DNA of 51,351 bases from the NCBI GenBank assembly GCA_002029975.1, contig LQBE01000018.1, positions 43,768-95,118 on the forward strand. The letters run 5' to 3'. The notes beneath the pieces are model-generated. The model searched no databases and was not told the origin of the DNA. It saw only the letters and a list, made by a program, of their open reading frames with translations. The DNA comes from a delta proteobacterium ML8_F1 (GTDB taxonomy: Bacteria; Bacillota; Clostridia; Peptostreptococcales; Acidaminobacteraceae). Below are positions 1-51,351 of this stretch, in pieces (the first letter of the stretch is position 1; each line of letters opens with the position of its first letter). The position numbers and the translations under genes are program-made.

Positions 1-3000
1 CTCAAAGAAAAGGAAGCCCTTGTGGGAATGATGTTCGAGGTCTCATCGGATGCCATAGTCTTTATGGACCCGGAAAAAGAGAAAATTGTCCATTTCAACA
101 AAGAAGCCCACAGCCGTCTGGGCTATACGGCGGAGGAATTCAAGGAACTCAGGATTGCAGACTACCAGTATGAACTTGATCAGAAGTCAATCACTCAAAA
201 AATCAAAAGTGTCATGGCCCGGGGCAGTCTGCGCTTTGAATCAAAGCATCGCAAAAAAAACGGCGAAGCCGTTGAAGTGCTGGTGACCCTGACGGCGGGG
301 GTATACAACGGTCGCACGATTCTCAGCAGTGTGGCCCAGGATATCACCGGGCAAAAGATGTACCAGAGAAGAATCGAGGCCAGCAACCAACGCCTCAAAA
401 GACAGAATCAGCTGCTTCAGGAAATCATGGCCATGCCTTCGGTGACCGAAGGGGATGTCCTGGCCTTTGCCCCTGAAATCACTGAGAAGATTGCCGTGGG
501 ACTTGAAATTCCCCGGGTATCCATCTGGATTTATGAGGGGGAGACTGAAGACCTGAAATGTGTGGACCTCTACGAAGGGGAAAAACACCGGCATTCCAGG
601 GGGATGGTTTTGAATAAAGACCAGGCGGCCCAGGAAATTGAATATTTCAGGACTCATCGCTACCTTGATGCTTCAAAAGCCCTGGAGGATTCCAGGACCC
701 GGGGACTCACTGAGGAATATCTCATTCCCAACGGGGTGGTGTCCATGCTGGACTTGAGCATCACGTCAAGGGGCAAAAGCCTCGGGGTGATTTGCTTCGA
801 ATAAACCCGGGAAGTCCACGAGTGGACGGGAGATGAAATCGCCTTTGGAACCAGTGTGGCGGATCAACTGGGAATGGGTTTTCTCAACCAGGAAAGACTG
901 TCACTGCTGAAGGATCTGGAGAAGAACCAGATATTCCTGGAAAGGGCCCAGGAGGTTTCAAAGACAGGGCACTGGTTTGCCGATTTCAAGGAGGGCATTA
1001 CGGAGGTTTCGGAGGAAACTGCGAGAATTCTGGGCATGGACTACCACAGGGACATCACCCGGGAGGCTTTTTTCAAACTGCTCAGTGATGAAGACGTCAA
1101 CCCCTTCAATCGGATGGTCAGTGAAGCCATCAAACAAAAGAAACCCCTCGATGCACAAGTCAGAATCAGGGTGGAGGGGCAGACCAAATGGGTGGATATC
1201 AGAGGATATTTCGAGTATGACAGTGAGGGGGGACCCTCAAGGGGTCTCGGAACGATTCAGGATATCACAGAGCAGGTTGAAGCGGCGAAGGAACTTGAAA
1301 TTTATCGGGAAAATCTTGAAGAGATGGTAAAAGAACGGACAAAGGAACTCCAGATTGCCAAGAAGGCTGCCGATGAAGCCAACCAGGCCAAGAGTCTGTT
1401 TTTGTCCAACATGAGTCATGAAATTCGAACCCCCCTCAATGCAATCATCGGATACGCTCATCTGATCCAGAGGGAGAGTCTCAGCGCTAAGCAGAAGGAG
1501 CAGATGGAAAAGCTCGATACCGCAGCCAAGGGACTGGTTCAGATTGTCAATGATATCCTGGACTTGTCAAAAATTGAAGCCCACAAGATGACCCTGGAAA
1601 GCCATGACTTTGAGCCGGCAAGAATCATCGACAACATCATCAGTCTGGTCCGTGAAGAGGTGGAAAAAAAGCAGATTGCCCTTGTAGTGGATTTTGATCA
1701 CATTCCCAGGATAGTCCAGGGAGACGGGGTGCGTCTGGGTCAGGTTTTGCTGAATCTAGTGGGGAATGCCGTGAAGTTTACCGAAGAGGGAGAGGTCAGA
1801 ATCCGGGGAAAAGTCTCAGGACGGGAAGGGGAGCTATTACGCCTCAGATTTGAAGTGGAGGATACGGGAATCGGGATGACGGACGAACAGATTCCGAGAC
1901 TCTTCAATGACTTTCAGCAGGCGGATGATTCCACTACCCGGAGGTTCGGCGGAACGGGACTGGGTCTTTCAATCAGCAAGAAAATCACTGAGCTGATGGG
2001 GGGGTAAAATCGGCGCTGAGAGCACCTTTGGCGTGGGCAGCATTTTTTGGATTGAGATTCCCTTCAAAGGGGCCACCCAGAAGTTTGAAACGTCAAAAAA
2101 ATTCAAATCCCTGGTCAATCAGCGGGTACTGGTGATCGATGATGACAATGAGGCCTTGGAGTTATTCAGTGAAATGGTCAAGGAGCTCGGCATGCAGGTG
2201 CAGGGTGCTTCCTCAGGAACTGAGGGTCTTGAAAAGCTGCTTGAAGCCGATGAAGCCGCTCCCTTTGATCTGATGATTGTGGACTACAGGATGCCCGGCA
2301 TGAACGGGGTTCAGACCATACGGGCCATGCGGGAAAAAACCCTGAAAAACCCGCCGGAGGTGCTGATGCTCACAGCCTATGGGACTGAGGTCTTCCAGGA
2401 TGACCTGGCAGGTATCGGCATCAACAAGGTGCTCATCAAACCAGTGACCCCCTCTGGACTTTACGATGCCTTTGAGGAACTCCTCCAGGGGAAGGGATAT
2501 GACACAGTCACTGATCAGGGGACCGGAAGATATGAAAGCGCCCTTGGTCAGTATGCAGGAGCCAGGATACTTCTCACGGAAGACAGCCTGATCATTCAGG
2601 AAATCACCAGTGAGTTGCTCAAAAATGTCGGCATTGAAACCACCCTGGCCCACAACGGTGCCGAGGCGGTGGACCTTATGGCGTCTACTGGTTTTGACAT
2701 GATTCTCATGGATGTGCAGATGCCGGTGATGGACGGGCTCGAAGCCACAAGGAGAATCAGAAGCCTGGACCGGGGAAGGGAGATTCCCATTGTCGCCATG
2801 ACCGCCAATGTTTTTGAAGAGAATATCAAGGAATGCCTTGCAGCCGGGATGAATGACCATCTGCCCAAGCCCATTGAGCCGGAAAGACTGTATAAAAAAA
2901 TTCTGGAGTGGCTCAAGGATCTGGATTCAAGCAAAGAACGCCCCGTGGTCACTCCCGCTGAGGTGGAGGTGAAACCCCCCGATGCCCTGTTGATGAAAAG

Positions 3001-3586
3001 TCTGAAAGAGTTGAAGGAAGTCGATGTCAATGCCGGTTTGAACCTGTCCGGGGGAAACCCGGAGGGTTTTGTCAAACTGCTCATGGGTTTTAAGAATCAC
3101 TACTGGGACTCAGGCAGAATACTTGTTCAAAAAGGCCGGGAAGCTGATTATCAAGGAGTCTCCGGGCTCGTTCACGGACTCAAGGGAACCGGTGGATCCC
3201 TGGGCATGGGAAGAATATTCACCCTGTGTCTGGAAGTGGAGAGTGCCATTGAGAAAAAAGAGGAAGCGCCAAAGATTCTGGAGAAAATTGAAGCCCTGGG
3301 CCGGGCCCTTGAGGGGATGAATCGCCAGCTTGAAGAGCTTTCCAAGAGCTATACAAAACGTGAATCCCTGGTGGTCGGGGAAACCGGAGAAATCCAGCAA
3401 CACATAGAGGCCCTCAGGGAAAGACTGGTGGTCTATGATACGGAGGCCATCCGGGTGTTCCATCGGTTGAAAGACGCCATGGGGGATTCTCCTGAAACCG
3501 ATACGGAGGGATTCAAGCTGCTGCAGGGGCATATTGAAAATTTTGAATTTGACGAGGCGCTGGAGATTCTTGGTGAAATCTTTTAG
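1..3586 (+). pseudogene. Broken hybrid sensor histidine kinase (PAS-GAF-PAS-HisKA-HATPase-REC-REC-HPt), 5' partial
   Basis: One kinase split into three reading segments. The frame is already open at base 1, so the start lies outside the window. Segment 1 (to 804) has a PAS domain and the first part of a GAF domain, stopped by TAA at 802-804 after the residues VICFE. The same frame continues directly with TREVHEWTGDEIAF, normal GAF sequence, then a second PAS, HisKA (SHEIRTPLN, phospho-His codon 1417-1419), an N box and G boxes (DTGIGM, GGTGLGLS). It ends at TAA 2005-2007 just after seven G (1998-2004). Removing one G restores [10 protein letters not shown] and joins the last segment. That segment has two receiver domains (Asp in MIVDYRMPG and MILMDVQMP) and an HPt domain (VHGLKGTGG, His codon 3173-3175). 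The domain order is that of a multistep phosphorelay kinase. Two independent lesions suggest a decaying gene; a sequencing error could explain the G run but less easily the TAA. Confidence 0.85.
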
Positions 3587-3616
3587 AGACTCTGGGAAAA
3601 CCCGCTGTTTGAAGCC

Positions 3617-3652
3617 AACAGGGACCCGGTTCGATTGAACCGGGTCCCTGTT
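3617..3652. terminator. Bidirectional intrinsic terminator
   Basis: A perfect 16-bp stem (AACAGGGACCCGGTTC, 3617-3632, with its complement at 3637-3652) and a GATT loop lie between two convergent genes, the kinase on plus and the cupin gene on minus. The flanking T runs are weak, but position and stem strength fit a shared terminator. Confidence 0.75.
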
Positions 3653-3655
3653 CTG

Positions 3656-4162
3656 TCAGTAGATCAAGGGACCAGTCAGGGCTTTGATTTCTTTTTCAAA
3701 AGCAGGCCACTGCTTTAGCAGAAAATCTCTTTCTCCAAGGGTGTAGTCTCTTTGGTCGTAACCTGGGGTCATGGTGGTTCCCAAGAGGGCGAAGGAACCA
3801 CCCGGCTTCAATCGAAGGCCCTGGTAGGCATGGGCTCTGACCAGATACTGGACCTGCATTTTTTCCTTGAGGTTCTGTCCGAGGGTGATGATTTCCTGAC
3901 GGCCTTTTGGCTCCAGGACAAGAAGTTCCACGGGATCCCCCAGATAAAAGTGGTAGATTTCATCCCCCTTCAAGGAATGGAGATGAGAAAAATTCTCCCG
4001 GGTCAGAAGATAGTAGATGCAGGTGCCTGCCGGGCGCTCCTGACCGGTTTTGAGATCCCTGACCACGGCTTTGGAGCGGTAGGTGTTGCGGTATAATCCT
4101 CCCTCCCCCAGAAGAGGTTCGAGTTCAAGGGACTGTATCAGATATTCCTGGGTGATTTTCAA
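3656..4162 (-). CDS. Cupin-domain protein, DUF985/Cupin_5 family (YML079-like)
   Basis: About 168 residues forming a single small cupin barrel. The N-terminal GEGGLYRNTYRS, the central FSHLHSLKGDEIYHFYLGDP (metal/ligand-type His and Glu) and the C-terminal PGYDQRDYTLGERDFL are typical of the DUF985 family, whose biochemical role is poorly known. I chose the TTG at 4162-4160 because GGAGG lies four bases before it. This start also overlaps the TGA of the upstream oxidoreductase gene (TTGA), implying translational coupling. A GTG at 4177 would add MGGGS. It probably shares an operon with the Gfo/Idh/MocA gene. Confidence 0.75.
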   Translation of the reverse strand: MKITQEYLIQSLELEPLLGEGGLYRNTYRSKAVVRDLKTGQERPAGTCIYYLLTRENFSHLHSLKGDEIYHFYLGDPVELLVLEPKGRQEIITLGQNLKEKMQVQYLVRAHAYQGLRLKPGGSFALLGTTMTPGYDQRDYTLGERDFLLKQWPAFEKEIKALTGPLIY

Positions 4163-5220
4163 AGAACCTCCACCCACTTTCCCTGAGTCTGGGAGCTTTT
4201 GAGGATAGCGTTGGCAAGGCGTGTGATATGGGCGCCTTCTTGAAAGCCGGGGCCTGAATTCTTTTCTCCCCTTTTGACAGCCTGGTAGATATCTTTGAAA
4301 TGAGCCTCGAAGGAGGATTGAAAATTGTCGGTGAAATGGAAATGCTCCGTGGTGTCCTTCAGGGCCAGGCTCAGATGCTGATGGTCTTGTGAGGACCAGT
4401 TCAAGGTGCCGGCATCTCCGCTAATCCTGATTGAAAGATCGTTTTCATGGCCGTGGGAGACTTCGGACAGAACCAGGGAACCCAGGGTGCCGTCTTCGAA
4501 AATCATCTGAAGGATGGCGGCATCCTCAGAGGTGACGTGGACAAGGGGCCCGTCGATTTCCGGGGAATCCGGAGGATACATGATTCCTTTATCCAGGCGG
4601 CGCAGGGGGTTGAAGGATTTCATCAGAGCGCTGACCTTGAGGATTTTCTGACCGCTGAGGTACTCGGACAAATCCAGCCAGTGGGAACCTATTTCGGTTA
4701 CAGCCCTCATGGGTCCGGCCAGAAGAGGGTCATATCGCCATCCATAGGGTGCCGGCAGAATATGAAAGGCCTGAAGATAGTAACCGTGGATCAGCCGAAG
4801 GGGGCCCAGAGTTCCGGCGTCAATCAGTGAGCGCGCCTTTTGGATAGATTTGTAGAAGCGCAGGTTGAAATTGACAGCATGGATTCCCGGATAGTCCCGG
4901 GCAAATCTTTCGATGGCCCAGGCTTCATCGTCGGCGACGGTGAAGGGTTTTTCTGTGACAATGTTTTTTCTCATTTCCATGAGTGCCAGGATCAGGGGAC
5001 CGTGGGTGACTGGAGGGGTACAGATGTGGACGGTGCTGATTTCTGGATCCAGGAAGACTTTCAGATGGTCACTGAAAACCGGGATACCCTGTGCCCGGGC
5101 AAAGGCCTGGGCGGTTTGAAGCCGGTGGTTCATGACGGCGGCAACCTCGATGCCGATGGCCCTGAGGGCCCTGACATGGATTTCAGCAACACCGCCTGTA
5201 CCGATGAGTCCTGCTTTCAT
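4159..5220 (-). CDS. Gfo/Idh/MocA-family NAD(P)-dependent oxidoreductase
   Basis: About 353 residues. The N-terminal MKAGLIGTGGVAEIHVRAL is a Rossmann nucleotide-binding motif. THGPLILALMEMRKNIVTEKPF carries the EKP signature, whose lysine is catalytic in this family, and the C-terminal half is the usual alpha/beta substrate domain. Members oxidise or reduce sugars, inositols and other polyols; the substrate here cannot be read from sequence. The ATG at 5220-5218 is preceded by GAGGAGG, so I prefer it to the in-frame TTG at 5235. It is the first gene of a two-gene minus-strand unit, divergent from the nucleoside transporter operon. Confidence 0.85.
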   Translation of the reverse strand: MKAGLIGTGGVAEIHVRALRAIGIEVAAVMNHRLQTAQAFARAQGIPVFSDHLKVFLDPEISTVHICTPPVTHGPLILALMEMRKNIVTEKPFTVADDEAWAIERFARDYPGIHAVNFNLRFYKSIQKARSLIDAGTLGPLRLIHGYYLQAFHILPAPYGWRYDPLLAGPMRAVTEIGSHWLDLSEYLSGQKILKVSALMKSFNPLRRLDKGIMYPPDSPEIDGPLVHVTSEDAAILQMIFEDGTLGSLVLSEVSHGHENDLSIRISGDAGTLNWSSQDHQHLSLALKDTTEHFHFTDNFQSSFEAHFKDIYQAVKRGEKNSGPGFQEGAHITRLANAILKSSQTQGKWVEVL

Positions 5221-5295
5221 GGAAAACCTCCTCAAAAAATTGATAAAAAAACGGGTGTCAAAAGATGGTTTTTATGATATCATCTTATCAAGAAG

Positions 5296-5321
5296 CAACT
5301 TGTATGACAATAGACAAGTTG
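5296..5321. promoter_or_regulatory. Candidate operator for the downstream GntR/HutC regulator
   Basis: An inverted repeat CAACTTGT - 10 bases - ACAAGTTG lies 42 bases before the BMP lipoprotein start, and a shorter TTGT-ATG-ACAA repeat sits inside it. HutC-type GntR repressors typically bind palindromes containing TTGT/ACAA arms. The regulator encoded in the same operon (10287-11021) is the obvious partner. No convincing -35/-10 pair could be fixed here, although ATGATATCAT (5274-5283) is A/T rich. The assignment is inferred. Confidence 0.45.
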
Positions 5322-5362
5322 AAAGGAATCTGGTGATTATTCAATTACAGGGAGGGGAAAAA

Positions 5363-6532
5363 ATGAAAAAATTATGGTTGGCTGCGGTTCTGTTGTTATT
5401 GATGCTGTTGGTGTTTACGGGATGCAGTGGTCCTGCTGAGGAAGAACCGCAAGATCAAAGTCCCGCTGTGGAGGATCCCGCCGAGGAGGGCGAAGCGGCT
5501 GAGGAAGGTCTGAAAATTGCGATTGTAACCAGTCCTTCAGGAGTGGATGACGGCAGTTTCAATGAGGACAACTACAATGGCATTTTGAATTTCATTGAAA
5601 AACATCCCAGTGCTTCAGTGACCCCCATCAATGAAACCACTGGCGATGTGGCGGCGGCGGTTCAGGCAGTTGCCGATGTGGTGGCGGATTATGATGTCAT
5701 TGTGACTCCGGGATTCCAGTTTGCAGGAATATCGGAAATCGCCGTGAACAATCCAGAGAAAAAATTCATTCTGGTGGATTCCGATCCGGCCCCTGTAGGG
5801 GATCAGACGGTCTTTGACAATATCTATGCCATGACCTTCGCAGAAGAGGAAAGCGGATTTTTCGCCGGAATCACTGCGGCTCTTGAAAGTGCAAACGGCA
5901 AGGTGGCTGTGGTCAACGGCATTGCCTTCCCTTCGAATGTCAACTACCAATGGGGCTTTGAATCCGGCGTCAATTACGCCAACAAACACTACGAGTCCAG
6001 TGCTGAAGTGGTGGAGTTGCCCTCCTATGCCGGCACCGATGTCACCGGAGCTGATGTTGGGGGCAACTATGTGGGCAATTTTGCGGATCCGGCTACGGGA
6101 AAAGTAGTGGCCAATGCCCTTTTGGCCGAGGATGTGGACACGGTCTTTGTGGCGGCAGGATTCTCTGGAATGGGGGTTTTCACGGCTGCGATGGAGGCGG
6201 GTGACACCAATATCATCGGCTGTGATGTGGACCAGTTTGACGACGGTCAGTATGCTGACGGCAACGTGATACTGACTTCTGTTCTTAAGAATATGGCCAT
6301 CAACGTGGAGCGGCAGCTTGTGGCGATTGAAGAAGGCACTTTCAAAGGTGGCAATGAAACCCTCAGGGCTGATACGGATTCCACAGGCTATGTCTCTTTG
6401 GAGGGTCGTCAGCAGCTGGGGGAAGAGACCCTGGAGATTTTGAAAGAGGTCTACGATCTTGTGAAAGACGGTCAAATCATACCATCCGCCAATTTCAACG
6501 GATATACGCCAGAAGATTTTCCAGGGCTTTAG
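5363..6532 (+). CDS. BMP-family nucleoside-type ABC transporter substrate-binding lipoprotein
   Basis: About 389 residues. MKKLWLAAVLLLLMLLVF followed by TGC is a lipoprotein signal with the lipidated Cys near residue 24, then a Glu/Ala/Pro-rich linker. The mature part matches the BMP/Med family: KIAIVTSPSGVDDGSFNEDNYNG at the start, DYDVIVTPGFQF, AMTFAEEESGFFAGI, and VAAGFSGMGVFTAAMEAGDTNIIGCDVDQ. BMP proteins bind nucleosides (guanosine-, adenosine- or purine-type) outside the cell. The ATG at 5363 follows GGAGGGGAAAA and begins a proper signal peptide; an in-frame extension back to 5132 has no such support. First gene of an operon with ATPase, two permeases, regulator, mtnA and phosphorylase, so the ligand may be methylthioadenosine, methylthioinosine or a deoxynucleoside (inference). 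Confidence 0.9.
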   Translation: MKKLWLAAVLLLLMLLVFTGCSGPAEEEPQDQSPAVEDPAEEGEAAEEGLKIAIVTSPSGVDDGSFNEDNYNGILNFIEKHPSASVTPINETTGDVAAAVQAVADVVADYDVIVTPGFQFAGISEIAVNNPEKKFILVDSDPAPVGDQTVFDNIYAMTFAEEESGFFAGITAALESANGKVAVVNGIAFPSNVNYQWGFESGVNYANKHYESSAEVVELPSYAGTDVTGADVGGNYVGNFADPATGKVVANALLAEDVDTVFVAAGFSGMGVFTAAMEAGDTNIIGCDVDQFDDGQYADGNVILTSVLKNMAINVERQLVAIEEGTFKGGNETLRADTDSTGYVSLEGRQQLGEETLEILKEVYDLVKDGQIIPSANFNGYTPEDFPGL

Positions 6533-6603
6533 AATCGGACAGGGTTTCAAGAGAAGCGGGAGATTTTTCTCCTGCTTTTCTTCGATTGATGGGGTGGGCA
6601 TAG

Positions 6604-8184
6604 ATGAACAACAGTATTCAAATTCACAAAATGAATAGGAACGATGAAGCATCCATTGCTGTGAAACTGAGTCATATCACCAAGCGCTTCCCGGGAATTG
6701 TTGCCAATGACGATATTTCCCTTAAAATCAACAAGGGGGAGATATTTGCCCTGCTGGGTGAAAACGGTGCGGGAAAATCTGTTCTGATGAGTATCCTCTT
6801 CGGACTCTACGAGCCGGAGGAGGGGCAGTTGTGGATCAAAGGAAAACGGGTGGAGCATTTTTCCCCCAGGGAAGCCGCGAAACTGGGGGTGGGAATGGTG
6901 CACCAGCATTTCAAACTCGTGGAGAACTATACCATTGCCCAGAATATTGTACTGGGGATGGAACCGGTGAAGAGTTTTTTAGGGAAAATCCCCCTGGTCG
7001 ACAAGGATCGTATCAGGGACAGCATCCAGGCGCTGGCCCGTCGATTCAAGCTTGACATCAATCCCGACCAGTTGATCAGTGAGGTCAATGTGGCCACCCG
7101 GCAGAAGGTGGAGATTCTCAAAATGCTCTACCGGGAGGCGGATATTCTGATTTTTGATGAACCCACAGCAATACTGACTCCCCAGGAGATTGACTACTTG
7201 ATGGATATTATTCGAGAACTCCGGGAGGGAGGAAAAACCGTGATTCTGATTTCCCACAAACTGGAGGAAATCAAGGCGGTTGCCGATCGATGCGGAATTC
7301 TCAACCGGGGAAGGCTTGTGGATATCAGGACGGTTGCCAGCACCACCACCAGGGAGATGGCGAATCTCATGGTGGGGCGTGAGGTGATTCTTGAAGTGCA
7401 CAAAGCTCCCGCCCGCTTTGGCAGGACCGTTCTTGAGGTCGAGGATCTGAAGGTGACCAGCAGGGAGAAGCTGGAGGTGGTCAAGGGGGTCTCCTTTTCA
7501 GTCCGTCAGGGAGAAATCTTCGCCATCGCGGGGGTGGCCGGAAACGGTCAGACAGAAATTGCCGATGCCATCACCGGTCTTGTACCCATAACCTCGGGCA
7601 GGGTGAAGCTCCTGGGCAGGGAAATCACAGAACTCACGGTGCGGGAGCGAAATTTAAGCGGGATTTCCTACATTCCTGAAGACCGGCAGTCCTACGGGCT
7701 GATTCTCGATTACGATTTGAGCTACAATCTGGCCCTCAGGAACTATTTCAAAGAACCCTTTTCTTCTCCCGGGGGGAAGCTCAATCCCGCTGAATTTTCA
7801 AAATATGCCAAAGGACTCATCAGGGATTTTGATATCCGGTCCAACCGGGGGGAGGCAAGCCAGCTCAGGAGTCTCAGTGGAGGCAACCAGCAAAAGGCCA
7901 TCATTGCCCGGGAAATCGACCAGGATTCCCCCCTTGTGATTTTTGTACAGCCCACCAGGGGATTGGATGTTGGTGCCATTGAAAACACCTGGAGTCAGAT
8001 TTTGAAGGAGCGTGAAAAGGGCAAGGGAATCCTGCTGGTTTCTTTGGAACTTGAAGAAATCATGACTCTTGCGGATACCATCGGAGTCATTTTCAACGGG
8101 GAACTCCTCAAGGTCAAAGAGGCAAAGGAGTTTTCAAAAAGTGAAATCGGCGAGTATATGATGGGGGTGAAAAAAGATGCCTAG
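6604..8184 (+). CDS. Nucleoside-type ABC transporter ATP-binding protein (YufO/NupO-like, two NBDs)
   Basis: 526 residues with two nucleotide-binding domains in tandem, as in sugar and nucleoside importers. NBD1 has Walker A GENGAGKS, Q-loop GMVHQHFKLVENYT, Walker B ILIFDEPTA and switch SHK. NBD2 has the usual relaxed Walker A (GVAGNGQTE), signature LSGGNQQKAIIAREID and QPTRGLDVGAIE. The NBD1 signature is unusual: VNVATRQKVEI stands where I expect LSVGEQQRVEI. The last eight bases overlap the first permease gene. It powers uptake together with the lipoprotein at 5363 and the permeases at 8177 and 9304. Confidence 0.92.
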   Translation: MNNSIQIHKMNRNDEASIAVKLSHITKRFPGIVANDDISLKINKGEIFALLGENGAGKSVLMSILFGLYEPEEGQLWIKGKRVEHFSPREAAKLGVGMVHQHFKLVENYTIAQNIVLGMEPVKSFLGKIPLVDKDRIRDSIQALARRFKLDINPDQLISEVNVATRQKVEILKMLYREADILIFDEPTAILTPQEIDYLMDIIRELREGGKTVILISHKLEEIKAVADRCGILNRGRLVDIRTVASTTTREMANLMVGREVILEVHKAPARFGRTVLEVEDLKVTSREKLEVVKGVSFSVRQGEIFAIAGVAGNGQTEIADAITGLVPITSGRVKLLGREITELTVRERNLSGISYIPEDRQSYGLILDYDLSYNLALRNYFKEPFSSPGGKLNPAEFSKYAKGLIRDFDIRSNRGEASQLRSLSGGNQQKAIIAREIDQDSPLVIFVQPTRGLDVGAIENTWSQILKEREKGKGILLVSLELEEIMTLADTIGVIFNGELLKVKEAKEFSKSEIGEYMMGVKKDA

Positions 8185-9307
8185 ATTGCGATTGAAAGTC
8201 CTCGGCAATGAAAATTGGCAGTGGATTTCCATCCCCCTTCTATCGGTGTTTTTTGCAATTCTCACCGGCAGTGCCGTAGTGCTCCTGATGGGGAAAAGTC
8301 CCGTGGATACCTACCTGGGCATCCTCCAGGGGGCCGGGTTTGTGCCCAAGGCGAATTATGCCGGGGGTACCGGCATGCTGACGGATTTCATGAGTTTCCT
8401 GGATGCCATGGCCCCCATGCTTTTTGCTGCTCTTGGGGTGACAGTGGCCTTTAAAGCGGGACTTTTCAATATCGGAATTTCAGGACAAATGCTGGCGGGT
8501 GGATTTCTGGCGACTGTTCTCATCGGTTACTCTGACCTGCCCTGGATGCTGGCCAAACCGCTGGTTCTTGTGATTGCCGGTACTGCGGGCGCCCTGGCCG
8601 GAGGCTTCATCGGCTATCTCAAATACCGCTTCAATATCAATGAAGTGGTTTCAAGCATCATGACCAATTATATTCTGGCCTATCTTATCAGCTTTATTAT
8701 CAATACCGCCTATGTCAACCCTGTTTCAAGGCAGTCGGAGTATATCAATCCCTCGGCAGCCCTGACTATCAAGGGGGTGTCAGTTGCTTCTGTCAAGGTG
8801 AATCTGTCTATTGGCATTATCCTGGCACTCCTTGCGGCAATCCTGCTGCACTATCTCATCAACAAAACCCGGCTGGGATTTGAAATCAAGGCAGTGGGGG
8901 CCAACCGCAAAGGGGCACAGTACGCCGGTATCAATATCGGCAGGACCATGGTGACCGCCATGATGATCAGTGGCGCCTTGGCGGGACTTGCCGGGGCCAC
9001 TTTTTACCTGGGCTATTTCACCTCAATCCAACCGGGAGTGCTTTCGGGACTGGGCTTTAATGCCATAGCGACCTCTCTATTGGGAAACATTTCTCCCCTG
9101 GGGGTCATTCTTTCCTCTATTCTCATAACGATTCTCGACAAGGGTGCGACCTTCATGAGTTCCAAAGTGGGGGTAGTGAAGGAGATTTCCGGGGTGATTA
9201 CCAGCCTGATACTGCTCTTCAGCGCCATGGGAGCCTATTTCCGATATCTCATTGCCAAGAAGCAACCCGAATATGAGTCCGGTGGGGAAGAGGAGGCGCA
9301 CAAATGA
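8177..9307 (+). CDS. Nucleoside-type ABC transporter permease 1 (YufP/NupP-like)
   Basis: 376 residues, strongly hydrophobic with repeated membrane segments. Characteristic stretches are AMAPMLFAALGVTVAFKAGL, FNIGISGQMLAGG and ALAGLAGATFYLG, as in BPD_transp_2-type permeases of the BMP/nucleoside class. A long N-terminal part before the conserved core is normal for this first permease. It begins eight bases inside the ATPase gene and its end overlaps the second permease by four bases (ATGA), so the genes are translationally coupled. With 9304-10266 it should form a heterodimeric channel. Confidence 0.9.
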   Translation: MPRLRLKVLGNENWQWISIPLLSVFFAILTGSAVVLLMGKSPVDTYLGILQGAGFVPKANYAGGTGMLTDFMSFLDAMAPMLFAALGVTVAFKAGLFNIGISGQMLAGGFLATVLIGYSDLPWMLAKPLVLVIAGTAGALAGGFIGYLKYRFNINEVVSSIMTNYILAYLISFIINTAYVNPVSRQSEYINPSAALTIKGVSVASVKVNLSIGIILALLAAILLHYLINKTRLGFEIKAVGANRKGAQYAGINIGRTMVTAMMISGALAGLAGATFYLGYFTSIQPGVLSGLGFNAIATSLLGNISPLGVILSSILITILDKGATFMSSKVGVVKEISGVITSLILLFSAMGAYFRYLIAKKQPEYESGGEEEAHK

Positions 9308-10266
9308 TTGAAACAATTTTGTACGACGGCTTGGCATTCGCCCTGCCCCTGCTGGTTATCGCCATTGGTGGCATCTTTTCCGAAAGAAGCGGCATCATCA
9401 ATCTGGCATTGGAAGGCCTGCTGGGGTTCGGCGCTTTCACCGGAGCCTTCATGGTGGTCATGGCTGGGAACCTGTTTCCGGCCAGTCAACCCGCTGGCAT
9501 CTATATCGGGATGTTTTTCGCCATGGTGGGAGGAGCACTCTTTGCGATGATCCACGGCCTGCTTTGTGTGCATTTTAAGGCCAACCAGGTGATTTCCGGG
9601 GTCGTTATCAATATACTGAGTGTCTCCCTGACTGCTTTTCTGACCCGCCAGCTCAACGCCCTCTTGTTCAATCAGGCCTCCAACAGGTTCCAGCTGGGTG
9701 TGGCCAATCGATTCACCCTTCCCCTGCTTTCTGACATACCGGTGCTGGGAGCGATTTTCACCAAAGTCTATCCCTTTCAGGTAGTCATTCTCCTTGTCGT
9801 GGGCCTTGCCTATCTTGTGTTTGAAAAAACTCCCTTCGGGATGCACCTCAAAGCCAGCGGGGACAATCCTCATGCGGTAGAGGCGGCGGGGGTCAATGTC
9901 AACAGAATCCGTTTCGCAGCGGTGGTGATTTCCGGAGCCTTGGCAGGTCTGGGTGGAATCAGTTTTGCCTACTCGATTTCAGCGAACTTCAATCCCATGA
10001 TTTATATGGGCTATGGTTATCTAGCCATTGCGGCTCTGATTTTTGGGAACTGGAAAATTTTGAATACTTTTTTTGCGGTACTCTTTTTCGGCTTTGCCCG
10101 TTCTGCGGGGTATGAACTGGCCAAGGCCCTTGAGATGAGTTCCACCTTCAATGACATTATCATGACCCTGCCCTATGTACTGACCCTGATCATTCTGGTT
10201 TTCTTCTCAAAACAAAACGCAGCGCCAAGAGCTCTCGGTGAAATCTATGACAAGGGAAAAAGATAA
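9304..10266 (+). CDS. Nucleoside-type ABC transporter permease 2 (YufQ/NupQ-like)
   Basis: 320 residues, hydrophobic throughout. The start LPLLVIAIGGIFSERSG followed by INLALEGLLGFGAF, and MHLKASGDNPHAVEAAGVNV, are typical of the second BMP-system permease. RFAAVVISGALAGLGG is the BPD_transp_2 cytoplasmic loop region. The ATG overlaps the stop of permease 1 by four bases. The next gene, the GntR regulator, begins 20 bases after its stop. Confidence 0.9.
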   Translation: MIETILYDGLAFALPLLVIAIGGIFSERSGIINLALEGLLGFGAFTGAFMVVMAGNLFPASQPAGIYIGMFFAMVGGALFAMIHGLLCVHFKANQVISGVVINILSVSLTAFLTRQLNALLFNQASNRFQLGVANRFTLPLLSDIPVLGAIFTKVYPFQVVILLVVGLAYLVFEKTPFGMHLKASGDNPHAVEAAGVNVNRIRFAAVVISGALAGLGGISFAYSISANFNPMIYMGYGYLAIAALIFGNWKILNTFFAVLFFGFARSAGYELAKALEMSSTFNDIIMTLPYVLTLIILVFFSKQNAAPRALGEIYDKGKR

Positions 10267-10286
10267 GTAAAAGGAAGGTGCTGAGT

Positions 10287-11021
10287 GTGAGAATCAAGGA
10301 AAAATCTGTGGCTCTGAGTATCCAGGCTAAAAAAAAGCTTCTGGAATTCATCAAGGAACACCACATGACCCAGCATCAGAAGCTGCCGTCGGAATCCCGG
10401 CTTGTTGAAATGCTGGGGGTGAGCCGGCACACGGTCAGAGAGGCTCTGGCCCTGCTGGAACAGGACCACCTTATCTACAAAGCCCAGGGCAGGGGGACCT
10501 TTATCCGCCGAAGCCCCGTGGAGGTTGAAGAAGGACTTGAAAATCTTTCAAGCATCACAAGCAATATTAAAAACAGTGGATACGAACCCGGTACCCTGCT
10601 TGTAACAATAAGGGAAGAAGTGCCCTCAAAGGAAATGGTGAAGGTGCTGGGCCTGAAGGAAAGGGACCGGGTGGTGACCTTTGTCCGATTGAGAACTGCG
10701 GATGGCATGCCTGCGGCCTATTGCGTCGATTCGGTTCCCAGACACTTATTTCCGGGTAAGGTGCCGCAAAAAATTGAGGGGGAATCCCTATTGGAGTTTT
10801 TAGAGAAAACCCTGCAGGTCAAGCCGGAGTATGCCGAGGCCTATATATCCCCCACCATTACCGAGGAGGAGATGGTTATTGCAGGAATGCCGAAAAATCA
10901 GATGCTGCTGCAGTTCCACCAGGTGCATTATGATTCTTCGGGAACCCCGTATATTTTTTCAAATGATTATCTGAACCCTGAAATCTTCAGGTTCAAGGTG
11001 AACCGGACCAGACAGGGATAA
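10287..11021 (+). CDS. GntR-family (HutC subfamily) transcriptional regulator
   Basis: About 244 residues. The N-terminal winged helix contains KLPSESRLVEMLGVSRHTVREAL, ALLEQDHLIYKAQGRGTF, the classic GntR DNA-binding pattern. The C-terminal domain (VVTFVRLRTADGMPAAYCVDSVP to QVHYDSSGTPYIFSNDYLNPEIF) is a UTRA ligand-binding fold as in HutC/NagR. I prefer the GTG at 10287, eight bases after AAGGAAGG; a GTG at 10278 overlaps the ribosome site. It lies between transporter and salvage enzyme genes in the same direction. It is therefore likely the local repressor, sensing the nucleoside or a sugar phosphate made from it, and the palindrome at 5296-5321 is the candidate site. Confidence 0.88.
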   Translation: MRIKEKSVALSIQAKKKLLEFIKEHHMTQHQKLPSESRLVEMLGVSRHTVREALALLEQDHLIYKAQGRGTFIRRSPVEVEEGLENLSSITSNIKNSGYEPGTLLVTIREEVPSKEMVKVLGLKERDRVVTFVRLRTADGMPAAYCVDSVPRHLFPGKVPQKIEGESLLEFLEKTLQVKPEYAEAYISPTITEEEMVIAGMPKNQMLLQFHQVHYDSSGTPYIFSNDYLNPEIFRFKVNRTRQG

Positions 11022-11044
11022 ATTCCAACACAAAGGAGAAGCTT

Positions 11045-12091
11045 ATGGAAAAGATACTTTCGCTCAGGTATGAAGACGGTTCGCTGGTCATGATTGACCA
11101 GAGAAAACTGCCTCTGGAGGAGGTCGATTTTGTTGCAAGGACCTATCGGGAGGTTGATTTTGCCATTAAAGACATGGTTATTCGGGGCGCTCCGGCCATC
11201 GGCGCCGCGGCGGCCTATGGGGTCGCCCTGGCGGCCAAGGAATTTGAAGCCCTGGAAAAGGAGGACTTTTTAGAGAAACTCGAGGAGAGTCTCGGGGTCC
11301 TCAATCGTTCAAGACCCACAGCGGTGAATCTGATGTGGGCCGTCAAACGCATGAGGCGTCTCATCGAGTCCAACCGGCATCTCGCGGTCAGGGAACTCAG
11401 CGAACTGATTCTAGCCGAGGCGCATGCCATCACCGCCGAGGACCGGGAAATCAATCTCGCCATGGGAAACCACGGCAATTCACTCATCGGGGAAAAGGCC
11501 ACTATTTTGACCCACTGCAACACCGGGGCCCTGGCCACAGTGGGCATCGGTACGGCACTGGGGGTCATCCGGCAGGCCCATTACAGCGGCAAGGATATTC
11601 TGGTTTATGCGGATGAGACCCGTCCCCGTCTCCAGGGGGCGAGACTGACGGCCTGGGAGCTGCTCAAGGAGGGCATCAAGGCAAAACTCATTGCCGATTC
11701 TGTTGCCGCCACCTTGATTCGGGACGGCAAGATCGATGTGATTCTCGTGGGTGCCGACCGTGTGGCCGGCAATGGGGATGCAGCCAATAAAATCGGCACC
11801 TTTATGCTTTCTGTCCTTGCAAAAACCTACGGGGTTCCCTTTTATGTCGTGGCGCCCACCACCACCCTTGATTTTGATAGTGCCAGCGGAAGGGATATTG
11901 TCATTGAAGAAAGAGACCCTCAGGAGGTTACCCATATTGAGGGGGTCAGATTCGCCCCAGAGGGGATTGAGGTCTACAATCCTGCCTTCGATGTGACGCC
12001 GGCGGAGAATATTACCGGGATTGTCACTGAAAAGGGGATTCTCAGCCCGCCCTACCGGGAGTCGATGGAAGCACTGAGGCGGTCTTTATGA
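11045..12091 (+). CDS. mtnA: S-methyl-5-thioribose-1-phosphate isomerase (MtnA / aIF2B-like family)
   Basis: 348 residues, full length for MtnA. The family hallmarks are RGAPAIGAAAAYGVALA, THCNTGALATVGIGTALG with the catalytic-type Cys at residue 158, YADETRPRLQGARLT, and VGADRVAGNGDAANKIGT with the catalytic-type Asp at 238. The enzyme isomerises methylthioribose-1-phosphate to the ribulose-1-phosphate; relatives also accept 5-deoxyribose-1-phosphate, and ribose-1,5-bisphosphate isomerases are paralogues. A ribosome site AAAGGAG precedes the ATG. Its stop overlaps the phosphorylase start (ATGA), so the two enzymes catalysing consecutive steps are co-translated. Confidence 0.9.
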   Translation: MEKILSLRYEDGSLVMIDQRKLPLEEVDFVARTYREVDFAIKDMVIRGAPAIGAAAAYGVALAAKEFEALEKEDFLEKLEESLGVLNRSRPTAVNLMWAVKRMRRLIESNRHLAVRELSELILAEAHAITAEDREINLAMGNHGNSLIGEKATILTHCNTGALATVGIGTALGVIRQAHYSGKDILVYADETRPRLQGARLTAWELLKEGIKAKLIADSVAATLIRDGKIDVILVGADRVAGNGDAANKIGTFMLSVLAKTYGVPFYVVAPTTTLDFDSASGRDIVIEERDPQEVTHIEGVRFAPEGIEVYNPAFDVTPAENITGIVTEKGILSPPYRESMEALRRSL

Positions 12092-12858
12092 AAAAGGCCA
12101 TCATTGGAGGCACCGGTGTCTATTCACTGAAGGAGGAACTTCGCACTCAGTGTGTCACGACCCCCTTTGGTGAGGTGACGGTCTTTGTCGCAAGCATCGG
12201 GGATGAGGAGATTGTTTTTTTACCCCGGCACGGCAAGACTCACAGTGTGCCGCCCCACCTGGTCAATTACAGGGCCAATATCAAGGCTCTGGAGATGCTT
12301 GGGGTCAAGTATGTTTATGCCACCGGGGCGGTGGGTTCCATGAACCAGGATTACGCCCCAGGAGATATTGTGATGATCAATGATTTTCTGGATTTCACCA
12401 AGAACCGGCCCCTGACTTTTTTTGATGGGGAAACCCACCGGGTGGGACATGTGGACATGACCGAGCCCTATTGTCCGAATCTCAGGGAAAAGTTTTATGA
12501 AGCGGCCAGGGAGGAGGGCCTTCGGATCAAAGGCGAGGGTGTCTATGTCTGCACAGAGGGGCCAAGATTTGAAACCGCCCGGGAAATCAGCATGTACCAG
12601 AGCCTCGGGGGGGATGTTGTGGGCATGACCAATATTCCAGAGGCCGTTCTGGCAAAGGAGTTCGGCATGTGTTACCAGGTCATTGCCATGGTGACCAACT
12701 GGTGCACCGGGGTCAAGGAATCTCCCATTGCCATGCACGATATTGAGACCGCACTCGGGGACAATAAAGAAAAAATATCCAGGGTCTTTCTGAAGGTTTT
12801 TCAGAAGACCCTGGACCAGGACCACTGTCACTGCAGTGATTCAGTGGTGTTTCTATAG
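12088..12858 (+). CDS. MTAP/PNP-family nucleoside phosphorylase (methylthioadenosine or methylthioinosine type)
   Basis: 256 residues. KKAIIGGTGVYS, FLPRHGKTHSVPPHLVNYRANI, CTEGPRFETAREI and VVGMTNIPEAVLAKE mark a trimeric MTAP/PNP-family enzyme cleaving a nucleoside with phosphate to a base and a sugar-1-phosphate. At the base-recognition site it reads MVTNWCTG: Asn204 and Cys206 replace the two Asp residues (TDYD) that bind the 6-amino group in human MTAP. An Asn here resembles 6-oxopurine-specific PNPs and Pseudomonas methylthioinosine phosphorylase, so MTI, inosine-type or deoxyinosine substrates are possible. It overlaps mtnA and is the last gene of the operon; no clear terminator follows. 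Confidence 0.85.
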   Translation: MKKAIIGGTGVYSLKEELRTQCVTTPFGEVTVFVASIGDEEIVFLPRHGKTHSVPPHLVNYRANIKALEMLGVKYVYATGAVGSMNQDYAPGDIVMINDFLDFTKNRPLTFFDGETHRVGHVDMTEPYCPNLREKFYEAAREEGLRIKGEGVYVCTEGPRFETAREISMYQSLGGDVVGMTNIPEAVLAKEFGMCYQVIAMVTNWCTGVKESPIAMHDIETALGDNKEKISRVFLKVFQKTLDQDHCHCSDSVVFL

Positions 12859-12932
12859 ATTTTTAAAAGCTGAAGGGGCAAAAGGCTTCCCCGGTGGGTT
12901 CACAGCAGGAGGTTTTTTCGGCGGGCCTTAAG

Positions 12933-13916
12933 TCATAATCCCAATTGATCATAAACCCCGCGGATTCTCAGGGCCAGCTGGGTCATGTGCTCATGGTCCG
13001 TTCCGCAGCAACCGCCGAGAACCTTGAGGCCGTAGTCCGTGTATAACCGCAGCAGGTCATCGGCCCACTCACCAGGAAGCGAGGTGTGGAGGGTCCCGGC
13101 ATTGTCCAGTTCCTCGGGACTGAGTTCAGACCCGTTGGCTTCGAGCCCCCGGAAGCGGGAGCGTACCAGTTCAGTCCGATTCGGTTTCTGGTCGAGACAT
13201 TTCATCATGTTCCGTGGATGGACACAATTGACCTGGTAGAAGAGGGGCGGCCGTTTTTCAGTGGCACTGTCAATGTAGGCGATGGCATCATGGAGCCAGG
13301 TACCGTCCAGGAGCTTGCCGTCCCTGCGTACCAGAAAGCTTACGAAATAGGGCAGGGTGGTCTCGCTCAGGGCCCGGGCGGCTCCCGCCGCCTCGGGGAG
13401 GGCCGGGGAAAGTCCCGTGCGGGCGTGGTCATGGTCCATAGTTTCCAGCACCCTGGTGGTCTTTGAGTGGAGGGCATAGGCCTCCTCTTCTGAGAGTCCG
13501 GTGGACGGACGGTAGGAATCACCCGAAAAACCCAGAATCGTTCCGATGAAGACCTTTTCCCGTATGAGAGGATAACCGTCCACGATGGACTGGCAGTGGT
13601 GGTAGTTGTCTGCCGTGATGTTGCGGTCTTCATAGTAGGTTCCACTGATCAATTCCCGGTCTATGACCTTGCTGTAGGGATGAAGTAAAAGCGGCAAATC
13701 GAACTTCTGGGCGATGGACACATAGTCATGGAAGACTCTGTCCAGCCCGCGGTGTCCGTTTTCACTGTAATAAAGGCCGGCGAGACCAAGGGGTTTCTCG
13801 GGCTTTTGACGGGTGAAATTGCGGTAGATGCGTTCACCCACTGAGCCCTGCAACATGAGTACAGGCATTTGTTCATAGGTCTGAGAAAAATTGGCGCGTC
13901 TTTGCAGGGTGTTCAT
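12933..13916 (-). CDS. Homocysteine S-methyltransferase family protein
   Basis: About 327 residues. The zinc-type ligands of the Hcy-binding TIM barrel are present: Cys in FYQVNCVHP and the Cys pair in LKVLGGCCGTD near the C-terminus. The N-terminal PVLMLQGSVGERI corresponds to the usual DGGMGT-type start but lacks its Asp. The methyl donor is not evident: there is no cobalamin or folate domain in this protein. The ATG at 13916-13914 is preceded by AAAGGAGG. It converges on the salvage operon, and a role in methionine recycling is plausible but inferred. The MFS gene upstream on the same strand is 267 bases away. Confidence 0.8.
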   Translation of the reverse strand: MNTLQRRANFSQTYEQMPVLMLQGSVGERIYRNFTRQKPEKPLGLAGLYYSENGHRGLDRVFHDYVSIAQKFDLPLLLHPYSKVIDRELISGTYYEDRNITADNYHHCQSIVDGYPLIREKVFIGTILGFSGDSYRPSTGLSEEEAYALHSKTTRVLETMDHDHARTGLSPALPEAAGAARALSETTLPYFVSFLVRRDGKLLDGTWLHDAIAYIDSATEKRPPLFYQVNCVHPRNMMKCLDQKPNRTELVRSRFRGLEANGSELSPEELDNAGTLHTSLPGEWADDLLRLYTDYGLKVLGGCCGTDHEHMTQLALRIRGVYDQLGL

Positions 13917-14183
13917 GGAAGGCGGCCTCCTTTTGTTTTTGTGGGCCCGAAAAGATTCGAGACTCCTGAAATCAGGTTGGAAATGAATGTCTCGGTGGTG
14001 CAACCAGGGCGGCTCAAAAAAGTATTCTCATCCTCGAGGACATCACCTTCCGGGTGATGTTTTTGTTTGGCTGCAGAGAACTCCTTAAATGGAGCCAGTC
14101 TCCCCCGAACCGAGCTTTGATACCGACTGAAATGCCGACCGAGGTTGGATGCGGTTTTGATGGAGATTCCACCTGCAGCGAAA
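13917..14183 (-). other. Structured intergenic region with a hairpin at 14040-14060, function unknown
   Basis: A 267-base gap between the MFS gene and the homocysteine methyltransferase gene, both on minus. It holds an 8-bp stem ACATCACC / GGTGATGT (14040-14047 and 14053-14060). On minus it also holds a nested hairpin with arms CTCC/GGAG and GGAGA/TCTCT around 14080-14105, followed downstream by a T run (complement of 14016-14021). The arrangement resembles a leader RNA with a termination decision, but it matches no riboswitch consensus I can recall. Confidence 0.3.
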
Positions 14184-15446
14184 TCAGATTTTCCTGTGGG
14201 GGTCCTTGAGACTCAGTGCCATCCCCATGCCGACAATCATGACTACGACGGAAACCCAAAGAGCCGTGGTGTAACTGCCGGTCATATCATAACTGAGTCC
14301 CAGGGGGACCGGTCCGAAGGAGGAGCCCATGACAATGAACACCGTGGCCGCCCCCAGGATGCTTCCAAGATAAAACCTTCCAAAATACTTCGCCCAGAGA
14401 AGTCCGATGGCTGTATTTTGAAGGGATAAAAAGAACCCGTATATCAGGACAAAAAGGGTGGCGCCGGGGGTGGAATCCAGCAGAATGAGATACATCAGGT
14501 CGGCGGCCATGAAAAATAAAATGAAAAACAAAATGTGTTTAGGCAGGAATCTCCGCGTAATGGTGTTGGCGACCAAGGGGATGGTGAAGCCCGGCAGAGC
14601 TATGAGGCCGAAAATCATGGAAGAGGTGGTGGGGGCGATTCCCTTGGTTCCCATGAGGGAATAAAAATGAAACATGATTCCTGTGGTCACCAGGGAGATG
14701 ATGGCTGAAATGGTGCCGATGAACCAGAATTCCTTGATGCGCACAGCCTGGGACAAGGTGAAGGAGGCCCGTTTCATCTTCTCGAACTCAGAAGCCACCT
14801 CATGGGCCTCGAGAGCTTTGGCGTTGTCCGGCAGGAGTCCGATAGCCTCAGGCTTGTCGATGACGAAAAAAGCGGCCAGGGGGACAAAAATCAAAAGGAT
14901 GGCCAGGGACCAGACTCTCCAGGCCGCTGACCAGCCAAGGGATTCAATGAGGAAGGTGTTGAGGATTGGAACACTCAGATTGCCCAGGATGATGCCAAAG
15001 GACATCAGACTGAAGGCCAGCGCCCGTTTCTCTTCAAACCACTGGGGCACCAATGAGTTGGGAATAAGGGTCAGGGCACCCTGGCCCAGAAATCTGAGGA
15101 GAAAAAAACTGATGAAAATCATAGTGATGCCGGCGGTGTAGCTGCTGAAAAGGGTGGCCAGAAAAAGAAGCAATCCTGCGGTGACCATGGCCTTTCTTTG
15201 ACCGAAGCGGTCCACGGATTTACCGACGAGGATCATCAAAAATCCGGAAAGCATGGTGGCGCCGGAAAAGAGTCCGGAAATCACAGTTCGCGAGTAGTTG
15301 AACTCCAGAATATAGGAGTCAATAAAGGCTGAGATGGCATAGGTCTGTCCCGGAGACGCGAAATAGGCGCTGAGGGCGCTGACGAGGAGAATAATCCATC
15401 CATAGTAGAAGTGTTGGTTGATTTTAAGGGCGAATCTTCTGGTCAA
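14184..15446 (-). CDS. Major facilitator superfamily transporter (OFA/MCT-like)
   Basis: About 420 residues with around twelve hydrophobic segments. MILVGKSVDRFGQRKAM between helices 2 and 3 is the MFS motif A loop. YYGWIILLVSALSAYFASPGQTYAISAF at the N-terminus is typical of oxalate/formate- or monocarboxylate-type members. Substrate unknown. I prefer the TTG at 15446-15444, eight bases after AAAGGAG; the in-frame ATG at 15494 has no ribosome site and would add a polar 16-residue leader. It is followed on the same strand by the homocysteine S-methyltransferase gene and preceded by the sigma-54 activator, which has its own terminator. Confidence 0.82.
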   Translation of the reverse strand: MTRRFALKINQHFYYGWIILLVSALSAYFASPGQTYAISAFIDSYILEFNYSRTVISGLFSGATMLSGFLMILVGKSVDRFGQRKAMVTAGLLLFLATLFSSYTAGITMIFISFFLLRFLGQGALTLIPNSLVPQWFEEKRALAFSLMSFGIILGNLSVPILNTFLIESLGWSAAWRVWSLAILLIFVPLAAFFVIDKPEAIGLLPDNAKALEAHEVASEFEKMKRASFTLSQAVRIKEFWFIGTISAIISLVTTGIMFHFYSLMGTKGIAPTTSSMIFGLIALPGFTIPLVANTITRRFLPKHILFFILFFMAADLMYLILLDSTPGATLFVLIYGFFLSLQNTAIGLLWAKYFGRFYLGSILGAATVFIVMGSSFGPVPLGLSYDMTGSYTTALWVSVVVMIVGMGMALSLKDPHRKI

Positions 15447-15539
15447 GGGACCATCTCCTTTAATTGGAATGATTACTGATTGGGCCGGTTGCATTCAGAA
15501 TCCGGCTGGAGTGGTTGTTGAATAAAGGGGATATCTTTC

Positions 15540-15573
15540 AAAAGGACGTTCAACCGGGTTGAAACGTCCTTTT
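15540..15573 (-). terminator. Intrinsic terminator after the sigma-54 activator gene
   Basis: A 16/17-bp stem AAAAGGACGTTCAACC with its complement (15557-15573), one bulged base, and T runs on both ends. On minus it closes the activator gene that stops at 15600 and separates it from the MFS gene. Confidence 0.75.
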
Positions 15574-15599
15574 TGCATGGAAGCATTGAATTTGAAAAA

Positions 15600-17282
15600 C
15601 TATTTCCACTCGTGGGTCTCCCTGGTAATGGACAGTTTGTTCATGCGGTAGAGCAGACTCTGCCGGATAATGCCGAGATGCCTGGCGGTTTTTGAAATGT
15701 TCCATCCGTGCCGGTTGAGGCCATTGACAATGAGTTCGGTTTCAAGGGTTCTCAACTGGTCTGGAAGATATTCGGCGGGCCTTGACGGCCTCTGGGGATT
15801 TCGAAGGAGTCTTTCCTTGAGATAATGGGGCATGTGGCCCATATTCAGGACCTTTTCCTCCGGTTCCGCCTGCAGCACCATGTTTTCTATGACATTGTCC
15901 AGTTCCCGGACATTGCCCGGCCAGTAATAGTCTAAAAGCAGCAGCCGCAGTTCACCGGAGAGTTCAGTGATATGCTTTTCAAAGTCTCGGTTGTACCCTT
16001 CAATGAAATAGTTGGCCAGGTGGATAATGTCTTCATGCCTTTCTCTGAGGGTTGGGAGAAAAAGACAATGTCTGGAAATCCTGTAGTAAAGATCCTCCCG
16101 GAGTTTTTTCTGTTTGATGAGTTTCTCGGGATTTTCATTGACCGCACAGATGATCCGGCAGTGGACGGTTTTGCTTTCCAGGCTGCCCACCCTTTGGAAT
16201 TTTTTTTCCTGCAGCATCCGAAGCAGCTTGGTCTGCATGGCGGCGGGCATGGAATTGAGTTCATCCAGAAAGAGGGTGCCACCGGCAACCTCTTCAAGGA
16301 CCCCCCGTTGATCGATACTTCCGGTAAAAGAGCCCTTGGCGGTGCCGAACAGGGTGCTCTCCAGCAGATTCTCCGGTACGGCGGCGCAATTGATGGCGTA
16401 GAATTTTTCCTGGTTGTTTTGGGAAATATTATGGACAGCCTGGGCGAACATCTCTTTTCCCACGCCGGTCTCTCCCACGATGAGCAAGGTGCCGTCTATC
16501 ATCGCATGTTTCTGGGCATCCTTGATCACGGCTTTGAGTTTTTCGCTGGTGCCCTTGATGTCCTTGAATTCATACTGGGTGCCGTTGGTTTTTTTGGATA
16601 TCTGGGGCAGGTCCTTCAACCGGCGCTTCAGTTCTATGGTTTCCGAGAGCATCTCCAGCAGATTGGATTCGTTTTTACTGACTGAGAAGACGGAGAGGGT
16701 TTTTCCGTCCCGGATAATGGGATAGGTGGAGTAGGAAAGATATTTCTGACTCCTGCCCCCCTGTATGTGGGAACGGTAATGATTGAGGATGGGTTTTTGA
16801 GAGCGGAATACCTCCCGGTGTTCTGAGAGCTCTTCCGAATAGTAGTTGTAGACCTCCCAGAGATAGCGGCCGATGACATTTTCCGATTTGAGGCCTTCCA
16901 GGTGTTCCTGGGCGGGATTGTAGAGCACCACCCGGCCGATGCTGTCGCTCATGATGATGCCACTTTCAACCTTTGACAGGACTTCAGAAAGGCAGAAAAC
17001 CTTGTCCCGGAGCTTTTCAAGTTCGGTGAAGTCCACGAGGAGTACAAGATGTTCATTTCCAGAGGAGGGAACCGTCACAAGAGAAAATATCCGGTTGCCG
17101 ATGGTCTTTAAATAGGGCTCCCGGCCCAGATCACCGAGGGTCACTTCGCAGACAGTTTCAAAACCCCGGCCCAGGAGATCCCGGCCCAGAAATTTTTCAG
17201 CTTCCAGGTTGAGTGCTTTGATTCTGCCGGCAACAACCCAGAGGGCTGGAAGGGGAATCTTTTCGACTGTGAAGGTCATCAT
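15600..17282 (-). CDS. Sigma-54-dependent transcriptional activator (PAS + AAA+ + Fis-type HTH, RocR-like)
   Basis: About 560 residues. An N-terminal sensory half carries a PAS-like domain (VESGIIMSDSIGRVVLYNPA). The AAA+ module has Walker A GETGVGKE (about 270-277), the sigma-54 contact loop GSFTGS (about 317-322, where GAFTGA is usual) and Walker B TLFLDEL. A Fis-type helix-turn-helix closes the protein (GLNRHGWNISKTARHLGI). Activators of this layout (RocR, for example) switch on amino-acid catabolism in Bacillota by binding upstream sites and opening sigma-54 promoters. ATG at 17282, five bases after AAAGGAG. It is divergent from the permease gene; sigma-54 promoters at 17606 and 20797 with matching upstream sites make it the likely activator of the hut region. 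Confidence 0.9.
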   Translation of the reverse strand: MMTFTVEKIPLPALWVVAGRIKALNLEAEKFLGRDLLGRGFETVCEVTLGDLGREPYLKTIGNRIFSLVTVPSSGNEHLVLLVDFTELEKLRDKVFCLSEVLSKVESGIIMSDSIGRVVLYNPAQEHLEGLKSENVIGRYLWEVYNYYSEELSEHREVFRSQKPILNHYRSHIQGGRSQKYLSYSTYPIIRDGKTLSVFSVSKNESNLLEMLSETIELKRRLKDLPQISKKTNGTQYEFKDIKGTSEKLKAVIKDAQKHAMIDGTLLIVGETGVGKEMFAQAVHNISQNNQEKFYAINCAAVPENLLESTLFGTAKGSFTGSIDQRGVLEEVAGGTLFLDELNSMPAAMQTKLLRMLQEKKFQRVGSLESKTVHCRIICAVNENPEKLIKQKKLREDLYYRISRHCLFLPTLRERHEDIIHLANYFIEGYNRDFEKHITELSGELRLLLLDYYWPGNVRELDNVIENMVLQAEPEEKVLNMGHMPHYLKERLLRNPQRPSRPAEYLPDQLRTLETELIVNGLNRHGWNISKTARHLGIIRQSLLYRMNKLSITRETHEWK

Positions 17283-17412
17283 GAATTCTCCTTTCGTGAA
17301 CATAATTCATTATAGCATCACCGGAGGTTCTAATCAAAGCATTGGTTCAGTTGCGATCTGCCGGCATTTTTTCAGTGGCCAGGCCCCATAGAAAATCCAC
17401 TGCAGAAAAAAA

Positions 17413-17427
17413 TTGTAACATTTACAA
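17413..17427. promoter_or_regulatory. Palindrome TTGTAA-CAT-TTACAA in the divergent control region
   Basis: A perfect 6-bp inverted repeat with a 3-base spacer, 131 bases upstream of the activator start and 179 bases before the sigma-54 promoter. It resembles the TGTA...TACA upstream sites and may be a second activator site or an autoregulatory site. Inference only. Confidence 0.4.
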
Positions 17428-17516
17428 AAAATCGACCTGAATGTAGACATTGTCAATCCCTGAAGGGAAGATTTTTCATTAAAATTGTACGTTTTGGCAT
17501 TAGATTGACCCTTTGC

Positions 17517-17535
17517 ATGACTAGATTTTATACAG
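17517..17535 (+). promoter_or_regulatory. Candidate upstream activator site for the permease promoter
   Basis: ATGACTAGATTTTATACAG agrees with the site CTGTATAAAATTTGTACAG at 20708-20726 in 12 of 19 positions, including an identical TACAG end. Its end lies 71 bases before the sigma-54 promoter (17606), the same distance as between 20726 and 20797. This matching phase is the main reason to call it. Confidence 0.55.
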
Positions 17536-17605
17536 ATTGCTCCCTGCCAGGGGAGAAAAACCAAAAAAGATTGCCTGAATTTCAATAAGACGGGCTCTCA
17601 TTCCA

Positions 17606-17621
17606 TGGCATGGACTTTGCA
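17606..17621 (+). promoter_or_regulatory. Sigma-54 (-24/-12) promoter upstream of the permease gene
   Basis: TGGCATGGACTTTGCA matches the TGGCAC-N5-TTGCA consensus with the required GG-N10-GC spacing. It would give a leader of about 190 bases before the ATG at 17827. That leader contains a small hairpin (CGGAT-TTTC-ATCCG, 17756-17769) and no convincing gene. Confidence 0.85.
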
Positions 17622-17826
17622 TATAATTATCATTACCAGGAGATTTACCGGATTTTCCCATGGTGGCTGGAGGCCGGCGACTCATATGGACATCCCGGGT
17701 AAAATGCCACCGGAATATTTCTGGGTCGACAGCAGCGTTGAAAGAATGACGGGTCCGGATTTTCATCCGCCCTCAGAGGGGCCCCTAAACCTGTCATTTT
17801 TCATAATAAATCAAAGGAGGTAGTTT

Positions 17827-19134
17827 ATGGACATCTTATTGAACCCCATTGTCATCTCGGTATTGGTCATGACCGTCCTGAGCCTGCTCAAGATGAATGT
17901 GCTGATTGCACTCATCGTGGCCGCTCTGGTTGGAGGAACTCTTTCAGGCATGACCCTGGGAGACACCATGAATGTGCTGGTGGGAGGGATGGGCGGCAAT
18001 GCCCAGACCGCTCTGAGCTATGTGCTCCTGGGAGCTCTGGCGGCTGCCATCCACAAGACCAAGGCGGCGGAAGCCCTGACCATCTCCATCAGTCGCATGA
18101 TCAAGGGCAAGAAACTGGTACTGCTGTTGATGCTTGCCTTTGTAGCGGCTCTCTCGGGAACGGTGATACCGGTGCATATTGCCTTCATCCCCATCATGAT
18201 TCCTCCGCTGCTGGGGGTCATGAACAAGCTCAAACTGGACCGGCGCGCGGCCGCTTCAGCTCTGGCCTTTGGCCTCAAGGCGCCCTACATTACGATTCCC
18301 GTAGGCTACGGCATCATTTATCACAGTATTATCAAAGACCAGATGGCGGCCAGTGGTCTTGAGGTCACCATGGAGATGATCTGGAAATCCACCTGGGTGG
18401 CCGGACTGGCCATGGTGGTCGGACTGGTGCTGGCCCTGTTCTATTACCGCAAGGACAGAGAATATGAAGAGGTCGAAGGTTTTTCCTTTGAAGAGGACAA
18501 CACCACACAAGTGGCCATGACCAGGGTGCACTGGATTACTCTGATTGCGGGAGTGTCAGCCCTGGTGGTCCAGCTGACCCTCGGATCCCTGCCCCTGGGT
18601 GCCATGGTGGGTCTGGCCATCATGGTAGTCACAAAAACCATCAAATGGACCGATGTGACGGAGGTCATGGAAGGCGGTATCCAAATGATGGGATTCATTG
18701 CCTTTGTCATGCTGGTGGCTTCGGGCTATGGCGCTGTCATGAGAGAGACCGGCGGCATTGACGCCCTGGTTACAGCGGCATCAGCGGCTATGGCGGGAAG
18801 CAAGTCTATCGCTGCTTTTATCATGGTGCTCATTGGTCTTATCGTCACCATGGGGATTGGAACCTCCTTTGGAACAGTCCCGATTCTTGCGGTTATCTAT
18901 GTCCCCCTGGGACTGGCCCTGGATTTCAGTCCTCAGGCCATTATATTGCTCATTGCCACGGCGGCTGCCCTGGGTGATGCCGGTTCTCCGGCCTCGGATA
19001 CCACCCTTGGTCCCACAGCGGGACTCAATGCAGACCATCAGCATGACCATATCTGGGATACCTGTGTCCCGACCTTCATGGCATACAATATTCCCTTGAT
19101 GATCTTCGGAACCATCGGGGCGACTCTGATGTAG
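17827..19134 (+). CDS. Na+/H+ antiporter-family permease, YuiF/NhaC-like; possible histidine or amino acid transporter
   Basis: 435 residues, almost entirely hydrophobic helices. MDILLNPIVISVLVMTVLSLLKMNV, AFGLKAPYITIPVGYGIIYH, and the C-terminal GIGTSFGTVPILAVIYVP, ATAAALGDAGSPASDTTLGPTAG are typical of the YuiF-type branch of the NhaC-like ion transporter superfamily. These are often labelled Na+/H+ antiporters, but many sit in amino acid catabolic loci and probably carry amino acids. AAAGGAGG precedes the ATG. It is expressed from the sigma-54 promoter at 17606 together with the aminotransferase 12 bases downstream. The context points to uptake of the substrate degraded by the hut-type genes (inference). 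Confidence 0.8.
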   Translation: MDILLNPIVISVLVMTVLSLLKMNVLIALIVAALVGGTLSGMTLGDTMNVLVGGMGGNAQTALSYVLLGALAAAIHKTKAAEALTISISRMIKGKKLVLLLMLAFVAALSGTVIPVHIAFIPIMIPPLLGVMNKLKLDRRAAASALAFGLKAPYITIPVGYGIIYHSIIKDQMAASGLEVTMEMIWKSTWVAGLAMVVGLVLALFYYRKDREYEEVEGFSFEEDNTTQVAMTRVHWITLIAGVSALVVQLTLGSLPLGAMVGLAIMVVTKTIKWTDVTEVMEGGIQMMGFIAFVMLVASGYGAVMRETGGIDALVTAASAAMAGSKSIAAFIMVLIGLIVTMGIGTSFGTVPILAVIYVPLGLALDFSPQAIILLIATAAALGDAGSPASDTTLGPTAGLNADHQHDHIWDTCVPTFMAYNIPLMIFGTIGATLM

Positions 19135-19146
19135 AGGAGGAGGAAA

Positions 19147-20499
19147 ATGTCCCTGACGACGATAAAATGCCAGAAGCTGGTTGACGAGGACCACAGTGTC
19201 ATCGCTGAAGCTTCCCGGAGTCATTACTTTCCAGTGGCCATTGCCGAGGGAAGGGGAGCGGTCTTCAAAGACCTTGACGGCAATGGCTTCATCGATCTCA
19301 CCAGCAGTGCCGCGGTCCTCAACACCGGACAGAGCCACCCCAGGGTCGTCGGGGCGGTAAAGGACCAGCTGGAGAAATATATACACTTCAGTTCAGACTA
19401 CCTGTATCAAGAGCCCCAGGTCCGGCTGGCGGAAAAGCTGGTTTCAGTGGTTCCCGGAGATTTCAAGAAAAAGGTTTCCTTTGGACATTCCGGTTCCGAC
19501 GCCATTGACGGTGCCATCAAAATGGCCAGGGCGTATAAACGAAGGGGCGGCATCATCAGCTTCTCCGGTGCCTATCACGGGACGACTTACGGGGCCCTGA
19601 CGGCCAGCGGGATCAGTCACGGCATGCGCAGAGGACTGGGCCCCATGCTCCCGGAGGTGTATCACATGCCTTATCCGGATTGCTACAGATGTCCCATGGG
19701 ACATAAGAAGGATACCTGTCAGCTGGCCTGCATGGATTATTTTGAACAGGTGCTTCAAAGGTCTGTTGTCCCGGATGAGGTTGCAGCGGTGCTCATTGAA
19801 CCCATTGCCGGGGACTTTGGTTTCAGTGAACCGCCCAGGGCCTATTGGGAGGCCCTGAGCAGGCTGTGTCAAAGACACGGGATGCTGCTCATTGTGGACG
19901 AGGTCCAGATGGGCATGGGACGAACCGGCAAATGGTTTTCCTTCGAGCATTTCGGCGTAGTGCCGGATATGGTGGTCATGGGCAAGGCCCTGGGCTCCGG
20001 AATGCCCATCAGTGCGGTGGTGGCCCGGTCTGAAATCATTGACGCCCTGGAGGTTCCCGGACATCTCCTGACCCTGCAGGGCAATCCCCTGTGTGCCCGG
20101 GCGGCTTTAGCCACGCTGGAGGTTATCGAGGAGGAGGGGCTCATTGAACGCTCGGCCCTGCTTGGCAGACAGCTCAAGGAAGCCTTCGAGAGGCTTCAAG
20201 GCACGGTGGATATCATTGGGGAGGTGAGGGGCCGCGGCCTGTGTCTCGGGGTTGACCTGGTCAAGGATCTGAAAACCAGGGAACGGGATCTTAAGGGGGC
20301 GGCAAAGGTGGTCTACGAGGCCTATCAGCGTGGAGTCCTGGTCCTCTTTCTGGCAGGCAATGTTCTGAGAATCCAACCCCCTCTGGTGATCCAGGAGAGT
20401 GAACTCCAGGAGGCCTTTGGTGTGCTCCGTGAAGCTGTGCTGGCCCATGCCAGGGGTGAACTGCCCGATGAGGGACTCTATGAAGTCCAGGGATGGTAG
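19147..20499 (+). CDS. Class III (subgroup II) PLP-dependent aminotransferase, GABA/ornithine aminotransferase-like
   Basis: 450 residues, full length for the family. IVDEVQMGMGRTGKWFSFEHF contains the PLP-contacting Asp, and VVMGKALGSGMPIS holds the Schiff-base Lys. An insertion with clustered Cys (YPDCYRCPMGHKKDTCQLAC, about residues 177-196) resembles that of archaeal and mammalian GABA aminotransferases, where Cys may hold a metal or cluster. These enzymes act on omega-amino groups (GABA, ornithine, beta-alanine). The exact substrate is unclear, and no such step exists in the standard histidine pathway. Co-transcribed with the permease; a strong hairpin follows at 20517-20567. Confidence 0.85.
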   Translation: MSLTTIKCQKLVDEDHSVIAEASRSHYFPVAIAEGRGAVFKDLDGNGFIDLTSSAAVLNTGQSHPRVVGAVKDQLEKYIHFSSDYLYQEPQVRLAEKLVSVVPGDFKKKVSFGHSGSDAIDGAIKMARAYKRRGGIISFSGAYHGTTYGALTASGISHGMRRGLGPMLPEVYHMPYPDCYRCPMGHKKDTCQLACMDYFEQVLQRSVVPDEVAAVLIEPIAGDFGFSEPPRAYWEALSRLCQRHGMLLIVDEVQMGMGRTGKWFSFEHFGVVPDMVVMGKALGSGMPISAVVARSEIIDALEVPGHLLTLQGNPLCARAALATLEVIEEEGLIERSALLGRQLKEAFERLQGTVDIIGEVRGRGLCLGVDLVKDLKTRERDLKGAAKVVYEAYQRGVLVLFLAGNVLRIQPPLVIQESELQEAFGVLREAVLAHARGELPDEGLYEVQGW

Positions 20500-20516
20500 T
20501 GAATTGGGAAATGCCT

Positions 20517-20567
20517 GAGGCAACCCCCTTTGGATGGGCTTTAGAAAGTAGAGCCCATCCTTGCCTC
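20517..20567 (+). terminator. Terminator-like hairpin after the aminotransferase gene
   Basis: Inner stem GGATGGGCT / AGCCCATCC (20532-20540 and 20552-20560) and outer stem GAGGCAA / TTGCCTC (20517-20523 and 20561-20567) with an unpaired CCCCCTTT bulge. The downstream GTTTTC is only a weak T run. It separates the permease-aminotransferase unit from the sigma-54 promoter of hutU. Confidence 0.6.
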
Positions 20568-20613
20568 GTTTTCAGCCTCTGACAGCCGACCCAAGAAAGA
20601 ATCTGTTCTAAGG

Positions 20614-20628
20614 TGTATAAAATTTATA
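20614..20628 (+). promoter_or_regulatory. Distal activator-type site
   Basis: TGTATAAAATTTATA contains a perfect 13-bp palindrome TATAAAATTTATA and shares TGTATAAAATTT with the proximal site 94 bases downstream. A further half-site in reverse, AAAATTTTACACAG, lies at 20661-20674. Repeated copies are typical of sigma-54 activator binding regions. Confidence 0.5.
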
Positions 20629-20705
20629 GTGTCTTGCGCCGTTAAGATCCCGGAGTGAAAAAAATTTTACACAGGACCAGGAAAAGCGTAGACAAGGTCT
20701 GATAA

Positions 20706-20728
20706 AGCTGTATAAAATTTGTACAGCT
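20706..20728 (+). promoter_or_regulatory. Proximal upstream activator site of the hutU promoter
   Basis: A 23-bp near-palindrome with only one mismatched pair; its core is CTGTATAAAATTTGTACAG (20708-20726). It ends 71 bases before the sigma-54 promoter at 20797, a typical distance for an enhancer-binding protein. The matching element at 17517-17535 has the same phase. The divergent activator at 15600-17282 is the likely ligand. Confidence 0.65.
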
Positions 20729-20796
20729 CTTGGTGCTGCAAGCAGTAAAAAAAGGGTGAAACCCTTCAAAAAGGCTGTTTTTTACAGTGGAATCCC

Positions 20797-20812
20797 TGGC
20801 ATGGATTTTGCT
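20797..20812 (+). promoter_or_regulatory. Sigma-54 (-24/-12) promoter of the hut operon
   Basis: TGGCATGGATTTTGCT has the GG-N10-GC spacing and differs at two positions from the promoter at 17606. It lies 62 bases before the hutU start. The 359-base gap between aminotransferase and hutU is thus filled by a terminator, three activator-type sites and this promoter. Confidence 0.87.
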
Positions 20813-20858
20813 TTATTTATAGGTGAAGTGATAACCCCATTGAATAGGAGGTAGAACA

Positions 20859-22574
20859 GTGAGTAAAGCCGAGATTTTGTATGAAGTGAAAGCACAACGT
20901 GGAGATACCCTGCGCTGCAAGGGATGGAAGCAGGAGACACTCCTCAGAATGTTGGAGAATAACATGGAGAATGCCGAAATTCCCGAGCTGCTGGTAATCT
21001 ATGGTGGCAATGGGAAGTGTGCCCGCAACTGGGAATCCTATCACGCCATTGTCAAATCCCTCAAGGAACTGGAAAACGATGAAACCCTGGTGATTCAGTC
21101 GGGGATGCCCGTGGCCATTTTCAAAACCCATCGATTGGCTCCCAGGGTGGTTATGGCGACCACCAACATCATGAAGGCCACCTGGGAGATTTTCTACGAT
21201 CTGCAGGACAAGAACCTCACCATGTTCGCCCAGTATACGGCGGCACCCTGGGAGTATATCGGCACCCAGGGGGTTATCCAGGGAACCTTTGAAACCCTGT
21301 CCGCCATTGCCATGAAGCGATACAACAATGATCTCAAAGGCAGAATCTATCTCACGGCGGGAGCCGGTGGCATGGGTGGCAATCAAAGCTGGGCTATGAA
21401 AATGCACGGCGGTGTGGCCATCATTGTGGATGCCGATGAGCGGGTGATCGACCGCCGGATTGAAAAGAACTATCTGGACATGAAGGTCCACAGCCTGGAT
21501 GAAGCCATTGACATTGCCAAGAAGGCCGCAGGTGAGGGAACGCCCCTGTCAGTTGCCGTGGTGGGCAATGCGGCGGACCTCTTTGAAAAAGCCTATGAGC
21601 AGGGTTTCATGCCCGACATCATGAGTGAGATGTGCCCCTGCCATGACCCCCTCTCCTATATTCCATCAGGTTACACCGGTGAGCAAGCGGACGAATACCG
21701 GGTGAGAGACCGGGAGGCCTATCTCCATGAGGCCAGGGAAACCATGAAACGACAGCTTCGCGCCATGAATCAATTCCACGCCAGGGGCGTCGAGGTCTTC
21801 GAATACGGGACCAGCATCCGCAAGGAATGCCGGGATGCCGGAATGCCGGAAGAGGAAGCCATGACGATTCCAGGATTTGTCTCGGAGTACATCAGACCCC
21901 TCTTCTGTGAAGGAAGGGGCCCTTTCCGCTGGACCTGTATCTCAGGAGACCCGGAGGATCTGAGAAAAACCGACGATCTGGCCCTCGAAATCTGCAAGGG
22001 GGATCCCCTGGTGGAGCGTTGGATCAACCTGGCCAGGAAGCATCTGCCCATTGAGGCGCTGCCGGCAAGAATCTGCTATATGGGATTTGGTCAGCGCAAG
22101 CGCTTCGGACTGGCGGTGAATGAAATGGTGAAAAACGGGGAACTCAAGGGTCCCGTGGCTTTCTCGAGGGACAACCTGGACTCGGGTTCTATCGTCAATC
22201 CCACCTTTGAATCAGAGAACATGAAGGACGGCGGGGACCTGATTTCCGACTGGCCCTATCTCAACGGCTTGCTGAATGCTTCAGCGGGATGCGATTTGAT
22301 TGCCATTCAGGCCAACTACTCCATGGGAGAGGCAGTGCACACCGGCGTGACTATGATTGCGGATGGCACTGAAGAAGCAGCCCTTAGACTGGAAGCCTCC
22401 CTGACGGTGGACTCGGGTATCGGTGTGGTGCGTCATGCCCAGGCCGGCTATGAGACGGCCAGGGATGTGGCCAATGGCAAGGGCAAGCTTACTACTGACA
22501 GCATCAAGGTGCCACTGTGGTGGCAGCCTGCCGAGTTTGTCACCTTCGGCCCCGACGGGAAACCGCCGAGATAG
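20859..22574 (+). CDS. hutU: Urocanate hydratase-family protein (HutU-like, divergent)
   Basis: 571 residues. The family is clear: YGGNGKCARNWESYHAI, LTAGAGGMGGNQ (NAD-binding Gly motif), YIRPLFCEGRGPFRW, SGDPEDLRKTD, LPARICYMGFGQR and GVVRHAQAGYETA. Urocanase adds water to urocanate to give imidazolonepropionate, using tightly bound NAD+. Several core motifs differ from the textbook enzyme: GGAQPLA reads GGNQSWA, FDYGNN reads FEYGTS, and HHGGGVGMG is replaced by QANYSMG two residues shorter. A C-terminal tail of about 25 residues is extra. It may be an anaerobe-specific branch or act on a modified urocanate. GTG start eight bases after TAGGAGG. First gene of the sigma-54 hut operon. Confidence 0.82.
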   Translation: MSKAEILYEVKAQRGDTLRCKGWKQETLLRMLENNMENAEIPELLVIYGGNGKCARNWESYHAIVKSLKELENDETLVIQSGMPVAIFKTHRLAPRVVMATTNIMKATWEIFYDLQDKNLTMFAQYTAAPWEYIGTQGVIQGTFETLSAIAMKRYNNDLKGRIYLTAGAGGMGGNQSWAMKMHGGVAIIVDADERVIDRRIEKNYLDMKVHSLDEAIDIAKKAAGEGTPLSVAVVGNAADLFEKAYEQGFMPDIMSEMCPCHDPLSYIPSGYTGEQADEYRVRDREAYLHEARETMKRQLRAMNQFHARGVEVFEYGTSIRKECRDAGMPEEEAMTIPGFVSEYIRPLFCEGRGPFRWTCISGDPEDLRKTDDLALEICKGDPLVERWINLARKHLPIEALPARICYMGFGQRKRFGLAVNEMVKNGELKGPVAFSRDNLDSGSIVNPTFESENMKDGGDLISDWPYLNGLLNASAGCDLIAIQANYSMGEAVHTGVTMIADGTEEAALRLEASLTVDSGIGVVRHAQAGYETARDVANGKGKLTTDSIKVPLWWQPAEFVTFGPDGKPPR

Positions 22575-22612
22575 GCAGCTCAAGTGGCTGGAAAATTAAA
22601 CGGACAATACAA

Positions 22613-22650
22613 CCACCTGAAGGGGCATGCACATGCCCCTTTCAAGGTGG
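22613..22650 (+). other. Intercistronic hairpin between hutU and hutH
   Basis: CCACCT(22613-22618)...GGGGCAT, loop GCAC, ATGCCCC...AGGTGG(22645-22650): two stacked stems with small internal loops, no T run after it. It sits just before the hutH ribosome site (GAGGAG). More likely an mRNA processing or stability element than a terminator. Confidence 0.5.
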
Positions 22651-22674
22651 ATGCAGGGACTGAGGAGCTGAATA

Positions 22675-24204
22675 ATGATGCAGACAATTTATATAGACGG
22701 CGACAATTTGACCATTGATGAGGTTGTGAAGGTTTCCAGGGAAATGTATGGGGTTGCACTGACGGAAGAGGCCAAAAGAAAAATCATCCAGTCCAGAAAA
22801 CGCGTCGAAAATTTTTTGCAAAAAGGTCGCGCGATTTATGGCATCAACACGGGTTTTGGGAAATTCAGTGATGTGAGCATCCCCCCGGACCAGATAGAAG
22901 CGCTGCAGCATAATCTCATTGTAGCTGATGCCGTGGGGGTGGGAGACCCCTTCAAGAGCGATGTGGTGCGGGCTGTCATGCTTTTGAGAATCAATGCCCT
23001 GGCCAAGGGTTATTCCGGTATCCGTCTCGAGGTGGTCCAGACCCTTGTTGACATGCTCAACCGGCACCTGCATCCTGTCATCAGGGAGAAGGGTTCCGTG
23101 GGTTCCAGCGGTGATTTGTGTCCCCTGGCCCATATGGTGCTGCCCATGATCGGCCTGGGGAAAGCAGAGCTGGGCGGGGTGGTCATGGAGGGCCTGGAGG
23201 CCATGGAGACGGTAGGGCTGGCCCCGGTCCGCCTCAAGGCCAAGGAGGGCCTGGCCCTCATCAACGGGACCTGTGTCATGACCGCCGTGGGGGCCCTGGC
23301 AGTGCATGATGCCCAGGTGCTGGCCAAAACAGCGGACATTATCGCCACCCTCACGATTGAAGCCCTGGAGGGCATTACGGACGCCTTTGACGAGAGAATC
23401 CATCTTGCAAGACCCCACCAGGGCCAGATGGATACGGCGAAAAATATTCTCACCCTGTGTGAGGGTTCAAAGCTTACCACAAGACAGGGCGAACTCAGAA
23501 TGCAGGATGCCTATTCCCTGCGATGCACGCCCCAGATTCATGGCGCCAGTCGACTGGCACTGGACTATGTCCGGGGGGTGGTCCAGACGGAAATCAATTC
23601 TGCCACGGACAATCCTTTGATTTTCGAAGAGGGGGACAACGCTCTTTCAGGAGGCAATTTCCACGGCCAGCCTGTGGCTATCGCCATGGACACTCTGGGG
23701 ATTGCCATGGCAGAGTACGCCAATATTTCTGAAAGGAGAACCGAAAGACTGCTCAATCCCGCCCTCAGTGGCCTTCCGGCTTTTCTGGTCAAGGAAGGGG
23801 GCGTCAACTGCGGGTTTATGGTTCCCCAGTATGCCGCGGCGGCCCTGGTTTCAGAAAACAAGATTCTGGCCCATCCGGCCAGTGTGGATTCTATCCCGAC
23901 TTCGGCAAACCAGGAGGATCATGTGAGTATGGGAACCATTGCCGCAAGAAAGGCCAGAACCATTATTGAACACGGTCAGTCGGTGCTGGGAATTGAATGG
24001 ATGTGCGGGGCCCAGGCCGTTGATTTCAAGGAACCGGAAAAACTGGGCAAGGGTTCCGGGGCGGCCTATGAACTCCTCAGGCAGCAGGTGACCTTCCTGG
24101 CCTCTGACCGCATATTTTATGAAGAAATGGACCTGACCCGGGAGATGATTGCAAGCGCAGCGCTCTTGAAGGCCGTTGAAGAAAAGACCCGGGAGCTGCT
24201 GTAG
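22675..24204 (+). CDS. hutH: Histidine ammonia-lyase
   Basis: 509 residues, full length. Landmarks: YGINTGFGKFSDV, the MIO-forming region KGSVGSSGDLCPLAHM, KEGLALINGTCVMTA, MQDAYSLRCTPQIHGA, SGGNFHGQPVAIAMD, GGVNCGFMVPQYAAAAL and PTSANQEDHVSMG. The enzyme eliminates ammonia from L-histidine to give trans-urocanate through an MIO prosthetic group formed by self-cyclisation of Ala-Ser-Gly. Here the triad is Ser144-Ser145-Gly146 (bases 23104-23112), which can still cyclise chemically but is less common. The ATG at 22675 is followed by a second ATG; GAGGAG precedes both. Second gene of the hut operon, after a hairpin. Confidence 0.92.
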   Translation: MMQTIYIDGDNLTIDEVVKVSREMYGVALTEEAKRKIIQSRKRVENFLQKGRAIYGINTGFGKFSDVSIPPDQIEALQHNLIVADAVGVGDPFKSDVVRAVMLLRINALAKGYSGIRLEVVQTLVDMLNRHLHPVIREKGSVGSSGDLCPLAHMVLPMIGLGKAELGGVVMEGLEAMETVGLAPVRLKAKEGLALINGTCVMTAVGALAVHDAQVLAKTADIIATLTIEALEGITDAFDERIHLARPHQGQMDTAKNILTLCEGSKLTTRQGELRMQDAYSLRCTPQIHGASRLALDYVRGVVQTEINSATDNPLIFEEGDNALSGGNFHGQPVAIAMDTLGIAMAEYANISERRTERLLNPALSGLPAFLVKEGGVNCGFMVPQYAAAALVSENKILAHPASVDSIPTSANQEDHVSMGTIAARKARTIIEHGQSVLGIEWMCGAQAVDFKEPEKLGKGSGAAYELLRQQVTFLASDRIFYEEMDLTREMIASAALLKAVEEKTRELL

Positions 24205-24317
24205 ACCAGGGACCCTCTTTACCGGAGGGGCTGCTGACGGGTACGGGAAAGAGCCCTTGTATCCAGTCGAGGATTGAAACCTATAAAACATCAGTGTTCA
24301 TGAGGAGTGGATACCCT

Positions 24318-25574
24318 ATGCAAAGCAACCACGGCACCACGGTCATCGCCAATGCCCGGAATCTTTTGACCATGGCCGAAAACGCCCAAGACCACATTGG
24401 ATTGGTCACTAATGGATTTCTTGGAATCCGGGGCGAAAAAATCGTAGCGGTGGGCACGGAAAAAGCGGTCTATGAAGCCCTCGGGGGTCCGCCTGAGCAG
24501 GTCATCGATGCCAGTGGCATGACGGTCCTGCCGGGATTTGTCGATGCCCATACCCATGTGGTTTTCGGCGGGACCCGGGTGGCGGAATACGCCGCATCCA
24601 TGACGCCTGAAGGATATGAGCGATTCAAGTCTTCAGGAGCCCTGAAAGGGCTTGAAGCCACTATCCGCATGACCCGGGAGGCGGACCGGGAAAACCTGAA
24701 GGCCCAGGCAAAGAAGCGTATTCTCGATATGCTGGAGCATGGCACCACGACGGTAGAAAGCAAAAGCGGTTACGGTCTGGATATCGCAACTGAACTCAAG
24801 CAGCTCATGGTCAACCGGGAGCTGGATGAAGAACTTCCCGTGGATATTGTTTCAACCTTTCTGGGCGCCCACGGGTGGCCGCCGGAAATGACTAAAGAGG
24901 ACTACCTTCACCACCTGCTGGAAGAAATGATGCCGAGAATTGCCGCAACAGGTCTGGCGGAATTCTGTGACATCTGGTGTGATGAGGGACATTTCAGCCG
25001 GGAGGAATCGGAGTTGGTCCTCTCAAAGGGCCGTGCCCTGGGCATGGAACCCAAGATCCATACCGGAGCCTATTCCTATATTGGCGGGGGGGACTTGGCC
25101 GCTGAAATGAAAATGGTATCAACGGAGCATCTCAACTATACGCCGCCAAAGACGCTTAAAAAACTTGCCGAGGCCGGAGTGCCCGGGGTACTGCTGCCGG
25201 GAACGGATTTTTCAGTGCGTCATCCCATGCCGGTCAAGGGTCGGGATCTCATTGACGCCGGAATGACTGTGGCCCTGGGAACCAACTGCTGTCCCGGTGC
25301 CTGGATTACCTCCATGCAGCTGGTGATGACCCTGATTTGCCGCAACCACGGTCTTACGGTCGAGGAGGCCTTGAGAGCCGCCACCCTGGGCAGTGCAAGG
25401 GCCATCAGGCGCGACAGCGACCGCGGATCCCTGGAAGTCGGAAAACTTGCGGATATCCAGATCTGGGACACCCCCCATTATGAGGATGTCATCTACCATC
25501 TTGGGGAGAATCAGGTCACCATGGTATTCAAGCGCGGACTTATGGTAATTGACAGAAAAAAGACACAGGAGTAG
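24318..25574 (+). CDS. hutI: Imidazolonepropionase (HutI-like, altered active-site residues)
   Basis: 418 residues of an amidohydrolase-fold enzyme that opens the ring of imidazolone-5-propionate to N-formimino-L-glutamate. VLPGFVDAHTHVVFGGTR provides the HxH metal motif; VESKSGYGLD, MVSTEHLNYTPP and the C-terminal AATLGSARAIRRDSDRGSLEVGKLAD are family features. Two expected elements are changed. KIHTGAYS stands where HADE/HADQ usually occurs. ALGTNCCPGAW has Asn323 (25284-25286) where the metal-binding Asp (SDFNPG or TDCCPG) is expected. The ATG at 24318 follows GAGGAGTGG by ten bases; an in-frame GTG at 24294 has weaker support. Between hutH and fchA in the operon. Confidence 0.85.
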   Translation: MQSNHGTTVIANARNLLTMAENAQDHIGLVTNGFLGIRGEKIVAVGTEKAVYEALGGPPEQVIDASGMTVLPGFVDAHTHVVFGGTRVAEYAASMTPEGYERFKSSGALKGLEATIRMTREADRENLKAQAKKRILDMLEHGTTTVESKSGYGLDIATELKQLMVNRELDEELPVDIVSTFLGAHGWPPEMTKEDYLHHLLEEMMPRIAATGLAEFCDIWCDEGHFSREESELVLSKGRALGMEPKIHTGAYSYIGGGDLAAEMKMVSTEHLNYTPPKTLKKLAEAGVPGVLLPGTDFSVRHPMPVKGRDLIDAGMTVALGTNCCPGAWITSMQLVMTLICRNHGLTVEEALRAATLGSARAIRRDSDRGSLEVGKLADIQIWDTPHYEDVIYHLGENQVTMVFKRGLMVIDRKKTQE

Positions 25575-25589
25575 TATGGAGGTGAGAGT

Positions 25590-26141
25590 GTGGAAGTGTT
25601 ACACAAAATAATCGATTCAAAAAACTTTCAGGTGGGCGGCGGCGCCGCGGCAGCCCTTAGTGGGGCGATGGCTGCGGGTATGGCCGCCATGGTGGCGAGA
25701 CTGTCCGTCAAGAAGGGCTATGGCCTTCCTGGCGAAACCTACCGGCAGTTGACGGATGAATTGGATGCCATGGCCAGGACCCTGACAGAGGGGGCGGCCA
25801 GGGATGAGGAGGCTTTTGTGGGCCTCATGAAGGCAATGAAAATGCCCCTAGAGACCCAAGAAGAGGTGTCCCGCAAAGAGGCGGCCGTAGAAGCCGGGAG
25901 TATCGCCGCTTCAGAGGTGCCCCTGGCCAACGGCAGGCTTTGCCGGGAGGTGCTTTTGAAAGTTGCTGTCCTTGAGGGCAGATCAAATCCGAGAGCGGCC
26001 ACGGATTTGCTGATTGCGAAGAAACTGGCAGCCATCGGTCTGGAAGGATGCCTTTTGAACGTCGAGGCCAATCTTCCGGCCATCCACAACGAAGCAGTGC
26101 TCAAAAAATTCATGGACGCTGTGGCGTCATTGAGAGAATAA
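25590..26141 (+). CDS. fchA: Formimidoyl-tetrahydrofolate cyclodeaminase
   Basis: 183 residues, one FTCD_C-type helical domain, as in clostridial FchA. QVGGGAAAALSGAMAAGMAAMVARL is the conserved N-terminal glycine/alanine helix, and GRSNPRAATDLLIAKKLA with LEGCLLNVEANL are typical of the C-terminal half. The enzyme turns 5-formimino-THF into 5,10-methenyl-THF and ammonia, feeding the one-carbon pool. GTG start after TGGAGGTGAGA, 15 bases behind hutI. It follows the ring-opening enzyme and precedes the formimino-transferase, so both folate steps are encoded side by side as separate proteins, unlike the fused mammalian FTCD. Confidence 0.9.
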   Translation: MEVLHKIIDSKNFQVGGGAAAALSGAMAAGMAAMVARLSVKKGYGLPGETYRQLTDELDAMARTLTEGAARDEEAFVGLMKAMKMPLETQEEVSRKEAAVEAGSIAASEVPLANGRLCREVLLKVAVLEGRSNPRAATDLLIAKKLAAIGLEGCLLNVEANLPAIHNEAVLKKFMDAVASLRE

Positions 26142-26156
26142 AGGAGAAAAAGTTGT

Positions 26157-27029
26157 ATGAAACGATTACTGGCAGAGGTCAATATTTCAGAGGGAAGGGA
26201 TCCGGAGCTCATTGACCAGGTGCTCCTGGCCCTGAAGGCCCATGAGGTGGATGTCATTGATGTGGACTCTGAGCCCAACCACAATCGCACAGTATTCACC
26301 TACATCGGAGAGCCGCAGGCCGTACTGGAGGGAACCAAAGCCCTGGTGGCCAAAGCGGTGGCACTTATCGACATGACCCGGCACACCGGAAGTCATCCCA
26401 GAATGGGAGCCGTGGATGTGGTGCCCTTTGTCCCAGTGAAGGAGGTCAGCATCGAAGAGGCTCTGGAAGTGGCGAAAAGCTTCGGCAGGTTCCTGGGGGA
26501 CCTTGGGGTTCCGGTCTACTATTACGAAGAGGCGGCCACCCGACCGGAGCGCAGTTCCCTGGTCAAAATCCGCAAAGGGCAGTATGAGGCCCTGGCGGAA
26601 AAAATGACCCGGGAGGAGTGGCGGCCCGATGAAGGTCCCTTTGAGTTTGTGCCCAAAAGCGGCGCGACAGTGACAGGGGTCAGGTTTCCCCTGGTGGCCT
26701 TCAATGTCAACTTGAAGACAGAAGATCTGGCGGTCTGTAAAAAAATTGTCCAGGCGATCCGAGGGGCTACAGGGGGCTACACCCATGTGAGGGCCATTGC
26801 CCTGCCTCTGGAAGGAGAGGGTCTGACCCAGATTTCAATGAATCTGGTGAATTACGAGAAAACACCGATTCATCGTGTCTTTGAGACCATCAAGTCGGAG
26901 GCGGCAAGCTACGGCATTCTGGTACAAGGTACCGAGCTCGTGGGCCCCGTACCGCTTATGGCCCTGAAGGATGTTCTGGAACATTATCTGCAGACCCATT
27001 CTTTTTCCATGGATCAGATTTATTCGTAG
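26157..27029 (+). CDS. ftcD: Glutamate formimidoyltransferase
   Basis: 290 residues, the usual length for the stand-alone bacterial enzyme. KRLLAEVNISEGRDPELI, DVDSEPNHNRTVFTYIG, and HTGSHPRMGAVDVVPFVPV (conserved His/Arg of the formiminotransferase N domain) are clear, as are NVNLKTEDL and ISMNLVNYEKTPIHRVFE in the C domain. It moves the formimino group of N-formimino-glutamate to tetrahydrofolate, releasing glutamate. AAGGAG lies ten bases before the ATG. With fchA it completes the non-formamide route from histidine to glutamate. Confidence 0.92.
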   Translation: MKRLLAEVNISEGRDPELIDQVLLALKAHEVDVIDVDSEPNHNRTVFTYIGEPQAVLEGTKALVAKAVALIDMTRHTGSHPRMGAVDVVPFVPVKEVSIEEALEVAKSFGRFLGDLGVPVYYYEEAATRPERSSLVKIRKGQYEALAEKMTREEWRPDEGPFEFVPKSGATVTGVRFPLVAFNVNLKTEDLAVCKKIVQAIRGATGGYTHVRAIALPLEGEGLTQISMNLVNYEKTPIHRVFETIKSEAASYGILVQGTELVGPVPLMALKDVLEHYLQTHSFSMDQIYS

Positions 27030-27247
27030 GAAGCCCGGTATCAGCCTGCAGATTATTGCCCTGGTCACTTTGAGAATCGATCTTTCCTTGAAGGAGGGAC
27101 AGCCTGGTCTGATGAGTCACTCCTGGGGCATAATCCCATAAAGTCTTGACAGTGGAGGTGGTTGAAACAGTTGATTTGACGTAACAGAGAGCATGGTTTT
27201 TGTCAATTATCGCTTTCGGAAAATTTGTCGAAATCAAGGAGGTAACT

Positions 27248-28495
27248 ATGAAGAACAAACGGTATGGAATTTTTACGCTGCTTCTTGTACTGGCCCTGGT
27301 ATTTTCATTGACTGCCTGCGCCTCGGAACAACCTGCAGAGGAACCGCCGGCTGAAGAGCCTCAGGCTGAAGAGCCTCAGGCCGAGGAACCACCGGCTGAA
27401 GAGGAACCCAAAGAGCCGATCCGGATTGGATTTTTCGCCCCATTGACAGGTCCGGCGGCGGCGGATGGTCTCAGCACTTCCAATTCAGCGGAACTGGCAG
27501 TGGAGATTATCAATGAAAGTGGCGGTATCGATGGCAGACCCGTGGAACTGGTCAGCTATGACGACGGTCTTGACACCAAGCAGGCCGTGAGCATCGCCCA
27601 ACGGCTTACCACACGGGATGATGTGGTGGCAGTGGTCAGCGGCAGTTATAGCGGTCCCACCCGGGTGGCAGCTCCCATTTTCCAGGATGCCGGTATCCCT
27701 ATGATTTCAGGTTACGCAATTCATCCAGATGTCACTGATTCCGGAGACTTTATCTTTTCCCAGTCCTTCCCCGGCCAGGTTCAGGGCAAGGCAGGCGGCG
27801 TGGTAGCCGTTGACATGCTTGATGCCAAGAGAATTTCCATTATTGCCGTGGATATTGACTTCGGGAAAACCCTGGCAGCCGCCTTCAAGGATTATGTCGT
27901 ACCCAAAGGGGCTGAAATCGTTTCAGAGGACTACTTTGGCATGGGTGACAGTGAATTTGCACCCATCGTCACAAAACTCAAGGATGAAATCAAACCAGAC
28001 TTGATTTATATGGCCAACTACTACGGCCATGGTGCAGAGATTGTCCGTCAGCTCAAGAGCCAGGGATTCGATGTCCAGGTCCTTGGAACAGAAGGGATTG
28101 ACTCTTATCAATTCTTCGAGATTGCCGGCGAGGATGCCGAGGGTGTCATGATCACCACCAACATGAACCGTGATTCTGAAGACCAGGCCACCCAGGAATA
28201 CATCAAGACCTACACAGAGAAGTTCGGCATTGTCCCTGACATGGTGGGCGCTTCAGTTTACGATGCCTTCCAGGTGCTTTTCAAAGCCATCGGAGAGGTC
28301 GGTACAGATCCTGAACTGATTCGGGATACCATCAAGGATCTCAAGGGCTTTAAAACCGTTACCGGCGAATTGATTGAATACGCTCCCACGCGAGAAGCGA
28401 TTAAACCGGTTCAGATTCAAATCATAGAAGACGGGGCTTACCACTACTACGAGGAAATTGACGATTTGGAAATCATTACCCCGGAACCTCGATAG
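27248..28495 (+). CDS. LivJ-type ABC transporter substrate-binding lipoprotein
   Basis: About 415 residues. The signal MKNKRYGIFTLLLVLALVF with lipobox SLTAC (Cys near residue 23) is followed by a linker of repeated AEEP(P/Q) units, encoded by near-identical 15-base repeats at about 27334-27408. The mature domain is a type 1 periplasmic binding fold: IRIGFFAPLTGPAAADG, NESGGIDGRPVELVSYDDG, VAVVSGSYSGPTRVAAPIF. The class binds branched-chain or other amino acids; within this operon histidine, urocanate or glutamate is possible (inference). The ATG at 27248 follows CAAGGAGG, and 218 bases separate it from ftcD with no clear promoter. A strong hairpin-T run follows, which should keep this protein more abundant than the membrane parts. 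Confidence 0.88.
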   Translation: MKNKRYGIFTLLLVLALVFSLTACASEQPAEEPPAEEPQAEEPQAEEPPAEEEPKEPIRIGFFAPLTGPAAADGLSTSNSAELAVEIINESGGIDGRPVELVSYDDGLDTKQAVSIAQRLTTRDDVVAVVSGSYSGPTRVAAPIFQDAGIPMISGYAIHPDVTDSGDFIFSQSFPGQVQGKAGGVVAVDMLDAKRISIIAVDIDFGKTLAAAFKDYVVPKGAEIVSEDYFGMGDSEFAPIVTKLKDEIKPDLIYMANYYGHGAEIVRQLKSQGFDVQVLGTEGIDSYQFFEIAGEDAEGVMITTNMNRDSEDQATQEYIKTYTEKFGIVPDMVGASVYDAFQVLFKAIGEVGTDPELIRDTIKDLKGFKTVTGELIEYAPTREAIKPVQIQIIEDGAYHYYEEIDDLEIITPEPR

Positions 28496-28501
28496 AGAAT
28501 C

Positions 28502-28526
28502 AAGGGGGGGATACCCCCCTTTTTTC
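28502..28526 (+). terminator. Intrinsic terminator (probably leaky) between binding protein and permease
   Basis: AAGGGGGG - loop - CCCCCCTT followed by TTTTT. Located inside the transporter operon, seven bases after the binding-protein stop; partial read-through would set a high ratio of binding protein to permease. Confidence 0.8.
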
Positions 28527-28651
28527 CTTTCATCGTTTGCGGACATTCTCTTGATCAACAGTCGAAAACGACCATCAGTTTTCCCTTGACAAGACTCCGG
28601 GGGGAGCTGTTCTTGAAGAATTTTATCTACAATTCAAGGGAGAGGTGATTT

Positions 28652-29524
28652 ATGCTATCTCAACAAATAGTCAACGGTATCATGATCGGCAGCGTTTATG
28701 CCCTGACGGCAATGGGTGCCACTCTGATCTACGGCATTCTCAGAATTCTTGACATTGCCAATGCCGGAGCCTATGCTGTGGGGGCTTATGCCGGCTGGTA
28801 CATGTACAGTGTCACTGAAAATATTCTGCTGGCCTTTGTTTTTGCCATGCTGTTTACCGGAATTATCGGAGTTTTGGTCCAGAAATTCATCTATTTCCCA
28901 ATTATCAGCAAACCCAATGTCATTGCCATTGTTCCCCTGATTACCAGTGTGGGACTGTTCACTTTGACCGGGGACATGCTCAGACTGATATTCGGACCCA
29001 ATGTCAAAAATATGAACATGACCTTTAAAATCAATGCCGTGGAAATCGGCAATGTCAGAATCAGTGCGGAATGGATTTTTATTGTGCTCCTGACCGCAAC
29101 ACTCTTTTTTGTGCTCTGGTTCATTCTCAACAAGACCAAACTGGGACTCGCCTGGCGGGCAACTGCAGCCGACACCGAGATTGCCAAGACCATGGGGGTC
29201 AACGTACATATTTCCATGGCGCTGAGCTATGTGCTGGGTTATGGATTTGCTGCCGCTGCAGGAACCATGGTGGGGGTGCTTTACAATTCGATTTATCCGA
29301 CCATGGGGGATATCCCTTCATATAAAATGCTGGCAATCATTGTTCTGGGAGGATTGGGAAATCCCCTGGGAACGGTCGTTGCAGGCATTGTCATAGGATT
29401 GTCGGAAACCCTGGTTTCAGCCTATTTCGGGTCTATCATGCCCCGGGACGTCATTGCCTTTGTCGTACTGATTATCGTGCTTTTAGTCAAGCCTTCAGGG
29501 CTGGTTACCAGAAAGAACACATAA
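28652..29524 (+). CDS. LivH-type branched-chain/amino acid ABC transporter permease
   Basis: 290 residues with multiple hydrophobic helices. QQIVNGIMIGSVYALTAMGATLIYGILRILDIANAG is the family N-terminus, and TKLGLAWRATAADTEIAKTMGVNV with MLAIIVLGGLGNPLGTVVAG carry the conserved cytoplasmic loop and C-terminal motif of LivH permeases. It forms the membrane channel with the LivM protein 12 bases downstream. AGAGGTG precedes the ATG. The 156-base gap upstream holds the terminator at 28502; a TTGACA at about 28585 has no good -10 partner. Confidence 0.9.
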   Translation: MLSQQIVNGIMIGSVYALTAMGATLIYGILRILDIANAGAYAVGAYAGWYMYSVTENILLAFVFAMLFTGIIGVLVQKFIYFPIISKPNVIAIVPLITSVGLFTLTGDMLRLIFGPNVKNMNMTFKINAVEIGNVRISAEWIFIVLLTATLFFVLWFILNKTKLGLAWRATAADTEIAKTMGVNVHISMALSYVLGYGFAAAAGTMVGVLYNSIYPTMGDIPSYKMLAIIVLGGLGNPLGTVVAGIVIGLSETLVSAYFGSIMPRDVIAFVVLIIVLLVKPSGLVTRKNT

Positions 29525-29536
29525 GGGGGGAAGACC

Positions 29537-30436
29537 ATGTATCTAACCGTTGTTTCTGTCAATATCGGAATTTTCATACTGTTGGCTCTCAGTCTCAATA
29601 TCATCACGGGTTATGCCGGTCAGCCGGCGCTTGGTCATGCCGCTTTTTTTGGCATTGGCGCCTATACCTCGGCTATTTTAACGACAAGTTATGGCATGAA
29701 CTTCTGGCTTTCCATTCCCTTTGCCTTCATCATGGCGGGAATCATGGGCGGATTTTTGGGATTGATCAGTATTCGGATGCGGGATGATTTCCTGGCCATC
29801 ACCAGTATCGGTATCAATTTTGTCGTCGTGGCAATTTTTCAGTACTCGGACTTTTTCGGGGGATCCCTGGGGATTTCCCTCAAAAGACCCTATTTCTTTG
29901 GGATGAAGGTGACCGCCACAGGCTATCTGATACTGATCGGACTGATGATTCTGGGAACGGTCCTTTTGATTCTGAAAATGAAACGATCCTGGTTCGGACT
30001 GGCGCTTTCAAGCATCCGCAATGACGAAACCGCCGCGGCTTCCTTTGGAATCGATGTCAATCGATACAAAGTACTGGCCTTTACCCTGGGGACGGCCATT
30101 GCGGGGATGACTGGAGCCGTCTATGCCCATCATATGACCTTTATCTATTCAAGTGATTTTGCCTTTATTGTCTCGATCAGTATCCTGTCCATGGTGGTCA
30201 TCGGAGGAATAGGGACCATAAGGGGACCGATTTTTGGAGCGATTCTCCTGGGTGCCGCTCCGGAGCTTTTCAGATTCTTCGCCGACTACCGCATGATTGT
30301 CTACGGGGGACTGCTGGTATTCATGATGCGTTTTCAATCCCAGGGATTTCTCGGTTATGACAGTGTGCTGGTCAGGGCCTTCAAGAAACTGTTTCCCGGG
30401 GGTTTGAAGAAGAAGGAGGGTGAAATCATTGGGTGA
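29537..30436 (+). CDS. LivM-type branched-chain/amino acid ABC transporter permease
   Basis: 299 residues. LSLNIITGYAGQPALGHAAFFGIGAYTSAIL is the standard LivM signature near the N-terminus. SSIRNDETAAASFGIDVNRYK and VVIGGIGTIRGPIFGAILLG are the other conserved segments. It lacks the long extra N-terminal helices of E. coli LivM, as is common in Bacillota. AGGGGGGAAG precedes the ATG. Its end overlaps the ATP-binding gene by eight bases, so the two are probably translationally coupled. Confidence 0.9.
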   Translation: MYLTVVSVNIGIFILLALSLNIITGYAGQPALGHAAFFGIGAYTSAILTTSYGMNFWLSIPFAFIMAGIMGGFLGLISIRMRDDFLAITSIGINFVVVAIFQYSDFFGGSLGISLKRPYFFGMKVTATGYLILIGLMILGTVLLILKMKRSWFGLALSSIRNDETAAASFGIDVNRYKVLAFTLGTAIAGMTGAVYAHHMTFIYSSDFAFIVSISILSMVVIGGIGTIRGPIFGAILLGAAPELFRFFADYRMIVYGGLLVFMMRFQSQGFLGYDSVLVRAFKKLFPGGLKKKEGEIIG

Positions 30437-31187
30437 ACTGCTAAGGGTCGAGGGGTTGAGTAAACACTTTGGCGGATTGAAGGCGATTAACGGCCTGGAC
30501 CTGACCCTCGAGGAAGGAGAAACCCTGGGAATCATCGGTCCCAACGGGGCGGGCAAAACAACGCTCTTCAATGTCATCTGCGGCGTTTTGAAACCCACGG
30601 CGGGGAAGGTTGTCCTCGACGGGGAAGAGATTCAGGGGCTGCCTTCGTATAAAATAGCCCATCGGGGAGTTGCCAGAACCTTTCAGATATCAAAACCCTT
30701 GAAGGATATCAGTATTGTGGACAATGTTGTGGCTTCCCTGGGAATTCACGAGTACACGGGAATCAGGTCACTGCTCAGGAATTCCCACAAAAGAGAAACG
30801 GTTGACAAGGCCCTTGAGATACTTGAAAGGACCGGACTCCTGGAATTCAAGGACAAACTGGCCCGGGAGGTGAGTCTCGGCTATCTCAGAAGACTGGAAA
30901 TTGCCAGAGCCCTGGCCACCAACCCAAGACTCATCATGCTTGACGAACCCTGTGCCGGTCTGAGCAATTTTGCCATCAATGAGGTCATTGACCTGGTGAT
31001 GCAGCTCAAGTCAGAAGGGAAAAGCATTGTTTTGATTGAGCACAACCTGCCGATTTCCATGAAGGTCAGCGACCGGATCACCGTACTCAATTATGGGCAG
31101 AAGATTGCCGAGGGGATTCCCGAGGATATCCGGAATAATCCCCAGGTCATAGAAGCCTATCTCGGGGAGGATGATGACATTGCTTGA
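30429..31187 (+). CDS. LivG-type ABC transporter ATP-binding protein
   Basis: About 252 residues, one nucleotide-binding domain. Walker A GPNGAGKTT, Q-loop RTFQISKPLKDISIVDN, Walker B LIMLDEPCAGLS and the H-loop IEHNL are present. The signature region reads VSLGYLRRLEIARALA, with LGYLR where LSYGQQR-type sequence is usual. I chose the TTG at 30429, nine bases after AAGGAGG; the GTG at 30420 directly abuts that sequence and would add three residues. It pairs with the LivF-type ATPase that overlaps its end. Confidence 0.88.
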   Translation: MGELLRVEGLSKHFGGLKAINGLDLTLEEGETLGIIGPNGAGKTTLFNVICGVLKPTAGKVVLDGEEIQGLPSYKIAHRGVARTFQISKPLKDISIVDNVVASLGIHEYTGIRSLLRNSHKRETVDKALEILERTGLLEFKDKLAREVSLGYLRRLEIARALATNPRLIMLDEPCAGLSNFAINEVIDLVMQLKSEGKSIVLIEHNLPISMKVSDRITVLNYGQKIAEGIPEDIRNNPQVIEAYLGEDDDIA

Positions 31188-31884
31188 AATAAAAGAGGTG
31201 GATATTTCCTACGGTGAAATGTCGGTGATTAAAAAGGTTTCACTTGAGGTCAAAGAGGGGGAATTGGTGACGGTTATCGGCGCCAACGGCGCAGGCAAGA
31301 CCACCCTCATTAAAGCCATAATGGGAATCAAGGATATCACCAGCGGTGAAATTCTCCTCGATGGCGTTGATATTTCCAAGCTGCCTCCCTGGAAAAGACC
31401 GGAGCTGGGCATTGGCTATGTTCCTGAAGGGCGCCGGGTATTTCCGAATCTCACTGTGGACGAAAATCTCCGCATGGGAGCCTATAAGGTCAAGGACAAG
31501 GTGAAAGCCCGGGCAAGCATTGAAAAGGTTTATGGCATGTTCCCGGTTTTGAAGGAAAGAAGCACCCAGCTGGCCAATACCATGAGCGGCGGGGAACAGC
31601 AGATGCTTGCCATCGGAAGGGCCCTGGTCCTTGAGCCGAGAATCCTGCTGATTGATGAAATTTCCATGGGTCTGATGCCCATACTGGTCAATACCTCCTT
31701 TAAAATCATAAAGGAGCTCAACGATGCCGGCATTACTGTCCTGATTGTGGAACAAAACGCCAATAAAGTCCTCAAGATTGCGCACCGGGGTTATGTTCTG
31801 GAAACGGGAACCATTGCCATCGAGGACACGGCCAAGCATCTGATGGAAAACGATACCGTCAGAAAGGCCTATCTCGGGGGTTGA
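31171..31884 (+). CDS. LivF-type ABC transporter ATP-binding protein
   Basis: 237 residues. Walker A GANGAGKTT, the LivF-characteristic GIGYVPEGRRVFPNLTVDENL, signature MSGGEQQMLAIGRALV, Walker B ILLIDEISMGLMP and VEQN. Two ATGs (31171, 31174) stand against the GGGGAGG ribosome site. A TTG at 31180 sits at the ideal distance of nine bases and would give MLEIKEVDISYG, the usual LivF start, so the true start may be 31180. It overlaps the LivG gene by 17 (or 8) bases and completes the amino acid transporter of the hut operon. Confidence 0.9.
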   Translation: MMTLLEIKEVDISYGEMSVIKKVSLEVKEGELVTVIGANGAGKTTLIKAIMGIKDITSGEILLDGVDISKLPPWKRPELGIGYVPEGRRVFPNLTVDENLRMGAYKVKDKVKARASIEKVYGMFPVLKERSTQLANTMSGGEQQMLAIGRALVLEPRILLIDEISMGLMPILVNTSFKIIKELNDAGITVLIVEQNANKVLKIAHRGYVLETGTIAIEDTAKHLMENDTVRKAYLGG

Positions 31885-31915
31885 CAGCCGCCGTTTTGGC
31901 AGGGAGGAATCCACC

Positions 31916-32506
31916 GTGGAAACCAGAATTTACAAAGACAGGGACTTTCGGACAAGCCAGTGGTCGGGGGGCACCACCAGAGAACTTTTCATTTATCCTG
32001 AGTGGTCCGCCTACCCGGACAGGGATTTTCTATTGAGAATCAGTACGGCCACAGTGGCTCTTGAAACGACAACCTTCACCCGCCTTGAAGGCTTCCGGCG
32101 GTGGATCACTCCCCTTGAGGGAGAGCTGGTCCTTCAGGGAGACGGGGGTACCGACAGGGACCTCAAACCCTACGAGATTCATGCATTTGATGGGGGCGAG
32201 TCCATTGAGAGTCATGGCAAGGTCACGGATTTCAATCTGATGGTGAAAAAGGGCTGGGAGGCGCAGATGAAGGTGCTCAAGCCCCGGGTCAATGAGACAC
32301 TGACTCTGGATGTGGGGGAGTCGGACTTAGTGGCCCTCTATCTTCCCCGTGGCGGGCCCCTTGGTCTGAAGGGGACAGCCGGAGAAACCCTCAAGGCAGG
32401 GGAACTTCTGATAGCCGAGGGTTCAGGGAGTTTCAGTATCCTGGGCACGGCATGGTCTGAAGTAATCTGCTGCCGCATCAACAAAGCCCGGTCCTCTGAT
32501 CAATAG
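31916..32506 (+). CDS. hutD: HutD-family cupin protein
   Basis: 196 residues. The start RIYKDRDFRTSQWSGGTTRELFIYPE and the next part RDFLLRISTATVALETTTFTRLEGFRRWITPLEGELVL, where the last twenty-odd residues include the LEG and PLEG turns, are hallmarks of HutD. HutD is a double-cupin protein found with hut genes in many bacteria; in Pseudomonas it is thought to limit or tune hut expression, and its ligand is probably urocanate or formiminoglutamate. GTG start eight bases after GGAGG. Last gene of the operon; its stop codon lies within the loop of the terminator, so gene and operon end together. Its presence supports the hut identity of the whole block. Confidence 0.88.
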   Translation: METRIYKDRDFRTSQWSGGTTRELFIYPEWSAYPDRDFLLRISTATVALETTTFTRLEGFRRWITPLEGELVLQGDGGTDRDLKPYEIHAFDGGESIESHGKVTDFNLMVKKGWEAQMKVLKPRVNETLTLDVGESDLVALYLPRGGPLGLKGTAGETLKAGELLIAEGSGSFSILGTAWSEVICCRINKARSSDQ

Positions 32507-32518
32507 AGGCCGGGCTTT
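32483..32518 (+). terminator. Intrinsic terminator of the hut operon
   Basis: AAAGCCCGG (32483-32491), CCTCT, loop GATCAAT, AGAGG, CCGGGCTTT (32510-32518), then TTC: a 14-bp GC-rich stem with a T run. It overlaps the last codons and stop (32504-32506) of hutD. Confidence 0.9.
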
Positions 32519-32611
32519 TCTATATCAAGACATTTGGTGTTAAAGCGCATTCGCTGACGCATAATCCAAAGGATTTTTCCCTTAATCATGGCAAATCACT
32601 TCCTCATGGAA

Positions 32612-32617
32612 TATAAT
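32612..32617 (+). promoter_or_regulatory. Possible -10 box of the pxp operon
   Basis: A consensus TATAAT lies 74 bases before the pxpA start in the 184-base gap behind the hut terminator. The -35 region at the right distance (TGGCAA, 32589-32594) is poor, so this is only a candidate. Confidence 0.3.
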
Positions 32618-32690
32618 TGACAATAACAGAGAGACAGCAACCGGGTCAAGTCAAAGAAATCAGACCCATGAGAGAATAAGGGGTGGTATT

Positions 32691-33389
32691 GTGCTTGTCA
32701 ATTGCGATTTGGGAGAAAAGACCAGGGAGGATCCCGAGCTTTTCAGGTTCATCGACCTGGCCAATATCGCCTGCGGATTTCACGCAGGGGACGCCCTGAC
32801 CATGGACAAAACCGTGGTCGCCTGCCTGGAAGCCGGGGTGAGAATCGGTGCCCATCCCGGCTATCTCGACCCCGATGGCTTCGGTCGAAAAGACCTCGGG
32901 GTCCCGCCAGAGACCCTCAGGGCCCAGATTCTTTATCAGATTGGCGCCCTGGAGGCTCTGGTGAGAAGTCGCTCAGTCAGGCTGCATCATGTGAAATTTC
33001 ATGGCGCCCTCTATCACCGGCTGGCCGGTGACTATGAGTTGGCCCGGCTGATACTGAAGGCCGTCAGAGCCTTTGACCCCGCCCTCAGGATTCTGGCACC
33101 GCCGGATTCCTCCATGAGCCGGTCGGCGAGGGAACTGGGGCTGGAGGTGTTGGAGGAGGCTTTTGCCGACAGGGCCTACCACCGGGACGGGACCCTGGTT
33201 GCCAGGGACCGTGAAGGGGCGGTTCTGGACGGGCAGGCAGCCATCGCCCGGGTGGAAAAAATCATGGCGCAGGGCTGCATCGACACCGTCGAGGGCGAGG
33301 TCCTGAAGGTGGCGCCAGGGACCCTTTGTCTTCACTCGGATACTCCGGGAGTGGTGGCGATTGCCAGAGGCATCCGGAGGCTCCTATGA
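32691..33389 (+). CDS. pxpA: 5-oxoprolinase subunit A (LamB/YcsF family)
   Basis: 232 residues, slightly short of the usual 250. The N-terminal VNCDLGEKTREDPELFRFIDLANIACGFHAGD has the family Asn-Cys-Asp and CGFHAGD, and IGAHPGYLDPDGFGRKDL and VKFHGALYH complete the set of conserved His/Asp residues. The family's usual NCDLGEGFG segment reads NCDLGEKTR. With PxpB and PxpC it opens 5-oxoproline to glutamate at the cost of ATP. GTG start after AAGGGGTGG. Its stop overlaps the pxpB start (ATGA). It lies directly behind the hut operon, so two glutamate-forming routes sit together. Confidence 0.9.
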   Translation: MLVNCDLGEKTREDPELFRFIDLANIACGFHAGDALTMDKTVVACLEAGVRIGAHPGYLDPDGFGRKDLGVPPETLRAQILYQIGALEALVRSRSVRLHHVKFHGALYHRLAGDYELARLILKAVRAFDPALRILAPPDSSMSRSARELGLEVLEEAFADRAYHRDGTLVARDREGAVLDGQAAIARVEKIMAQGCIDTVEGEVLKVAPGTLCLHSDTPGVVAIARGIRRLL

Positions 33390-34084
33390 GAATCAGGGCC
33401 CTGGGGGACACCCACCTCATCATCAGTCTCGGCGAAAGGATTGATCCTCAGACCCACGACAGGGTCCTTGGACTCTGGCGGAGTTTGAAGGGCCTGGCCC
33501 CGGGGGGCGTCCTCTCTCTGGTGCCCTCCTACACCGATATCACAGTGCATTACAACCCGCTGCTGGTCAGTGAAAAGGCACTGCAGTCCCTGATTTTTCA
33601 GGCGGAGGAAAGGGCCCATGAATCCGGGTCCCCCCTGAGTCGGACTTTTGAAATCCCCGTTCTCTACGGTGGGGAGTACGGGCCGGACCTGTCAACCCTT
33701 GCAAAAGAGAAAAACCTCCCGGAAGAATCCATTGTCAAAATCCACACGGCCCGTTTGTACCGGCTCTACAGTTTCGGGTTCACCCCGGGCTTCATGTACC
33801 TGGGAATTCTGGACAAAAGGATTCAGACAAAAAGACTGTCCCGTCCGAGGCTTGAGGTCCCCAGGGGTTCCGTAGGACTGGCGGGGGAGCAAACAGGCAT
33901 TTATCCCAAGGCCTCGCCGGGAGGCTGGCGGATTGTCGGCACAAGTCCCCTGGAGTTTTTTGATCTTGAGGCCGAGGTGCCCACCCCCTTTGAACTTGGA
34001 GACCGGATTCGTTTCAAGGCCATCGACGAGAGAACCTTTTACAGCATAAAGCGGAAGCAGCCATATGAAATCTCAGTGGAGTGA
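33386..34084 (+). CDS. pxpB: 5-oxoprolinase subunit B (PxpB/KipI family)
   Basis: 232 residues. MRIRALGDTHLIISLGERID is the KipI-type start; SFGFTPGFMYLGILDKRI, RPRLEVPRGSVGLAGEQTGIYP and GGWRIVGTSPLEFFD are strongly conserved in the family. It has a PxpB/allophanate-hydrolase-subunit-1 fold. KipI was first described as a histidine kinase inhibitor in Bacillus, but the Pxp role fits this three-gene set. The ATG at 33386 has GGAGG before it and overlaps the pxpA stop; a longer in-frame start at 33326 lies within pxpA and is unlikely. Confidence 0.9.
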   Translation: MRIRALGDTHLIISLGERIDPQTHDRVLGLWRSLKGLAPGGVLSLVPSYTDITVHYNPLLVSEKALQSLIFQAEERAHESGSPLSRTFEIPVLYGGEYGPDLSTLAKEKNLPEESIVKIHTARLYRLYSFGFTPGFMYLGILDKRIQTKRLSRPRLEVPRGSVGLAGEQTGIYPKASPGGWRIVGTSPLEFFDLEAEVPTPFELGDRIRFKAIDERTFYSIKRKQPYEISVE

Positions 34085-34091
34085 AGGGCCA

Positions 34092-35066
34092 ATGGAAAAA
34101 ATCGTAATCGAATCGCCAGGATTTCTGATGGCTTTGAAGGACTCGGGCAGACATGCCTGGGGCATTTTCGGTGTGCCGGTATCGGGGCCTGCGGATTTCG
34201 AGTCGGCGATGCTGGGAAATCTCCTGGTGGGGAATCCCCCGGAGGCTGCAGTGATTGAAATGACCCTGGGGGGCGGAAAAATTAGATTCTGCGGGGATTT
34301 TGTCATTGCCCTGACCGGAGCCCCGACTGCATGCACCATTGACGGCCGTCGGGTTCCCATGGGAGAGACCCTTCAAATCAGAGGGGGAGAGGTTCTTGAA
34401 ATAGCGACCTTGAAAAAGGGCATGAAGACCTATCTCAGCATAGGGGGAAGCCTTGGACAGTCAGAAATTCTGGGGAGTCATTCTGTTTCTCTGACGGGAG
34501 GCATAGGCAGACCCTTCGCCTGCGGAGATATTCTGACCATGGAGGCAAATCCCAGGGTGGCCATAAGAAGGCTGCCGGATGCCCTGAGGGATCCCACAAA
34601 AGACACAGGACCCATTCGTGTCATCAGGGGACCGGAGATTTTCCCGGAGGAGGCCTGCCAGGAACTGTTCTCCCAAAGCTTCACAGTCTCTCACCAGAGC
34701 AATGACATGGGTCTGAGGCTTGAAGGGAAGGCCATCCCCCACCGGCACAGGGAGATGATTTCCTCCGGGGTTGCCTATGGAACCATTCAGGTTCCCCCCG
34801 GGGGACAGCCCCTGATCATGATGGCGGACCATCCTGTGACGGGGGGGTATCCCAGGATTGCCGGGGTCATCACCAGAGACCTCTCCCGGCTGGCGCAGTT
34901 AAGACCCGGTGAGACCCTCAGTTTTGTTGAGACCACCCTTGAAAAGGCCCACCGGGAATTGGCGGCTTTTAAAGATGCGATCCGGGAAATGTCAAAAAGT
35001 GATGTCCGGGTGTTCAGGATACGGGTCAGAGGCCGGGTTTTTGAAGTTGAGGTGGAGGCACTATAA
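34092..35066 (+). CDS. pxpC: 5-oxoprolinase subunit C (PxpC/KipA, biotin-dependent carboxyltransferase-like family)
   Basis: 324 residues. KIVIESPGFLMALKDSGRHAWGIFGVPVSG with AMLGNLLVGNPPEAAVIEMTLGG is the family N-terminus (textbook version: VQDLGR..), and GGQPLIMMADHPVTGGYPRIAGVI is the strongly conserved C-terminal motif. It has the same fold as allophanate hydrolase subunit 2 and works with PxpA and PxpB. I prefer the ATG at 34092 since homologues start just before the IESPG-type strand; an ATG at 34065 would overlap pxpB by 20 bases and add nine residues. Last gene of the pxp operon; no clear terminator follows. Confidence 0.88.
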   Translation: MEKIVIESPGFLMALKDSGRHAWGIFGVPVSGPADFESAMLGNLLVGNPPEAAVIEMTLGGGKIRFCGDFVIALTGAPTACTIDGRRVPMGETLQIRGGEVLEIATLKKGMKTYLSIGGSLGQSEILGSHSVSLTGGIGRPFACGDILTMEANPRVAIRRLPDALRDPTKDTGPIRVIRGPEIFPEEACQELFSQSFTVSHQSNDMGLRLEGKAIPHRHREMISSGVAYGTIQVPPGGQPLIMMADHPVTGGYPRIAGVITRDLSRLAQLRPGETLSFVETTLEKAHRELAAFKDAIREMSKSDVRVFRIRVRGRVFEVEVEAL

Positions 35067-35093
35067 AATGTCATTCATAACTCTTGAAAGGGA

Positions 35094-35122
35094 TTGAATT
35101 TATTTCGGGTGTGGTATACAAT
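35094..35122 (+). promoter_or_regulatory. Candidate sigma-A promoter of the GcvP-like operon
   Basis: TTGAAT (35094-35099), a 17-base spacer, TACAAT (35117-35122). It would give a leader of about 140 bases before the GTG at 35273. I saw no glycine riboswitch consensus in that leader. Confidence 0.5.
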
Positions 35123-35272
35123 AATACTAACAAAATCGTACATCGACAGTACCATTTAGTTGCGTCGTAAAACCCTCAGTTTTATTTACCGCAATTATTG
35201 CACGGTATGACAAGAGCCCATCTTTTCATAGCGTGTTTTTTGTTTGAAAAAAATCTCAATGGAGGTGGTCTG

Positions 35273-36685
35273 GTGAGTCAGGAAAAAAACCGGGTGTATT
35301 CGTATATACCCAACAGTGTGCCGTCGAGGAAAAAGGAGATGATGCGGGAAATTGGTATCGATGCCATGGAAGAGCTTTACGGAGTGATTCCAGAGAGCCT
35401 TCGATTCAGGGGGTCCATGAATCTGCCGGAGCCTATCAAATCGGAAATGGCTTTGAAGGAGCATATCGAGGAAATCCTGCAGGAAAACATTTCCTGTGGG
35501 GAAGTGATCAGTTTCCTAGGAGCGGGCTGTTACAACCATTATGTGCCGGCAATTTGTGACGAGGTCAACTCCCGCTCGGAGTTCCTCACGGCTTATAGTG
35601 GGGAAACCTACTCGGATCACGGAAAGCTGCAGGCGATTTTTGAGTACACCAGCCTGATGGGAGAGCTTCTGGACATGGATGTGGTAAATTACACTACTTA
35701 TGACGGATCCCAAGCGGCGGCCTCAGCCACGAGGATGGCCTGCCGCTACACCGGCAGGAATGAAATTCTTGTCCCGGCTTCCCTCCACCCTGAGATGCTC
35801 TCCCAACTGATGGATTACAGCAAGGGCTGGTTCAAACTCAAGACCGTGGGTTTTAATCCTGAAACCGGCCTCCTGGATTTGGCGGATCTGAAGAGACAGC
35901 TGGGTCCGGATACGGCGGGAATTCTCATTGAAAATCCCAATTATTTTGGCATCATCGAGGAGCAGTCCTTTGAAATCGGCGAAATGGTGCATGCCGCCGG
36001 GGGACTCTTCATTGTCTACGCGGATCCCATTTCACTGGGAATCCTGGAAGCACCGGCCAATTACGGAGCAGACCTTGCCTGTGGTGAGATTCAAAGCCTG
36101 GGCATCCACATGCAGTACGGGGGTGGCCTAGCTGGCTACATTGCCTCCCACGACGACCCTGGAATGATTGCGGAGTTCCCCAACTATTTCTACGGCATCA
36201 TGAAGGGCTCCATCGAGGGAGAGTACGGTTTTGACCGGGCCCTGAACCATAGGACTTCCCACGGTTCCCGGGAGAAGGCCAAGGAGTATTTCGGTACCGG
36301 ATCGGGACTCTGGGCCATCACCGCCGGAGTGTACCTGTCCCTGATGGGTCCTCAGGGGATGGCGGAGGTCGGACGCAATATCACCGCCATCACCCGTTAT
36401 GCCATGTTGCGGCTGAAGGCAGTGAAGGGGTTGTTCCTGCCCTTTGATCAAAGCTATCACTTCAGGGAGTTCGTAGTGGATTTCAGTGCGAGTGGACAGT
36501 CGGTGGCGGCCATCAATGAAAAACTTCTGGATTATGGGATTTTTGGAGGGAAGTCCTTGACTCTGGACTTCGATAGCCTCGGGGAATCTGCTCTGGTGTG
36601 CGTGACTGAGAAGACCAGAAAATCGGATATTGATACCCTGGTCTCGGCCCTTGAGGATATCCTGTTGGGAGGTGAAGCGTCGTGA
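35273..36685 (+). CDS. Glycine dehydrogenase (decarboxylating) subunit 1-like protein, divergent
   Basis: 470 residues with the GcvPA layout: YSYIPNSVPSRKKEMMREIG, NLPEPIKSEMALKEHI, FLGAGCYNHYVPAICDEV and YDGSQAAASA. It departs from classical GcvPA at several points. The stretch YSGETYSDHGKLQAIFEY is shorter than the usual YTPYQPEVSQGTLQ-type sequence. REKAKEYFGTGSGLW stands where REKATSNICTNQAL is expected. The protein lacks the PLP lysine, as subunit 1 should, and pairs with the downstream gene. The pair should decarboxylate an amino acid onto a lipoyl carrier, but glycine specificity is uncertain and no gcvT, gcvH or lpd lies nearby. GTG start six bases after GGAGG; overlaps the next gene by four bases. 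Confidence 0.75.
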   Translation: MSQEKNRVYSYIPNSVPSRKKEMMREIGIDAMEELYGVIPESLRFRGSMNLPEPIKSEMALKEHIEEILQENISCGEVISFLGAGCYNHYVPAICDEVNSRSEFLTAYSGETYSDHGKLQAIFEYTSLMGELLDMDVVNYTTYDGSQAAASATRMACRYTGRNEILVPASLHPEMLSQLMDYSKGWFKLKTVGFNPETGLLDLADLKRQLGPDTAGILIENPNYFGIIEEQSFEIGEMVHAAGGLFIVYADPISLGILEAPANYGADLACGEIQSLGIHMQYGGGLAGYIASHDDPGMIAEFPNYFYGIMKGSIEGEYGFDRALNHRTSHGSREKAKEYFGTGSGLWAITAGVYLSLMGPQGMAEVGRNITAITRYAMLRLKAVKGLFLPFDQSYHFREFVVDFSASGQSVAAINEKLLDYGIFGGKSLTLDFDSLGESALVCVTEKTRKSDIDTLVSALEDILLGGEAS

Positions 36686-38241
36686 AGGCATCAGAACCAA
36701 GAGAGTACCATGGAGTGAAATGGCATGAACCGATTATTTTCGAGCTCAGCTGCCCGGGGGAAAGAGGCATCATTCTTCCCGAGGTGGAGCAGGAGATTGC
36801 CGATGTCGTGGGGGATATTGACCAGCTTCTGCCCAGGCGGCTCAAGCGCAGGCAAAGTCCCAGCCTCCCGGAGGTTTCTGAACCCAGAGTCCTCAAGCAC
36901 TATCTGCGTTTGTCCCAGGAGACCATGGGAAACGATACAAACAACAGTATAGGTCTGGGTACCTGTACTATGAAATACAATCCAAAGATTCATGAACAAC
37001 TGGTGAGGAATCCCAAGCTTGCCGAACTGCATCCCTATCAGGATGAAAGGACGATACAGGGCATTCTCAAGATTATCCATGAATTGAACCGCTTTCTGAC
37101 GGGAATTTCCGGAATGGACCATTATTCCTTTCAGCCTTCAGGGGGAACCCAGGCAATCTATGCCAACGCTTCGGTAATCAGAGCATACCACGAACACCAG
37201 GGTGAGGGAGAGACCAGGGATGAGGTGATTACGACGATATTCTCCCATCCAGGCAATGCAGGGGCCCCCAGTACAGCCGGCTATAAGGTGCTGACCCTGA
37301 TGCCGGATGAAAAGGGATTCCCGGACCTCGAGATGCTAAAATCCATGGTCAGTGAAAGAACCGCAGCCCTCTTTATCACCAATCCGGAAGATACAGGGAT
37401 TTTCAGTCCAAATATCAAGGACTATGTTGATGAAGTTCATAGAGTGGGGGGACTGTGTGTCTATGATCAGGCTAATGCCAACGGCCTTCTGGGCATTACC
37501 CGGGCCAGGGAAGCGGGCTTTGACTTGTCCCATTTCAATCTTCACAAAACCTTCGCTTCGCCCCATGGCAGCATGGGACCGGGTTGTGGCGCCCAGGGAG
37601 TAGTTGAGAAGCTCAAACCATTTCTACCCGGGCCCTTGGTGGATTTTGACGGCGAGAAATACTTTCACAATGGGAATAAACCTCTCAGCATCGGTAAGGT
37701 GAGGAAGTTTTACGGCAATGTTCCCGTAATCCTTCGCAGCTATGCTTATATCATGACCATGGGTGAAGAGGGTCTCAGGGATGTTTCGGAGATTTCTATT
37801 CTGAACAACAACTACATGCTCAAGGGCATGAGGGAAATTCCTGGATGCACAGTGCCCTACAGCGAGGGAGATCACAAACTTGAACAGGTAAGATACAGTT
37901 GGGAGGACCTGTTCAAGGAGACAGGCGTGGGTACGGAGGCTATCAACCGCAGAACGGTGGATTACGGGATGCAGAATTACTTTGAAAGCCACCATCCCTG
38001 GATTGTTCCGGAGCCCTTTACGCCGGAGCCGGCTGAAACCTACTCCAAGGAGGATATCGATGAGTATGTGGCCGTCCTCAGAACCATCGCCGAGGAAGCC
38101 AGAATCAATCCGGATCTAGTCAACAATGCCCCCCACCGCGTCGCCATCGCCAAGATCACGGACACAAGCCCGATGACGGATGTGGATAAATTCGCAGTAA
38201 CCTGGAGGGCTTTCAAAAGGAAACAGGCTGTTCCTCAGTAG
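36682..38241 (+). CDS. Glycine dehydrogenase (decarboxylating) subunit 2-like protein, divergent
   Basis: 519 residues. LGTCTMKYNPKIHEQL and the PLP-lysine motif NLHKTFASPHGSMGPGCG identify a GcvPB-type fold I enzyme. Compared with classical GcvPB, SHPGNAGAPSTAGYKVL replaces the SAHGTNPASAAMAGF motif, QPSGGTQAIYANASVIRAYH replaces QPAAGAHGE-type sequence, and HGSMGPG replaces HGGGGPG. These lie around the cofactor and substrate pocket, so another amino acid than glycine is possible (inference). GTG start overlapping the subunit 1 stop (GTGA), as usual for the pair. A DUF819 permease gene follows after 95 bases. Confidence 0.75.
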   Translation: MKASEPREYHGVKWHEPIIFELSCPGERGIILPEVEQEIADVVGDIDQLLPRRLKRRQSPSLPEVSEPRVLKHYLRLSQETMGNDTNNSIGLGTCTMKYNPKIHEQLVRNPKLAELHPYQDERTIQGILKIIHELNRFLTGISGMDHYSFQPSGGTQAIYANASVIRAYHEHQGEGETRDEVITTIFSHPGNAGAPSTAGYKVLTLMPDEKGFPDLEMLKSMVSERTAALFITNPEDTGIFSPNIKDYVDEVHRVGGLCVYDQANANGLLGITRAREAGFDLSHFNLHKTFASPHGSMGPGCGAQGVVEKLKPFLPGPLVDFDGEKYFHNGNKPLSIGKVRKFYGNVPVILRSYAYIMTMGEEGLRDVSEISILNNNYMLKGMREIPGCTVPYSEGDHKLEQVRYSWEDLFKETGVGTEAINRRTVDYGMQNYFESHHPWIVPEPFTPEPAETYSKEDIDEYVAVLRTIAEEARINPDLVNNAPHRVAIAKITDTSPMTDVDKFAVTWRAFKRKQAVPQ

Positions 38242-38336
38242 TCATGACCGATTGAAAGGGCAGTCAGGGGAGGTGAGGAATCAAAAAGAATTCTTGAACC
38301 GTCGGCAGTTACATAAATTATTCAGGAGGTGTTATT

Positions 38337-39533
38337 GTGTCATTAGTGAAACCCGATGATATATGGGTACTTTGGACAGTGTTGATCGGATGGGCGGCAA
38401 TCAGTATCTATCTGGAACAGAATTACAAATGGGCGGCAACGGCATCAGGCGCGGTAGTGGCCTTGATCGGTGCCATGGTTTTATCGAATTTCAAAGTCAT
38501 TCCCTTGGACTCACCGGTATATGACAGCGTCTGGTCTTACGTGGTTCCCCTGGCGGTCCCGCTCCTGCTTTTCCATGCGGACGTCAAGAAAATCTGGAAG
38601 GAAAGCGGCCGAAGCTTCGGCGCCTTTCACTTGGCGGCTCTGGGAACCGCATTGGGTGTCGCCATTGCCACCATGTTTCTGGGGAACCAAGTGCCCCAAC
38701 CCGGGGCCTTGGCCGGCATGTTCACCGGCACCTACGTCGGCGGCAGTGTGAACTTCATCGCCATGGCTGACGCCTTCAAGGTGGAGGGTGGTCTGGTGAG
38801 TGCCGCCATTGTGGCGGACAATCTTCTCATGGCAATTTTCTTCTTCGCCCTCATGCTGATTCCCACCCTGGCAATTTTTAAGAAAATATTCAAACATCCC
38901 ATTGAAGACGAGGTCATGGCCGGTCTGAATCCCGATGAAAACAAGGCGGCCGCCTACTGGGGACGAAAGGAAATTTCACTGTTGGACATCGCTTCGGCCC
39001 TGGCTATTGCCATTACCATCGTCACCCTTTCCGGCAAAGTGGCAGACTTGGTCAACGGTTCCGGTCTCCCCGGCATCATTACGATGTTTTTGGGACAAAA
39101 GTACTTGCTGATCACCACCTTCACCGTGATTCTGGCTTCGATGTTCCCGGATTTCTTTGCCAATATCAAAGGGTCGCAGGAACTGGGAACCTTATTCATC
39201 TACATTTTCTTCGTGGTCATCGGGGTACCGGCTTCCATTACCATGATTATTCAGAAGAGTCCGCTTCTTCTGGTTTATGCTTTCATCGTGGCCTTCGTAA
39301 GCCTCGCAACCACATTGATTCTAGGCAAGGTCTTCAAGTTCAATCTTGAAGAGCTCCTGGTGGCCTCCAATGCCGCCCTGGGCGGACCCACCACGGCGGC
39401 GGCCATGGCCATTGCCAAGGGGTGGAATGCCCTGGTACTGCCAGCCATGCTCATCGGTGTCTGGGGGTATGTCATTGGCAATTACCTGGGAATTTTCATG
39501 GGGAATACCCTTGGAGGAATTTTCGGTTTCTAA
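38337..39533 (+). CDS. DUF819-family membrane protein (YjcL-like putative permease)
   Basis: 398 residues, hydrophobic over most of its length. The central GALAGMFTGTYVGGSVNFIAMADAF and the C-terminal NAALGGPTTAAAMAIAKGW are the repeated conserved motifs of DUF819, arranged as two inverted-repeat-like halves. Function unproven; the architecture suggests a secondary transporter. GTG start after AGGAGGT. Placed between the GcvP-like pair and a CoA-transferase, so it may carry the substrate or product of that pathway (inference). Confidence 0.85.
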   Translation: MSLVKPDDIWVLWTVLIGWAAISIYLEQNYKWAATASGAVVALIGAMVLSNFKVIPLDSPVYDSVWSYVVPLAVPLLLFHADVKKIWKESGRSFGAFHLAALGTALGVAIATMFLGNQVPQPGALAGMFTGTYVGGSVNFIAMADAFKVEGGLVSAAIVADNLLMAIFFFALMLIPTLAIFKKIFKHPIEDEVMAGLNPDENKAAAYWGRKEISLLDIASALAIAITIVTLSGKVADLVNGSGLPGIITMFLGQKYLLITTFTVILASMFPDFFANIKGSQELGTLFIYIFFVVIGVPASITMIIQKSPLLLVYAFIVAFVSLATTLILGKVFKFNLEELLVASNAALGGPTTAAAMAIAKGWNALVLPAMLIGVWGYVIGNYLGIFMGNTLGGIFGF

Positions 39534-39542
39534 TCCATTCAA

Positions 39543-39571
39543 GAGGAGGATCGCCCAGGGCGATTCTCCTC
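39543..39571 (+). other. Hairpin between the DUF819 and CoA-transferase genes
   Basis: GAGGAGGATCGCCC and GGGCGATTCTCCTC form a 14-bp stem with one G-T pair and a very tight loop. No T run follows, so it may be an mRNA processing/stability element or a weak terminator. Confidence 0.5.
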
Positions 39572-39602
39572 ATAACTAATCAGTACAAAGGGGTGTCATG
39601 GT

Positions 39603-41093
39603 TTGATCGATCGCATCAGAAATAAATCACTGCGTCAAAAAATTATAACCGCCCAGGCGGCTGCGGCAATGATTCAGGATGGTATGAAAGTCGCTACAAG
39701 CGGATTCACACCTTCGGGTTATCCCAAGGCGGTACCCATGGCCCTGGTGGAACGGGTCAGAAGAACCGGCGAAAGTCTGAAAATCGACATTTTTACAGGG
39801 GCTTCCACAGGGGACGAACTGGACGAATTGCTGGCTGTCCATGGTTTGATCGCCAGACGTTTTCCCTATCAGACTTCCAATGCCTTGAGAAAGGGGATCA
39901 ATGCCGGGGAGGTCATGTATGCGGACATGCACCTGAGCCACGCACCACAGTTTGTGGACTACGGCTTCTGGGGTGAAATCGATCTGGCCGTCATTGAGGC
40001 GGCAGCCATTACCGAAGAGGGCCATCTGGTGCCCACCACCTCGGTGGGCATCTCGCCCACCTTTGTCAAGCATGCCAGAAAGGTTATTGTTGAAATAAAT
40101 CTTTCACAACCCTTGGAGATGGAGGGAATCCATGATATTTTTATTCCAGAGAACCCCCCCATGAGGCGGCCGATTCAGATATTGAGGGTCTTTGACCGTA
40201 TCGGCAGACCCTATATTGAGATTGCACCCGAGAAAATAGCCGGCATCGTCATCACCGATATCCCCGATGGGGTGAAAGATTTTGCCCCTGTTAAGGAAAC
40301 CCACCGCCGGATTGCCAGAAACCTGATCGACTTCTTTGAAAAGGAGGTCAGTCAGGGGCGGATGGGCAAGTCGCTGGGGCCCCTGCAGTCGGGGGTCGGA
40401 TCCGTTGCCAATGCGGTACTCAGCGGACTTCTGGATTCTGATTTTGAAAATTTGGTGATGTACACCGAGGTAATCCAGGATGCAGTGCTGGATCTCATCG
40501 ATTCTGGAAAAGTCACTTTTGCCTCGGGTTGTTCCCTGACTCCTTCACCAAAAGGCGTTAAAAGGCTTTATCGGGATTTTTCCAGATACAAGGAAAAAAT
40601 TCTCCTCAGGCCTCAGGAAATCTCCAACCATCCCGAAGTTATCCGGCGGCTTGGGGTGATTTCTATGAATACCGCCATAGAGGTTGACATCTTCGGCAAC
40701 GTCAATTCCACCCATCAGATGGGGAGCCACATAATGAACGGTATTGGGGGGTCGGGGGATTTTACCCGCAACAGCGCCTTGTCCATCTTCACCACGGAAT
40801 CCATCGCCAAAAGCGGGAATATCTCCTGCGTGGTCCCCATGGTGTCCCACTGCGACCATACTGAGCACGATGTGGACATTATCGTGACCGAGCAGGGTCT
40901 GGCAGACCTCAGGGGACTTGCCCCGGTGGAAAGGGCCCGACGAATCATCGAAAACTGTGCCCATCCGGATTACAGGCAGAAACTGTGGGATTATTTGGAC
41001 AAGGGCCTCAAGGAAGGCGGCGGACATACCCCGATTCATCTTGAGCAAGCTCTTTCCTGGCATCAGCGGTTTATCCGGGAAGGTCACATGTGA
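39603..41093 (+). CDS. Acetyl-CoA hydrolase/transferase-family CoA-transferase (Cat1/succinyl-CoA:acetate type)
   Basis: 496 residues. VATSGFTPSGYPKAVPMALVER at the N-terminus and MYTEVIQDAVLDLIDSGKVTFASGCSL are characteristic; the Glu in YTEV is the acyl-accepting catalytic residue of this family. SHCDHTEHDVDIIVTEQGLADLRGLAP is the conserved C-terminal part. The enzyme swaps CoA between acetate and succinate, propionate or a related acid in amino acid fermenters. The TTG start at 39603 follows AAAGGGGTG; an ATG five bases before it is out of frame and stops at once. Probably transcribed with the GcvP-like and DUF3870 genes, placing acyl-CoA chemistry in this pathway. Confidence 0.88.
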   Translation: MIDRIRNKSLRQKIITAQAAAAMIQDGMKVATSGFTPSGYPKAVPMALVERVRRTGESLKIDIFTGASTGDELDELLAVHGLIARRFPYQTSNALRKGINAGEVMYADMHLSHAPQFVDYGFWGEIDLAVIEAAAITEEGHLVPTTSVGISPTFVKHARKVIVEINLSQPLEMEGIHDIFIPENPPMRRPIQILRVFDRIGRPYIEIAPEKIAGIVITDIPDGVKDFAPVKETHRRIARNLIDFFEKEVSQGRMGKSLGPLQSGVGSVANAVLSGLLDSDFENLVMYTEVIQDAVLDLIDSGKVTFASGCSLTPSPKGVKRLYRDFSRYKEKILLRPQEISNHPEVIRRLGVISMNTAIEVDIFGNVNSTHQMGSHIMNGIGGSGDFTRNSALSIFTTESIAKSGNISCVVPMVSHCDHTEHDVDIIVTEQGLADLRGLAPVERARRIIENCAHPDYRQKLWDYLDKGLKEGGGHTPIHLEQALSWHQRFIREGHM

Positions 41094-41115
41094 TTTTTTT
41101 CCGAGGAGGCACAGC

Positions 41116-41448
41116 ATGAAAAAAGATCTTGTTTTTATCAGTGGTTATGCAAAGCTTCCCGGCGGAATTTCCGCCGCGGATATCTATACCAGCGTGGGTA
41201 TCGGCGTGCTGGTTTCAAGATCGACTGGCGAGATTCTGGAAGCCGACTGTACCCTGGTGACGGATGTCGGAAGGAAGTTTATCAAATCCATTCTTGTCGG
41301 GAAAAATCTCAGGGATTTCGTGGCTATTGAAGAGGATATCAATGACAACTATTTCGGTCCTGCTCGGAAGGCCCTGGTATCCGCCACGAAAAAATGCCAT
41401 GAAAAATATATTTCAATCATTGAGGGTCTGGAGACAAGGGACTATTGA
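41116..41448 (+). CDS. DUF3870-family small protein
   Basis: 110 residues, soluble. KKDLVFISGYAKLPGGISAADIY with GVLVSRSTGEILEADCTLVT and GPARKALVSATKKCHEKYI match DUF3870, a family of unknown function found in Clostridia. GAGGAGGCACAGC precedes the ATG at 41116. A longer in-frame opening back to 40918 lies within the CoA-transferase and is unlikely. It sits 22 bases after the CoA-transferase and 21 bases before the dipeptidase, so it belongs to the same operon; its conserved Cys, Thr and Asp (ADCTLVTD) could be functional. Confidence 0.8.
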   Translation: MKKDLVFISGYAKLPGGISAADIYTSVGIGVLVSRSTGEILEADCTLVTDVGRKFIKSILVGKNLRDFVAIEEDINDNYFGPARKALVSATKKCHEKYISIIEGLETRDY

Positions 41449-41469
41449 TGGTGGAGAAGAGGGGGTCAT

Positions 41470-42447
41470 GTGTTGATTTTCGACATTCACAGTGATATTT
41501 TTACCGATGTCAATCATCGCCGTCTCCGGGGTGAATCCAGGGTGTTCAATCAATATCACCAGGACAGGCTGTCCCGGGGGGGAATCAATGGCGGAATTTT
41601 CGTCTTGTGGGTGGATCCGCCCTACGACCGGGATCCAGTCAGAAGACTTGAAGAAATTCTACTCAATACGGAAAAGGAGATTCTTGAATTCCAGGATACA
41701 GCCCATATTGTAAAGCACTTTGATGACATCCAGTGGGCCCTGGACAATCACGTTATGCCCATCATTCTCGGACTCGAGGGCATGAGCGGTCTCGGCACGG
41801 ATATTCAAGGAATCTATCGCTTCTATGATTTGGGTCTGCGTCATGCCTCCCTGACTTGGAACGAGGCCAACGCCTTCGCCACAGGGGTCGGCAGCAATGA
41901 GAAAAGAGGACTCACCCCTTTGGGGCAGGAAATGATCCATCAGATGGAAACCCTGGGAATTCTTCTCGATGTGAGTCATCTGAATGAAAAGAGTTTCTGG
42001 GATGTAATCCGGGTGGCCCAGAAGCCTGTCATCGCCTCTCACTCCAATGCCAGGGCCTTGTGTGACGTTCCAAGGAACCTGACCGACGACCAGATCAGGG
42101 CCATTGCACAAAGCGGCGGTCTGGTAGGGGTCAATGCCTACCATGAATTCATTGACGGGAATCCAGAGTGGCGACATCTTGACCGATATGTGGACCATAT
42201 CGAGCACATTATCAGTTTGGTTGGCATGGACCATGTGGCCCTGGGTTTTGATTTCATCGATTATCTCCAGGAGGAGACCAGGCAGAGCTTCAGTAGGACA
42301 AGGAATCGCAGTACCCAGGGGCTCGAGGATGCTTCAAAGGCCTATGATGTGATAGGAAAGCTTCAGGCAAGGGGCTATAGGGATACTGATATCCAGAAAA
42401 TCACCCATTTAAATATTTTCAGAGTTCTTAAAAGTGTCATTTTATAG
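41470..42447 (+). CDS. Membrane dipeptidase, peptidase M19 (renal dipeptidase) family
   Basis: 325 residues. FDIHSDIFTDVNHRR gives the His-x-Asp zinc motif, ILGLEGMSGL the bridging Glu, LLDVSHLNEKSFWDV and VIASHSNARALCDVPRNLTDDQIRAI two further metal His, and HVALGFDFID the catalytic-type Asp. No signal peptide is visible, so it probably works in the cytoplasm. Members cleave dipeptides, often with non-standard or D-residues. GTG at 41470 or TTG at 41473; GAGGGGG lies just upstream. Last gene before a very strong terminator; it could release the amino acid used by the GcvP-like pair (inference). Confidence 0.87.
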   Translation: MLIFDIHSDIFTDVNHRRLRGESRVFNQYHQDRLSRGGINGGIFVLWVDPPYDRDPVRRLEEILLNTEKEILEFQDTAHIVKHFDDIQWALDNHVMPIILGLEGMSGLGTDIQGIYRFYDLGLRHASLTWNEANAFATGVGSNEKRGLTPLGQEMIHQMETLGILLDVSHLNEKSFWDVIRVAQKPVIASHSNARALCDVPRNLTDDQIRAIAQSGGLVGVNAYHEFIDGNPEWRHLDRYVDHIEHIISLVGMDHVALGFDFIDYLQEETRQSFSRTRNRSTQGLEDASKAYDVIGKLQARGYRDTDIQKITHLNIFRVLKSVIL

Positions 42448-42451
42448 TTTA

Positions 42452-42496
42452 AAGCAATCCCCCTGAAGAACTGCTTCAGGGGGACTGCTTATTTTT
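42452..42496. terminator. Intrinsic terminator between convergent genes
   Basis: CCCCCTGAAG / CTTCAGGGGG (42459-42468 and 42474-42483) extended by AAGCA/TGCTT to about 17 bp with one mismatch, then ATTTTTT on plus. It ends the M19 operon; on minus the A/T tract is weaker but it may also serve the aldolase gene, whose stop lies inside the stem. Confidence 0.88.
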
Positions 42497-43133
42497 TCTG
42501 TCCGTAGGTTTTAAATTTCTCCGCCATGAGGCTCATTTCGTCGTCTCCGAGAATCACCGGTTCGCCGATGGCCAGGGTCCGGGTGTAGATTTCAGCCACA
42601 TACTCGATCTCCTCGGTGATGTTGAAGGCGTTGGCCAGGTCGGCGGCTCCCGCCAGAAGACCGTGATTGGCCAAGAGTACTGCTCTGCGGTCCTTCATGG
42701 CCTCGAAGGCGTTTTGGGCCAGCCCGGGGGTGCCGAAGGTGGCGTAGTCGGCACAGCGGACGTTTTTCCCCGCCACGGCGACCATGTAGTGAACGGCGGG
42801 CAGATCCCACCTCAGGCAGCTCAGGGTGGTGGCGTACATGGTGTGGGTGTGGATGATGGCCCTGATGTCATCCCGTTTCTGGTAAAAGATGCGGTGCAGG
42901 TCCACTTCGCTCGAGGGCGTGCGGTGTCCCTCGACAATCCTGCCCTCGAGGTCCAGGACCACCACATCCTCCGGGGTGATTCTGACGTAGTCGATGCCGC
43001 TGGGGCTGATGGCGAAGTAACCGGATTCAGGGTCATAGACACTCAGATTGCCCCCGGTGCCCTTGGTGAGTCCGGTTTCAATGAGCTTGATTCCGTATTC
43101 GACGATGGCTTCTCGTTGCGCCTGCATTAACAT
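42489..43133 (-). CDS. Class II aldolase/adducin-family protein, L-fuculose-phosphate aldolase-like
   Basis: 214 residues, the length of FucA. TKGTGGNLSVYDPESGYFAISPSGIDY holds the phosphate-binding Gly-Asn part, PSSEVDLHRIFY the catalytic Glu, HTHTMYATTLS two zinc His and LLANHGLLA the third. Such enzymes cleave a ketose-1-phosphate into DHAP and an aldehyde. Fuculose-1-phosphate, 5-deoxyribulose-1-phosphate and methylthioribulose-1-phosphate are all handled by relatives; mtnA and a nucleoside phosphorylase at 11-12.9 kb make the last two attractive (inference). ATG at 43133 with GAGGAGG seven bases before it. Single-gene unit with its own TATAAT and an operator-like palindrome. Confidence 0.85.
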   Translation of the reverse strand: MLMQAQREAIVEYGIKLIETGLTKGTGGNLSVYDPESGYFAISPSGIDYVRITPEDVVVLDLEGRIVEGHRTPSSEVDLHRIFYQKRDDIRAIIHTHTMYATTLSCLRWDLPAVHYMVAVAGKNVRCADYATFGTPGLAQNAFEAMKDRRAVLLANHGLLAGAADLANAFNITEEIEYVAEIYTRTLAIGEPVILGDDEMSLMAEKFKTYGQKK

Positions 43134-43155
43134 GAAGATTCCTCCTCGGGAAATT

Positions 43156-43171
43156 GACAGATCAATCTGTC
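43156..43171. promoter_or_regulatory. Operator-like palindrome in the aldolase leader
   Basis: GACAGATCAATCTGTC is a perfect 7-bp inverted repeat with a 2-base centre. It lies between the aldolase -10 box and its start codon, a typical repressor position. The regulator is unknown; no regulator gene adjoins. Confidence 0.5.
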
Positions 43172-43181
43172 TGTGAACTCT

Positions 43182-43187
43182 ATTATA
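43182..43187 (-). promoter_or_regulatory. -10 box of the aldolase gene
   Basis: Reads TATAAT on minus, 48 bases before the ATG. The -35 region is weak, which fits a regulated promoter with the palindrome at 43156-43171 downstream. Confidence 0.55.
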
Positions 43188-43323
43188 TCAGTTTTTTAAT
43201 GGAGGATGGCCGGGAGGAGCCATAATTAAATATTTAACGAAAAAAATCCCGTTGTGATAGAATTAAACTGAACGGACAGTCGTCTAACTTGCAAGGGACA
43301 AAAAAACAGACAGGGTGATGAAG

Positions 43324-46300
43324 ATGAAAAAGAAATGGATTGGATGGTTGCTGGCAGTGCTTGCAGTGGGAGTGCTTGGAGGGGTCCTGTTTCTGGGAGA
43401 GGAGCCTGATGATAAGCCCCTGCCTCCCGTAAAGACGGCTTCAGGTTATGAACTTGAAGCCACCTTTGAAGACCGGGGGGGCATTGATACGGGTACGGCT
43501 TTTTCCTTGAAGCATCCTGAAGATGTGGATGTTTCACGCCTCGAGGAGATGATTCTTTTCACCCCGGAGATTGACTTTGAGATTGAAAGGGTTTCGACAA
43601 GTGAGGCATTGATCAGGCCGGCGGCCCTGCTTCTCGAGGATCAGATTTATCAGGTGCGTCTCAAGGATGATTCCAGTCATTCCTGGGCTTTTCAAACGAA
43701 AAAGAAGCTGAAAGTCCTTGCCACGATTCCGGGGGAGGGGGGACAGTATGTCTCCACGGATTCCGGAGTGGAAATTCAGTTCAACTTCAAGGACCTTGAG
43801 AATTTTGAGGAGTCCCTTGAGATTGAACCAGAGGTGGCGGGCAGCTTCTCAAGCAACGGCTACAGCCAGATTTTCATCCCTGAGGAGCTTCAACCAAGGA
43901 CCACCTACCGGGTGAGCCTTGATTCTAATCTCAAGGTTTCAGGCAGCGACATCACCCTCGGTGACGACTACAGCTTCACCTTCACCACCGCTGCCGGAGA
44001 GGGGGATTTCGGTCTCGCCCTCAAGGACGTTTTTTTCAATTACACCACCTCCCAGAATCATTTTGTGCCGGCCTACATGACTGACGGCGCCATGGAGGAG
44101 ACCTATGACCTGGAGGTTTACCGCTTCAGGGACCACGGGGATTTTCTAAGGGACCTGATCGCCTTCGACGGTGGCGCCTCCCTGAGCCGGCTGTATGAAG
44201 AAATCCCCTCTGGGCTCAGTCCGGTGTACCAGGTCGAAACCCGGCCGGAAAGGGTGGATCTCAATTATGACCGGTTCAGTGTTTTTGAAATGCCCGAGAC
44301 CCTGGAAGAGGGACACTATCTTGTGAAAATCGCCCTGGGAGACCGCCAGTGGTACAGCTTCATACAAATTAGCGATCTGCTGGTTTATGCGGCCAGCTTT
44401 GAAGAGAACAACCTTTTTTGGGTGGCAGACGCTGCAGGGCAGGAACCGGTTGCGGAGGCTAAGGTTGAAATAGTCGGCGGGTCCCGGGGGAAGACGGATG
44501 AAGAGGGGATTTCAATCCTTCCAGGGACAGGGTCTTCTGAAGAGGAGACCATACTCTACGGGACAGTGACCCGGGGAGAGGCCAGTCCCTTTGTCATCAG
44601 GAATTACAAGGATGCAAGAGAGCGGTATTATTTCGGCGATGAAAATGCCGGGCTTGAGGCCACGGATCACTTCAAATATCTCTATACCGACCGGAGCACC
44701 TATCTCCCCACTGACGAAGTATCGATTTTCGGCTATCTCAAGCCCAGAGAGGGCCCCCAGGGGACTTACAGTATCCGGCTGGTGTCAACGGACTATGGGA
44801 CAAAAGTCCTTGATGAGGCGGCCCTCCCCCTGACCATCCACGGGACTTTCACCCATGGCTTTGCCTTTGAAGACTTGAGTCCCGGCACCTACCGCCTGGA
44901 GGTGTTAAAGGGTGAACAGGTGATTCTGAGCCACGGAATCTCTGTCAACCCCTATACCAAGCCCCTGTATCGGCTGGCGGGAGAATTCACGAAGGATTAT
45001 TTCAAGCGGGGCGAGCCGGTGGCGTTTCGCTTTGAGGCTCAGTTTTTTGACGGGACTCCGGCGAAATCCATGACCTTCAATTACAGCTCCTACGCCGACA
45101 CCAATCACACCGGAGAGATTCAGACCGACGACAACGGCTCAGGGACCATTGGTTTCACACCGGAATACACCACGGAAAACTGGCGGCCCCAGGCCATTGC
45201 CTTCGACCTTTACAACTCAGGGGCCGAGGACAGGCGGATCTCACTTCATGACTCCTACACCTTTTTTCCCAAGGACACCATGATTCAACTTTTTCAAGAG
45301 GAGTCACGGGGAGTGAGGATTGAAGTCAATGAGCTGCTGGCTGAAAACTATCACAAGGGGTCGGAATTCACCCTTGATGCACTCAAGGGGGAGGCCCTGG
45401 ACACCCCCCTGGAAATTGAAGTGACAGAGCATTATTTTGAAAAGGTGGAAAAGGGAAGCACCTATGATTATATCAACAAGGTGAACCGGCCACGCTTTGA
45501 ATACCACAAGCGGGAGCGGGTGGTGGAGACCCTTCAAGTGGAGACCTCTGAGGGTGTCTATTTCTATGAGACCCCTTATCTTGAGGAATCGAAGAGCAGC
45601 TACGAAATCAAGGTCACTCTGGAGGAGGAAGAGGGCCCCCTTGTGGAAACCGCCTATCTCCACGACGGGGGAGGCCATTACTGGAAAAATCCTGATTATC
45701 ACTACTATATTCTGGAAGTCGAGGATTCAGACCAGGGATTCAGCCTTGGCCAGACCCTGGATTACCGGCTGACAGACCAGGGTGAGGCCCTGGAATTCAG
45801 TGATGAGAAATTTCTACTAATGACATTGAAGGAAGGTCTTGTGACTTATTCAATCCTGGAGGAGCCCCAGGGCAGCATGACCTTTGATCAATCCCATATT
45901 CCCAATATTCATCTCAAAGGGGTCCTGCTCAAGGACGGGATGATGACCAGGACACCCGATGCCGCCCTGGTGAAATTCAATCCCTCTGAACGAGAGGCGC
46001 AGATTACGGTAATCCCCGGGCAGGAAAGCTATCCTCCGGGCGGGGTTGTGGAGCTGAGGGTTCTGACAAGGGGAAGTGACGGCAACCCCCTTGCCGCCGA
46101 TGTCAATCTTTCCGTAGTGGATGAGGCCTATTTCGAGCTCTTCCATCAGGAGGTTGATTTTCTCAAAGAACTCTACCTTCCGGTTATGGGCACCGGGATA
46201 CTCAGGGAATTCGTTTCAACCGATCTCAGTGGAGCCAACTTCGATTTCTTCGGCATGGCCGAGGGAGGGGGTCCCGAGGGGGCTGAAGCCTTCAGAAAGG

Positions 46301-48084
46301 ATTTCAAGGATACGGCGCTTTTCATGACCCTCACCACAGATGAAGAGGGAGAGGGGTTTGTGCGCTTCACTCTGCCGGACAATCTCACTTCCTGGCGGGT
46401 AACCTACCAGGCAGTCAATGGGAACCTGGAGGCTTCCTCCGGAAAACTCAACCTGTCGGTCTCCCTGCCCTTTTATGTGGTTCCCCTGATCAGCGAGGTC
46501 TATCTGACGGGGGATGAGCCCTCCATCAGTCTCAGGGCCTTCGGTGAAGCGGTGGACGGGGGGAGTCCCGTGGACTACACTGTCACCCTGGGGACTAAAA
46601 CCCTTGAGGCCCGGGGGCTTGCAAAGGATTACACCCAGATTCCCCTGGGGTCTCTTGAGAAGGGGGTCTATCCCTTGAAGATTTCAGCCCGGCAGGGGGA
46701 GTACAGGGACGGGGTGGAAAAAACCATAGAGGTAAAGGACTCTGTGGTGACCTTCAACCACACCAAGACCTACGACCTCGACAAAGAGACCGTTTTTACC
46801 GGGATTCAGTCTGTGGGCCGGATCACATTCAGAAATCAAAATGAGTCTCCTTTTATCGAGATCCTCATGGATATCAGCCGTGGCTATGGCCAGAGGGTGG
46901 ATCAAAGACTCTCATCCCTGGCGGCGATGCGGCTCATCAGGGAACACCTGGATGAGGACTTGAAAATCGAGGAGGGGGAATTCAAAGCCTATCAGGATCC
47001 TTCGGGGGGCATCAGGTTGCTGCCCTATTCCGGGACGGATCCCCTGCTCAGCGCCAGAATCGCTCTCATGGGGGCTGAAGACTTTGACCAGGAACTGCTG
47101 AAACATTACTTCTACAGTCTGCTGTATAGTCCAGAGGGATCAAGGCTTGAGGTGGTGTCAGCCCTGACAGGGCTGGGGGCACTCAGGGAGCCGGTACTGA
47201 TAGAAATCCAGTCCCTTCTCGAGGAAGACCTCACCCTCAAGGAGGAACTGCTCTTGTCCCTGGCTCTGGCAACCCTCGGGGACAGAGGGAGTGCGGTAAA
47301 AATCTACGAAAACCTTGAAACAGCGGCTTCTGATGATCTGGAGGAAGGAGAAGCCTTTGTGGTGAAGGGGCTTTTAATGAACCTGGCGCTTGCGGCGGGG
47401 GACGAGGTCTACGGGGACAGTCTTTTTGAAGCCGTCTACCAAGAGCCCTCCGACTTTGAGCTGGTCCATCTTGAACGAATCAGCTACCTGGAACAAAGGG
47501 ATTTCATGAATTCTTCGGAGGTTGAGGATCTCAGGGGAAGGGTGACCCTGAGCCTCGGGGACACAGAAGAGACGTTGGCGTTTTTCGGTTATGAAAGCAG
47601 GAGTCTCAGTGTCACCCCCGGGGAGTTGGCAGCCCTGGAGTTCACTGAAATCGAGGGTGCCGTGTCGGCCGAGGTCTATGCCCTGGTCGGCGCGGAGGCT
47701 CTCGGGGAGCAAGCTGCCAGGGACTTCACCCTGACCCGGGACTACGAGGTGTCGGGAATCCCGGCAACCACCTTCGAGGTGGGGGATGTCGTCAAGGTCA
47801 CCTTGACACCGGAATTCACAGGTCCCAAAGGGCATCTCTACGAGATCACCGACTTTATCCCCGCAGGCTTTCGGCTGAAGCGGCTGGGCTCCAACGCAGG
47901 CTGGTACGAGGAGGAGGGCCAGAAGATGATTTTCCACTACTGGCACCAGGATAAGGTGGAACCCATCATTTACTATCTTCAGGCGGTTCTGCCGGGGAGT
48001 TACACCGCCGATCACGGGGTCATGGTCAGGACCTCTAAACCCGGGGTGTCCGCCACTCCCCAGGAGAAGCTGGTCATCCAATGA
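43324..48084 (+). CDS. Alpha-2-macroglobulin-like membrane-anchored protein, no thioester motif
   Basis: About 1586 residues, start ATG 43324 after AGGGTGAT. KKKWIGWLLAVLAVGVLGGVLFLG is an N-terminal membrane anchor without a lipobox Cys, so the protein is extracytoplasmic. Many beta-sandwich (MG-type) repeats follow: YLYTDRSTYLPTDEVSIFGYLKP resembles the MG/bait-region entry motif of bacterial A2Ms. FMTLTTDEEGEGFVRFTLPDNLTSWRVTYQAV (about residues 1000-1030, two adjacent halves of the A2M domain) is diagnostic. Where a thioester CxEQ would be expected the text reads DISRGYGQRVDQRL, with no Cys at all. Bacterial A2Ms trap proteases or guard the envelope, and thioester-free types exist. Overlaps the Memo lipoprotein gene (ATGA). 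Not next to a pbpC gene, the usual partner in Gram-negatives. Confidence 0.82.
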   Translation: MKKKWIGWLLAVLAVGVLGGVLFLGEEPDDKPLPPVKTASGYELEATFEDRGGIDTGTAFSLKHPEDVDVSRLEEMILFTPEIDFEIERVSTSEALIRPAALLLEDQIYQVRLKDDSSHSWAFQTKKKLKVLATIPGEGGQYVSTDSGVEIQFNFKDLENFEESLEIEPEVAGSFSSNGYSQIFIPEELQPRTTYRVSLDSNLKVSGSDITLGDDYSFTFTTAAGEGDFGLALKDVFFNYTTSQNHFVPAYMTDGAMEETYDLEVYRFRDHGDFLRDLIAFDGGASLSRLYEEIPSGLSPVYQVETRPERVDLNYDRFSVFEMPETLEEGHYLVKIALGDRQWYSFIQISDLLVYAASFEENNLFWVADAAGQEPVAEAKVEIVGGSRGKTDEEGISILPGTGSSEEETILYGTVTRGEASPFVIRNYKDARERYYFGDENAGLEATDHFKYLYTDRSTYLPTDEVSIFGYLKPREGPQGTYSIRLVSTDYGTKVLDEAALPLTIHGTFTHGFAFEDLSPGTYRLEVLKGEQVILSHGISVNPYTKPLYRLAGEFTKDYFKRGEPVAFRFEAQFFDGTPAKSMTFNYSSYADTNHTGEIQTDDNGSGTIGFTPEYTTENWRPQAIAFDLYNSGAEDRRISLHDSYTFFPKDTMIQLFQEESRGVRIEVNELLAENYHKGSEFTLDALKGEALDTPLEIEVTEHYFEKVEKGSTYDYINKVNRPRFEYHKRERVVETLQVETSEGVYFYETPYLEESKSSYEIKVTLEEEEGPLVETAYLHDGGGHYWKNPDYHYYILEVEDSDQGFSLGQTLDYRLTDQGEALEFSDEKFLLMTLKEGLVTYSILEEPQGSMTFDQSHIPNIHLKGVLLKDGMMTRTPDAALVKFNPSEREAQITVIPGQESYPPGGVVELRVLTRGSDGNPLAADVNLSVVDEAYFELFHQEVDFLKELYLPVMGTGILREFVSTDLSGANFDFFGMAEGGGPEGAEAFRKDFKDTALFMTLTTDEEGEGFVRFTLPDNLTSWRVTYQAVNGNLEASSGKLNLSVSLPFYVVPLISEVYLTGDEPSISLRAFGEAVDGGSPVDYTVTLGTKTLEARGLAKDYTQIPLGSLEKGVYPLKISARQGEYRDGVEKTIEVKDSVVTFNHTKTYDLDKETVFTGIQSVGRITFRNQNESPFIEILMDISRGYGQRVDQRLSSLAAMRLIREHLDEDLKIEEGEFKAYQDPSGGIRLLPYSGTDPLLSARIALMGAEDFDQELLKHYFYSLLYSPEGSRLEVVSALTGLGALREPVLIEIQSLLEEDLTLKEELLLSLALATLGDRGSAVKIYENLETAASDDLEEGEAFVVKGLLMNLALAAGDEVYGDSLFEAVYQEPSDFELVHLERISYLEQRDFMNSSEVEDLRGRVTLSLGDTEETLAFFGYESRSLSVTPGELAALEFTEIEGAVSAEVYALVGAEALGEQAARDFTLTRDYEVSGIPATTFEVGDVVKVTLTPEFTGPKGHLYEITDFIPAGFRLKRLGSNAGWYEEEGQKMIFHYWHQDKVEPIIYYLQAVLPGSYTADHGVMVRTSKPGVSATPQEKLVIQ

Positions 48085-48941
48085 AAGGCCTGGGACTGCT
48101 TGTTCTGATGATTCTTTTAACGGGCCTGTCCGGCTGCAGTCCAGAGCCGGCTGAGGCGGCGGCTCCAGGGAATCCGACCAACCAGACCCGTTTTTATCAA
48201 CCCGCCCTCTTTGTGAAGACCCTTTCCGGGGAGGAAGAGACCCTGGAGGGGGTCAAGGGTATCATCGTTCCCCACCACCTCACGGCTTCAGCAATGATCC
48301 ACAGGACCTTCAATCTTATAAGAAATGAGCCCTACGAAACCGTCATTATCCTGGGGCCGGACCATTACCGGGAGAATCACAAGCAGATTGCCACGGGCAA
48401 AAGGGATTGGGAGACTGATTTCGGGCGTCTGGCGGTGTCGCCCCTGGGTGAGGTTCTGGCACAGAGGATGCCCCTGGTGCGGCTAGCGGATGACGACCTG
48501 GAGAAGGAGCATTCCGTAGGGGCTCTGATTCCCTATGTGGCGTATTATTTTCCCCAGGCCAACGTCCTGCCCGTGACCTTCAGCACGTCACTGTCCCTGG
48601 AGGATACACTGGATTTTGCCGAGGATCTCCTTGAGTTGACAGCCGATGGTCAGGGACTTTTGGTGGCTTCGGTGGATTTCAGCCACGGTCTTTCCTATGA
48701 GGCGGCCAGGGCAATGGACCTGAAAACCCGGAAAATGATTGACCGGATGGAGTATAAAAGGTTAAACTATCTGGGGAATGATTCCCTGGATTCCCCTGAA
48801 ACTCTGATGGTTTTTTTGTGGATCATGGAGAATCTCGGAGCCGGGGGAAGACTGCTGGAGGCGTCCAATTCCTCGGAGGTACTTGGCATCCGGGGGGAAT
48901 CCACCACGGGATACATGACCTATCTCTTTCAATCCCAGTGA
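48081..48941 (+). CDS. AmmeMemoRadiSam system protein B (Memo) family lipoprotein
   Basis: 286 residues. MKGLGLLVLMILLTG followed by LSGC is a lipoprotein signal with Cys near residue 19. The rest is a Memo-type domain: KGIIVPHHLTASAMIHRTF with a conserved His pair, TVIILGPDHYREN, EKEHSVGALIPYVAYYFP and LLVASVDFSHGLSY, giving the His/Asp/Cys-type metal site residues known from Memo and class III dioxygenase relatives. Memo proteins are usually cytoplasmic and linked to AMMECR1 and radical-SAM genes; here the protein is exported and translationally coupled to the A2M gene. Function unknown. Confidence 0.83.
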   Translation: MKGLGLLVLMILLTGLSGCSPEPAEAAAPGNPTNQTRFYQPALFVKTLSGEEETLEGVKGIIVPHHLTASAMIHRTFNLIRNEPYETVIILGPDHYRENHKQIATGKRDWETDFGRLAVSPLGEVLAQRMPLVRLADDDLEKEHSVGALIPYVAYYFPQANVLPVTFSTSLSLEDTLDFAEDLLELTADGQGLLVASVDFSHGLSYEAARAMDLKTRKMIDRMEYKRLNYLGNDSLDSPETLMVFLWIMENLGAGGRLLEASNSSEVLGIRGESTTGYMTYLFQSQ

Positions 48942-48960
48942 GCCATGAGGAGGAAACACA

Positions 48961-49620
48961 GTGAAACTAGCGATTTTTGACTTTGACGGGACCCTGTTCC
49001 TGGATCAGACGGTTCCCTTTATCCTGGAGAAATTCACGGAACTGGGGTACCCGAAGCACCGGCAGACCCGGGTGAAAAGAGCCCTGCTTTTTCTTTTTTT
49101 CCAGTACAAGGTGCTCAAAAAATATGACCGGGAGAGCTTTCGGGCCATTGCCTCAAAGAAAGTCCTGAAACTCTTTGAGGGCTTCAGCAAAGATGAAGTG
49201 ACAGAGTTTTTTGAGGCCTTGAAAATAGAGGTCATGCCCCTCATTGACCAGGAGGTGCTCATGGCGCTGAGACAAAAGCGGCAGGAGGGCTTCGAGACAG
49301 TCCTTCTTTCAGGCTGTTATGATGTGATGCTTGCCCCGCTGAAGGAAGCCCTGGGGGTGGACCGGATTATTTCCACGAAATTCACCCTGGGAGAACTGGT
49401 TACCGTCAGCGGCAGAGAAAAGGTGAAGGCACTGTGGGAAAACTACAATCCTGATGAGATTGACCTTGAGGCCTCCTATGCCTATGGTGACAGTATCTAC
49501 GATGAATTTGTCCTGGACCTGGTGGGGCATCCGGTGATGGTCAATCCCGAAGAGGACGGACGGGTCTTTGCCGGGGAAAAGGGCTATGAAGTCTGGCAGA
49601 CCCGGAAAAATTCCGTATAG
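48961..49620 (+). CDS. HAD-superfamily (HAD-IB, SerB-like) phosphatase
   Basis: 219 residues. The N-terminal KLAIFDFDGTLFLDQTVPFIL contains motif I DFDGT, VLLSGCYDVMLAPL holds motif II Ser, and SYAYGDSIYDEFVL is motif IV GDSxxD. The helical cap is of the C1, IB type, as in phosphoserine phosphatase-like or membrane-lipid/glycerol phosphatases. Substrate unknown. GTG start after GAGGAAACACA, 19 bases behind the Memo gene, so it is likely part of the same transcript. Confidence 0.85.
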   Translation: MKLAIFDFDGTLFLDQTVPFILEKFTELGYPKHRQTRVKRALLFLFFQYKVLKKYDRESFRAIASKKVLKLFEGFSKDEVTEFFEALKIEVMPLIDQEVLMALRQKRQEGFETVLLSGCYDVMLAPLKEALGVDRIISTKFTLGELVTVSGREKVKALWENYNPDEIDLEASYAYGDSIYDEFVLDLVGHPVMVNPEEDGRVFAGEKGYEVWQTRKNSV

Positions 49621-49676
49621 TAAACTGATAGTTCACAACCTCTAAGGGTAATAATCAGCCAGTGGAGGTTTTTTTT

Positions 49677-50402
49677 ATGGAAAAATTTGATTGTGAAAAA
49701 GCCCTGATCCGTCGGCAAAGGGATGCCATGGACCAGTGTTATAGAAACAGTGGGCTCTTCATCCTGGGCGTTGCCCGAAAAGTGCTGGGTCGTCATGTCA
49801 CCCGTGAGGATGAAGCCTACGGGGTGGCCTCAATGGCTTTTTTTGAAGCCATGAAGGGATATGACTCCGACAAGGGTCCTTTTTTTGCCTTTGCAAAGAC
49901 TGTGATCACCCGCAGACTCATTGATGATTTGAGAAAAGAAGAAAAGCACCGAAGGACTGTGCCGGTAGACCCCCTGGTTTTTGGAGGCGAGTTCGACGAG
50001 GAGGAGGGTGCCCTCAGTATCGGCATTGAAATCAGGAAAAACCTTGTGAGTGAGGTGGATGAGGCTTTGAAGGATGAAATTGAGAACCTCAAGGAGATTA
50101 TCGCCCCCTACGGGTTCACCTTCATGGATCTGATTCAGGCTTCCCCCAAGGCGCGAAAGACAAAAGCAGCCTGTGACAAAGCCATTACTTATCTGATCAA
50201 GACCCCTCTGCTCAGGGGGGAACTGCAAAGCAAAAAAACCCTGCCGCTGAAAATAATCGAAAAAAATGCCCAGGTACCCCAAAAAATACTCCAACGTCAC
50301 CGAAAGTATATAATAACAGCCGTTGAAATCCTATCCGGTGATTTCCCGAATCTGGCGGAATACCTGGAGTCCATCACAAAAAAGGAGGGCAGTTTCAAAT
50401 GA
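49677..50402 (+). CDS. sigI: RNA polymerase sigma factor SigI
   Basis: 241 residues. EDEAYGVASMAFFEAMKGYDSDKGPFFAFAKTVITRRLIDDLRKEEKH, read in two adjoining parts, is the sigma-70 region 2 with the SigI-type core. The C-terminal half (LPLKIIEKNAQVPQKILQRHRKYIITAVEIL in part) is the SigI-specific DNA-binding region in place of regions 3/4. SigI is an alternative sigma factor of Bacillota for heat, envelope or extracellular polysaccharide signals. ATG at 49677, eight bases after GGAGG; its stop overlaps the rsgI start (ATGA), the usual sigI-rsgI coupling. The 56 bases upstream show no promoter I can assign. Confidence 0.92.
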   Translation: MEKFDCEKALIRRQRDAMDQCYRNSGLFILGVARKVLGRHVTREDEAYGVASMAFFEAMKGYDSDKGPFFAFAKTVITRRLIDDLRKEEKHRRTVPVDPLVFGGEFDEEEGALSIGIEIRKNLVSEVDEALKDEIENLKEIIAPYGFTFMDLIQASPKARKTKAACDKAITYLIKTPLLRGELQSKKTLPLKIIEKNAQVPQKILQRHRKYIITAVEILSGDFPNLAEYLESITKKEGSFK

Positions 50403-51351
50403 AAGGTGTTATTCTTGAAACCCGAAAGAACCAAGCTGCAGTGCTCCTGGATGACGGAAGGATTATCGGCGTGAAAAACCATAATTATTCTATAGGACAG
50501 GTGATTGAAATGAATAGGAATAAGAGTAAAAGCCCGTGGTTCAAAACAGCTGTCGCTGTTGCTGCAATTTTCGTCCTGGCAATTTCCTTTGGGATTTATT
50601 CCTACTTTACCCCCTACTACTATGTCAGCGTGGATGTGAACCCCTCTTTTGAGTATTCGGTGAACCGATACGAGAAGGTTCTCAGCGTGACAGCCGTCAA
50701 TGATGACGGGGCGGCTTTTATGGAGGACTTCCCCCTGGAAAGCTTCAGAAATCAAGACATTCAGGAAGTGCTCAGACTCACTATTGAGGCCCTTGAAGAC
50801 AAGGGGTTCTATTCCTTGCAAGAGGCCAACATGGTCATCGCAGTAGCCTCTAGAAACAAGGACAAGAGCGATGAAATGGTTCAAAAACTCATCGATGACG
50901 AAGATGACTTTGAAGGCCCGCCGATACAGGCGGAGGCCGTGGGATACGAGCGGGTTCAGGAAGCAAGGGAACACAGTGCAACGCCCGGAAAACTCAATCT
51001 CGTCATGAAGCTGATTGATGAAAGTGACGATCTGGATGAAGAGGATATTGATACCTATCTCACATGGTCGGTAAAGGATCTCATGGCCCAGATTCATGCA
51101 TTAAAAGCTGCCGACGATGCTGATGACGCCGACGATGATGATGCAGATGATGACGACGACGCCGACGATGCTGATGATGCAGATGATGACGACGACGCCG
51201 ACGATGCTGATGATGATGCAGATGATGACGACGACGCTGACGATGATGATGATGACGACGCTGACGATGATGATGACGACGACGCCGCTGACGATGATGA
51301 TGACGACGCTGACGATGATGATGACGACGACGCTGACGATGATGATGACGA
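50399..51351 (+). CDS. rsgI: Anti-sigma-I factor RsgI, 3' partial, with Asp/Ala-rich C-terminal repeat
   Basis: Open for 317 codons and running off the window end. Residues about 2-38 (KGVILETRKNQAAVLLDDG) are the RsgI N-terminal cytoplasmic domain that binds SigI. Residues 48-70 form one membrane helix (FKTAVAVAAIFVLAISFGIY). YYVSVDVNPSFEYSVN follows outside; its Asn81-Pro82 corresponds to the NP bond reported to be self-cleaved in RsgI proteins. A conserved extracytoplasmic domain extends to about residue 230. From residue 237 the chain is almost only Asp and Ala (ADDADDADDDD-type units). Other RsgI proteins carry carbohydrate-binding or low-complexity sensors here. No stop codon is seen, so the true length is unknown. 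Confidence 0.9.
   Translation, partial: MKGVILETRKNQAAVLLDDGRIIGVKNHNYSIGQVIEMNRNKSKSPWFKTAVAVAAIFVLAISFGIYSYFTPYYYVSVDVNPSFEYSVNRYEKVLSVTAVNDDGAAFMEDFPLESFRNQDIQEVLRLTIEALEDKGFYSLQEANMVIAVASRNKDKSDEMVQKLIDDEDDFEGPPIQAEAVGYERVQEAREHSATPGKLNLVMKLIDESDDLDEEDIDTYLTWSVKDLMAQIHALKAADDADDADDDDADDDDDADDADDADDDDDADDADDDADDDDDADDDDDDDADDDDDDDAADDDDDDADDDDDDDADDDDD
51107..51351 (+). repeat. Low-complexity GAT/GAC/GCN codon repeat inside rsgI
   Basis: At least 245 bases made almost only of Asp codons with an Ala codon every three to eight residues, continuing past the window end. Blocks beginning GATGCA recur at 51140, 51176 and 51215, a period of 36-39 bases; later units centre on GACGCTGACGATGAT. The repeat stays in frame and mixes GAT with GAC, so selection on protein sequence is likely, while repeat-number changes are expected. 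Confidence 0.9.

Follow-up and report, generated by a model that had tools for sequence, protein, structure and literature searches.

The histidine-breakdown genes of the window, which is the whole 51-kb stretch of DNA that was analysed, very probably belong to a two-unit regulon in which one dedicated sigma-54 activator with PAS signal sensing serves two promoters. Computation revealed the two promoters, their upstream sites and the conservation of these sites, a single group of activators that co-occurs with hutU promoters, and an rpoN gene in the window genome (Sigma54_DBD, 197 bits). Textbook control of the hut genes is by HutP in Bacillus or HutC in Proteobacteria, and no description of sigma-54 activator control of histidine-breakdown genes in Bacillota as seen here was found in the open-licence literature.

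The target units are yuiF with a racemase-like gene, and hutU-hutH-hutI-fchA-like-ftcD. The gene of the hut-linked sigma-54 activator, a bEBP assigned from Pfam, an AlphaFold model and its orthologue group, lies at 15600..17303 on the minus strand, divergent from the transporter unit as the sequence-only reading had claimed. The YuiF-type permease (17827..19134, plus strand; Pfam Na_H_antiport_2 and Na_H_antiporter) is probably a histidine permease. In S. aureus, a protein of the YuiF type was shown to account for most histidine transport, according to the accessible text of PMC10817146. Relatives of the permease scoring above 300 bits were found in 26 of the 76 named hutU loci, on the same strand as hutU in 25. 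The next gene (19147..20499, plus strand) encodes a class III aminotransferase-fold protein whose closest solved structures are isoleucine 2-epimerase and amino-acid racemases; the protein reached the cut-off of none of the 25 curated families shown. A relative of this racemase-like gene above 400 bits was present in one of the 76 named hutU loci and in locus L138, and its tie to hut appears weak, although it may serve histidine.

The second unit, also on the plus strand, begins with hutU (urocanate hydratase, GTG start, 20859..22574; TIGR01228, 647 bits vs. a cut-off of 375), followed by hutH (histidine ammonia-lyase, 22675..24204; TIGR01225, 676 vs. 539) and hutI (imidazolonepropionase, 24294..25574; TIGR01224, 364 vs. 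298). The product of 25590..26141 is a cyclodeaminase/cyclohydrolase-like protein (FTCD_C, FchA-like; Pfam PF04961, 129 bits) that remained under the FchA cut-off, with 85 vs. 275 bits. The last gene is ftcD (glutamate formimidoyltransferase, 26157..27029; TIGR02024, 405 vs. 221 bits).

Both sigma-54 promoters that had been claimed for these units are present. The predicted -24/-12 element of the transporter unit, TGGCATGGACTTTGCA, is located at 17606..17621 and that of the hut operon, TGGCATGGATTTTGCT, at 20797..20812 (plus strand, pattern matches), and these are the sole matches in the window to [TC]GGCA[CT]-N5-TTGC[ATG]. A search for TGGCAYGN4TTGCW with at most one mismatch gave two matches in the window compared to a shuffle mean of 0.94, and at least two were obtained in 24 of 100 shuffles, indicating that the promoters are not above chance when judged from the window alone. 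Genome-wide, the exact pattern TGGCAYN5TTGCW was matched 19 times and the reversed control 3 times. Furthermore, a sigma-54 element lies upstream of hutU in 44 of 75 named loci, and a like promoter and sites accompany yuiF in L055 and L134.

The palindromes described in the sequence-only reading were located upstream of both promoters. They were scored with a 19-bp matrix derived from 28 sites in clostridial relatives, the window being excluded. The predicted main activator site upstream of hutU, CTGTATAAAATTTGTACAG, at 20708..20726 (plus strand) scored 22.6 bits, and the predicted site (UAS) of the transporter unit, ATGACTAGATTTTATACAG, at 17517..17535 (plus strand) scored 13.8 bits, one half being strong and the other poor. 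The centre of each is 80 bases before its promoter, and the offset of 71 bases from site end to promoter start (70 intervening bases) is identical for both, in agreement with the earlier claim. This upstream stretch was also shuffled 2000 times with its dinucleotides preserved; 0.05% of the shuffles reached the score of the 17517 site and none reached that of the 20708 site. Two more copies had been proposed at hutU. One of them is a strong predicted distal site (20613..20631, plus strand, 16.1 bits, centre 175 bases before the promoter), but the other is a weak, half-matching sequence (20654..20672, plus strand, 4.1 bits), whose score, taken as that of the third-best site, was reached by 0.05% of the shuffles. 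In the ranking across the 51-kb window, the 20708 and 20613 sites were followed by 26735 (14.7 bits) and 17517, and the next match scored 8.5 bits. The 14.7-bit site, at 26735-26753, lies inside ftcD, with no exact sigma-54 promoter downstream. A loose promoter scan of 26401-27260 gave TGGAACATTATCTGCA at 26977 as the best element; it departs from the consensus at two places and may represent a weak promoter of the ABC operon.

Related palindromes were also found upstream of hutU sigma-54 promoters in related genomes. In an unbiased dyad count, TGTA-N9-TACA came first in 13 of 20 upstream regions from Clostridia. TGCA-N9-TGCA, the motif of the bacilli, did so in 25 of 41 non-clostridial regions, where TGCA-N13-TGCA was close behind (23/41). 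The HTH residues of the activators differ between the TGTA-type and TGCA-type motif groups. With a leave-one-locus-out matrix, the best site had a shuffle p of 0.01 or less in 17 of 20 clostridial promoters. Of 20 spacings between neighbouring clostridial sites, 16 measure 63-66 bp, and the paired sites of Bacilli are mostly separated by 77-83 bp. The window differs from the usual pair, in that the spacing at hutU is 95 bp and only one site, with one poor half, precedes the transporter unit.

The 71-base phase recurs in relatives but is not universal. The centre of the proximal site is 79-82 bases before the promoter in 8 of the 20 clostridial promoters with a site, and in L122 both the hutU and the fchA-ftcD promoters have sites, centred at 80 and 79. 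However, proximal centres span 48 to 116, which rules out a universal 71-base rule and leaves a recurrent register; the remaining proximal distances tend toward steps of 11-12 bp. A Rayleigh test for periods of 10-12 bp against uniform positions gave p 0.0006, a value that, like the other p-values, is optimistic because related loci are not independent. The best period was 11.75 bp (R 0.66), which exceeds the helical repeat of B-DNA; R was only 0.42 at 10.5 bp. Exceptions were also observed. L063 has the activator and promoter but lacks a site of the TGTA-N9-TACA type, and L074, L077, L083 and L086 yielded no clear site pair. L138, where the activator stands beside yuiF and the racemase-like gene and has an altered HTH, has no site of at least 9 bits.

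The promoter and the activator were found to occur together in relatives, as the sequence-only reading had anticipated. Among the 75 usable loci of the 76 with a named hutU, 39 have both, 5 the promoter only, 1 the activator only and 30 neither. Among the 39 loci that have both, 35 have the activator no more than 800 bp away from hutU. In one promoter-only locus, L056, the contig breaks off within such an activator gene, of which the C-terminal part is present; for L083 and L101, also with the promoter, no activator above 390 bits was found in the stretch examined. A survey of 61 genomes around the window (activator match above 420 bits, hutU at least 66%) identified 5 with activator and hutU, one (G012) with hutU only, and 55 with neither. 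The scheme had been proposed for a Bacillota anaerobe, here a relative of Acidaminobacter. It is not restricted to anaerobes, and the activator-driven arrangement was found in Bacillaceae, Caryophanaceae and Paenibacillaceae as well.

The activator consists of a variable N-terminal PAS-like region (residues ~1-95), a conserved PAS domain (~104-210), an AAA+ domain (250-410) and a Fis-type HTH (517-557). It thus has the Sigma54_activat AAA+ domain (PF00158, 202 bits) and Fis-type HTH (PF02954, 45 bits) of a bEBP, and -24/-12 promoters with upstream activator sites are present as judged by sequence. No receiver domain was found among its Pfam matches, the N-terminal region being PAS. The best curated match was the PrdR model NF041552, yet with 340 bits vs. 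a cut-off of 795. An AlphaFold model of residues 1-240 (mean pLDDT 85, pTM 0.56) resembles tandem-PAS structures. The fold search with this model returned many PAS structures, the first being DosP, MmoS and NifL-NifA, with query TM-scores below 0.5, and provided no clue to the ligand. Six residues of the conserved PAS domain, W149, Y154, E161, H162, H179 and Y191, are invariant in 46 of 46 group members and largely missing from 20 other activators. This comparison set was taken from the 29 tree rows that do not belong to the group, nine of which were left out. H179 falls in a model segment with pLDDT below 50 (179-181), so the model does not demonstrate a pocket for this fingerprint. The hut-linked activators form one group in a quick tree with SH-aLRT support only, and the 390-bit threshold that defines hut-linked rows itself favours their grouping. 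The nearest activator, that of L122, is 53% identical, adjoins hutU and pairs with the window activator in the tree.

The possibility was considered that the sigma-54 promoters are real and that some general nitrogen or carbon activator uses the palindromes, with the neighbouring activator gene nearby by chance. In favour of this, the general activators CbrB and NtrC drive hutU in Pseudomonas (PMC8871633, accessible part), and the window genome has 18 matches to the activator query. However, a single activator group tracks the hutU promoters in the relatives, and the motif shifts together with the HTH of that group. Moreover, the two window promoters are the only ones among the 19 exact genomic sigma-54 promoters with a site above 10 bits within the 3-kb locus (0 of the other 17), unlike the pattern of a global regulator. 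A general activator is therefore very unlikely. There is similarly little probability that the neighbouring activator serves the transporter/racemase unit only and another protein acts at hutU. Such a division is suggested by Acidaminobacter hydrogenoformans (L138), where a paralogue seems to serve the transporter/racemase unit alone, and by G022, in which one activator adjoins hutU (C25) and a different one adjoins yuiF and the racemase-like gene (C36). In the window genome, however, only one member of the group was found, the second-best activator being 39% identical and outside the group in the tree; both promoters have one motif at the same register, and the pairing with L122 is with a hutU-adjacent activator.

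It is extremely improbable that the palindromes are repressor operators or chance AT-rich dyads and that hut is under HutP, HutC or HisR. HisR does control yuiF in many Bacillota, as reported in the available portion of PMC9413887, and a HutP-family protein was detected in 19 of the 38 genomes searched (that of the window and those of 37 chosen loci), so that the presence of HutP does not exclude the activator elsewhere. Nevertheless, the search of the window genome, which among these regulators covered HutP, gave no match to PF09021, for which the B. subtilis control was positive. The sites, which lie 48-182 bases ahead of the promoter and are for the most part paired at a fixed distance, suit enhancers over operators.

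The link between the divergent activator and the hut genes drawn in the earlier reading is thus favoured by the sites and promoter co-occurrence in relatives, and a single dedicated activator for both units is the preferred explanation. The activator, a PAS-AAA+-HTH protein whose gene diverges from the transporter unit, would bind TGTATAAAATTTATACA-type dyads at the predicted sites, one upstream of the yuiF-type permease gene and two strong and one weak upstream of hutU. Its PAS region would respond to a pathway signal, for which histidine and urocanate are the likeliest candidates. By analogy with established bEBPs, the signal-bound activator would oligomerise and loop to E-sigma54 at -24/-12, and ATP hydrolysis would open both promoters. 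With both opened together, histidine uptake and breakdown would rise jointly.

A more specific proposal, which is put forward tentatively and has somewhat less than an even chance, is that the protein represents an undescribed family of histidine sigma-54 activators in Clostridia and aerobic Bacilli, that its second PAS is a cytosolic imidazole (histidine/urocanate) sensor acting via the six fingerprint residues, and that it here also governs an uptake/racemisation unit. If true, control of that unit could open the pathway to D-histidine. The PAS fingerprint offers a testable ligand-site hypothesis. Activator-driven hut control is apparently common in part of the Bacillota, predicting that bacteria such as Neobacillus, Sporosarcina or Lysinibacillus need sigL/rpoN and the activator to grow on histidine. 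Furthermore, the paired sites, the stepwise promoter distances and a half-site that switches between TGTA and TGCA along with the HTH residues provide a natural series for enhancer geometry and recognition.

HutP of Bacillus subtilis acts on the same histidine pathway as the window activator, but by antitermination, a mechanism other than sigma-54 activation. The sequence-only reading had regarded the hut scheme as different. Sigma-54 control of hut is known in principle from CbrB/NtrC in Pseudomonas (PMC8871633) and from the predicted role of HiaR in Clostridium (PMC6615313), as far as the accessible parts of these papers describe it. Neither the hutU-linked family nor its spread into aerobic bacilli was found described in the open-licence papers searched. 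HiaR is the closest likeness: for Clostridia, Nie et al. 2019 predicted that this sigma-54 activator governs genes of histidine catabolism (PMC6615313, accessible text). However, its predicted targets are hiaL-hyp-hutH and not hutU, hutI or ftcD, and Table 1 of that paper, in the part available, does not include hutU. HiaR is placed there in a group with a motif distinct from the TGT-N10-12-ACA class, which is the type of the PrdR sites, whereas the window motif TGTA-N9-TACA equals TGT-N11-ACA. Identity with HiaR is not favoured, as targets and motif are unlike the published description, a distinction made by description and not by sequence. In Clostridium sp. BSD9I1, a 38% identical activator, not placed in the tree, precedes a transporter gene and a gene resembling hutH, at a locus that has its own sigma-54 promoter (L200), and a member of the hut activator family is on another contig (L062).

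In Pseudomonas, sigma-54 type activators likewise act on hutU from distant sites, but CbrB and NtrC are general two-component response regulators and HutC is a urocanate-responsive repressor (PMC8871633, accessible part), while in the window a dedicated PAS activator adjoins hut. Deletion of sigL in B. thuringiensis hardly altered growth on histidine, with doubling times of 15.93 vs. 16.91 h (PMC4428206, accessible part), in contrast to the need for sigL predicted for bacilli such as Neobacillus. Finally, set against activators of the PrdR and RocR type, the latter compared by general architecture only, the window group has its own PAS residues and hut targets. The PAS-AAA+-HTH architecture and a local target operon are features that it has in common with PrdR, RocR and further Bacillota amino-acid activators of the PAS type.

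The gene set begins at the left with the activator gene (15600-17303, minus strand), followed by genes for a YuiF-type permease (17827-19134) and a class III aminotransferase-fold protein (19147-20499) and then by hutU, hutH, hutI, a cyclodeaminase-like gene and ftcD, in that order (20859-27029). The two sigma-54 promoters put forward in the sequence-only reading, at 17606 before the permease gene of the transporter unit and at 20797 before hutU, agree exactly with the -24/-12 consensus, and the window has no further exact match. The two window matches obtained with one mismatch allowed do not exceed chance (24 of 100 shuffles did as well). Across the 2.38 Mb genome (58 contigs), the exact pattern was found 19 times versus 3 times for the reversed control, and most of these matches are therefore probably real. 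The stretch TTGGCAT...TTTGCAT at 17494-17518 is sigma-54-like, but its GG-to-GC gap is 17 instead of 10 bases; it is probably not a promoter.

A 19-bp site matrix was trained on 28 sites of relatives, with the window left out. Its top four places in the window were 20708 (22.6 bits), 20613 (16.1), 26735 (14.7) and 17517 (13.8), the next scoring 8.5. Three of these four coincide with palindromes recognized earlier from the sequence alone. Of the two additional copies proposed at hutU, the one at 20613 was recovered and the other, at 20654, was weak (4.1 bits).

The sequence-only reading had also proposed looking for co-occurrence of the promoters with the activator. A HutU scan of named genomes, limited to the best 80 of 156 matches, gave 76 loci; 75 were counted, L061 being excluded because its hutU runs off the contig end. 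In 39 of the 75 loci an activator above 390 bits accompanied a promoter lying no more than 160 bp from hutU; 5 had only the promoter, 1 only the activator (L079, with a one-mismatch promoter) and 30 neither, where absence of the activator means none within the locus stretch examined, many stretches being short. The loci are relatives of each other, and the Fisher p of 1e-14 therefore overstates the evidence. Record titles place the 30 loci with neither in Synergistota, Desulfobacterota, other phyla and, in part, Bacillota (Oscillospiraceae, Lachnospiraceae, Syntrophomonadaceae and bacilli, for example L075 and L076). Of the 61 genomes around the window, 5 have an activator above 420 bits, each together with a hutU of at least 66% identity; G012 is the sole genome with such a hutU and no activator above 420 bits.

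Eight loci (L055, L058, L093, L095, L101, L120, L121 and L127) have two hutU copies, each with its own sigma-54 promoter. Those of L055 (2168-3880 and 8980-10692) score equally against the window's hutU; those of L058 lie at 7945-9657 and 10001-11713. The titles of L055 (Lutibacter sp. B2) and L059 (Calditrichales bacterium MX18-03) say Bacteroidota and Calditrichota, respectively, yet their activators group with clostridial ones; both record names look wrong. A second urocanate-hydratase-like protein, of a long form and 33-35% identical, is encoded on contig C32 (10143-11750) of the window's own genome; formiminotransferase-like genes lie next to it, and the 9.3 kb examined contain no sigma-54 promoter. 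This long form is common among relatives.

The dyads were found to recur upstream of sigma-54 promoters in relatives, a search that had likewise been suggested from the sequence. When every perfect 4-bp dyad with a gap of 6-15 was counted over 320 upstream bases without a preset motif, the top dyad was TGTA-N9-TACA for the clostridial regions (13 of 20) and TGCA-N9-TGCA for the others (25 of 41); the runner-up in the latter was TGCA-N13-TGCA (23/41), for which no explanation is offered. With leave-one-locus-out matrices, the best site had a shuffle p of 0.01 or less at 17 of 20 clostridial promoters. The exceptions were L062 (0.040), whose sites are TGCATA..TATGCA, L063 (0.218) and L138 (0.018).

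The geometry was evaluated on 22 promoters, including the added fchA-ftcD promoter of L122 and ABC promoter of L139; 20 had a site of at least 9 bits. Adjacent clostridial sites are 63-66 bp apart in 16 of 20, the remaining spacings being 21, 22, 35 and 95. The 65-bp partner site is missing in the window, where 95 bp separate the hutU sites and there is just one site at the transporter unit. The proximal clostridial site is centred 79-82 bases before the promoter in 8 of 20 cases, then at 92-96, 103-104 and 115-116, and also at 48, 54 and 73. These distances favour periods of 10-12 bp (Rayleigh p 0.0006), with the optimum about 11.75 bp and not 10.5. In bacilli, where sites were located by dyad match, the first and last sites are 77-83 bp apart in 23 of 31 and the proximal sites lie mostly near 106, 116, 127 or 138, with a best period of 11.0 (p 0.0115 when only distinct values are used). 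The distance of 71 bases from site end to promoter start (centre 80) noted in the sequence-only reading thus recurs but does not hold as a fixed rule; it is one among stepwise positions.

In a quick tree, one group of 46 of the 75 rows (SH-aLRT 99) contained the window's activator, 43 hut-linked activators and two paralogues, L138 (Acidaminobacter hydrogenoformans, a clostridial Bacillota) beside yuiF and a racemase-like gene and L139 beside an ABC transporter, although the hut-linked rows were picked at a 390-bit threshold, which itself favours grouping. A PAS domain lies at residues ~104-210 of the window's activator, as indicated by a Pfam match barely over the cut-off and by the structure model. 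As called, the activators of L007, L008, L079 and L138 start just ahead of this domain and lack the N-terminal domain. The 46 members were aligned with 20 of the remaining 29 tree rows. W149, Y154, E161, H162, H179 and Y191 are present in 46/46 of the group; the corresponding residues in the 20 other rows are mostly L, mixed, T, L, Y and N, respectively, E161 being found in one of them and H162 in two. These six residues may line a pocket, but H179 falls in a model segment with a pLDDT <50. It is proposed that the PAS domain would sense histidine or urocanate. Sigma-54 enhancer-binding proteins (bEBPs) bind upstream sites and, through DNA looping and ATP hydrolysis, open the promoter (PMC6615313). 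The recognition region is approximately LGIIRQSLxYRMKKL in TGTA-type members and LGITRQSLQYHIKKH in TGCA-type members. This difference in the HTH suggests which residues read the bases; the match to the motif is only suggestive because it reflects essentially a single evolutionary split.

The YuiF-type protein was assigned as a putative histidine permease from its gene neighbourhood, a relative being present in 26 of the 76 named loci, and from a YuiF-type protein of S. aureus shown to carry histidine (PMC10817146). The 19147-20499 protein is an aminotransferase by family names, yet none of the 25 families listed reaches its cut-off. Isoleucine 2-epimerase and broad amino-acid racemases are closer to it than solved transaminases, and it is possibly a histidine racemase. 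Its tie to hut is weak, since a relative above 400 bits occurs in just 1 of the 76 loci. The site match at 26735-26753 lies inside ftcD, ~450 bases ahead of ABC transporter genes (27200-31884); downstream of it there is no exact sigma-54 promoter, just a two-mismatch candidate at 26977. In L139 (genome G002, from the window's own family), the related ABC genes come with a sigma-54 promoter of their own, two sites spaced 65 bp apart and an activator from the same group; the window's ABC transporter may thus also handle histidine or a related compound.

In Pseudomonas, CbrB and NtrC, activators of the sigma-54 type, control hutU together with HutC (PMC8871633), and B. thuringiensis without sigL is described as growing near-normally on histidine (PMC4428206). 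A study of Gram-positive histidine regulation covers HisR and T-boxes; the accessible text names hutH once and sigma54 never (PMC9413887). The terms hut and urocan do not occur in the main text of a later sigma-54 regulon survey (PMC12316311). In Clostridium, HiaR is the predicted regulator of hiaL-hyp-hutH (PMC6615313); its motif was placed outside the TGT-N10-12-ACA class, whereas the window-type site falls inside it, and hutU is absent from Table 1 of that paper. An arrangement resembling that of HiaR was observed in Clostridium sp. BSD9I1 (L200, 4641-9847), where a different activator (38% identical) lies ahead of a transporter and a hutH-like gene (40%) with a sigma-54 promoter; a hutU-type activator is also present in the same genome. 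Because a search of open-licence papers gave no description of the present hutU-linked activator family, it is regarded as a new, widespread, pathway-specific bEBP regulon.
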